64,000 bases of DNA, from positions 5,018,001-5,082,000 of the forward strand of contig OY718805.1 in assembly GCA_963070105.1 (NCBI GenBank), in the 5' to 3' direction. The notes below the pieces were generated by a model. The model worked only from the letters and a program-made list of their open reading frames with translations. It did not search any database and had not been told where the DNA came from. A program made the position numbers and the translations under genes. Shown piece by piece: positions 1 to 64,000 of the stretch (the first letter of the stretch is position 1; each line of letters begins with the position of its first letter). Origin of the DNA: Litomosoides sigmodontis (taxonomy: Eukaryota > Nematoda > Chromadorea > Rhabditida > Onchocercidae).

Positions 1-854
1 TCGTACTGGCGATATATCAAATGTAGCGCGCATTGTTTATGCTTTATTCGGACGTAATGCGTATGCATTAAGCTTAGCATGGGTTACCTTCGCATGTGCC
101 ACTGGATATGGAGGTCAGCCTTTGATAAGTGTGTTTCTAATCGAATTCAAAATATTTGGCGAATAACGACATTTGCTTCTTCATGCAAATACCCATAACA
201 AGTAATGACAGTCTTGAATGATTGTTCTAATTTCAGGAGCAATAAATGACATATTGAGTTGGCGAGCCTGGATACCATTAAGTCGTATAACATTTTGTGC
301 ATATCTCATCCATCCTATTCTATTGCAAATTTATTATTTAAGTCGACCACATGCTTTTCACTTCACTACCGTCTATCAAATGGTATGTTGCTCTGTAACT
401 TTGTTTTGTTCCTATCTCACAAAATACTGCATCACTTTTATTTCACAAAAAAAAGCTTATGTGAGGTGAAAATTTCGCTTGACCTATTCATAGCATAAGA
501 CATCGACAATGATTGAGTATTGTTGAAATTGTTGAAAGTGTAGTGTCTGGAGCTTGTGTTTTGAGGTTTTGTTTTTAGTTCTACCAATTTGCGATAGCTG
601 TTGCAATGGCATATTTTGCGGGTTTATTCCTAAGCTTAGCTTTCGAAGTACCCGTGTTTAACTTGGAAACTCTGCTACTCAATAAAATTATGGGAAATAT
701 AAAGGCACGCCGACATCGAAAACCACCGAGGGTGAAAGTAGAATTTGGTGTGGTGAACAACGATGATGCAGACGATACGGCGTTGAAGGAGGCAGTAATG
801 AAGTCGTGTACCTACGCAGTCGCTTTAAGTGAAAAGGAACGAGCTCAGTCATAA
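1..854 (+). CDS. Acyltransferase-3 family membrane protein (NRF-6/NDG-4-like), C-terminal exons
   Basis: Partial gene running in from the left edge; its 5' part lies outside the window. Three exons are visible: 1-113, 237-382 and 579-854, all in frame (intron phases 1 and 0) with GT-AG introns. The translation is hydrophobic and includes LSWRAWIPLSRITFCAYLIH, close to the conserved transmembrane region of the nematode NRF-6/NDG-4/OAC acyltransferase-3 family (lipid or acyl transfer across membranes, named for nose-resistant-to-fluoxetine mutants). Two more membrane segments follow, then a basic stretch (KARRHRKPPRVK) and a polar cytosolic-type tail ending in a TAA at 852-854. Family assignment is firm. 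Substrate and exact paralogue cannot be told, since nematodes carry many members. Confidence 0.85.
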
Positions 855-3800
855 ATGGATTTAATATTTTGTTCTCTTTACTGCTGTTACTGTATTTGAA
901 TTCTCTTTGTGTATAATACTAGGTTTTGAATTTTAGTTACCCTGCATGTCACTTAAGTTTAAGGATAAAGCTGGAAGCGATGAACAGTTGGAAAGTTTTA
1001 AGGGATTTCACATTAATAAAATAATCACATACTTTATATCTACTGATGCTATTGCAGTTGCAATTGGCTGTCAGTAAAATTTCTGCTAAAATTTCTTGTT
1101 TTGCTTGTTTATTTCTTTCTCGTTTAACCTGGATGGCCTTTGACATTGTGAAAAGATATCAGTCATATTTTTGCTAAATCTTATTGAATGTACGAGAAAC
1201 AAATTCATAGGAAGAAAGAAATTCTCTAAAGTTGTAAATTGTAAAAGAAAAGGAATTTGTACTTGTTGGAGGGATAAGGATTAGGGTGCACTCAATGCTG
1301 TCCTGAAATGACAAACTACTGTTGCATTATATAAGTGCGCCGTAAGTGCATGTACAATGCTGTTTTACAAGTGCGAACTTGCGTCAATGAAAAAATCCTA
1401 TCACCTCTGCTGTTGTTTTACTGTTGGAAATGTGGAGGATTTATTTTTCACAGTGAAATATTAGAACGTACTATGAGAATGGCGATGTATCCATTTCATG
1501 CATCGTCGTATTCCTTCCTTGTCGTCCTGCATTCATCATATCATTTGGCAGTGCGGCTTGTTGATGTATTCCAAAAAAAGTATATAGATTTTGCACATCC
1601 TCAAAAAAAGGAACAATTTGATACAAAAACAAATTGCTATGAGAAAGAAGAAAGATCGAGTAGTGCTGGAATGACATCAATTTATAATTCGATAATTCTG
1701 AGAATATTTTCAATCAACCTTCACATGCTTCTGCTGTAACGCTTGTTCGCTACGTCCAGTAGTTCCCATCTGCGACACTCGTAATACTTTGATGCTGTCT
1801 ACACAAGACTAGAATTGAAATGACTACAGATTGACATCGGAAAAGTAAGGGGAAAGAATTGAGACAAATGGTGATAAGCAGCGGCAACTGCATTAAACCT
1901 TAATTTGTACGCTATCAGTTCTTTTAATTTAGCTAAATTAGCAGATATGAGGATTGTTAGTTATTTGCAAGATGCTGGTCAATAAATTGAGTGGACACTT
2001 ATCAGACCTGATATGTTTGTTTGCGTTTCTTCGCTTTATTAGCTGCATTATTTTGTAGCGCTGAAAATCGCAAAATACTTCCGATGAAGAGTATAGTACA
2101 CGTAGCAATAAATAATAAAATGAGGACTGTATTGAATAATGATAGTTCATAAACCATCTACAAAACTTTCCATATTTTCGGTGCACATTCTTTACAAACA
2201 ATTTAAAATTAAAAGTTTCTTTAAAAGTCTATGGAACGATGAATTTTTCATTTATTTTAGGATGAGGTTTGCAGAATTCTAAATTCAGATAAGAATGATC
2301 GCACTTCACTTCGCTCTCAAAGAATTCTATTAATGTGCAAAATTTGTCTAATAGATGGAATTCTGTCGTTTTGTACAAATTAACAGAGACATATACCATT
2401 GACTTCGTCGATATTAAAATCTTCCATTCATGTTGTAACATTAAATTACTTCCCGCCGTATTTTCCAAGATTGATTGTGGAAAACTTCTGCTCACAATCT
2501 AAACCTTGGAATTATCAAGCAAAATTCCAAATTTGTCGAAATTTAGCGAGCAACCGAAATTCCTCTTTTTCGAATATTACTGCTTTAAAAATTCCGTAAC
2601 ATTTCTTGCAACAAAAAACAGCTCTTTTTGTTCCAGGTTAATATCGTTTTGCTCATAATTATTTATTTATATAAATTTAAAATAATTCGACATATACGGC
2701 GAGGAAGTCCTGAAGTTGCTTTTTATCACTGAATGGTGATACAGCATCGGTTCTGTTCAAAAACACTAATAAACTTGGTGGTAAGACAATATGAATCTAA
2801 AAATGAATGCTTATTTTCAAGTGAAGAAACTGAAAGTGAAGAATTTTTCTGGGAGAGAGCAGAATGCGGTAGCATGAGGAAAGGTGTAATTGAGACTTCC
2901 CAGCTTCAAGCTGAGAATTTCGCAATTTGTTTCAGTTTCATAGCACCCATAGTGGGGTACATCATAATGTGATGCATTCAAGTCAGATATATCCATTCTA
3001 GAGATCTCTTGTCGGTACAGGCAAACCAAATTTTTCGAATTCATCAAAAACGCTCGAAAAATTTTGGTTCACATAAGTAAATAAGAGAGACTGTTTTTTG
3101 CATTTAAACGGATTCAAGGTGTAACTTTTCTTAGAGTGGAAAGGAAACGCGGAAAAATCTCATCTCACGAATTATAAAATAAATAGGGGGAGAATCAACC
3201 GCCCGGCTTCTGGAACCGCCTAATGTTAAATTATAGACGGTAGTAAGTGAAACAACCATCCTCTAACTTCAACCGTACAAAAATAAGCACTTTAGATATA
3301 ACACACTCAAAATAAGAATTTTAGACCTGACAAGGAGGACCAGAGACACCCAGATAAGATTACTCCTCAATGCAAAATGAGACGTAACCGTACATATTGA
3401 TACCTTGCAGTGGTAAATTACGATGCTTTATGGTTTGCACTTTGCTATACGCTGCGAGTTAAGCATGGTTGAAGTGGTGGTAGTTGTTGAGAGATGGCGG
3501 AGGGTGGTTTTGATTTCATGTGTCCCTTATTTTGTGTCAGTGTTGGTCTGTATCTCTAGTGATGACCTAATAATTAATTTAAATGTTTCCTTTTTCAGTC
3601 ATGTTTATTTTACTTTGTATACTGTTCAGGTTCCCGCAAGGTGTTTCTTCTGGTGCTCGTAAATATTTTGTGCTTGGAAGCTTGTAATTTAGAGAATTAT
3701 TGAATTTTCTCGGTTCATACGCTATCATGATTTGTAGGTGCTGCTTGATTTTCGCTTTTCAAGATGGACTAATTTGATTCTCCTTCGTTAATTTTCGCTA

Positions 3801-3855
3801 AATTTAAAGTATCCGTCAAATCTCCTGGTTCCGTGAAGTAAGATCGACGGCAGTC
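855..3855. other. Intergenic, no gene found
   Basis: About 3 kb of AT-rich sequence between the acyltransferase gene and TMEM9. Open frames here (for example 1335-1739 on + and 2229-2495 on -) lack family resemblance, coding-like composition or splice-consistent continuation. I read it as 3' and 5' flanking DNA. Confidence 0.5.
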
Positions 3856-5326
3856 ATGCTGCCTATATCGCTATTGTCAGTTCTCCTGTTCTTTTTCTCC
3901 GTCGTCCGCATTCGTGTAAGCTTTGAAATTCTGTTTGCAAAGAAAACGTCATAGAGCATTTCAAGAGATTGCAATTGTTTTGACAGTCCCAGTAAGGCTG
4001 GTTCTTCTGCAAAGGAGTGAGTTTAATTCTTAAAATTCCCTTTCAGGAATGTGAAATATGAAATCTAGTGCTGTTGTAACCATATATGAATGAAATTTGA
4101 TTAGCATATGCAAAGTATGAATTGACCCATTACGATTTTAGGGAAATTTCGAAGATGCTCGGTGTCGTTGTGTTTGTCCATCCACCAAATATTTTGCGCC
4201 GGAAAATCATACAGTGACTGAGGAAAGAAGATATTATACAAAATCAAACATTAACGCTCTCACATGGTAGTGATTTTTTGCTAAACGTTATTAGATTCTT
4301 TTATTTTGACAAAAAATTAGAAACTTGTTTGTGCTCTAGTGTGTAGCACAGTTCCGTGAAACTTTCTAGAACTTCATGAAATACTCTTTTATCTAACGTT
4401 GACATCAGGGTAAACTACTTGCGGAAGATATCTAATTGTAATAGTTTTATGTGTTTAATATCAGTTAGTTGGAGGATTTATCTGTAGCTTTTCAGCAAGC
4501 CACAAACGGTGGTGAAGCCGAATGTTCTCGATGTAGTGGATGCTGCACATTTGGATGCATTTTTAGCAAACTGTGATTGCAAACATGAATCGAGAAATAC
4601 AGTTTTATTGAAAGTATGTTCTATCTGCTGCTTTCCATCAAGGTGAAATTGAACATGTTATCAGTATGTTCATGTTTGTTACTTTAAATAAGGACATTTA
4701 TAATTAGTTGAACGTCGAAATATATAGTTATTAACTATTTTTTCCAGGTTGTTGTAATATTTGTTATTTGCGTAGTCTTTGTTTTGGTTACTTACATGCT
4801 TTTCCTTATGTGTTTGGACCCTATGCTACACAAACAACGTCATTCAGTGCCATATAGACAGCAAAACGATGAGGTATATGATTTTATTGGTGACTATAAT
4901 GGAGGAAAAAGGTATAACTGAAGTTGTAACTTTTGGAATTTCTGCAGGTGAATTTTTTCACTTGATCGCAAATAATACTTTATTACAGATGGAAGACAAC
5001 ATTTTTGCCCGTACAACACCTGTGAATGGTCGATTTTCAGATATTTCACCTTCAATCACAATGCGTTCTCGGAATAGTAAGTTTCTTGAAAATTATAATG
5101 ATCGTTACTACCAGTGGTTACATGTAACGGTCCCGCAAATATGAAATCTTTAAGCGCATGAGAGCGCTTTAGATGACTGAAAAATCCGTTTTTCTCAGAG
5201 AATCATTACTTGACTTTAGTTGCAGATAATGTTTTGGGACGAGTTGAAGCCGAACAAAATCGTTGGATGCGAAAAGTTGAAGAACAGCGGCGGAATATTT
5301 TCACGGATCATACCATGCTTAATTGA
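3856..5326 (+). CDS. TMEM9: TMEM9 family protein
   Basis: Six exons join in frame: 3856-3915, 4142-4266, 4496-4613, 4748-4873, 4989-5076 and 5226-5326, giving 205 residues (human TMEM9 is 183). The N terminus is a hydrophobic signal peptide (MLPISLLSVLLFFF). The luminal part has the family's cysteine pattern (DARCRCVCPS, later ANCDCKHESRN) and a potential N-glycosylation site (ENHT). One transmembrane segment (about 102-123) is followed by a cytosolic tail with the family-typical NVLGRVEAEQNRW and EEQRRNIF. TMEM9 proteins sit in late endosomes/lysosomes, and the vertebrate protein is linked to V-ATPase assembly and to ClC transporters. Start chosen because it opens the signal peptide directly. 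Confidence 0.93.
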
Positions 5327-5479
5327 CGCTCCTTTCATGCACTCATGCTTTGATAAGTTGATTTGAATTAGGATCGGAGTCAATGAAGATTAGTAAAATC
5401 AAGGAAAGCTGGAATTTTTGGAAGCTGGTATTCAAAACGCAGTTCGAAACGAGCGTGCAATTGAGCAATCTCATTCCTG

Positions 5480-5485
5480 AATAAA
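5480..5485 (+). terminator. Poly(A) signal for TMEM9
   Basis: A canonical AATAAA lies about 155 bases after the TMEM9 stop codon, a normal 3' UTR distance. Assignment is by position only. Confidence 0.5.
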
Positions 5486-8400
5486 TTATGTTAACATAAG
5501 TTTTAGCCTTTCCTTTTTCGGCGTTTTTAAATTTTATTAGAAGCTTTGGAACATAGCATTTATTTTATAAAGGATTAGTTACGATTGTTTGCTAAGTGTA
5601 ACTACTTTTGGTTTTTCTGTATATATATACATATTGATCGTCCTATTTTTTTCTGTTCTACGTATTCATTTTTTCAGTGAAGAGGAAATTATTTTCTTGG
5701 TCTTTGCCGGATTATGACGTAAAGTGAAATGAAATTTAGAGTTTTCGGATGCTTAAAATGAAAAGAAGTATGTTTAGAGCTGTTTATGCTAATGCGAATA
5801 TAAGCATAACCGGATAAAGCTTTTTCCTGGACAATGTGTGTCTCATGAATCGACAGGTTTTGTTTAGACTGAAGGCGGAGTGAGATCCTGTGCTTTAAGT
5901 TTGTTTCTATGCGTTTACTAAATTATTTGCCAACTGACGGGAGTTTTTACAAATCTCGATATTTCCAGGAATTTACGTCTGAAAGATTAATAGTAGGATA
6001 GTGACATAAGTCTTTCTTGTGGTGTCGCTGTAGCTAAATGCAAGTAAGTATATGCTTTTTATCATTTTTGTATGCAGTGCTATCGAAAAAAAGTGCTACT
6101 TGCTTCCGAAAGTTAGCACGTAGCTTGTGCTGCAGTTGCTAATGGAGTGGTTTGTTATTTTGTCATGGAAGAATATGGATGAGCTGTAGAATTCAGCTTT
6201 GTCAAATCGTCTGCATATTTTTTCTTTGTATTAAATTTTTTTTTATTTAATCGCCTTTGTTCGGTTTTATATATTTTAGTAATTTCGAGTTTATTAAACC
6301 TGATAGGGATTATAAATATGGCAGAACTGAGGCAAATATGCTGTTACAGAATATATACAGAAACTTGTTCAATAGGAGAGTAAAAAAACGAAACATTGAT
6401 ATAAAATTTCCAACCTAATTTTGAAATGGATGTCGACAAGTCTGTAATAATGTAAGGGAAAAAAGCTCTATTAGGAAAAATCATAGTTTGCATCTTGTTT
6501 AATTTGTGTTTGAGAAATGAGCAAGATAACAATTAGTTCAGGAGCTTGATGATTAGTAGCTAAAAGAGAGCGCTGCATTGTGGTTTGTCCGACAAAGTTG
6601 AAGTGAATCCAAAAAAATCATTGGTAATCTTTCGATTCTTCACGATTAGCCGAAAAAATTGGAATTTCATGTTCGTCAGGGGGAAAAATTAAAGTCAATA
6701 AATCAGGGAGCCTGAAATACATTCCGACATGTATTACTAGAAAAAAAAAACTACTTGTGTTAGAAGAATTTTTAACCTTCTAACTGAAATTTCAGTGCAC
6801 AATGGAAAATTTTTTTCTTTAACTCAACTTTGCCATTTTAATGTGCATTCAACTAAAGAAATGTTGAGTCTACCTTTAAAAATAGCTACTGCTGCTATAT
6901 TCATCCTTAAAAAAAATAACGAACCACAGGAAATTGTGTTTTTTCCTATTCTTCCGGGTAGTGTTACTGTTGAATGTATTTGCAAACTCCCTGTTAACGA
7001 AACTGTTGCACAGGAACCTTTCTTCCATTTGGAAAGTGCTAGCGGTAATATTTTTATTTCTTAGTGATTTCAAGTATTATCTATGTTTTTTGTAGTAATT
7101 GGATTGAATTAAGTAGTTAAATGGCGACTTAGCGTCTTTTGCAAAAATTTTGTGGAAATTGCTCCATGATCTGTGTAATCTAAAATTGTAAGTTAAAATT
7201 GTACTGTAAGTTGATTCCCTGTTTTACGTATTGCGTTCTTGGAAAGGCCTGAAATACAAATAATACATTTAAAATGTTTCTTCAATGGATATGTATGCCA
7301 TGTTTTCCATCTTGAAGGCTGAAAAAAATCTTGATGCTGTAGTTTTCCTTTTATCCCCAAATATCTCGTTATCTATCAGAGAGCAACGAGAAAGGAAAGG
7401 AAAGATACAACTTTGAGTGGCAGAATTCGGATTTGTGGCTTGCGGTTTTTTCAAAGCCTAACGGAAAAATGGAGGCGGAGAGATTGCGGCAATAAGGTTG
7501 GATAAGAAAGGTAAAAGCAATAAATCATCCTCTCACAAACATCGGAATCTATCACATCTTTAATTATTGTGTTATGCAGCACCTTCAAATGATATACTTC
7601 CACGAAGGTTCGTTCACCAACTTATTCGCCCTAATCTTCCAACCACTTTAATGATGCACTGCTTTGGCGGAAAAAAAAGGATAAAATCTGCTGTTTAAGG
7701 TAGTTATCTCGTGATTGAATATTACGAACGTAAAGGGCTCATTCCGTTGTAGCGGTATTTTAGTTCATCTGAGTGTGACCCCTTACAGCTCCATTCAAAA
7801 TTTAGATTCATAATTTAGCGTAATAGTTCCCGCTTTCCAGCCATTCGGAATGGGCTTTATGTAGTTTTTAAAAGAAGTTCATTACATAAACAGAATGCTT
7901 AAATGAAGTAGACAGTTCAAAGTTTACGCAGTTTCTGACAGCTTCTACGAGATCCCAAAAAATATAGTGAAAGACCGAATGACGCTCCACTGTTTTAATA
8001 AAGTTGGCTAATTTCTATTTTCTTGTCGAAAATACTCACACTAAATTTCCGTGGATATTTATTGCTTATTAATCAAAATAGAAAGTAAACGGAATTTTTT
8101 CTTATTGAAATAATAAGAAGACGAAATTTACGTGGGAGGATTGTATTTAATGTTTTTCTAACTGCACTCACAAATGGAATTTTTTGATCAAATAATGAAA
8201 CTACTTGATAATACCGCTTGATGATTCATCAGACCTCATACGTTTGTCAACGATAAAATTTCAGATTCAAAGCGGAAGTTATACAATTTCGTAATATATA
8301 TGTGACATTGTGAGCATTCATCCGAATTCTACACAACGAATCGCTCCATGGCTTTTAATTAATATCATTTTGATTTCTAATTTAATTTTTGGAAAAAAAA

Positions 8401-9055
8401 CGAATTAAAAAACGAAAAATGGGAGAGTGTGATGCAGTGCTCGCAGATATTTGTGTACATTGTATAATAACAAATTTGTTGATTGACACTTTGATGCCAA
8501 TTTATTGCCCATTTTTTCAGAACCGATTTTGAAGGTTTTGAGGAAGGACTTTCCACAATAATCATATTTGATGTGATGGCTAATATTTAAATCCTTTATG
8601 CATAACTTTAAATTGTTTGAATTCTAAGCAGCGAATTACTCGATGGCTCTTAATTAAAAGCAGCAAACCTGACAGCCATTACTGCCCCACTTTTTTCTAC
8701 TTTTTTGATGGATTCGTTCCTAACGGATTACTTTCAATATGTAGAAAATGCAAGTAACAAAAGCGATCGACTTGCTTATTTCTGGCAACTGTCACATAGG
8801 GGTTCGTTGAATGCAATAAGTGACTTTACTAAATGGTGATAGGACACTACTGACAGGGGAAATTTTCCTTCTTCCTACGTGAACTTCCGCAGTACAGAAC
8901 TGGAAGGGATATTGAAGGGAAGTGCAAAAGCTTTCGACAAATCCATTTCACTGGGCAAACTGTCTCAAAAACCGATTTTCAGTGGAAAAGCTATTATTGC
9001 TTGAGGTCCATCGCTGTGACGGAAATAGTTAGTGCGATAGAATGAATGAATGAAT

Positions 9056-9074
9056 GTTGTCGTTGTCGTTGTCG

Positions 9075-9171
<97 letters not shown>

Positions 9172-9179
9172 CGTTGTCG

Positions 9180-9262
<83 letters not shown>

Positions 9263-9263
9263 G
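9056..9263. repeat. (GTT)n trinucleotide microsatellite
   Basis: About 208 bases of almost pure GTT, interrupted by GTC units at the left edge (about 9058-9076) and near 9169-9180. To the right it decays into GGT/GAT-rich triplets up to about 9400. All three + frames and two - frames stay open across it, giving poly-Cys, poly-Val, poly-Leu, poly-Gln or poly-Asn, the expected artefact of a triplet repeat. No splice-consistent gene was found using it. Confidence 0.95.
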
Positions 9264-10189
9264 CGATGGTAGCGGTGGTAGCGGTGGCAGTGGTGGTGTC
9301 GGTTGCACTGTTGCTGATGATAGTGGTGATGATAGCAGTAGTAATAGTGGTGGTGGTGACGCCGATGTTGGTGATAATGGTAGCGTCGACGGTGGTGTTG
9401 CCAGGTTGGAAACGGTACTTGCACGAAGGCCATTAAGTGTGGAGGGTGTGGCAAAGGGAGGAGCAAGTGGTGAGAAGCCAATGACGATCGCTTCATCCGC
9501 TGACAAGCGGAACAGCACACTGCTCCCTTCGTCACAGCACTTCATACAAATGTTCATTTGAATTCGTTAATGCTACAAGTACCACTGCTACTACTAATAC
9601 CACTAGCATAACACCACGCTTTCACGCTGATCTGTGAAGTGGTACGTCAGGCTCTCATGCTCGCTCTTTTTTCCCCTTCCTTCAGTTTTATTGAACTTTT
9701 TTACTCCAAGCATTTTCCACAACGGACTTCAATACTGTTATTTCCACGCTTTCCACCACCTAAGTAACACACTTACAAATTTTAAATGTGTTTGACTTTG
9801 TTTTCTGCTAATGGTAAATCTATCTGATGGATTAAGCTAAAAGAATATAAGAGCTAACAATTTTAAATAATCACTGAAAGGATGTTTCCACTTGCAGTGC
9901 TTGGTTAAATGGGCGTTAGATTAGTTTGATTTCCCCGACACACTGTTCCGGTACTTCAAACGTTTCCCTTAATTTAAATTCAAATTTAACAGATTCTGAC
10001 GAAATTGAATGAGTAATGTAATTTTCATTCTCTACTCCATTGTCACTTTTCTTCACCCATCATATTAATTAAATTCTCTACAATTGTCAAACTCGCCACC
10101 GGTCCTTCTATGAGGTCAGCAGTTTAATATGCTGGACAAAAGTTAATACAGTAAAATCGCTGTCTGGGCCTAATTTTTATTACAAATTA

Positions 10190-10203
10190 TTTTAATTTTG
10201 CAG
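10190..10203 (+). promoter_or_regulatory. Probable trans-splice (or cis) acceptor before Pax copy 1
   Basis: The T-rich tract TTTTAATTTTGCAG ends 34 bases before the ATG at 10238. This fits a spliced-leader acceptor that defines the 5' end of the mRNA. The frame is open back to the acceptor, so an upstream coding exon is also possible. Confidence 0.45.
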
Positions 10204-10237
10204 GCGGAACCTTTTTACGCGTTGTTCAAGAAGTGTT

Positions 10238-13200
10238 ATGAGTGAGGGCAATAAAAATATTACTTTTACAAATATTATGGGACAGGTTTGACGACTTTTT
10301 GAAGTTTTCATTTCATACACAATAAGGCATTGATAAGAGTGATTGATTAATATTTGTCTTAACAATTTTGTTTTAAATATTTCTCTCCCTAACATTTCTA
10401 TTTTCATCAAAAAATTAATTAAGAAATCATAGCAATATCTGTAAATTTTAGCTTGAACTACCTTTAATGAGATTGCAATATTAACTGATAAAAAAATTAG
10501 TATTTTTATTTTTCACCTCAAAAATTTTCTTGCAAATCTATGCAGTTTTTTGGAGGGCCGAATTAATCAACTTGGCGGTGTGTTTATAAATGGACGACCG
10601 TTACCGCAGCATATCCGAATTAAAATAATCGAAATGGCTAGTAATGGTATTAAGTAAGTTAAAAAACTTACTGAAAGTTAGTATAGTAACTTATTTTTAT
10701 TAGGAACTACTTTTGCTACTTTTAACTACGCATTTACTACGCATTCTTAATTTTAAATTTAATTTAATTTCACTTTTAATTTGAAAGTTGCTTTTGCCTT
10801 TAATTTTTAATTAAAATAACTTTTAATTACTTTAATTTACTTTTAACTTAGTAACTACTTTTATCTTACTTTAGTAACTGCTTTTGTTAGTAACTCACTA
10901 ACAAAAGTTAGTGTCTTTTTGTTATCAAGTAGTTCTGGGATTTATCATATGTCGCTGGGGCTCAACTTCATCTATAAGGTTTTTTAGCATATAAAGATAT
11001 TGAAAGCTTTAGTTGCTTATAATTGAGTTTAAAAATCTAGGCCTTGCCATATTAGTCGGCAATTACGTGTATCCCATGGAGCTGTGTCAAAAATATTGAA
11101 TCGATATGTCGAAACAGGTTCCGTGTCACCTGGACAGGTTAATTTTCGTTTGAAAACCATATTGCTCTACAATGTAATATTTATACAGTACACATTCGTA
11201 TTTCAAATAATTTCTATGAATTCTGGTTGTCGAAATGGTCATATATAATGTCTGCATGTTGGTAGATCTTTCTATGTCTTAAATATCTTTAGCGGTAGAA
11301 GAAGTGAAAAATACTGAAAGGTTTATTTGGGAGGCATATGGTGCACAATGGCACAGATTCTTTTTTCCTCAAAATTTCATCAGAAACTGATCAAGTTGCC
11401 CCGGGTCATCGCAAGTCGGATTTCGTACCCCCTATCGCGAGATTTATACGCCATTCTTCTAGAGCAGTTGTTGCTGCGCTTTTAGCGCTGTTGTCTTCTT
11501 GATTAGTGAGCAAGGAATAGAATTGAGTGTTCAGGCAGATGTGTGTTAATGAGCGCTTGTGTTGAAATGTTCATTCCTGATTCTTATTTGACAGTTTGTC
11601 AAAAGAATTCTCATTTTTCGAAATTCTGGGTACTTGTCAAACTGGCAGTTAAATTCAAAATTTTCACAGTAGTTTTAAATATTTAAAGTGACGTGATTGA
11701 GATTTGAAGATTTAGAGGAGCAGAGATATTTTTGCTATCAATTCATAATTTTCATTGTCTCAATCGTGCAGTTAACATTCGTTGAAATCGAAGAGACAAA
11801 TTTTCCTGACTTGAAATGAAAAACATTCCAGAATATTTCAGGAGAAAGTATATTGATAGTTGGCATAGTAATTTATTAATATGCCATTCCGAAGGTAATA
11901 TGACTGTCAAGTAATCAATTTATTGTTGAGATACTGCCCCCTTTAATGACTCACTTCAATCTTTTCTGAAAAAACAGTAATTTCAGTCATCTTGAAATTT
12001 ATGTCTAACTACAGATAGGAGGCAATCCACGTTCACGGCTGGCGATTCAAGCTGTTGAAAAGCATATTCTGGAATTAAAAGCAAAATGTCCCGGTCTGTG
12101 CGCAAGTGAATTGCGCTCTTGTCTTATCGAGCAAGAGATCTGTTCCCCGGAAAACGCGCCTACCGTATCTTCTATCAACAGGTGAGTGAGTCTATTTCTG
12201 TTTCCACAACTTTTTGAATTTAAATGAAATGGGAATAATTATGATTATATATTGCCTTCACCGCTATCGTTTTGTCAGTATGTACTTGAGGTAACTGAAA
12301 ATGCAAATTAAAACTTTCAGGCATATTCGATCGAAGAAACTCAACAATTCTAATGACAAAGGAAGAAAAGGAATAAAAAAGGCCTGCCTAAGTCACAGTA
12401 TCGAGCACATCCTCGGTCTACGCACTGGTCTGTTCTAAATTTTCTAAAGCATTCTTTTTATTAAATATGAATAACTGTAGCAAAAAGAAGCAATTACTTA
12501 GATATCATAAATGTGAGGAACATTGTAAGTTCTTTGTTATTCAGGGACGCGGTGAGTACCATTAATACAATAAGTTTTAAATCTATGCATCTCGCAAGTC
12601 GTTCCTTTTTAGAAGTAATTCATCAAATATCAATGCTATTAGTAATGAAATGTAGTAATTCTGATAATGAAATTTGATAAGTCATAGTGGTAATTATGCC
12701 TATAGGAAATTTTTTATTGATGTGTTACACATTTTGGATGAACGAAGGAGTCGAAGAAGGCCACAATCGAATAAGATGTTTCTGATGGCTGTAGTTAAAT
12801 CCTTATTGAGTGAAGTAACTTAAGTTACTTAATGAAAATGTGAAGTAATGAAAATTGAATAACTAATTAGTTAATTGTAAATGAATGATAAAGTACATTT
12901 AGTTAATATTGGTCTGACATATATAAATTGATTATCGGCTTTTATAAGTTGTAGTATTTAAGAAAAGAATTATTTGGACAACGGACAGCCGACGGAATTA
13001 TTGTAGTACTCTTATTAGGTTTACGATATGAAACTGAAAATAGTGTGGCAGTGTTGAGAGAGCAGTGAAATGCTTTTTTCAGACTTTCGGAAGCATTCTC
13101 GAATTAATTTAGTAAAATAATGTGAGCGGAATAAAAGAATTTACCGGCATATTGTTTCCAATTAAGTTACATTCAAATTGGTACATAATTATGGGGCATT

Positions 13201-16200
13201 GCACATCCCTGAAAAATTAATTCATCAACTTTCAAAGATTGCTAAAAGAGCATTGACATTACGGAAGAGAAAAAATGTGGAGAAATTTTATTCTTGAGAC
13301 GGCCATATATTTTGGCAAATTCTCCAACCTTCTTCTACTGCTACACTATTTCCCCTTTTGCATATTTTATCACCATTTTACTACCCAAAATTTTGATTAA
13401 TTTTCCTGATAAGATTCTGATCTTGTGAGGTAATAAATCACACCATTTCGTGGCCAAATGGTTAGAGAATTGTTTATGGAAATACTTCCGTATGTAATGT
13501 CGTTGTACTTCATTTGCGTTAAATGACATGGAAGTGAAATTGTCTACCTTAGTTTTGGAAAATGAATGACTTTGAAATGTTCGGTGCAGATGTGGATAGA
13601 ATTCCATTCCTGATAGGTAGAATGCAACTGAGTAATTTGTCATTGGTTGCCATCCCATCCAACTATTATTCATCAATTGCGCAATTTGCTTCACCTTATC
13701 AAGTGAGTGTATCTCACCTGATTGAGTCAGTAAAGGAATGTCACAAGTGACGTTTCCATTGGCCAATGAAAAATTAACAAACCATTGAGTGCTTATAATT
13801 TGAAACAAATTGTAACACAAAAATTTCATTCCACTCGCACTAAATTCGTCTTTAATTGACACGCACACACACATACGTGTAATACGTATTGCAATATGTA
13901 ATAGGCATATTTCTAATTTGTAACCTTAAATTGTAGTTGAAATCAAAGATCTTATCATATCATAATTGTTACGGTTGTTATTGTTGTTGGTGTTGGTGTT
14001 GGTGGTATGGTGGTGATAGTGGTGGTAGTGATGAGAGTAGTGGTGATAATTATGGTGTTGAATGTCTCATACATGTCGCAAGCGTTCAAAGTAAATGCAA
14101 AACTAATTATCAGAAGCGCAATCTGTTGTTATCTATAGGAATGAGTATTACTGAGGATTGTCCATATTTTTGCCAAACTAATCTTATTAACCACTTTCCT
14201 GCTTTGTTGGCACGCGACCTTCCCCTCCTAATCATCCAATTGCCACCAAGTGTAATCCTCTTTTTGCGCTTCACAAACAGAATACGCAGCGTCGGCAATT
14301 TTGTCTTACATCAGTTACGGCTTAAACAATTTGTTACCTCTTTCTCAGCTGAAAAGCTTTCCGCTTTTCACTGAATGAATTAGTTACTCAGCATGCTTCT
14401 TGGAAGGTTTACAACAATGTAGAAGGTATTAAGATCTATATTCCTCATTCATAGCTTGAAGTTACTTCTCATCAAAACAGTCTTGAAAGGTCCTAATAAA
14501 CTGCCTCAATTACACCAATGTTGCAACGGCGCAATGCTTGATTAAAACATTCAAAAACAAATATTGAAGGATGAGAGTGTAAAGCAATTAAAAAGACGTA
14601 AACTTCAATACAGGCGCATTTGTTACCTTCTCATTTCCGCCTGAATTTTACCTCTTTTACCCAGTTCTTCTCTCGAAATTGCACAGAAATTATTATTTGG
14701 ATTAGTTTGCTTTATTTACTCGGCCTTCCTTTGATCAATGCAGTAGTTGGCCTTCTCAAACATACTCATCCACATTCGCTACCGTATCCAAATAGATGAA
14801 ATCACCGTCACACTCGCCCTTACCCATTGCGACAACAACGCAGTGATTTGCAAACTCTTGAGGGGATAAATTTTTCTCCAACATTTATTCTCTCTTATTA
14901 TTCACTGCTCCGTTTAATTATATAAGTATTCTCATCCAATTTTTTTGCGGAAATTTTTAATTTTTCAAGAATTGTTCATGTGGGCGATAAGCTGAAATAA
15001 GTTTTAAATTTAGCAGAAGACGATGGACCGGAAACATCAGAGAGAAGTTACTCGGAAGGAGAAGGAACCGGAGATGGAAAAAATGGGAATGCTGCAGACG
15101 ATGGAAATGCTGGGAAGAATGGGAGAGTGCGGCGAAACAGGACAAGTTTTAGCAGTGAACAGTTGGAGATTCTTGAAGCAGCATTTAACGCCAACACCTA
15201 CCCCGACCAAGACGAACGTGAACGAATTGCGATGGAAACGAGCCTTAGTGAAGAGAAGATTATGGCACGTGACTCTTCCTATCCCAGTTTTTGACTGATT
15301 AACTGCGATCAGTCACACACTCCACTTTTATCAATAATTTTGTCATTTGAGGAAATCTTTTTTGAACACCTCAGTGTTCTCATAGTGAACGAACATTTAA
15401 TTCCTCGAACTCAAAAAAAAAAATTGCAGTATAGAAACATTATATTGCAATTTCCAGTAAAATTTTTTCTGAACTGAAATTTCTCATGGATATCTATAAA
15501 GGAACCACAAATTTTTAGACTTGGTTCAGCAATCGACGAGCACGTTGTAGGAAGAATTTTGCTTTTGCGAGTGCCAGTCCACTTTTGATTCAAAACGTCG
15601 CACCCATGCCTGTTGTGTCTCCTCGGTCATCCATACGACAGGTTTGTAAACTAATTCTTTTTTAGATAATCAAATGCCATTTTTGAGTAATTGCGCAACA
15701 TTATATTGTAAAAGTGAAATTATTTTGTCACAACATTATTGTAATTTGGAATTTAAACACAAATAACGACAAACTTGAAGTTGAGAAGTTCTCAATCTTT
15801 TGACTTGAAACGTTATTCAAATGCAGATGCAGCAGTGTATTCCGTATCCAAAATTATTCTCTAAAGGAAGACGGACAATGTCAGCTGAGCGAATTGCTGT
15901 CTTAGATGTCCAAGCTTTCATTTCTAATAGATGAAGGATATTGAAGGATAAACCATTAGTAGCTTTAGGGATGCTAAGAAGAGCTTAATTTCCATATACA
16001 GATGACATCGACCATCTCCTCTTTACCATTCGAGCTCGCAGCTCCAAACTTTCCGCAAATTGTATTACTTTCGTTTCAGCAAATGACAAGTGGGATAAGG
16101 TTTCCTGGCTACAAGCTGTTTCATTGGTACAGCTAAGATTCATGAACTAGTTGATTTGTTTATCTGTTCGAAAGGAAAAAAATTATTAACACACAAAAAA

Positions 16201-16404
16201 TGCTTAAAATTTAAAGTTTTTGATTAATATTTTAAATTTCAACTTTATTTCGTCTCTAAAAGCTTATTTCAGACGGAAGCAATGCCAATATTTTCATCGC
16301 AAATAAATTTACTTCCGTATCCTGTGAGCCCAACATCACCAGTGAAGTTTCAAGATCCATCCAGAGCATCCATCCTTTTTTATCCTCAGTATGCATCTAT
16401 ATGA
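10238..16404 (+). CDS. Pax3/7-type transcription factor, copy 1 (paired domain + octapeptide + homeodomain)
   Basis: Confident exons: 10238-10285, 10556-10653, 11041-11137, 12015-12181, 12321-12427, 15014-15264 and 15519-15641. Likely tail exons are 16002-16061 and 16273-16404, making about 360 residues; another possible terminal exon is 15827-15934. Residues about 15-137 form a paired domain with Pax3/7 hallmarks ([31 protein letters not shown]). An octapeptide HSIEHILG lies at 162-169, followed by an acidic Gly-rich linker and a homeodomain at about 211-270 with Ser50 ([11 protein letters not shown]). As a nuclear DNA-binding regulator it should act in ectodermal or neural patterning, like C. 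elegans pax-3. Oddities: Cys for Trp at homeodomain position 56; the intron at 15265 begins GC, not GT; the acceptor at 10555 is GAG. The 2.6-kb intron before the homeodomain contains a long antisense open frame. Confidence 0.88.
10660..10930. repeat. Degenerate short-period repeat in intron 2 of Pax copy 1
   Basis: This stretch is built from imperfect copies of ACTTTTAATT- and TTAGTAACT-like words and ends in a short hairpin, CACTAACAAAAGTTAGTG. It looks like expanded simple sequence and is non-coding. Confidence 0.5.
12428..15013. other. Large intron of Pax copy 1
   Basis: A 2.6-kb intron joins the octapeptide exon to the homeodomain exon. It contains a 177-codon open frame on the minus strand (13341-13874) and a GTT/GGT-rich stretch at about 13975-14060. 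A 145-codon plus frame crosses that stretch and is probably a repeat artefact. No domain is recognised in either. Confidence 0.6.
15265..15518 (+). other. Candidate GC-AG intron inside the copy-1 homeodomain
   Basis: The matching intron of copy 2 is phase 0, between homeodomain residues 46 and 47. In copy 1 the same place reads ATG|GCACGT...TTTTTAG|ACTTGG. Removing a GC-AG intron gives [14 protein letters not shown], in perfect register with copy 2. Using the nearby GT (15269) gives a stop soon after and no helix 3. Confidence 0.7.
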
Positions 16405-18090
16405 CAATTACTATTTCATTTGAGTAATACTGTTCCATTGTATTCACTCCTCTCTTGTTCCGATCTGATCTAAAACGAGAGGTCTAGATTGATACGCAAT
16501 GAATTGCGATGATTGTGGGTCGATTTAGGATTTTTATCTTATCTAACTGAGCAGACATAAAAAAAGTGAGAAAAAACGTCCTTCCGCCGTGGAGAACAGA
16601 AACATGTGGTATTTAATTTATGATTTATGTCAACCATATGCACTACAAACAGGTGTAAAAATCGAAGCTTTCATTCATTTTGTCATTTTCATGAAATGGA
16701 TGAATGGGCAAAATGGGTGTCGTTGTAATATGATGTAATTATTTACGAGATTCCGTTGGACATTCTTTTTTGTTTCATTAACTTTCCACTTGAACTGGTA
16801 GGTTGGAAAATATTGAGATACTCTTTACAATGATACTGCCATTCAATGCAGAAGTCTAAATAAAGATTTTGCAGCGAGATGAAAAGAGATAGGAAGATCT
16901 GTCGACCACCTAACTTACCACATTTGCAGTTACTGGTAGTCACTGGACTAGTCTGTGCAGAAATAATATCATTAAATTCCTGAATCACATAAGCGTATTT
17001 TTTTGCAACTGTCTGGAAAAGGGAATGCTACCTAGAAAATTATCCATCATTATTTTGCGCATATCCTAGTGTTCAGTCTATCGAAATGAAAGAAGTTAAG
17101 GGACCATTATTAACAGCCTAGTGATATCACCTAGCAAAGTTTATCATATCACCTAGTACTCCTGTCAGTTATAAATGGAATGGTGAAAATGGGAATAAGT
17201 GAATCTCCAATAAACTACCGTATTAAAATGGTTCGCTAAGTGTGACCCTAACCGAGTCCCATATTTAATGAAACATGGCTAACATCCTTGAGACGATATG
17301 CAGATTTTTAATGTTCGCTCCTGGAAAGTGATGATTTAAAATAGTCCTTTGTTTGGCGGTGAAAAAATGTGCCGCACAGATTCCTTTGGAACAGTTTCCA
17401 CAATGCTGAAACATCATTTTTCAAATCGAAAGTTCCGACCACAATGAAGCAATAGTTATCCATCATCTTTTATTGCATTTTCCAAATCCATGCTGATACT
17501 TCTTCCTCCTCATCCATTATCTTTACTCATTCCGATATCGACGATCAATGGATGAGCTCGATGATGAATTAATTAATATTTGTCTTGATCTTCACAAAAT
17601 GGGAAAAAACGATAACGATCAACCGGAGCGTATACTATTATGCTTCACACATCAGCGCGGTGAGAATGAATATTAAGACGAGAGGAGAGGTGTGAGTAAC
17701 CTTGTCATATGACCTGTCGCTGTTTGCACACGCACACACCTCAGAAAGATCGTAATATTGATAAAGATTTTCAATGAACTTAATGACTGACCGACTAACT
17801 GGAAGGCTGAACGAAAGAATGAATAATTAGACGACTAAGAAATTCAGTAATTAATTGATAAACTGCAAAACTTGCAGAACATCTCATCAGGATGAAAAAT
17901 GAAGCGCACCAGTCTGAATATGACATTTCCAGGAAGGAACTCGAAGCTTTGCAATAGTTCATACTACTCTTTTCTGTTGCACTTTGAAATTTCTGTTTCA
18001 TGAAGAATGCAGCTTGGACTACTAATCTATGGTACTTATGCAAGACAGAAGAGCACCGGAAAAACTGCCAAGCAAATAAAACTTTGATTC

Positions 18091-18126
18091 AGTCTGATCT
18101 GATCAAGTCTGAAGTCTGATCTGATC
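18091..18126. repeat. Short tandem duplication rich in GATC
   Basis: The 14-base word AGTCTGATCTGATC occurs at 18091-18104 and again at 18113-18126. Confidence 0.85.
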
Positions 18127-20491
18127 TTTGATCTACATATATACACATTAAAATTACGCGTGATTTATTGCTTGGCTCAATGAAAGCAAACTTTGTCGGA
18201 TATAATTAAGTTACATTTATCCGAAACTACACTTCCGTGCATAATAAATGCTGATGGATCATCAAAGGATACCGTTGTTATGTATACGTTTTTGTCAATT
18301 ATCAGTCGTCCTTTTATGGTATCAAAGGTTCAAAGAATGACGGAATTTAGGTATTCAATGATTACAAGTTGCAAATTTCAGGGATTGGAAAAATTTTTTG
18401 CCACAAAGAAGGTACTCAGCGGAAGTGTGGGAACCCAAAATTGGAGCTTTTCAATGAAGAAACAGCAGGAGACGCGCAATGACGACAGCGAACCTGTAAA
18501 GATCAACAAAAATAAAGTGTTAGGTTGAGGTTGTTTTGATAGCTAAGGCACTGCTTCACTGAAATCACTTCTCCTATCACTCCCTTCATCAATCATCAAT
18601 TCTTCACCGAAAAGGTCGTCTGGTGCTTTTCTCATATTAATTTATCAAATATATAAGTGTAATTTATTTGAAACCAATTATCGCCTTCTTCCCTACACAG
18701 TTCATGTAATCAAAGGCACTATGATGTGTGTATCTGTGTAGTTGAACAAATTGTCCTTGTTGTGGTTGGCCTCTCTTTATGTCATTCAATATTTTTTACA
18801 CTTCAAATCATCAAAATCAAAGCAAAAAATCATTGAAAACTGTAAGGTCAAAAAAAATTACCACTTTTTCATTTCTCTTCATGAGCAGAAAATTCGAAAA
18901 GTGCCGCCGGTCTGAAAACGATTAAAACGACACTTCATAATTATATATCAATTTTTTGGTGCGGGCAGGGAAAAATGACTTTATTTGGAAAAAAAACCAT
19001 CCGAAACACAGTCACAGCTGCTGGAGTATACACTGCGCTGCTCGACTATTATCGCTTTGTAGACCGTCACTGCCCGTTTAATTTATGTTTTAATTTATTA
19101 ATTCCGATAGAAAACTGATATATCACATTCTGGGACGGGTTTTTTGCATAATGAGCCGACCGAAACCTAAATTATTCCAAAAGAGGAGAGACGGAGGAGA
19201 GGTTTCTGGTTGACAAGGTGTGAGAGGGTAGTGTTTTGCGAGGTTTTCCAGTATTTGTGAGTTGAAATGGGTGATTGTTTGCCATTTCCACCCTCTCGCT
19301 ATCTCTCACTTCCAACGATAATTGTAAAACAGTTCGGATAATTAGTCGGGAATGGGGTCTTTTATGAAAAAGGAGAAACTATTTGCTCCTCTGAAATTAG
19401 TTGATACCTTTTTACGTATACGTACTTGATCAATCTCATTTTGAAACGATTGTCTAGTGGAGGAGAGTCACTGTTGACCGTTCCATCCTTAACAAGAACA
19501 AAGGGCACTCACTGGTGATAACTTAATTGTATGTTTCATTAGCCGTTGGTATGATTCATGTGGGACTATGTAGTGACGTAGCATTCCAATTTTGGCTGCA
19601 TTTTTCACAGAGGACAAGTTGCTGGATAGGCATGGCATACGCACATCGCTTGGAAGCACAAAGCAAAGTCAAATTTGTTTGACAAGTTGAGGAAAAAGGT
19701 CGTTTGCGTTCATTAATTTGTTCAGGAAAGAAAATAAAATGAAACACCATATTTGCTTGAAAAAAATCACTTCTAATTCGTAATTACTCAACCGCTTAAA
19801 GCATAAGTTTCCATCATAAAATGCCATTGAAAGAAAAAATGAATGGGTCAACAAAAACTTAATTAGTTAGACCACCGGACATTGGTTTGCCAGTTGGTGT
19901 TGGTAATAGCGGTCAGTATAGTTCTGGTAACTGTTGCAGGCACACAGGATGTTCGGAGAAGTTAGAACCGAAAAACTGGACCTGAATTGACAGTGCATTA
20001 TTGTAGTTAAAATTTTTAGAAATGAAACATAATGCGAATTTTTTGCTTTCACTTTTGCTGTTCTTTTCTTGACTTTGAGCGATGCAAAAGCGAAATAAAC
20101 ATTATATCAAATCAAGAGTAGAAGAGTTTGCTTAGTCAGTCCATTCCTCATTTATAGTTGATCTAAGTTGCAATTAGAACGAGATCCAAAAATATGACAG
20201 GTGACACAAGTAGACAAGAAGTGAACCAGCAAGAGTAATGCTGTTGTTGTAAAGCAAAGAATGCTTTCCTCAACCTTATAAAAAATATAAAATATAATAA
20301 TATTTATATAAAATGTAGTAAAATGTTTACCTTTATAATAAAAATGTAATATTAAGATGTGATTTCTGTGAAAGTACGTCAACATTCAGGTGGGTCTTAA
20401 TAGACCGTTAAGGCTAGCAGCTCGGCACACAACATTTTTCCAATTCTTACAAGCATTAATCGTACTCAAAAATATTTGCCGGAAAGTTTGA

Positions 20492-20622
20492 CTAAATTAC
20501 TTCATATCTTAAGTATGAGAAAACATTAGGAGGTTTTTCCGTAGCAAATTCTTGCTTGAAATCATTCAAAGAAGTCGAATGGACGGACATCTTTGAGGTA
20601 ACAAAGATATGAAGTAATTTAG
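20492..20622. repeat. Perfect 19-bp inverted repeat with 93-bp spacer
   Basis: CTAAATTACTTCATATCTT at 20492-20510 is the exact reverse complement of 20604-20622. It may be the termini of a very small foldback/MITE-like element, but no flanking target duplication is evident. Confidence 0.8.
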
Positions 20623-22452
20623 TATATATTTAATATATTTATATATTTAATATATAAATATATTTAAGCCCCATATATTTAAGACTTAGGTATTGCTTCA
20701 AAATCTTAAAACTTGAAAATCAATTAATTTGCTGTAGTTTTTTCCTAAATGTTAGCTTTAACCTGGCATTCCTCACGAATTTCATAAAAAGAGGTTTTGC
20801 TTAAGCTAATTTGGCTACACATATCACAACTTCTGTAGCTGTCCTGTGACCGAGTATTATTTTTTTTGCAGACGAAGTCGAAGTTTAGTCCCATCAAGAC
20901 TTCTGTCGATTTTTATTAGTTTTAAAAATCAACTTTAATAACTCTCATTTCTCGAGCAAATTTGAATGAAGGAAATTCTGCGTTTTGAGGAACACGAAAT
21001 CACTACAAAACGCCTTTCAAAGCTTAAAACTAAACCTTAAGTGTATATTTGAGGAAAAAAACCTGAACTATTACCTTAGACGGGTGCGTAGAGTGCTAAT
21101 ATCTCTTTTCCCATCTACAGTCACGTAACTGTGATTACTTTATTTGAAATGTTTAATGGTAACATTTGAATTTTTCATACCTGTTTGTTTGTAACCTTAA
21201 ACACATTGCATTTTCCCAGCAGGGCGGAAGTTCAGGGCATGCTGCAATAGTTTGTTAAACAAATTTGCCGCTGCAGTTTACATCAAATTAGAACATAAGT
21301 TGACATTTCATTAAAATTTTTCTTCACCAGATGTATGGCTAAGAGGAGATTTGAAAGATGTTCAACAAATTTTTGGAGTTTAAGTTAAATCAATATGGGA
21401 GTTAAAAGTTCAGTGCTGGATCGGATCAACATTTCGAGAGTTACCCTTTCATCAAATTTAGCTTAATATTTAGAAAAACTCACGTGCACATAATTGTAGC
21501 AAGCAAAAATCGAAGTTGTTCTGCGTTAATGAACTTTTCTAGAAGCTAATTCTAGATATTTTCTTCATCAGACGCTTCATGCCAGTGGTATCTGTTCTGG
21601 CCGTGAAATTTGCCATTTCAAATCTCTCATCATCTCCCTTGATATTTTCAAGTGAAGTGACGAACTTTACTAGGTAATATCAAATCTTACTACACACTGC
21701 TTCGCTACTTCCACCTTTACTTCACTGCAGTTGAGCGTGGAGTCTTTCTATAGCGACGATAACGACGATGACAATGAATACGATAATGATAGTGATGAGG
21801 CGACTGATAAAGGTGAGGGTGACGTAGAAGAATTTGCAGTGTTCATCTGTGTTTGATACGGTACTTAATGGTGTAGTAGTTGGGGTGTTCGGTGGCAGAC
21901 CTGTAAAACCGTAGGACCCTAAATATGGAGGCGGGGCGGAAACTCAACAAACACACTCGCACGAGAGATTTTTGGGTGGTTAGTAATGCTGTGATCGGTT
22001 CTGGCAGCCTATAATTATCACCCACCCGTCAACAAAGCGAACTACTGGTAGGAAGAGGGGGAGGGGGAGGGTGCAGAGGATGTAGGAGGATAACAGTTTA
22101 CCATCGAAATCCCTTGATAACCTGTACTGTTTGTGGCAGATAGACGACCTGTCTAAGGACGATAAGAGAGAAAGAGGAGGCTAAGAAGCAAAGTGAGAGG
22201 TTAATTTTATGTGCGTGTGTGTATATCTATATAATGGTAATTGCAACCACACGGACATGGAACACTCATATTTTCGGATACGTAAAAATGGTTTCAATCA
22301 TAGTAGGACACTCCCACCTCTACGCACCTTTTGGACAACCGACGCCTCGCACATCAAAATTATCATTCCTTTTTTAAATAATCGGTAAATGGTGTGAATT
22401 GGTTATTGAAGTTTTTGTTGTTGTCGCTGCCATTGGTACTACCAGCACAGTA

Positions 22453-25400
22453 ATGGCGTGTACCACAGGTAATACCGCTACTACTGCAATCAGTACTACT
22501 ACCGCTATTGTTAGCGATACCGCGGCACTAACAACCAGTCATCATTCTTTCACATTCGCTAATATTATGGGGCAGGTAAATTTTCCCTTAAATTAGCTGA
22601 GATTCTAACTGATCGTCGACGCTTCGCAATTTCTTACACATTCACCGCTTTAAGTTGCGCTCTTGACGGCGACCGTCCTAGAACAACTATCGTTAAATTA
22701 AATTAATCTCTCTTAAATCTTTGAAATTTCAAAAATTACATGAAGTTTGTGGCACTGGCTCGCCCGCTCACTTCACATTCGTTTCCGAATGATTTCATTT
22801 CAAAATAACTGTATTATTTTATTAAAGCCAAGTGACTCTTACATTAATGGTAAAGTAGGAAGGAAATGCCCAATTTTTCATTAACATTGAGTGCCAGCAT
22901 TTCGACCTCTTCCACTCTCTTACTCAAAATTCGGCTGCTAACTAAGCTCTTGCATTTCTTAAAATTATTTAATGAAACTATTTGCTATCCAACATTTCCG
23001 ACCTGCACTAGTCATAGCTTACTGTACTTGAAAACTGGCTAAAAAGCAAGTAACTACAGGGTCGAGTGAATCAACTAGGTGGTGTATTTATCAATGGCCG
23101 CCCGCTACCTCAGCACATCCGATTGAAAATTGTTGAAATGGCTACCAACGGTGTGAAGTAAGTGCAAGCTTTACCAGTCATATCAAATATTGCAAGATTT
23201 TGCTACAACCGCAGTGATAACCGCACGACTATCACTTAATGTCAGTATCGTTGTCAATACTGTAATCATTTCATCACGTGCAGACAGATAATTATTTACA
23301 AACTGATTTTTTTCAAAAGCACTTATTTTTTTAATATCCGAAGTGAAGTTGAACAGTTATGAAAAGTGGTGAATCTTTTTTTATGCTCTAAAATTTCCAA
23401 ATACGATGCAGTCGCTAATAAATTCACACATGTTAATCCGAGAAAAACTTCCATACTTGATGAACCAATCTATCAATCTCCTCTATAACTACTGTAATCG
23501 GCATTTTACAAACTGTTAAAGTGCTGTATAAGTAGATCGACCCCTCCCTACATATACAATTTGTTTAAAATTCTTCTAAAATGAAAAAAGTTGGATGGAT
23601 CATAGTAACGATCACAGGAAGTATCAATTCTCTTCGCACACAAATAATTCTTACAATTTTGATCGATAGCTTAACCAGTGAATGAATTAGATTAAGTATT
23701 CAACAGTTGTTGCGATCACAAATTTTTTGAATTAATTTAACTACAGACGCACAGCATTCCAGAATCGGCTAACACTTTAAAGGCAATGAATTAAGCAAAT
23801 AGCTTTAATGAATTATGATTGAAAGGGAAAAGTTAAATGAGCGCAACGGAAGCTAATGACCTCTTTCTGGCATAGCAAGCGTATCATTTAGTTGAAATGA
23901 CCGATGTAAGAGCAGCGGTTCCATGCAACATAATTTATTTGAAGAAGCAAACTGTGTACTTCACATCTAGCAACTTTCTTCTCTCCTAGCCCCTCCTCAT
24001 TCCTTTCTTAATGACACTTTTTTGGTCATTAAATTTAAGAGCGCTATTTATTTTCCCTAACCTTTTTTGGCACTAAAGAAAAGCGTTTCACGGGTGGTCT
24101 TTTTCATTTTGTTCATTTTTAAAGATTTTTTTTGGGTTCACATCTGTGCGAGGAATGTGCTGCATAAAAACGATCCGCTCAGAAATTAAGCATAGCAAAA
24201 CATCCAGGAACTGTTGGAAGGGATTATATCACCTGAAGAGAGAATAGATGATTATTAATAATTTCAAAGTAATTCAACTTTTCCGTTTTTTCTTAATTTT
24301 GTTTGCCAAATTCCGGTGAGAAATGCTTAAAAAAATCCTTTCAGACCATGTCATATCAGCCGACAGTTACGCGTTTCGCATGGTTGTGTATCAAAAATTC
24401 TATATCGCTATGCTGAAACCGGATCCGTATCACCCGGACAGGTTTGCGCTTTCGATTTGCACACGCTCCGTATGCGAATTTAATCTGTCAGCAGCAGATA
24501 ACACGCCGGAATAATTTTGCTTTGAACAGTCATAGATAATTAAGCGCTTTTGACACGACTGTTCGCTTGTGTCTAACCCAATATTTTCTTTATCGAACTT
24601 TCACATTTCCATTTTTGGTAGATCGTCCCACCACCAGTCTGGGCTGTAAGCTCTAGGCTGTAAGCAATTTCGCGTTCACTTAATATCATGGGCTAAATAA
24701 ACATCATAAGGTGATCGGTCATTTTCAACCTTATTCGGTGGCGACCTCATTTGAATATTTGAAAAAGTAAATTTAGTGTTCGTAGAATAGAAAAAAAGAA
24801 TAAGTGCAAGTGCAATTATTTTGTGAGGAGAAAAGGATTAACGTTCGTTGGATTCATTCATATGACTCATTTATTTTATTAGTTTATAAATATAAAGAAA
24901 GGAAAGTAGCAAAATTGTTGATATCCTTAGGTCTTTCTAAGTACTCTCTCTCTCTCTCTGACTGCAAGTTTCATCTGTAAGTAAGAAATATAGTGAGTCG
25001 AATAAGTTAGTGCTTTTGATAGAAGTAAAAAGTAAAAAGCTGATATTATGAGGTTCCAATTAAAGTGTGTTCTAAAGAGGGCATTCATCTCTGGTCGCAT
25101 AATGTGCAACCTGTGGGTCCTTTGAAGCACCACCGCTGAACTACCTTCAATCACTGTATTTGTAAAATTGCTGTTCACAAAAAATGAGTTTGTCAATGAT
25201 TTGTTGATTGGGTTGTTCGTATTGACAATGTGTTACTGAAACATTTTGCTTTATTTTTGATTCCCAAATGGGCCATTAAATTTGCATGACTGCCACTAAT
25301 TGCTCGTATTAAAATGTCGTAAAGGAATTGTATTTGAAGATGGCACAATATCTACAACGCACTGATTGGATGCTTCACAAAAACAACTATCAGTTTTTGA

Positions 25401-28065
25401 ATTCCTTAACAAATCCCCTCTACTTCAAGCAATTCTGTGTGAAGTTTATTACTGAAAAGTGAAAAATACCGTATTATTCCCACCTTCTCGCCACTTCTTT
25501 TTTCCTACATTAATTTTTCAAAAAATTGCGCTTGTTTGATGCCAATATATTTTTCATTGAAATTAACAAACTCTAAAAATTATTCGCCCTAACAGTGCAA
25601 CAATAATTTATTTTATGCACTAATTGCCCTTTGCAGCTTCATAACGTCCAACATTTCATATCACTTTTTATTAAGCTTTTATTTTCGATCTCCAAAATTC
25701 ACCCGTTAATTGCAACAACGATGGAAGAAGTTTAAGATCGGTGGTAATCCACGATCACGTAAAACGATCTTGGCATTGGAGGAACACGTGGCACGAATTC
25801 GTCATGAAAGGCCCACTATCAATGCTCATGAAATTCGGCTAACGCTAATTGACAAAGGGATATGTAGTCGTTCCAACGCACCAACCATTTCTTCAATTCA
25901 CAAATACATGAGGTTGTTAGTCTATCAAAATATTCAACAACCTTCTTGCAATTTTTTTAAAAAACAAAGAAACATTGCAGGATTTGCAAGTAAGTTATTG
26001 GTTCGGCTGATTTTGAAGTGTGTGTCATTTTGGATAAATAGTTTTAAAAATTATTGACAACCAACAAAAGCAGGTATTACAGAGAGAGGAGCGTGCGAAG
26101 TGAAATTCGAAATCAATACTCCTCAAAAACTTTTACATTGAAGCAACCAAAAGCCTTTACACTGAAACATAGCATAGAAGGCATTCTCAGTACCTCTGCA
26201 GGTATTAACTTTCGTTCATAATCAAAATAGCCACAAAATGTTACAACTTTGTCGGACTTAACAACTGCGACAGTTGCGCAACAACGGAAAGCATTAGAGA
26301 AATCAATAGGCATTTACTGTCATAAAAGTGAACAACGATAACGATAGCTTTCGCTGTTATTTTCCTAAATGAGTGCTAAACATTTAGCTTAGTGCGTGCG
26401 CTTCATTTGTCTTCCTGAAAATACCTGAAAAATAGCACACCCTAAATTGGAGAGAAGAAATTGGTAAAAAGCACCCATTGCTGTTGGCTGCAATTAAAAT
26501 TGCCATATAAGTAACATAAGGTATAATCAATCGGGGATGATCGTTTAGTTAATGACATGCTAAAGTATAGTTTTCTTGCTACTGTTGCTGCTGTCGCTGT
26601 CGTTGTTGTTGTTGTGAGTAAACGAAAGTGTAATTTTTTCGCTATGTAAGCGATGATTTCAAGAATGCAAGTGGGCTGACTAATTTTTGCTTCCAAACCA
26701 GTTACATGTATAATTAATCTTAATTTGCATGCTTTTGGAGAGGCGAATTCGCCCGTCCGCCAATTTTTAGAGTGAGTCGTCACAAAGTCGAAGTTGTGGT
26801 AGTAGATTATTGGGATTTGATCCTTTAAAATTTCCCCTAATCACTCGGTTCTTCTTTCAAAAGCTAATAAAAGTAGTCTTTTCAAACTGCTATTTCTTCA
26901 TGAAATTTAAAAATTGTTTTAAATTAAATCAAAGTCGAAATTAGCTCTAGTGCTTTTGTACAGTTGAAAACCCGTAATTTATAAGAAAATGAAAAGCAAA
27001 TTTTTTAGTTTCCTACTTAACAAACAGCAAACCAAACAGGAAATGCTTTTTGGAAAGACGGAAGTGTTTCGTTATTTATTCTGCAATAGCGCATAATTTG
27101 AAAAACGCTTCTGTTTTGTTGAATTTTATATTAAAGTAATATTTGACAAATCAATAACAGTTCCTTACTGCTACAGGAAGATGCGATAATACCGAACAAT
27201 TAGTATCGGATTGCCGAACAGAAATGGTCGGAAGGGCTCGACGAAATAGAACAAGTTTCACGCAGGAACAGTTAGAGATATTGGAAGCAGCTTTCAAAGC
27301 AAACACCTATCCGGATCAGGAATTACGTGAACGCCTTGCTGCAGCAACTAAGCTAGATGAGGGTAAAATACAGGTTGTATCATATTTTCTCTTATATGTT
27401 ACATGCGATTACGCACCTCTAATTCTTGAACTTATTGCTTTTTATACTTTATGGAATATTTTGAAATCAAAAATTTGAAAGCTGATATTCAATTTTATAC
27501 GACCAATGAGTGAAGTTGCTGCATTCGCACCTCCCAACTGTATTATCTAAAATACTTTTTTGCAATTAACCTATTTTTCAAATATAATATTTACACTTTT
27601 GCAGGTTTGGTTTAGCAATCGTCGGGCGCGATGCCGGAAATCTCTAGCAACGTCGGCATCCCATCCATTCGTATCTTATCCAACTACTTTCATGCCTTTT
27701 TTGCAAGAGATGGTAGAGTAATTTCTGATTAAAAAATGATTTTTAAATATACTTTCTCGTGATTCACCGTTGTAAGGTCTTGAATTAAGCATATTATTAT
27801 GGATTTTAGAAATTATCAAGTTTCACAGTGTCAAATTTCAAGACAACAGAATGTTGTTATATAATATTAGAAATTCAAAGCTAGCAGCTTTTCAAAAAGG
27901 TTCCAAATTTAATTTTTTTCAATTTAGAATGTTTTATCATCGTCAAGATTTGATGTCGGTGCATCCCTTCTGCTGAATCCACGTATGGCTGCAGCCGCTG
28001 CTGCCGCGATATACTCAATAAGCTTTGCAGATTTATCATCACTTCTAGCACCACCAAGTCGCTGA
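22453..28065 (+). CDS. Pax3/7-type transcription factor, copy 2 (paired domain + octapeptide + homeodomain)
   Basis: Eight exons join in frame: 22453-22575, 23060-23157, 24345-24441, 25737-25912, 26083-26201, 27177-27373, 27605-27712 and 27928-28065, giving 351 residues. A Thr/Ala-rich leader of about 35 residues precedes a paired domain at about 40-165 ([37 protein letters not shown]). The octapeptide HSIEGILS is at 194-201 and the homeodomain at about 225-284, with Ser50 and Cys56 ([12 protein letters not shown]). A seven-Ala run and a short hydrophobic end follow. It should be a nuclear regulator like its neighbour 6 kb upstream. The acceptor of exon 4 is TTTAAG. Exon 5 could instead begin 9 bases earlier at 26074, also in frame. 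All intron phases (0,2,0,2,1,0,0) match copy 1. Confidence 0.92.
24943..24959. repeat. (CT)n microsatellite
   Basis: A short uninterrupted CT run in an intron of Pax copy 2. Confidence 0.8.
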
Positions 28066-28884
28066 ACCCGTTGAGCGATAGTTCAAACTCTAACATTAGC
28101 TAAGTACTAAGCACGGTAAACGAGCGGAATTATCTGCAAGTACTTATAGGCCTACTCACTTACACCGCAAATGCTCCGCTTGCTTTGCACTTCCGCTCTA
28201 CCGGCGATTTGCCTACATTACGCACGCCATTTGGTATTAGTAAACTCTTTACAAAATCCAAAAGCAAATTTTGACAACAATATTTGGCGTAATTTAGACG
28301 TATTTTCTAGAATGTCCCACTCCTGTTTTTTCTATATTTGTATGGAAAATATGTTCGAAATGAGTAAAAAGGAAGTGACAACGTTCATTTACTTGTGCAG
28401 CCTTTCGTCCATCTGACTGGTAGCTTTCGGAGCTGTCGTACTGCTAAACATCCAGAAAAGTGTTGACGAACCTGAATTGTCGAAAAATTGAACGTCACAT
28501 TTCAGACGTGTTCATTTCTCAGTGCTGCGAATAAGTTGCTTGTCACTAAATGCGGACTACTAAGTGTAGAGTTATATTTACCTGTAGCTGCATGGTTGAT
28601 TTAGAATTTCACGGTAATTTTTTCTGAACCTTCTGAAATAAGATTGCTGCGAACATACTGCAAATTGAATTCGATGCTTTGTGATGAGAATGTGATGTGA
28701 CGTAGATAACGTACATAACGTAACGTAGATAGGTGGAACGTAGTGTCCGATTGCTTAACAATAGCTAGCAGCTAGTTCACCAGTAGCTTTAGCAGATGTA
28801 GAATTAAATTTCTATGAAATGAACTGCCTATCTGATCGTCAAATATCTAAAAAAATGGTCGAAGAAGGAAAAAGTAGGAAAAAC

Positions 28885-28910
28885 AGAGAGAGAGAGAGAG
28901 AAAGAGAGGG
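28885..28910. repeat. (GA)n microsatellite
   Basis: AG/GA dinucleotide run with one interruption. Confidence 0.8.
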
Positions 28911-29176
28911 ACAGGAACATAATTACTGAAAACTTCTCCACTTTTGGCAACGGCACCATTGAAATGTCACACTTACATGTTTGATAAAATGAAAAACTTA
29001 CTTCAAATTTGTCCGTTCAGCGAAAACGGTTCGTTCCTGAATAATCCATCGTTATTTCACGCACACGTACATCCAATAACATTCAAGTACACACTCTGAA
29101 CTTCCGATCAAAATTTTAACTTAACAGTAAGCGGTCATTCATTATTTCAGCAACAAAATGGATCAAATGTCTCTTT

Positions 29177-29227
29177 AGAGAGACAGAGGGGGAGAGAGCG
29201 AAAGAGAGAGAGAGAGAGAAAAAGAGA
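29177..29227. repeat. GA-rich purine tract
   Basis: About 50 bases almost wholly A and G on the + strand, mostly GA repeats with short interruptions, within 300 bases of the previous GA run. Confidence 0.8.
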
Positions 29228-29849
29228 ATGGGGACGACCGACTTCACCCCACTCCCAACATCGCCATCAATTCAACGCAGCTAAAACTGCTCTTTATCCG
29301 TCTGACTGCAACCACTCCATGCTCTCTGCACCGTCGATATAACAAAGTTGGACGTAAGCGTGCCAGCCAGCCAATGATGAACCCGTTGAAATTTGATAGG
29401 AATTGCCGTCGTATGCCTTGAGCTGTGAACGAGCAAAATGGGTCCTGAGGTGTTGGCAGGGAATCTGTTTGTCACGAGGTGGGGTGAGTGGGTTGGTGGT
29501 CGGGTGGGTCAGTGTGGCGGTTGCTTGTGCCGTGAACTACTAACTATCCTGAATGATGCCGAGTCCAAGTGAGGTAGGCATGGCGTTGGTTGTGTGACTT
29601 CATTTGTCCCAAATATGTGAATGAATTTGATGATTGAATGTGCCGGTGCTATTCACGTGGGATTCCAGAAGTTGCAAGTTGGGGAATGACGTGCATGCAA
29701 AACGGGCTGTTAGCTCATGTAACGAGCGTATTGAAACAGGTCTGTGAGATTTACATTTAATTAATTCCGTAATTTCCAGGAGTGATGATCAACTCGGAAG
29801 TTCATTATTTTTATTCTCTTTCGAGTGACAAGTTAACGAAGTGAAGTTA

Positions 29850-30407
29850 TCAGTATTTGGAAAAATTAGTCTTGTATTTCTTGTTCTTCAAGATGTGTTT
29901 CGGCTTTTCGTGCTTCACACCTCGTCGTGCAGGACGTCGTGATATCACATAATGCTTCTCCAAATCCCTTTTATCTGTGTCACGAACACGTCTGGCGTGC
30001 ATAATACCATGTGTTCTTAGCACCAGCTGAAATTGAATCTTCAATTTGCCTGCATATTTCAAAGATTTCCGAAAGTGCTGGAGTATAAATTAATTTGGAA
30101 AAAATCGACCACAACTGTTCACTAGCTCATCAAACTCAGCTGATTGCATATTTAAAACTTAAAATCCTTCTATTTTAAATGTAAAACTTCAGCGAATTGA
30201 TTGTTCTTAGTTCTCTGATAAATTTATAGCGCCATGTATTTTAATTAGATGAACTCCAACTAGTTATAACAACTAGTTGAAATGTCTTAACTTGGATGAG
30301 AAACAAGTGATGAGGAGTTACCTCACCTCGTCCTTATCAATTTCGAGAGAGCCGTAACAACTTCGCGAAATGAAAAGCAGGAGAGCTGTGAACAGAAAAA
30401 TTTTCAT
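29850..30407 (-). CDS. Small secreted basic protein with dibasic sites
   Basis: Two exons on the minus strand, 30327-30407 and 29850-30026, join in phase 0 across a 300-base intron with clean GTGAGG donor and AATTTCAG acceptor. The product is 85 residues. The first 19-20 are a textbook signal peptide (MKIFLFTALLLFISRSCYG), so secretion is predicted. The remainder is strongly basic, with paired basic residues (ARRV, DKRD, SRRP, ARRG) that could be prohormone-processing sites, and a Lys-rich tail. No family recognised. It could be a neuropeptide-like precursor, an antimicrobial-type peptide or a matrix component. The signal peptide, splice sites and frame agree, which argues against chance. The ATG is the first in-frame one, directly opening the hydrophobic core. 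Confidence 0.65.
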
Positions 30408-32712
30408 GACGTCTTTCTGGAAAGGTTATTTAATTGTAAATTAAAATCATGAGATGTAAGGTTTGAGATTGAAAATGAAAATGCTAGCTAAAAAGGACAG
30501 ATAAGATGGAAGCATGCTTTGTCGTATACCATCGTGCTAGAAAGAAGAGCTCTTCTGTTTGTGTGCAACCGGAAGTCGAAATTTTGGATTTTAGGAAGGA
30601 GAGATTGCTAAGCGCTATGGCTGATCGTCGACCGGACGAAGTGCGTGATGTGATAGTTTGTGAGAGGAGGAGTTTCAAGGTGCTGCAGGAATGAGGTCAT
30701 ACGGCTGATTTGACACTATTTGTCTTTTTCCTCCTTCCCCTCATCTATTCAAATTTTGAGAACCACTTGGAACGTTCTCGTGCATTTCTAAGGGATTAAC
30801 ACGGATGATTTTCAAATTCATCTCTCACAATTACTATTCATGGAAATGAGAGAATTGAGGCAGAGGCGCAAGTGGTTGGTTGTGGAGTGAATAAATTGTA
30901 GTCAAAAAAATTAGGACATTTCATCGCTTTAAGAAGGGGAAATTCCAGCCCGAGTGCACACTAGTCAGTTTGCTTTTAGCCTCAGCAACGACATACTTTC
31001 AACGCTCTACTACAAATTTTAAATACGCAGCACGCCACACTTTCATCCATCTTCATTCACAAAACCAGCAGTAAGCTCTGAGCAGAGTTCATTGTCTCGG
31101 AAAGATCCAAAGTTCCACTCGGTAATGAATGTCGTTTTCCACTATTTCCTGTTACTCAGTAATAAGTGAATTGCACCGGTAATTCATGTCAAAAGAATCA
31201 GCTCTTCTAATTTCCGTATTACTCAGGCTACGCGATCACCTTCGAAAGGGTTGAAGTGATGCGCTCCTCTGTTCCAATACTTTTCGCTCAGTAATATAAA
31301 TGAAAAATGAGGATGATTTTACAATGCAACGCACTGCACTTACTTCTACTTCTGCCGAATTTTTTCCGAGCTTTTCAATTTACCCTTTTTTCTACGTTGC
31401 CTTATTTATGGCAATCTTAAATAAAATTTTGTTTTGTTATAAACGATCAAATAGTTAAAAAACAAACTTCATCCTCTTCATGTCTAATTTGTTACTCTTT
31501 TTTTTGCAAAAATTGCAGCGTTATCCGTTGCAGTTATATCATTGCTATCAACGTTGTTAAAACTCCTGCAATGCAATTAATAATGAAGTCCTCCAAGACA
31601 GTTGCACTGTGTTCATTTACACCTTTTGAATTCCTACAGTACAGTTTATGAATTAGATATCAAAAGTATGCTTTGCTTTGCTTCAGTTATTGTTTCAACT
31701 CGTATGAATCTTAGATCAACTCCGCAGATTCTTTATGCCTGAGTTTTGTTTTAAAGAAATGATTCTCATTACATGGAAACGATGTTTTATTGATTGGATT
31801 AAATGGATTTTGTAAGTTTGCAGAGATTCTATTCCATTTGTAGTGATTGATAATGCTCTTTGCAAGGAAGGAACCTCTCTCCTTTTTCTGATAGATGAAC
31901 TTTATTCAGAACGACGACGGCGATTGGCAAGATCAGATATGCGAATGTTTTATCAGCATGAACTGCCTAGATAACCCCGCGTGGTTCTCATGTCAAATTC
32001 TTAACTGAAACTTCATTCTCAATGTCCAATTCTGTAAACATTCCACTACAGCTTGCTTAAAATGTCAAATGATTGATGAAAGTAGACAGATTAGATATCA
32101 CGAACAAATCATTGGTGTCACCAAAGTCCAAAAGAACGGCTCAGTCACTGTAGAAATTAAATTTCCCTGAATCAACATTATACACGAACGAATTTCGCCT
32201 CTGCTACTTTCCACAGGATTGGATTTTTCAGGACTGCACAAATCAGTTGAATACAATTCGAATTTCGCAAAAGCAGTGTAGACGCAAAACCGTGAAGTCT
32301 AGCACTGAGTGTTGTGAATTTTACATAGTACGGCGTTTGCCAGACACAGGTTTTAGGAGATAAACTATCTGTTCGGAGTACTGAGAAATAAATTTACTCT
32401 CTGTTTATTCTTACTAATTTAGGTGGATGGAGCAATTTCATCTATCATTTCAGAAGCTCTTATCTATTTTCTTATTTTTCACTCTTTTGACATTGACTGA
32501 AGCATCGTTGGTAGATAGACGATTCTTCTCCCACTTCTTACTTTCACCAGTTCATCAAATAGAAATCGATTTTCTGTTTCCATGTGAATAAAAATAACTT
32601 AAAAACTATTTTTAGCGATCAACACCTCATTTTTGAGGGCAGCAATTACCCAAAAGAATGAAGTTGGAAGCTGATAAAGGAGCGAACTATTGCTGATAAT
32701 ATCCAAACAAAT
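30408..32712. other. Intergenic, nothing firm
   Basis: No confident gene. A 62-codon ATG frame on + (30506-30694) has a coding-like look but no continuation or family. The rest is AT-rich. Confidence 0.45.
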
Positions 32713-32784
32713 GAATGCACGCTAAACACCATGTGTTTAGCTCAAGGAGTTTTGAGCTAAACACATGGTGTTTAGTGTGCATTC
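32713..32784. repeat. Near-perfect 33-bp-arm palindrome (hairpin)
   Basis: Arms 32713-32745 and 32752-32784 are reverse complements except for one G/T position, with a 6-base loop. Each arm is itself palindromic around CTAAACAC...GTGTTTAG, so the 8-mer occurs four times in alternating orientation. It lies about 150 bases beyond the METTL4 stop codon. Confidence 0.95.
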
Positions 32785-32933
32785 TTCCTAAGGATTCTGA
32801 ATCCTATCAAACTGACTGATAGGATTCATTTCCGTTTTGATATTCTCTTATCTGAATATACGAAAGAAAATAAATAATGGAACGATGTTATGTTTTAGAG
32901 GGTAGATTTAGAATTCTTATCATAATTGTACAC

Positions 32934-35900
32934 TCAAACAAAATATCGCATATTTTGCAGTTTTGCCGCTTCAAAGCCCACAGTTGTTGTTCGTGGTAAC
33001 AGATATCTCCCGTACAGTTCCAGCTGTTCTGCAGACTCTTCAAGAATTCCAAGCGCTTGTAACACTGGAAGTAACGGTGGCTTTCGTGAATGAATTGCAG
33101 ATGGAGTGCTAAAAAAAATTATGAATTCACCGAAAACAGTAGAAAGTTATGATGGTAAATTAGCTTTATTAAGCAGTACAAACAACTGAACATAGGTGTT
33201 GGTAAAGGTGAACCCTGTCAACATAACACCCATCAACTATTAGCATAAAGTGCTGATAATGATGAACTCGAAATGCTATTTTTGACAAGTCCATTCGGAA
33301 GACATGGAAAATTCTGAGTGTAACTCAATCAATAGGACATAGCATGTCAAAAACATTAAAGATTCGGGAATGACAAGCTTGATAATCAAAGGAGAAGTTT
33401 ACGTAGAACATGACACCTAAACTCAGTTCGTTTGTTCTTTTTGCATATTTGACTATATCTTTTTAGGAGCAAAAATTTTTGGGAATATGTCTCTTAAAAC
33501 ATGACTTAAAATGTGAGAATCCTTCCTAAAAGTAAAATGTCATGGATATTCAAAATGTATACCTGATTAAGACAAATTCATCGACGACCTTCATATAACG
33601 CTTGTGGGCTTCACTTCTGGAAGCAAATACAACACTTTCAAAAGGTTGTTTATGGTGGCTATTCAGACTGTAAATGGGTTCGCCACTGTTTGTCACCTAA
33701 AAGCTTGCAGAAACTACAAGTAGTACATGTACTATAACGCATCGGAAGGTAGAATCAGTAATGCTTTGAGTTTGATCACTAAGTTAAAATACAATGTTCT
33801 TTTAAATCGGATATTAATTTCTTGTCATTTCAAGTTTAAAATACCCGTTCGTTCCTAAGTAATACCACAATCACGAATAATTCAAACTGACGAATGAATC
33901 ATAATTGATTCTGGTATTACTTAGGAACGTTAGACATTTTAAACTTGAAATGACAAGAACTTAATGTCCGATTTAAACAAAGTTTAATTCAGTCTAATAA
34001 AAACAGGTTTGCATGGGCAAAATTTTAACCCATTGGAGTCTTACTTCAGCTAAGTGTGTCCAAATCTTTCATATAAAAAATCGAGAAATGTGTGAACACT
34101 CCAAAAAAAACCTTAAGGTACATTTTACGGGACCAAATATGAAAACCAGTGGTAGTAAAACTAACTTTAAGCCACCGCCAAGTGGCAATTTTTTCCATAT
34201 CAAAATATTCAATAACATTATCAACAAATTTAAAGTGCTTTTCATTGTTTGTAACCCATATTGCTAACAATCCCATTTCTGTTAAAAGTTCCGGTAGATA
34301 CAAGTGGGACATCCACATTTGATCCTGGTAAGTTGGATAGCTGTAAGACGCATCGTCAAAATTCTCAACAGAATTGGATATTCTTTTATTTTTAGCTATA
34401 AAATTTTGAAAAGTATTAACTATTCCAGGAATATGTCAACTAACACAATTTTCCTCTTAACAGATTTATTATCCCACGGCGGATCCAATAATATGAAATC
34501 AAATTGTTTCCCATCTGAAACGAATGTTACATTTTTCAGTTAACTGAAGTGTATTTGAAACCAACAGACCTTAAAAAAGTTCGTCAAATGTCATCAAAGT
34601 GCTATATCGGAGAACGGACATGATTTACTACCTTCAAAAACAAAGCGAAAAAGATTTTTCAGCATAAGAAAACTGGTCAGAATTAAGCAAATCGTCTGTC
34701 CATATATAAACTCACATTTGAGCAGTGATCTCGATACACACGCATCGTTAATGATGAAGGATGATGATGGAGGTAAGATGAATTTTTCATCCTTGCATTC
34801 GGCTATAATAACTTTTGGTTCGGCATTTACCCAAATTATGAGTTCATTTGAATTATCATCAATAATTCTAAAATCACATATATATAAGTATCGATAATAT
34901 TATACGAAAACTAATAAAAAATATTTGAAGAAGGTTTAAATGTTAACGTAAACAGCAAACTCACTGAAAAAACCTCAGAAACGAGAAGACAAATTTCGCC
35001 CCTAATTTTTAAGCGTAAAACCTAAACCTAAATAAAAAATCACCGAAACCACCTCTTTTCTTCATTTAAACGTATTTCTTTGATGTTTTGTTTTGTAGCG
35101 TACGGTTGTCTCGTATAACGGGACAGTGGACAAGGAACTGAAGTTAAAGCGAAAGCTAGCTGCCGTGCTTGACAATTGTTGAAGTCCAATGAGGCCTCAT
35201 TGGAAGAACATGGTGTCAGCTCGTACCGATTTTTGTTAAATGCGCCCATTGCAACTGCTCTTTCTAATATCTTCTTTAAAACAGCGCTAACCTAAACAAA
35301 ATTTCAAATGATTCTAGAAGCAACGTGAAGCAAAACTATAACAAATCCATTGAAACTAATAAAAAATTAAGCAAATATGCAAATACTTTAAGAGTAGAAT
35401 GAAGTTCGATTAGCTTTAACGAACAAGATTTGTTCGTCGAATAACTTAGTGAAGTAGTAGTAAAAATATTAGAACGATTGCTTCAAAAACAGCTATTTCC
35501 TGTAAAAAATCGCTAATATACTTCTAGTAAATCGCAACAAATATTTGAAGATATGCCGCGTTTTCGTCTACGCTTCCGCTTATTTTCTCTTGCGATAGAC
35601 ACCTTTTCAGATAATGCAGCAGAAGCCTGCGAATCCATTTGAAATGGCGATTCTATTGCATAGAACATCCGGTTTGGCACACTAAAAAAATATTCGCTCG
35701 AGCAAAATCAACGTGTTTAAAAATTTCGATAAAAATTTTGAAAAATCGATAAAAATTTTCGGTTTCACGGTTATGGAAAATTTGTTTGATCTGTATAATC
35801 TGCAAGTTCGGCAGTTCTTCAAGTAAAAGTAATACACCCATATACAACATCAATTTATTGCTCATGTCTATGAATCTTAACTGCATTTCACTAAATTCAC

Positions 35901-36001
35901 CTGACACCGGAATAAATAGTTTCGTAATAAGCACTTTCATCGAGTACTGCCATATCAATACTTCGTGCTCGGATTATTTTTTGAAAGACGAACTCAGCCA
36001 T
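32934..36001 (-). CDS. METTL4: METTL4/DAMT-1-like adenine N6-methyltransferase (MT-A70 family)
   Basis: Eight minus-strand exons join in frame: 35901-36001, 35522-35681, 35053-35291, 34716-34867, 34445-34514, 34166-34340, 33563-33696 and 32934-33108, giving 401 residues. The catalytic motif DPPW is at 228-231 in FDFILLDPPWDNKSVKR, as in METTL4. Further family blocks are WVTNNEKHFKF, WRWLKVTNSGEPIY with a following KQPFE, and the C-terminal SRKPPLLPVL with EQLELYGRYLLPR. A basic cluster at 68-75 (KRKRRRKR) suggests nuclear import. MT-A70 enzymes of this branch methylate adenine N6; METTL4 has been reported to act on U2 snRNA and on DNA, and C. elegans DAMT-1 was proposed as a DNA 6mA methylase, which is debated. 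An inverted-repeat element sits in the intron between 33696 and 34166. Confidence 0.93.
33800..33978. repeat. Foldback/MITE-like element in METTL4 intron
   Basis: About 67 bases at 33800-33867 match the reverse complement of 33912-33978 at roughly 85-90 percent, with a 44-base unique centre. Arms share TTTAAATCGGA and TTCTTGTCATTTCAAG. It lies wholly in the intron between METTL4 exons 6 and 7. No open frame inside, so it would be non-autonomous if mobile. Confidence 0.8.
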
Positions 36002-36967
36002 CAAGATGAAGATTCTGTGAACTTTTACATGTAAATCCACGAGTTCCTATCTTATATTCTACTGTAGTCAACTTTCCTGAAATATCGAAGAATTTATTGC
36101 TAAAAACATTTGCAATTGCGAAATATTCAATAAGACGGTATTGTCGCAAGAGTCTAACATTAACTAGAATATCAGCGGAAGAATGAAACAGCCCATGAAA
36201 AATGGATAGGGAGGTGGCGTACAAAGCCGGTGGAATAAAACTGAAAACACACAGAGTATTTCACCCTTTTATTTTAACAGTTTCAAAAAAATAACTGTTA
36301 ATGTCATCATGAAGTACTTTCACGTCACATCAAGAAGCATTCGTTATATGTGCTTTAATGTGTGTGCTCAGTACTTGTTTCTTTGGAATAATGGTACATA
36401 ATTTTGCGCTATAAGCATTCATTATTCATCAGTAACGCAGTACTGCACAAACATCAATCGAATTTATTCTAAAGTCACAATATGGAAATCATATTCACGA
36501 GAATCGAGTAAAAGCTGAAAAGAAAAAATTGCAAACTGGACCAAACTTTAAAATTCTTTGAGATTATAACCAATCAGGAAATTGCGGAAATACCACTTAC
36601 GCAAGTATAATAATCACGTGTAATAACATATTACGGAATGTGTCGTAATGGCATTGCGGCATATGCTTCGAGAATTTATGACCTCCTCTTGATTCAAAAA
36701 ATTTTAAAACATTGAAAGCTCATATAAATAAGAAAGCGACAACTGCAAAATGAAGATCTGTATAACAAAACAATAAAACTGTCATACATAAAACGAACCG
36801 AACTATTCCTTGCAAAAAACCTCTAGGTGCACGAACGAACGGTACAATTAACAAACTTAAACACAACTTTTAGATAACTGTGCAGGAAAATATCAAATCA
36901 CATCAAAAAAGCTATCTTTAAAGATGATAAAAATTTTAAAAATTCGAACGATAAAAAACCATCAGAA
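36002..36967. other. Intergenic between METTL4 and the ZIP gene
   Basis: About 970 bases with no coding evidence. It holds the METTL4 5' side and the ZIP 3' UTR. Confidence 0.5.
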
Positions 36968-39755
36968 TCAGTAGGCAGTTTCTACAGAAGGTGTTACTGA
37001 AATTACTTCTACTGCAGCACGTTGTGAAGACGAATACGAAGAGTGCGATCGTTGTTCGAAAGTAACGTTAACGAAGAAGAACGCAAATACACCGATAATT
37101 ACAGCCAGTACCTTAGATAGGCCTTGCTTTATATCATGCTCATGAGCACTTAATTCGGAACTCAGCATCTCAACACATGCAACATAAATGAACGTTCCAG
37201 CTGCGAATCCTTCCAACACAAATCGAATCAGCAATGCAGTGAATGTTTTCATGGAATTTATCTGAGAGGAGCAAACTTCTTTTGAATAAAAAAAATTTTT
37301 AATGAAAAGTTACTTACGATAAACAAATACAGGAAGGATGCAAGAAAGCTCGTATAACATTTTTTTTATAACAATAGGTAATATCTCGCACCTCTAAGTT
37401 CGATTTGAAAATAGGAAAAAACCCTTCCCACATTATCTAACCGATAAGAAAAGGTGAATATTTAGTTTCCTATACCTATCAAATAATTCTTTGACAATTG
37501 AACTTACTATAATAGACGTTGACATACCCATCGGAATACTACTTGCAAGCACCACTGATGAAATAAATGCTCTTCTTGGAGTAGTATTTTGTTGCGCTAA
37601 GCTAACACCCAAGGCAAATGAACAGAGTACTTCATGGATCATAATGGCGATTAAAAGACTGTAGAACTCTGTTGAGATCAGCTGCAAATAAATACTGAAA
37701 CCAAATTTTGCAGTAATTTGTAAATCATTCAAAGAATTATATTCCTTACTGTGGGAAACTAATAACTAAAAATTGATTATTTCATGCAAATACCATATAG
37801 ATTTAGATTCAATTAATAACTACTGCAGCAGTAAAAGCGGAAGTGATTGGAAAAGGTTCTGGTGAGAAGTAGAAATATATAACACTGTGATCATGATGCT
37901 GCAACTATAATCAACTAAACTTTTGTATGGGGCGCATGAAATATGCTTAAAGCGAAGGAAACACATATGAATGCTTCATAAGTCTAGAAGGCATAAGTCG
38001 GTTTGTAAATGATAACAGAAAGTACGGAAATACAGAAAATTTGGCAAAAGTTGCATTTTAATTAATATTTAATTAATTTTAATTAATATTAATCATGTGC
38101 CTTTGTTATTTGTGATACTCTTCAAAAAAAGAGTATGCTAGTAATGATGGTAACCTACACAGACCACTGAAACAAAAAGAAACACTTACCGACGATCCTA
38201 ACGCGATGCCTTCAAATACTGAGTGTGTTAAAAGACCAAACAATAAAACAAATGAACTAAGTGACATGTCCGGTGAAAGAAAATTAGTATGAGAATGTAT
38301 ACCATGGTTACGTCTTTGAGAGGCCTAAAATGTTTACAAAATATCTTTGGATGTAGAATCATCTTGAGATCAATGACCACTTTTTAATTAATGATATACT
38401 CATTGTTATTAAATACTTTTTTTAACAAAATTGTTAAAGTGCTCAAACAATTCTGAAAATTTGCACACATTTTTTATTAATATCAATGTCCTCGAACAAT
38501 AATTAACATGTTCTTGAAAAAAATCGGTTTGAAAAGCGCAGAAAATGTGCCCGACATTCGGAAGATACACTACTTTTAATAGCAACTTTACTTGCCAATA
38601 TTGTCTCACTTAGGCAAAATAAACCTTATCATTGAAATGCCGAAATTCAATTGCTACTGGATTATCAGCTCGAGCAGTGAAATCTTCGGTAACTGCATTA
38701 TCTGAGAAGAGCAATTCAGTATCCTCATCCCATCTTACCGAAGTTGTGGTAGTGTTTAACACATTCTCAGAAGATTTACTGCTTGACGGTATCCGTCTCA
38801 TTTGAGCGGAATATTTCAGCATTCTATTAGAGCCAGATTTGTGAAACACATGGACCACCTAACGATATACAAAGAGCATTATTGAGAAATGTAAGCAAAC
38901 GTTATAACGATCACTTATAACAGAATTATTGTCCAATGCCTAAGCTAAAAAAAAGAATTATTTTCATTAAGTAAAAATCATTTTCTCGACAAGAACAAAT
39001 AAAACGTATGGACACAAAAATATTTCCTCATCAATAAGACTAACTACTTAACTGCCATCAGTAAATGCAGATATTTTACGTTCCAGTGAGGATCTGATCC
39101 ATTCTCGTTAAACACACCAAAAAAAGATATGAGAACCCTACCTCTTCAAGGAGAAGTATTAAAAGAAAGCCCATCAAGACAATCAATTCCGAGTTTAAAA
39201 AGATATGCGAAGATAGATCAGAGTGACCAGCTGTTTCAGTCCACAGACTTCGGATGTGTTCTTCATGTTTTCGGATATGTGGCAGGAGGCCAAGGAAACA
39301 TGACGACAAGAATATGCCACAAGCAAAGCAGTTACTCAGTGAAATGGCATGACCTCCTTCCCTGCAAAATTTAGCAAGTTAGTAAAAGTGGCAACCTATA
39401 GCAACCTAAAGCATTATAGTTAGTTTCGAAATTTCTGCCGAAACAAGGGACTGTCTTTTGCATGTATAAAAATTGTTATAAATGCAGGTAAAATAAGTTG
39501 AAAACAAGATAAACCTGTTCGGAGAAAATTCAACAACAATATTGAAATCAGAAAGTATGTGAACTGACTGGGCGGACTTACGCATTATCTTCTGCAAAAA
39601 AAAAACCAAAAAATTGCACCTAATCAAACTTACTCGGTGTGATCCTTCACTCGCATTCGTTGTTTCAGCATGCAATAACTACCAAATGTTACAGAAAAGA
39701 GTACCACGAATATAATACAACCCCATAAAAGGCACAAGAGACTAAATAACACCAT
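36968..39755 (-). CDS. ZIP family zinc transporter (SLC39, ZIP1-3-like)
   Basis: Six minus-strand exons: 39634-39755, 39142-39361, 38625-38858, 38190-38324, 37508-37681 and 36968-37261, all in frame, 392 residues. The N terminus is a membrane segment; the second exon gives FLGLLPHIRKHEEH and a third hydrophobic helix. A long polar loop of about 80 residues (exon 3) follows. The ZIP signature is clear: HSVFEGIALG (His226) in one helix and HEVLCSFALG (His253) in the next, the residues that line the metal path. The last exon has FVLEGFAAGTFIYVACVEML and a Ser-rich tail. ZIP proteins import Zn2+ (and some Fe/Mn) into the cytosol from outside or from vesicles. The subfamily is judged from the signature; plasma membrane versus organelle cannot be decided. 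Confidence 0.92.
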
Positions 39756-40246
39756 ATTTATGCAACTACGTTCATTTATTGGTAACCATAACTGCAATCA
39801 GATACCGGTCAGGTTAATATTTAAAATACAATTATCCCATGTTTACCACGTAGAGAACGAATAACTTTTTTTGATTCTTAAATTTAATGTAAGCTCCATG
39901 CATCATGCCATATGAAACCTACTCCGCCGCGACACATACATAAACTACCACTATATATTTTAAATAATATCTCTGATGTTCATACACTATCAATGAGGAA
40001 AGAATTGATTGATAAAGAGTATTTATCTGCGAACAAAAACAAAGGCAATGGGCAACAAACACTTTGATCTGAATAAATTGTCACCAAAGCAGAAAAAAAT
40101 AGTGCTTTCATTCAGTTCTACTTAATTCACACAAAATTGAGCAAACTATAAAAAATCCTTTAGCAGAATTATTGCGCCAACAGCATTAAGTAAATAACAA
40201 GTGTTGTACCCACTTTTATGTCAAACACGAAACAAAGAAATGTGCA
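39756..40246. other. Gap between ZIP and EBP2 genes
   Basis: About 490 bases without coding signal. The spacing is longer than typical C. elegans operon gaps, so common transcription is possible but not shown. Confidence 0.5.
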
Positions 40247-42100
40247 TCATCGTTTCTTTCTTTGCTTCGCACCACTTCTCCGTACGCTCACGCCAAAACG
40301 ACTTCCTTTAACCCTACGTGCTAGACTTCCAGGTGTCGCAATTTCTTCAAAGCTGAAAAAATTTATGTGAAAATCCGCAAATATTTCAATCTCAAACAAC
40401 TGCTTCTTTATTTACAATTTCACTGAAGCATATTTTAAGGAGATTTACCTATTTTTATCATTCTTTTTAGATCTTTTCTTCTGCCCGCCAAATCCATACT
40501 TCTTGTCCCGAGCCATCCGACGAGATCTCGATTTGTTATTACTTCCGCGCATTCTTTCTTTCTCCGTCCTTTTTACTTTCACCTGAACATTCTTTTTTTC
40601 TTGCAGTGAAAAAAAACTGTTTCATATAAATCAAAATTCAAAAGATAATTAAATTTTACTAAAATACGCGCATTGCTGCAATGCTAATTTAAAATCACAA
40701 ATGAAAAAAAAACCTCATCATCCTGCAGCTTCTTTGCATTATTGAGTATGGCATCCAGATGTGACTTAACACCCTTTTGATGTTTTTTCACTGCTTCTGC
40801 CAAAACCTTTTTTTCGTTTTGTTTTCGTTCCATTACCTAAATTAACAAGTAAACTGCAATGCGTTTCATTGTAAAGCGGTAAAAAAATTATGATGAAATT
40901 AAGACCTTATTATCTATAATCATAATTATAAACCAGATGATAAAAACCTAACCTTTTTCTGCACCTTAGCTGCAAATTTCTTTTCTTGACGAATTCTACG
41001 AATTGCTTCCAACTTCTGTTTGCCTTCTTCGATTTCTGCCATACGTTGTCTTATCTACAAGCAGTATAACATTAAAACTACTAATTTCGTGAATGCATTT
41101 GTAATGAAATGAAAAAATATCAGCACTAATTCATACGAAATGAGCAATTACATCGAGCGTTTCTGGACAAATAAAAATTTTGTGAACTAAATTAACAATA
41201 ACGAAAAAAATAAACTAACCTTCTGCATATGTTGATCACTTTTTACCATTTCGGCATAATAATCTGTCGGTCGAAAAATCTTTACACCCATTTCACGTAG
41301 TTTTAACACCGCTATTTGTACGGCTTTTTCAGCTTGTTTGTAACTGCAACAAATTATCTGTGACATTTTTTTTAATACAGATTCAAGACATTCAATATCT
41401 GAAAATTAATTACATGTTGGGACGTATAGGAAAAAACCACAAAATAACTTACAAAATTATTTCCCGTTCAAAATCGTCGTTGAGCACTCTATTACCAACT
41501 TGGTCATTATTTACTGTTACGTCTAGCGTTTCCAGCCATGTTAAATTCTTTTTCAGTTCCTCAACTTTACCCTCCATCTCAGCCTTTAAATGTATAAAAT
41601 GCATATGAAACCGTAACTATTAACAATCAGAAAAAAAAGAAGCAGTCTTAACTGCACAAGAATTTTTTACTGTTAGAGCCGATCTATCTTGTTTAATGAA
41701 CTGGATACCATACTTTTTTATTTATGATTGGTCTCTTCTTTTCCACAACATAATTCAGCCTATCAGTTCTCAGTAGACCCTCGTTCAATGCAATTTGCAA
41801 CTGCAATTAAAAAATTATAGTATGAAATAACACGACTTTAAGTCAATCCTTGCTTAAATTATCTCATTTCGAAGAAAATTTGAAATTAACGAAGAAGCCG
41901 TATATTGGACTTCAATGACTAAGCAATTCTTATTTGAAGAAAAAAGTTCACAAAGACTACTTAACATCTTTCACTCAAAAATTGTATCGATAATACAGCA
42001 CCTCTCTATCCGAATCACTGCTTTCCTCTTCAGTCTCAATAGCTGAAAAAATTTGGGTATCTACGTCACCATCTGTAGTATCCATTTCTTCTCTTCGCAT
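40247..42100 (-). CDS. EBP2: rRNA-processing protein EBP2 (EBNA1BP2 homologue)
   Basis: Eight minus-strand exons: 42002-42100, 41714-41800, 41453-41583, 41220-41343, 40953-41054, 40714-40836, 40449-40582 and 40247-40352, in frame, 301 residues (human 306). The acidic N terminus (ETEEESSDSDRE) precedes conserved family blocks: LQIALNEGLLRTD, LTWLETLDVT, YKQAEKAVQIAVLKL, RPTDYYAEMVKSDQHMQK, and the basic end KKYGFGGQKKRSKKN. EBP2 is a nucleolar assembly factor of the 60S subunit (27S pre-rRNA processing). The start used is the first in-frame ATG; a second one five codons on (42085) is equally possible. The gene is head-to-head with TRMT10C, about 830 bases between start codons. Confidence 0.95.
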
Positions 42101-42926
42101 TTGGCATAAGCACTCCTTCAAGAAATCAACCATAAGATTTAAAAAAGCACCAGTGTTATCCAGTACACCAACGTTCTGTGATGCACATTTGCATACTGTA
42201 GGATAGTCCGAGTCACCGAATGAAGTTGAAAGAACAACATGATCAACACTTTTTGAAGAAAAAGCCTTGCAAAAAAAAAAATGGTGCGTGAGTCTTGTTG
42301 AAGTGTGTCACAGTGGAAGCAAGTTTTAACGACCCGCATTATTCCGAAAGCTAAGTTGGTAGCATTAATGATACATTTTGTAAGCAAAGCAATCCTCAAA
42401 TTTTAAAAGTTATGGGAAATTGAATTTTAACAAATCTTGCACTTTACCGCCGCTCAACGCATGCTTACGGACGAAAGACATTGTCAACTGACCACTAATA
42501 CCTGTTGGATTTAAGAATTGAGTGAAGGTTTACATTCCTAACAATTTGGGAGGTTGACCGGTAGGACTAAAACTCTATGAAGTGCAAGAAGCTCTCAGTC
42601 ATACTCATGACTCACGTGGCAATGTTTCAAGACAATGCTGGAGAAACAGAGGAAGATAGCGAATAAAACTGAGATACGGCAAGATTTGCTGGGTAGTGTG
42701 TTACTAAGTGTTACTAGGGTTTTAGCGAAGAAGAAAACAAACTGAGGTTCGGAATTTGAGTTGAAGTTGGAGTGACCGGTTGCAGGGAAATTCCTAGGTT
42801 TTTTTTCTTTTTTGTCGGATTCCTAAATTTGACCACTCTGTCTTCGGCTGGTTGTCTTGAATGGTATTGCAGGTTCTTGAGTGCCTTCTGTTTATAAATT
42901 TAGGATGAATCTATTCTTTTTCAGGA
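42101..42926. promoter_or_regulatory. Divergent promoter region, EBP2 / TRMT10C
   Basis: An 826-base interval between two start codons facing apart. Both genes serve RNA maturation, so shared control is plausible. No named factor site can be read with confidence. The end at 42911-42924 (CTATTCTTTTTCAG) is a strong acceptor 2 bases before the TRMT10C ATG, matching a spliced-leader site. Confidence 0.45.
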
Positions 42927-45900
42927 ATGGACAAATTTTGTCGTCTAACCTTCGCACTCGGAACAAAATGTCAAGTTTTACACTGGGAACTCATTCAACG
43001 GTAACGTTATTTACATCTTGATTACAGAGTATCATTGTCAAAGGTGTATCTGAAGTGGTGCACTTTTGGGAGGTGAAAATATGATACCTCAGCATCTTTG
43101 ACGTTATCCAAGCTAGGTGTCCCATCTTATCCGCAAGTGCTTAGGTATTTCACGTGGAGTTATACGTGTAGATCGCTTTATTTGCAATATCTTCATCTTA
43201 GTATTCGTATTTTTACAGCTTCACAACATTTATTACTTCCTCTCCGTCCTCTTCAACTCGTATTAGCTGTAACAGAGCAGTTTCGCTTGAAGCAGCCAGT
43301 TCGGATATATCGGAAGATGAAGGAAAATCAAAACTGAAGCCATCGCCCGAGTTTTTATCTTCACTTGACTCAAACTCTCGTCAATTGGTTGATAAAATAA
43401 TAGCAGAAGTTGAAGTAATTATGTTGGACTTAGTTTTCCTGTAATTTTTTTTCATCAGTTAAGCTTTTCATGACAAAAATTCCTATTTATTCAAATTTCA
43501 TTAGATAATGGAATGGATGATGCCACATCCACCATCTATTTTGCGAGATAAGCAGTGGGAAAAGTTGATGACAATAGAGAAAACAGAAGATCGAGTTGCT
43601 TACTTACGAGCATATGCGAAACATGTTTTTCGCGACGGAATGCGTGAGGCTAAAAAGAAGGCGATTGTAGATTCACGAAATGCATTACTCAATTTTCAGG
43701 TATTTTATGCTGAAATTCGTGAACTTTGGGATATCAGGATGGGTTAGGCTCCTGCAGATAGAAACGCACGAATGATTGAAAAGAGGTTGACGAAGATTAC
43801 ATCCAGATAGGAAATGTGTTATGTTAGAAATCTAGGACGGAAAATAAAATTGAGAAATTAATGCAACGCAAGCGAAATTTGTTTTAAAAATGAATAAACA
43901 CGAAAAATCAGAAATGGAAGTCTTCTAAAAATGTAATGGAGAAGTGGTGGTTAGGAAGAGATTGGGTTATGATCGAGGGATTGAATTATAATCGAAATTT
44001 TTCATCAGAATCTTCAAATAATGCGGAAGTGTAGTCTCAAATTCGGAAAATTTATGAATAGCAATCATTAACCAATGTTTTTTCGAGTCCAGTTTTTTCT
44101 AATTTTATTGTCTTAGATTCTCACTGAAAATCATTTCCATTTTTTCCATCGACCTGTTTAATTGTTTCATTTTTCTAATTTAAGCGTGCGAAGTTTGATG
44201 CTGGTGCCATGGGTTACGGTCCAACAATGTATGAATTGGTCTCTTCCAATATGGAGCGTAATGAAAGGAGTAAGCGGGACTCAATTTCCCGGATTTTTAT
44301 TTTTACTGGTGAAATGGTGACAGACATGAAAGATTTTTGACTTAGTAAATGGTTGCATTAACTTAATATTCTTTATTTATAAGAACTGATTAGTTAAAGT
44401 TGTTTTGAAGGATTTCTAATGCTATAAAATGTCGTTAAAGCACCATGGCTAGTGTTAACAAGGTTCTGCACTTCGTATTTTTGATAAAAATTCAGCAGAA
44501 TTTTTACCAAAAATGATATAGTAATTAATTGGTCATACTACGACTTCGTTATGGGCTTATGAATTGAAGAAATTTACAACTGGTAACCGGTAATATATAT
44601 ATATAGGAATTAAACATATCGAGGGAGCAGCGATGTGGAGGACATTGCGGCTTAACGAAAAACCACGACTTGTTTTGGACTGCCAGTTTATTGCTGAAAC
44701 ATTCGATGACTTTTCTTCTCGCCTTGCTACTCAACTGGAATACATCTTACAGGTGAATATCTAATTTTTGCAAAATGGTACAATTTCAAGGGGAAACAGG
44801 AATGTTAGCTCTGGAAAAACTACCATTAATTTCGAATTTTAAAGAATTTGGTACTGTTTGATTATATTTGTTGCTGACATCAGGAAAATGTTCGACGTCG
44901 AGAACCGTTTGATTTGTCGATTGTCAACTACGACGAAAATAACCCCAATTGTCAGGACGTCACGAAGTAAATTTTTATCTTTGTAAAAGAGATCAAGGTG
45001 AAAGCCATAAAAGAATCAAAAATCTTTTAGGTTGTTGAAGACTCAGTATGCTCATCAGACAATTATGCCACTTCACACAGATAGAGATGTGGTTGATTTG
45101 TACGACAAAGAAGATATCATTTATATTGCCAAGTATTTAAATTATGCTACCTTTTTATTGTTGTTCAATTTGCTTCTCAAGACTTAAAAGATAAGAAATT
45201 CATATCTGTTACAAAGATGAATAATTTCTAGGTGGGCCAAACAGGTAATACGAACTCCACTAAACAATGAAGTTTATGTAATATGTTTGGGACGTGATAA
45301 TCGGCTACCTCTTGGTGCTGCTCGAAAGCGGAATTGTCGTACAGCACGCATACCATTTAATGAACATTTCAAGTATATTTTTATGTAATTGTGCTCAAAA
45401 TTCTAAATTTGAGCAGAAATTTTTTTAGAGCATTCTTGAAAGATTGTAATAAGGTAAATGTGTAAATCTGTAGATTTGTGGATTGGGTTTTACATTGAAA
45501 GTAAGAGGAAAAATATGTTTTTTTTATTTCGGAATTTTTTATAGAAAAACTTAGAATTTATTGCATATTTTACATTTATAACTTAAAAAAAATTTTGCAG
45601 ACTTTACAACTTTCACTTTCTTCCTTTTACGAGTATAGTACGAGTTCTTCATGAAGTTTATCAAACTGGAGGGGACTGGCATACAGCTATATTGAAGGGT
45701 ATCTCCAGGTAGTAAAGAATTTTTAGAATCAGAAAATCAAATCCAAAGCCAAGTTTATGTTTGTGTTGTTTAATTTCCAACAATCTTCCAGTTTTTTTTT
45801 CCGGACACTTTCTCTTTCTATTTGTTGGCCGTACGATTCTTACTGTGATTAACTTTATGGTGTTTGGATATTTTTAGACGATATTTCATTCCTCAAGAAG

Positions 45901-46013
45901 ACAATATATCGAGAACAATGAATGCACAGGCGAGGCTCAAAAATGAAGAGTTGACCAATCAAATATCGCAAATGGTTATTGATGCCCTGCAAGTAGATAA
46001 TGAGAACAAATAA
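42927..46013 (+). CDS. TRMT10C: TRMT10C/MRPP1 homologue: mitochondrial tRNA m1R9 methyltransferase and RNase P subunit
   Basis: Ten exons: 42927-43000, 43219-43414 (or 43408), 43505-43699, 44185-44269, 44607-44752, 44884-44966, 45031-45132, 45232-45372, 45601-45708 and 45878-46013, all in frame, about 421 residues (human 403). The Arg/Ser-rich, acid-poor N terminus suits a mitochondrial presequence. The C-terminal half is a TRM10-type SPOUT methyltransferase: RLVLDCQF, then VDLYDKEDIIYIAKWAK, EVYVICLGRDNR, and RTARIPFNEHFK. The VDL-x-DxxxIIYI block is typical of TRMT10C rather than cytosolic TRMT10A/B. In animals this protein methylates position 9 of mitochondrial tRNAs and, with SDR5C1 and PRORP, forms protein-only RNase P. 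The ATG sits 2 bases after a strong acceptor. Confidence 0.9.
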
Positions 46014-48131
46014 TGGTGCTTATAACTTTCTGACTGATCTTTGATAGGAACAAGCAAAATTTTATCACATTTGAATTGTTGCTATTTATGATAGTGATAG
46101 TAACATATTTTAATTATTGTATGTTGTTTTTGTTATTCGCTGTTGTTTCAACATCCGAATGGTCAACAGGACATTTAATTAAGTGGCGTGAACTGTTGTC
46201 CCAAAATTCTTTGTTGTTCCAAACAGCGTGAACTGAAACAATGAATGACTAATCTCCTCAGTGGAACCTTCAGCATGGTGGCAGTGTATGGAGTTTGCAA
46301 ACCCACAAAATTAGTACCAAGGATGTTGCGGTTGCATAGCGAGCCACAAGTAGTATCAGGCAATTGATAGAATTCAACTAACCGTACAGCTTGCGGCTCG
46401 CAATAGGTGGTTGTTGGGAGTGGTGTGAATTGGTTGGTCGGCGTTGGGCATTGGGTGTTGCGGGATAGTTCATCGGTGAAGGGCAGGGCAGGTTGCGTTG
46501 TTTGGAGTGGTTGTAATGGAAGGCCTAAACCTTCGGAAATATCATTCTCAAAATTTCTAATGGACAGATACCGTCGTTATCGATTAAATTATTCAAATTT
46601 TGGCAAGCGAGCTAAGGGGATGGCTGTATATCGATTTCTAGTCGACTGCAGATTTAAACCAAAGGGGATGGTATTTGAATGCAGTTTCCGGTTTTGCATT
46701 TTTACCGGAGCTTTGGCTTCTTTTGCGCTATTTTCAACCTTTTGTATGATTCAACCTGGTTATATTGTCTTGTTCTGGACTTCCAGGAATAGTTCATTCC
46801 ATGTTTCAATTACACATGCAATAAAAGCTTAAGTGTTGAGTTTGTCATGGGATTGTTTTTACCTCTGAGGTTGTTTGGCAAATTGTCTATCCAAATTATC
46901 TATCAGTTGCGAAGTATGAAAGATACTTTCTAAGATCAGCAAAATCGACTATTACTAGAGTTATAACGGACCTAGAAATTTTCATATACGCCTGTTGGAG
47001 ATACATGCCTGCGTATGCCTTGTTTACTTACAAGGTTATTTTAGGTAACATCCCCACTAATTTCATTTTATTTAACTTGATCGTTTAATGGCTGCTATTG
47101 TTGCGTCTATACGAATAATTTAACAAAATTCACATTTTGAGTTCGTTTTGTTGATTAGTTTCTTTACAATCTCTACGTAAATGACCTTTGCTTTTCCAGT
47201 AGATAGAACTGGGGAAGTTTCTCTCGTACCCATTTCTTGAAATCACTTTTTACACCGTATTTGTTGTCACCTTCATTGTTTTGTCTTAATGTTATGCTTA
47301 TGGAAAGATTCTTGAAGAGCTATCGTTGAATGGTTTTATCTATGATTTGTAAGGGCAAGCACGGTAATATTTTCGCAACAAGCTAATAAATCAAAACTCT
47401 GGAGTCAACTGCATTGTTTTTCAATCTGAATCGGAAAAGAATTATGATTATGCAAAACTAGTGGATTAATATAAATTTGAACAATCGACTCGAAGAAAAT
47501 GACTGGATTGAAAGGCCTCTTAACTAATTCCATTCAGTGCTAGTAGCTTCTAGTTTCTAACTTTTCACAACAAAATCTTAATTAGTAAATTAGTAATTCA
47601 TTTTTGCTTGTTTACCTTCTAACAATGGAAGATGTTTGATTATACACACCACTATGTTGTCTGGTGCGTTAGAAAAGCAAATGTTCTAAATCTTTCAATG
47701 CATTTATGAAAAAAATACTACCCGCACAGTGTTAAGTTCAAGGAGCAAAATCCATTGAATCGCAAATAACATTTTGGCTTCTTGATTGTTAAGGCGTGTT
47801 AGGCATAAATTAGAAGCTGTGAAGGTTTGTAGAATATGAGTGACACAGGTTGCAAACACCTCACAGGTGCAAATAGCTTAGATTCGTGACATCGTTTCAG
47901 GGATGAGAATGAAGCATTCTGCTTGCTTTGACAAAGTTCTATGGTAGTTCGCGAATACGGTGCGGTTCGAACTATTCGGGGGAAGAGTCCTATAGTTTTG
48001 AAGAGAATTATAATCACACATACCGGAATTTAGCTTCGAAAGCAGACAGTTCAGATTTGTAACTAGAAAACGCGAGATGGATGAAATGTTGCAAAGTTGA
48101 CTCTGGTTAAACGTAAAATTATCAAATTTCA
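46014..48131. other. Intergenic between TRMT10C and KDM4
   Basis: About 2.1 kb. A 141-codon open frame on + (46407-46832; first ATG 46560) is unsupported by family or splice context. Otherwise AT-rich sequence with nothing recognised. Confidence 0.45.
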
Positions 48132-48132
48132 G
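48118..48132 (+). promoter_or_regulatory. Probable trans-splice acceptor of KDM4
   Basis: ATTATCAAATTTCAG lies 13 bases upstream of the KDM4 ATG, the typical position for a nematode spliced-leader acceptor. Confidence 0.5.
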
Positions 48133-48145
48133 AATTACAATACAA

Positions 48146-55438
<7,293 letters not shown>

Positions 55439-56928
55439 TTCCAGTTCAGTTTTAATTCTTGCTCGGGAGCCATTACTTTTTACTTTTTGTTTTACGTTTA
55501 TGTGCAGTTACATCCTGTTTTTGAATTGTAAATTCTTGACGGCCTTCCGTCGAAGCGTTTGCATGTGCATTACTATATTCCTTTTCTTTTTACTCTTCCT
55601 CATCCTAACTAGAAAAACGATCCCAGAAATCGTCAAAGTAGCTGTTGGTTATTCCGGCCTGAAAGCGGGTTGATGACAAATGCAGTTGAAATCTTTCTGA
55701 AAATAACGTGGCAGAAATAGGCTTTTTGTTCTCAGTTGTCAAAGTGATGTACTTAGACATATTTCAATATGATGTCTTTCATGGCACTGGACAAAAGAGC
55801 TGTAATTTAACGAAATATTTTTCTGGAGATACTCGATGCTGAAATTAATATTGTAGTATAGGAATTTTAGATTCTTTGAAATTGCAACAAACTCTCTTTT
55901 TCTCATTGCATTGTATTAACAGACTGTTTTTGTAAGGCTTTCTTATTTATTTACTTTGTGATTTTTCTAGATCTATTAATTCTTGACAGATTTCATTCTT
56001 AGTTCGTTTTCACTGCTATTTTTTATTTTAATTTCTTATTTAAAAATTACTGGATGATTAATGGGTACCGTATAATCTGTGGTATTCCATGCCATCCACC
56101 TGATTTGTTCAAAGTAATTCAGGTTCACTGTTAAATTTTTTGTTGCATCCACACTTAAATGAGATGATCGGCACAGGGCTGAAGGGAATCACTTCAGTAA
56201 TGGATGGAATGCCACGCAACAGCTGTCGACATTTTATAAGCTGAAAGGTTTGCACATGAAGTGAGGGTGTACTGGAAAGATTGTTTTTAATAGAATATTT
56301 TATGCATATTTTTTGACGAATTTTGGAAGATAGTGAAGGAGCTTCAAGTCCTGTAGAAAAGGATTGAAGTTACTGGTTATTAATGACAAGGTTTTACTGA
56401 AAAAAGCTTCCTGCATTTCATTCAAATCGAATTTTAAATTTATTTAAAAATTCGAAAGAAGTTTAGGAAAATCTTCCGTTTAGACTAGGAAAACTCTCCT
56501 GTCAGTAGTGTTCAGTAGTGGATTTTTATCTTTTAAATGTCATATATATATATATATATATATATACAGAAACGAAGTGTGCAACACGTCTGCAATATCA
56601 AATTTCAAAATTCTGAAACGGTTTCATTTTTCGCTCATCTATCTGTTCGAAATGCTTGCTGATTTCTAAACTTAGTAAGAAGTAATGATTGTTTATCGGA
56701 ACGCAGACAGCTGGAAAATGTGGGAGGCTATGTGTTCTAGCGACATACATTAGTTTATCCATCATAGGATGAAGCGCAGTTCAGGGAAACTGAAGCGATT
56801 GGGTTGGAGACATTTTTTGTCTTTCATTTTTTACTAACAGCATTCTAGCAACAGTTTGCAGTTAAATTTTTTAAATTTTATGTTAAAACAATGTCTTGAG
56901 GCTAATTAAAGTTGATATTTAAATCAAA
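55439..56928. other. 3' flank of KDM4 and intergenic
   Basis: About 1.5 kb without a supportable gene. It contains an AT dinucleotide run at 56542-56566. Confidence 0.5.
56542..56566. repeat. (AT)n microsatellite
   Basis: Uninterrupted AT/TA run of about 25 bases. Confidence 0.9.
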
Positions 56929-57940
56929 ATGAGTGAAAATTATTCGGAAGACTGGAAGAAAGGAAGAGAGAAAGAAAAAGAGCAGAAAGAATTGTCTCCT
57001 AATTTCGGGCCAAAATATTTCCCAGCTAAGAAGACAGTTTCCATATTGGCTGTTATACAACTAATGCTAGCAAGCAGTCATTTTACCGAAAATACAATTT
57101 TGCTTCATCGCAATTTTCATGATTTTTATGACAGTGAAAGTCGGTAAGTTACTTTCTTACATGGAATCGTTCGGGAAATATTCGTTTTATGCCCAAACCA
57201 TTGAATAAAAAAGTTTTCCTTCAAATTCATTTTAACCATTTCGATGTTAGAAGATGTAATCTCTCAGTAACAATTCATAATGTGTCGGATAGAAAGGGTC
57301 GCTGTTTCATCGATGAAAAGATCTGGCGATTTCTCGAACTTTGGAAGTTGTAAGACGCATTTTTCGTATCCTGAATTACGCAGAGTACCAAGTCCTTAAA
57401 AGTCATTAAAAGTTTCAAATTGGCATCACGAAGGCAGTCATTCTAAACCGCTTAGGATGATGTCCTAGACTACTTCTGCAGTAAGCTCAGACAACAAAAT
57501 TTTTGCTTTTCAGTTTGGTGGTAACTATAGTTTGGGCACTTACGTTTTGTTGGATTTTGTGTACACTCATACTACTTATCGGATTATTCAGTAATTTACC
57601 GTCGCTTCTCTTAGTGCATATTGTTTTCTCGGTATATTTCCTTGTTGGCAGTGTATGTTACTAAGTCATTAGTGATATTTACGTACTGAGTTTTAACTAC
57701 CATGCATATCTATTCATCATGCAGTGGAAAACAAGTAATACTTCCAAACGCATAAATGAAGTTTCATTTTTGAAATTTCAGATTTTTTGGTTGCCATGCA
57801 AGATTGTCATCTTACTGATTATGCTAATTTCGACAGCAAGCCTTCCACCTCTTCTTCTTGTTTTTTCTATTTGTGTCATTACTGCTGTATCATTGCCACA
57901 TGAATGGAGTTATTATCGTCAAATGCGCGCTTTGCTGTAA
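56929..57940 (+). CDS. Small multi-pass membrane protein, family not recognised
   Basis: Three exons, 56929-57143, 57514-57631 and 57782-57940, join in frame (phases 2 and 0) to 163 residues. The first about 30 residues are charged and soluble (SEDWKKGREKEKEQK). About four hydrophobic helices follow: one around SILAVIQLMLASS, one in exon 2 (VVTIVWALTFCWILCTLILL), the next close behind (LPSLLLVHIVFS), and one or two in exon 3. The end is a short polar tail (EWSYYRQMRALL). No signature motif is seen. Layout resembles small nematode four-helix membrane proteins of unknown role. Exon junctions are good GT-AG sites, so I am confident it is a gene but not of its function. Confidence 0.75.
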
Positions 57941-58240
57941 TATATTGCTTTGTTCAAACAGTTCTTAAAATACGAGTTGAAATTGAACATCATGAGCGAA
58001 AAATAAGGGTGATTTTTCATAACACATTTTTTGCAAAAGCGTAGAATAGGAGCTCACAATGCAATATGAAACATGGAATGAAGGAAGACCTAGTTGAAAT
58101 TAAAAACATGTAGTACGATTCGTTCCAAGAAAAAATAAGACCATAGGAATATAAATTTAAAATATATTAATATACATCGAAAAAAGACGACATGTAATAG
58201 AATGAAATAGAAGACAAGCAAGTAGCGAAGAATTAGTCGA
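57941..58240. other. Convergent 3' region
   Basis: 300 bases between two convergent stop codons, presumably both 3' UTRs. A hydrophobic minus-strand frame across 58090-58330 is out of frame with the upstream exons. Confidence 0.5.
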
Positions 58241-59870
58241 TTAGGATTCCGTCGATGTGGCAAATGACGCAAATAATGATGAAGTCGATCCATTAGGCAC
58301 GGCCACGGATTCGATGCAGAAATCATTTGTACATTCTGAAAGTTGAAAGCAAATTCATAAACAAATTCTATTAATATCGTAGGAAAGGTAACGTTTGAAT
58401 TACCAGTTTCCAAAATAAAAGATATAAGAGTTTTCCTGACAATATAAGTTAAGGTCATTCTAAACTTCAATTCGAAACTTGTTGTTTAGTGGCATGGCAT
58501 TGAGTAAATCAGCAGTGATTGCAATTCAAATAAATACAATCAGTAGTTTCATAAAAACAGAACCTAATTTCAAGTCAAAAAGATTTCAAGGAAAAAACCA
58601 ATGCCTTCTTTATGGAAAAGCACACTGAATATGAGAAAAGCACACGACTAATCGAAATTTTCAGTTAAGACTAACGTGCACTTCGAATATCTACATCGCA
58701 TTGCACTTCCTCCACTTCAATACCTTCCTCCAGCTGGAATCGAACGCATAATTAATTTAAAGTAAAAATGATGTCATCAGAATATATCAAATACATTATT
58801 TCCCTCTAAATCATCGACAATTCAATCAAGTGACTGATGATTTTCACTTTCACAAAGGTGATTTTCACTAAGTTTACAGGAAAATGAATTTACTCTGAAA
58901 ATACCAGATAGTATTTTTATTAATCCTTTTTATTAATCGTTCCGACACTTCCAACAAAGACGTGTGAGTGATAATTTGTCCCAATGCTGGCTGACTAATG
59001 AGGGTGACGACTGAAGAAGTAGGTGGAGAGATCCCACCAACTCACCAGACGTAGAGTTCTGAACGCATTTTTTAACCTTTCGGATATCGAGCTTCTGTTT
59101 CGCGAATCAGCATAGTAGGTCAGGCACGTAAGACTATTTCGTTCTCAAATTCTACTGGAAATGAAGCTGTCCTTGCCTGTGACTGCATCGGCTTCATCTA
59201 GGTAGCAATCAACACATTGAATTCTGTCTCCCTCACTTAGAACCTCTGTAAATTCATTACCGTACTCGGTTTGCATCGACGCCGCAAACAATGTTGAATA
59301 TTTCGATCTTACATCACCGGTTTTTGTTATTCCTTCCGTTTGAGGAAATGTATACAGACTGAAACTCCCATTACCTGTAGAAGTATACTCCGTTTTTCTT
59401 ACATCTTGATCCAGCGCCTGACAAAAGGAGCTCATGGATTTCGTTCCCGCATCTTTCTGCGCTATAACAACTTCGTTTTGAGTATTTGTCAAAGAAAACT
59501 TAGCAGGCTTTTCAGATGCCGAAGTCCCATTATTGAAATCTTTAACTTGGCAGGAAATGTTAACTAAAATTCTTTCAACTTCTGCTTGAACTGTTCTTGA
59601 TTTGGATTCTTTCGATGTTTTGTACCATTTGCCAGCAAAATTCATCTCTCCTTCATCCGTGCGTGACTTTGACTCAAAACTCGCCGATTGTTTTGTAGTT
59701 TTTAAATCCTCAATTTGAACACAAATATTACCGTTGTCTTTTTCGTTGTACATTTCTGGATGTACAGCTATGGAAGCTTCTACCGTTTTCATACAATTTT
59801 CTAACCAGACAACAATGTCCAATGAATTCTTTCTTTCAGAAGTTATAAGTGACAGAAGTTTACCTCGCAT
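58241..59870 (-). CDS. Orphan Ser/Thr- and acid-rich protein
   Basis: Best model is four minus-strand exons: 59156-59870, 58949-59010, 58676-58733 and 58241-58335, in frame, 309 residues. The large first exon (238 codons) is far longer than chance allows in AT-rich DNA. The protein is polar and rich in Ser, Thr, Glu and Lys, with a repeated ESKSRT element (twice, 24 residues apart) and scattered (V/M)Q-(T/C/A) motifs such as ASMQTEYGN and EEVQCDVDIRSA. No domain, signal peptide or membrane segment seen. The short acidic third exon (LEEGIEVEEVQCDVD) and the final exon match in style. The donor of exon 2 (GAA|GTGTCG) is the weakest junction. It lies 685 bases beyond the coiled-coil gene on the same strand. 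Confidence 0.6.
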
Positions 59871-60554
59871 TTCGAGAAACTAGTCTCGGTAAAACAATAC
59901 CGATACTACTTTCTCGTTGAGCACATAGAACTCACCAAAATCACTACAGTGCTCCAGGCACTATAATTAGATCGATGCTATTGAAAGTAACAACATGAAA
60001 TCTAACTTCCAATAAGTTTTTCATCTCAGTATTGTTTTATGTAGCAAACCTGGATAATTTTAAAAAATTTTCCAAAAATCACACAGTACACATTTCACTT
60101 CTGCTTGGCTCGCAACGCCACGGGACATTTAAATATAAGACTTTTTTTCCCAGTGTATCCCGTTAAAGTGCGTTGTCTCGATCAGGAACAACCCAGGGAA
60201 ATGTTCTCCAAATATAGCAATAACAATGCAAATGACGTTTGTGTCTCATTCCTACTTATTGGTGGATTTCTAAAAATGAGAGAAACAGCAGCAACAACCC
60301 CAGATAAGCAATATAACCGTCGACTGTGTGACCACTTAACAGTACAAAGTTTTATACGAAACGACAAGATGAACAAAGTGGGTAAAAAATGAATATCATA
60401 CAAACTTGAGAGCGTAGAAGGAAATGCTACTCAAGGACATCCGAACAACGGATTGCAGTACAGAAATAATTTAAATTGATGAGTCGGATAAATAATATGA
60501 ACGAAGGACATGGAAAGAGAAGTTTTGAAAGCAGGTTCTCTTTATTCTATTCAG
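59871..60554. other. Gap between orphan gene and coiled-coil gene
   Basis: About 680 bases; no coding signal on either strand that fits neighbouring exons. Confidence 0.45.
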
Positions 60555-63500
60555 TTACATCTTCTCAGCACCCTGAAATCCACCACCACCACCTTTCCGC
60601 CGCCGCAATTTATCTTCGTTCTGAAAAAGCCTTGAAGTCCAAAAAATTCCGAATTTCAAAAATGATTTGAACAAATGAGAAACAAACAAAAATTTTTCAA
60701 TTTCCTCACTTTTCTACTGTTCAGTAGTCAGATATGAATATGAAAAAGGAAAACGTAGCGGACAAAGTTCAAAAATTTTAATGAAAATGCAATACAGCTA
60801 CAAGCGTCACCAACTAAGCAGAAGTGATTCTGATGAGCTCACATCCTCTCACGTTAAAATATTTTAGAACTTTAAAATGAAGAAATATCACTTTTATGAA
60901 GAAAATATCACTTTTATAGGAACACATCAGAAAAACAAAAACTAACCACGTGCGGGAAATAATAAGTTTGTGACGCTGTTTCGAATGACTGAAAAAAATG
61001 TGCAATTACGCAAAGGTAGTCTCATTGAAATTGACTTCACTTTTAATGGTATTGAAACTCATTAAATATTGCTTCTTTGCTTCTTAAGAATGCTAAATCT
61101 ATTGATCCTATGTTTAAATCGGGAAATTATTGAAAAAAAAAGAAAACGCAAAAGCACTTTTATATGCATTACTACTCACATTTTTGTCAGTTTTCTTAAG
61201 TTATTGAAAGTTAATTTCTAAGAAGTAAAAACACTTTTTTAATGATTTTACAGAAAAATAGAATTTGGAAGAAGCATATAAAAGATTACTTTAATACAGA
61301 AAGGAGGGATGAGTATGGAGTGAAAGGAACATTTATGAATTAGTTTAAAATTCAAATGATAGAATATACTGAAGAAATTAGAAAAAGATAAAAGATCAGT
61401 ATCAGAAAAACGACTGTATAAAATCGCCTTTTCGAAAGTGCTAAATAGCGTCCGCATTTTCTGGGCGCTTACCTTTACTAACGTGTTATCGCTTGATATC
61501 TCGTTGAATTCTTCCTTCAGTCCATCTATCTTAAGCATGAAAAGATAAAATTTGGCATTTAGCGAAAATTGAAATTTCAACATCATTCACCTCTGATATA
61601 TTCTAATCATTAAATTAAAAATTTTTACCTCCTTCTGTACCGGATAGAAACGCCTTACGGTTACCGGATTATCAAACGCTTGCATTGTTGCCAAACTGCA
61701 ATTAAAAGAAACATAGTGACGAGCGGTAAATTTTGTAAGAATAGAGATTATAAATCGTTGGACGAGGATTTATACATAGCACCTTAAGCCAGTGAAATAA
61801 AATGGGTGAAATGAACTTTATTACAAGCAGTTGATAAATTTACCTTGTCTCTGCCTTTCCATGCACGTCGTCGACCAGACTCTCATCGTCATGCATTACT
61901 GACTTTTCTGAATGATCAATCTTTTTAGCCATTTTCTTGGCCTTCAACAATGAAGCCTGTAGACCAGAAATTTCTGACTTCAATCTCTCATTTTTAGATT
62001 CCTTCTCGGCCAGTTGCTTGTTAGAGATCGCCAGAGCATCCATCAGTTTCCCTTCTCCATTTTTTAATAATCTGTTCTGTTCTAGCATTTCATCCAGCCT
62101 ACGCTCTAGTTCCTCAATCTTCTCTTGCGCTTCGACAAGCTTTTTGCGAAATTCTTGATTAATTTCATTCTTTTTCTGCAGCTCGCTCATCTGCATAATA
62201 CTATCCTCCAACTGTCGTTGCACCTGGATGCATTCTTTCTGTGTATGTTCTAATTTTGTCTTCAGTTCCTCCAAGGCAATCTCACGACTCGTCAATTGAC
62301 ATTTTAAATTTACTACTTCATTGCTCACACTCGCTTCTTCACGATCCAACAAAGCTTGTTTCCTGGCTAACTCTTCAACCAGGCTTTCATTCTTCTGCGT
62401 AAGTAACATAATTTCTTCAAGAAATTTCGATCTTACTTCATTTACCACTTCGTCCTTTAACCTCTCTTTTTCCATTAACAGTTCTTCATATTTCTTTTTC
62501 TGATCAGCACTTTTTTCTTCAACGCTCACATTTTTCTCTTCCAATGTCATGCTATACTTTTCTGTTACACCGAGTTTTTTCCCCAATCCTTCGATCAGTC
62601 GTTGCTGTGATTTCAGCTGTTCACTCAAAGATCTATTCCTTTTCTCAAGTTGTTGCACCTCAATTTCTTTTTGTTGAAATTGCCCTCTCAATGCCTCCAT
62701 TAACTGCATTTCGTCTTCTACGGTACTACCTCCAGGAACATTTTGCACTTGTTCTTCAAGTAAGATTTGAAACCGTTTTGAAATACCATCTGAAATCCAA
62801 TCATTCTCATCAACTAATTTTCTTTTCACTGCCTTTTCCTGTTCCTCCAATCTCTCAGTAAAACTTCCTTCAAATAGTTCGTGATGTATCCCTTCATCTT
62901 TATAAGACGTTCTAGTGCATTGGAATTCTTCCTCGAGTCTTCCCTCAAGCTCTTGATCTGAACTTCCCATAAAACCTTTTAGTTGCATATTCTCGTTCTC
63001 TAGTGGCAGTGGTTCTTCACAATTGATTCCACTTATTTTCAATTTCTTATTTTCAAACTTTTCTAATTCTTGCTTATGTTTGGCATCTTTAAGCTGTTCC
63101 ATCTCCAATTCATCTTCTACTTGCTCCACTTTAATCTCACGTTTCGAGCAAGACTGTCCCGAGACTTCCAAATATTTTTTCAAATTTTCGACGTGATTTT
63201 CCATTTTTCCATTTTTCTTTTCAAACTTCTTGCTTGCATTTGATTTTTTCAAAGTTTCCTCCTCTTGAAATTCTAACTCTGTCAGATTAGACATTTTCAT
63301 TTCATCCTTCATCGTGAATCCAGCAATCTGTTGATCGGATGAGGACTGCTGAGGACCATTTTCGAATTTCGAACTATTGACTAATTTTACATCGAAATCT
63401 TCTGGATCCCATGTCCATTCCTTTTTTTCTACATGCATCATTTTCTGTTCCAATGATTGGTTTGAAGATTGTTTTGAAATATGGTTTTGTTGAAATACTG

Positions 63501-63840
63501 ATTGTTGGTTGGTATCCGAGGTGGCAGTGCTGTTAGTAGATGCAATGCACTTCGCAATGTGCTCCCTTAACTCGCTAACTTCATTCTGCAGTCTCAAGTT
63601 TGTTTGGGCGAGTTCGGCATTGCATCGGAACAAAGCATCATTGTCGGCTATTTTGATTGTCAAGCGGGCCGCTAAAATGGCTAATTGTAGTTGCGGTGTT
63701 GGAGCTGGTTGTTTGGTTTGTCTTAGCTCACGACAAATCGTGCATGGTGTAGAGCAGTTCCACAGATCACTACCACTACTGCCAGATTGTGCTGCTGCAA
63801 CATCCATTAGAACCTTTTTCGGAGATGGGATGAGGTGCAT
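60555..63840 (-). CDS. Long coiled-coil protein
   Basis: Four minus-strand exons: 61844-63840, 61629-61695, 61473-61529 and 60555-60620, in frame, 728 residues. The first exon alone encodes 665. The N terminus has a Cys-rich patch (CSTPCTICREL) and then a helix LAILAARLTIKIADNDALFR that resembles the CC1-box region of dynein-adaptor coiled coils (BICD/TRAK/HAP1 type), but Gly of the usual AAxxG is Thr here. A low-complexity Gln/Ser segment follows, then about 500 residues of heptad-rich Glu/Lys/Leu/Gln coiled coil. The last exon ends basic and Gly-rich (KLRRRKGGGGG). A scaffold or motor-adaptor role is possible, but orthology is not established. A stop codon precedes the first ATG; Met12 (MDVAAAQ) is an alternative start. 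Confidence 0.85.
60877..60915. repeat. Tandem duplication of about 19 bp
   Basis: ATGAAGAAATATCACTTTT (60877-60895) is followed directly by the same word with one extra A (60896-60915), in the last intron of the coiled-coil gene. Confidence 0.9.
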
Positions 63841-64000
63841 AAAAATTTAGAAGCCAACTGTGAGAGTATGTGCTTCTTCAATATTGTAATAAATAATTTA
63901 ATAAATCGTTGCTTTTCTCAGCTGGAAAATACGTAAAATCTCATGGCAAAAATTTCCTAGCACAGGTATGTGGTAAGCAAAATTATTGAAAGGTCTAAAT
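63841..64000. other. 5' flank of coiled-coil gene
   Basis: The last 160 bases hold upstream sequence of the minus-strand coiled-coil gene; nothing further recognised. Confidence 0.4.

What the first reader, a model, noticed from the sequence alone, without database searches (positions are those of the whole stretch)
10238..28065. Two complete Pax3/7-type genes in tandem
Both copies encode paired domain, octapeptide and homeodomain, on the same strand, 6 kb apart, with equivalent introns in identical phases (0,2,0,2,1,0,0). That is direct evidence of tandem duplication. As I know it, C. elegans has a single Pax3/7 gene (pax-3). The copies have diverged (different linker, N terminus and C terminus), so both have probably been kept for separate roles.
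Basis: partly seen in the sequence, partly recalled or inferred. Interest (0 to 1): 0.8.

Follow-up and report, generated by a model that had tools for sequence, protein, structure and literature searches.

The report
Ancient tandem Pax3/7 gene pair
Two neighbouring control genes of the Pax3/7 family in a rodent filarial worm look like an old pair that several other roundworm groups also carry, while the model worm C. elegans appears to have kept only one of the two.

Summary
The window (Litomosoides sigmodontis) carries two Pax3/7 genes on the + strand: A (10238-16404, 340 aa) and B (22453-28065, 351 aa), 6,048 bp apart, each with paired domain, octapeptide and homeodomain, and seven introns in phases 0,2,0,2,1,0,0. 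Corrections: intron 4 lies three codons apart, and intron 6 of A needs a GC donor.

The history needs revising: the duplication is not private to this worm or to filariae. In a tree of 73 proteins, A-type genes (39 rows, 97/95) come from Spirurina, Tylenchina and Rhabditina and include C. elegans PAX-3; B-type genes (20 rows, 87/71) come from Spirurina and Tylenchina only. Duplications private to filariae/spirurids, Toxocara or Steinernema are rejected (p 0.0005, 0.008, 0.0016); one spanning all Spirurina is not (0.068), and without five diagnostic columns the Spirurina copies group together. Fixed differences lie at paired-domain residue 49 (A Ala, B Cys) and homeodomain residue 47 (A Thr, B Val). 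Best reading: a tandem pair from the rhabditid ancestor, still linked in filariae, Steinernema and Ditylenchus, B lost on the C. elegans line. No expression data were available.

The parts
10238..10285 (+). copy A exon 1 ([16 protein letters not shown])
   Evidence: agrees with P0121
10556..10653 (+). copy A exon 2, paired domain
11041..11137 (+). copy A exon 3, paired domain with Ala49 and Asn55
12015..12181 (+). copy A exon 4, paired domain C-terminal half
12321..12427 (+). copy A exon 5, end of paired domain and octapeptide HSIEHILG; donor chosen to match D. immitis P0024
15014..15264 (+). copy A exon 6, acidic linker and homeodomain residues 1-46
15265..15518 (+). copy A intron 6, GC-AG (ATG|GCACGT)
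15519..15641 (+). copy A exon 7, homeodomain from Thr47 on
16273..16404 (+). copy A exon 8, C terminus and stop
   Evidence: like C. johnstoni P0018
16405..22452 (.). 6,048 bp between the copies; the one ORF tested here (18184-18525) has no Pfam match
22453..22575 (+). copy B exon 1 (start uncertain: public P0001 adds 65 residues from upstream exons)
23060..23157 (+). copy B exon 2, paired domain
24345..24441 (+). copy B exon 3, paired domain with Cys49 and Tyr55
25737..25912 (+). copy B exon 4, paired domain C-terminal half
26083..26201 (+). copy B exon 5, octapeptide HSIEGILS
27177..27373 (+). copy B exon 6, linker and homeodomain residues 1-46
27605..27712 (+). copy B exon 7, homeodomain from Val47 on
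27928..28065 (+). copy B exon 8, C terminus and stop

Best explanation
The two genes are old paralogues of one Pax3/7 gene that was tandemly duplicated before Spirurina, Tylenchina and Rhabditina parted, and they have stayed side by side in several lineages. Both encode transcription factors that would bind DNA with a paired domain and an S50 homeodomain and carry an octapeptide of the kind that recruits repressors. Copy A is the orthologue of C. elegans PAX-3 and has changed recognition residues (paired-domain Cys49 to Ala, homeodomain Gln46-Val47 to Met/Ile-Thr). Copy B keeps the residues seen in arthropod, mollusc, annelid and vertebrate Pax3/7 at those sites. Inferred, not shown: A carries the epidermal role of PAX-3, B keeps ancestral-type DNA binding in other cells (a neural or ventral-ectoderm role is my guess), and B was lost on the line to C. 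elegans and its Rhabditina kin.
For: Tree of 73 proteins, 184 columns: A-type 39 rows one clade (97/95: 8 Spirurina, 12 Tylenchina, 19 Rhabditina), B-type 20 rows one clade (87/71: 12 Spirurina, 8 Tylenchina) (a wider tree of 79 rows gave 96/94 and 82/63). Paired domain alone, which does not contain the homeodomain letters by which rows were labelled, gives the same split (A 92/79, B 95/80). Duplication private to 17 filarial/spirurid rows p 0.0005, Toxocara p 0.008, Steinernema p 0.0016, Tylenchina p 0.02. Residue 49 of the paired domain and residue 47 of the homeodomain agree in 64 of 65 nematode rows with a full homeodomain. Majority-residue count: 3 columns fit the paralogue pattern, 1 the clade pattern. 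Tyr55 is derived in B, Ala49 and Thr47 derived in A. In a search with 12 B-type proteins all 21 B-type nematode rows listed rank above the best A-type row, and no Rhabditina row listed is B-type (12 of the 21 rows were in the query; best 120 of 7,944 listed). Both copies conserved between genera: A paired domain 125/128 and homeodomain 59/60 against C. johnstoni, B 121/128 and 57/60.
Against: Duplication across all Spirurina is not rejected (p 0.068), nor is one shared by Spirurina and Tylenchina without Rhabditina (p 0.216), nor B being paraphyletic (p 0.408). With the five most diagnostic columns removed the Spirurina A and B rows group together (88/92) and the split is no longer clean, though filarial-only duplication is still rejected (p 0.026). 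The paired domain without columns 49 and 55 does not reject one Spirurina clade (p 0.236). Homeodomain alone does not make B one clade. Groups were named after the first tree was seen, which weakens the test p values. One A. besseyi protein (P0135) has A-type paired-domain and B-type homeodomain letters. T. canis copies lie on different contigs. Shared contig length is only a proxy for linkage. The GC donor could mean a weakened copy A in this worm or a base error in the assembly.
Confidence: 0.75

Rival explanations
1. Separate tandem duplications in the ancestor of Spirurina and within Tylenchina, with the same recognition residues arrived at independently.
For: Spirurina-wide duplication not rejected (p 0.068); without five diagnostic columns Spirurina A and B group (88/92).
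Against: Needs the same letters at paired-domain 49 and 55 and homeodomain 46 and 47 twice, including the derived Tyr55 in all 20 B rows; Tylenchina-only duplication p 0.02; paired domain alone splits by paralogue.
Confidence: 0.12
2. Ancient duplication followed by partial gene conversion between the neighbours in Spirurina, which made parts of the copies alike while the recognition residues stayed distinct.
For: The conflict between diagnostic columns and the rest and between paired domain and homeodomain trees.
Against: Only 1 column fits the clade pattern at the 60% majority level; the homeodomain trees have few columns and low support; no exon-wide near-identity between A and B here (paired domain 88/128, homeodomain 44/60).
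Confidence: 0.1
3. Recent duplication in filariae with both copies kept, as the first reader's contrast with C. elegans suggests.
For: Tandem, same strand, equal intron phases.
Against: Rejected by AU test (p 0.0005); orthologues of each copy in Toxocara, Steinernema and Ditylenchus.
Confidence: 0.01
4. Copy A is decaying in this worm: a broken donor in the homeodomain would leave a paired-domain-only protein.
For: GC donor with poor flanks; the public L. sigmodontis A model stops inside intron 5 (P0121).
Against: Open frame over all 8 exons and 59/60 homeodomain residues as in C. johnstoni; three other A models (P0122, P0123, P0124) also stop after the octapeptide with unlike tails, which looks like a gene-model artefact at a long intron.
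Confidence: 0.07

Closest known systems
C. elegans PAX-3 (P0051) and other Rhabditina pax-3
   Same: Orthologous to copy A; same Ala49, Asn55, Met46, Thr47. The title of Thompson et al. 2016, seen only in reference lists, says it chooses between lateral and ventral epidermal fates.
   Different: No B partner among the protein lists seen.
Drosophila gooseberry / gooseberry-neuro
   Same: Neighbouring Pax3/7 paralogues kept side by side (recalled; the title of Baumgartner et al. [quoted passage not shown]
   Different: All 14 outgroup rows, arthropods included, fall outside the nematode A plus B clade (100/100), so the nematode pair arose separately.
Vertebrate Pax3 and Pax7
   Same: Same subfamily and domain order; two paralogues.
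   Different: Separate duplication, not tandem (recalled); no Thr47 or Ala49 in the two vertebrate rows used.
Steinernema hermaphroditum QR680_001099 and QR680_001100
   Same: One A-type and one B-type gene with consecutive locus tags.
   Different: Tylenchina, not Spirurina; strand and distance not seen.

Membership tests
Pax3/7 | complete paired domain | tested here: met
   A 1-125/125 and B 1-125/125 of PF00292
Pax3/7 | octapeptide between the domains | tested here: met
   HSIEHILG and HSIEGILS; by a loose pattern 12 of 15 listed relatives have one (misses P0046, P0054, P0035)
Pax3/7 | complete homeodomain with Ser50 | tested here: met
   1-57/57 of PF00046; WFSNRRAR in both
Pax3/7 | groups with Pax3/7 and not with other Pax subfamilies, paired domain | tested here: met
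   97/94 split, forced move of A rejected p 0.0002
Pax3/7 | same, by the homeodomain alone | tested here: inconclusive
   B homeodomain scores higher with Pax6 (67.5 bits) than with Pax3 (64.4); A scores Pax3 56.7, Pax6 55.8, but ALX4 and PITX2 higher
C. elegans pax-3 orthologue (copy A) | clade with PAX-3 excluding B | tested here: met
   97/95, but the split weakens without five diagnostic columns
C. elegans pax-3 orthologue (copy A) | same expression or function | not testable with these tools
   no RNA or mutant data

The most novel reading that the evidence does not exclude
C. elegans PAX-3 is the derived half of a lost pair. In the rhabditid ancestor one copy fixed a new recognition surface (homeodomain Thr47, and loss of paired-domain Cys49, which would blunt redox control) while its tandem neighbour kept the bilaterian one, and filariae, Steinernema and Ditylenchus still run both, perhaps from shared control DNA that keeps them adjacent.
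Probability: 0.35. Interest if true: 0.6.

Novelty: new member of a known kind. Interest (0 to 1): 0.45.

Why it matters
Pax3/7 work in nematodes rests on the single pax-3 of C. elegans and Pristionchus. If the pair is ancestral, that single gene is the altered copy, and the copy with ordinary Pax3/7 letters survives in parasitic lineages where it has not been named or studied in anything my ten searches listed. The pair also parallels gooseberry / gooseberry-neuro, giving a second, independent case for asking why Pax3/7 duplicates stay adjacent.

Tried and rejected
Homeodomain-only placement: too few columns and ambiguous between Pax3, Pax6 and other paired-type proteins. A domain in the interval between the copies: the one ORF tested there had no Pfam match; repeats shared by the copies' surroundings were simple or short. 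RNA families in the window: none at gathering score. NCBIfam on A: only two transposase models far below cut-off. A scan of viral contigs with one B exon: no relative. Rows dropped: from 86 aligned rows (72 nematode, 14 outgroup; chosen by hand from the lists, leaving out P0059, P0129, P0130 as repeats and P0020, P0032, P0050 as unnamed), seven under 80% filled, then six more (P0161, P0135, P0108 long branches; P0012 fused; P0001 repeat; P0009 partial) gave 73. Deeper nematodes (Plectida, Enoplea) did not appear in the capped lists, so the age of the duplication beyond Rhabditida is open. No dN/dS: no coding DNA of other nematodes is held.
Full report
What is there. The window is from Litomosoides sigmodontis: a public protein of that species contains the whole B model, and the species is a filarial nematode of suborder Spirurina. 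It lies at G000:C3:5018001-5082000 of a 65.9 Mb assembly in 7 contigs. Copy A spans 10238-16404 and copy B 22453-28065, both on the + strand, with 6,048 bp between. Each has eight exons. One search gave first drafts of 335 and 354 aa. I then moved the exon 5 donor and exon 6 acceptor of A to fit D. immitis P0024, and the exon 5 acceptor of B to fit public P0001, giving 340 and 351 aa.

Domains. On the drafts, Pfam PAX covers 1-125 of 125 in both and Homeodomain 1-57 of 57 in both. Octapeptides are HSIEHILG and HSIEGILS. The best solved relatives of draft B are the Drosophila Paired, Pax5, Pax8 and Pax6 paired domains.

Introns. Phases are 0,2,0,2,1,0,0 in both. Introns 1, 2, 3 and 6 fall at the same residues; intron 6 splits the homeodomain between residues 46 and 47. 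Intron 4 has equal phase but lies three codons further on in B. Intron 6 of A begins with GC; within the stretch searched, the only other frame-keeping donor, also GC, would cut the homeodomain. The public A model P0121 stops in intron 5, so this intron has no support from L. sigmodontis annotation; it is supported by A-type proteins of other filariae that read KIMTWF across it.

Other Pax genes. A PAX search of the assembly scored 17 candidates and gave 16 exon matches at seven loci (a lower bound). Besides A and B these are Pax2/5/8-, Pax6- and Pax1/9-like loci and two divergent paired domains. The subfamily names of these five are mine, from similarity. In a paired-domain tree of 36 rows A and B sit with Pax3/7 (97/94), and forcing A with Pax6, Pax2/5/8 and Pax1/9-like rows is rejected (p 0.0002). 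The homeodomain alone cannot decide.

Relatives. Searches with B and A listed orthologues of each copy in filariae, Thelazia, Toxocara, Steinernema, Ditylenchus and others (best 120 of 4,448 and of 1,976). I aligned 72 nematode and 14 outgroup rows. With 79 rows and then 73 rows the tree shows an A clade (97/95) of 8 Spirurina, 12 Tylenchina and 19 Rhabditina rows including C. elegans PAX-3, and a B clade (87/71) of 12 Spirurina and 8 Tylenchina rows. Suborders were looked up for six species and are recalled for the rest. A and B labels were set by the homeodomain letters KIMTWF/KIITWF, so the fair check is the paired domain alone, which gives the same split: A 92/79, B 95/80.

Tests of age. 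Duplication confined to 17 filarial/spirurid rows p 0.0005; Toxocara p 0.008; Steinernema p 0.0016; all Tylenchina p 0.02; all Spirurina p 0.068; Spirurina plus Tylenchina without Rhabditina p 0.216; B paraphyletic p 0.408. Groups were named after seeing the tree, so these p values are optimistic. That Rhabditina and Tylenchina are closer to each other than to Spirurina is recalled; given that, a pair shared by Spirurina and Tylenchina must predate Rhabditina, and its single gene implies loss. Against this, removing the five most diagnostic columns groups Spirurina A with Spirurina B (88/92), and the paired domain without columns 49 and 55 does not reject one Spirurina clade (p 0.236). That removal takes out just the columns that separate the paralogues, so it is biased, but it shows how few columns carry the deep signal. 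A majority-residue count found 3 columns in the paralogue pattern (paired domain 49 and 55, homeodomain 47) and 1 in the clade pattern.

Diagnostic residues. Paired domain 49 is Ala in 39 of 39 A rows, Cys in 20 of 20 B rows and 14 of 14 outgroup rows; 55 is Asn in 37 and Met in 2 A rows, Tyr in 20 of 20 B rows, and Asn, Gln or Cys in outgroups; homeodomain 46 is Met or Ile in A, Gln in B and outgroups; 47 is Thr in 39 of 39 A rows, Val in 20 of 20 B rows and 14 of 14 outgroup rows. Over all 65 nematode rows with a full homeodomain, 49 and 47 agree in 64; the exception is P0135 of A. besseyi. Homeodomain 47 is a DNA-specificity residue, and a Thr/Ile change there interacts with residue 54 in LEUTX (PMC6258689, passages). 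Oxidation of two of three paired-domain cysteines lowers PAX8 DNA binding (PMC10931086, passage); that one of them is the equivalent of Cys49 is recalled.

Linkage elsewhere. S. hermaphroditum tags are consecutive and S. carpocapsae tags four apart. D. immitis model P0012 runs from a full A into B exons 1-2, which fixes order and strand there and is best read as a merged gene model. T. canis copies are on different contigs.

How it probably works. Shown by sequence: two intact reading frames whose DNA-binding domains are far more conserved between genera than the linkers and C termini. Inferred: both are DNA-binding regulators with partly different targets. The orthologue of A in C. elegans is named as a skin-differentiation gene (PMC8073016, passages) and, by a title in reference lists, chooses lateral or ventral epidermal fate; a myogenesis role in Pristionchus appears as a reference title (PMC5333810, passages). 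B has no studied orthologue in what I saw.

Print. Ten full-text searches, of open-licence papers only and mostly seen as listings, showed no paper on a nematode Pax3/7 pair; subscription papers were not covered. The proteins themselves are in public databases, several named only as paired-box or gooseberry.

Verdict. A true, well-made observation. The pair is a member of a known gene family and not a new kind; its interest lies in its age, its retained linkage and what it implies about C. elegans.

Noticed in passing
window 9055-9263: A (TGT)n array of about 70 copies about 1 kb upstream of copy A; the public A model P0121 takes its N-terminal residues from the sequence just after it.
   Followed up: no
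window 36968-37765, - strand: Two exons matching ZIP zinc transporters.
   Followed up: no
window 34046-34435, - strand: An exon matching the MT-A70 methyltransferase family.
   Followed up: no
window 61840-63846, - strand: A 668-residue open frame, coiled-coil-like by eye, with no Pfam match.
   Followed up: no
protein P0012 (D. immitis): Public 'Pax-7' model that merges copy A with exons 1-2 of copy B.
   Followed up: partly
proteins P0121, P0122, P0123, P0124: Public A-type models that end just after the octapeptide with unlike tails; probably intron read-through in the annotation, though a paired-domain-only isoform is not excluded.
   Followed up: partly
protein P0135 (Aphelenchoides besseyi): A-type paired-domain letters with B-type homeodomain letters on a very long branch: fast evolution, exchange between copies, or a bad model.
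   Followed up: no
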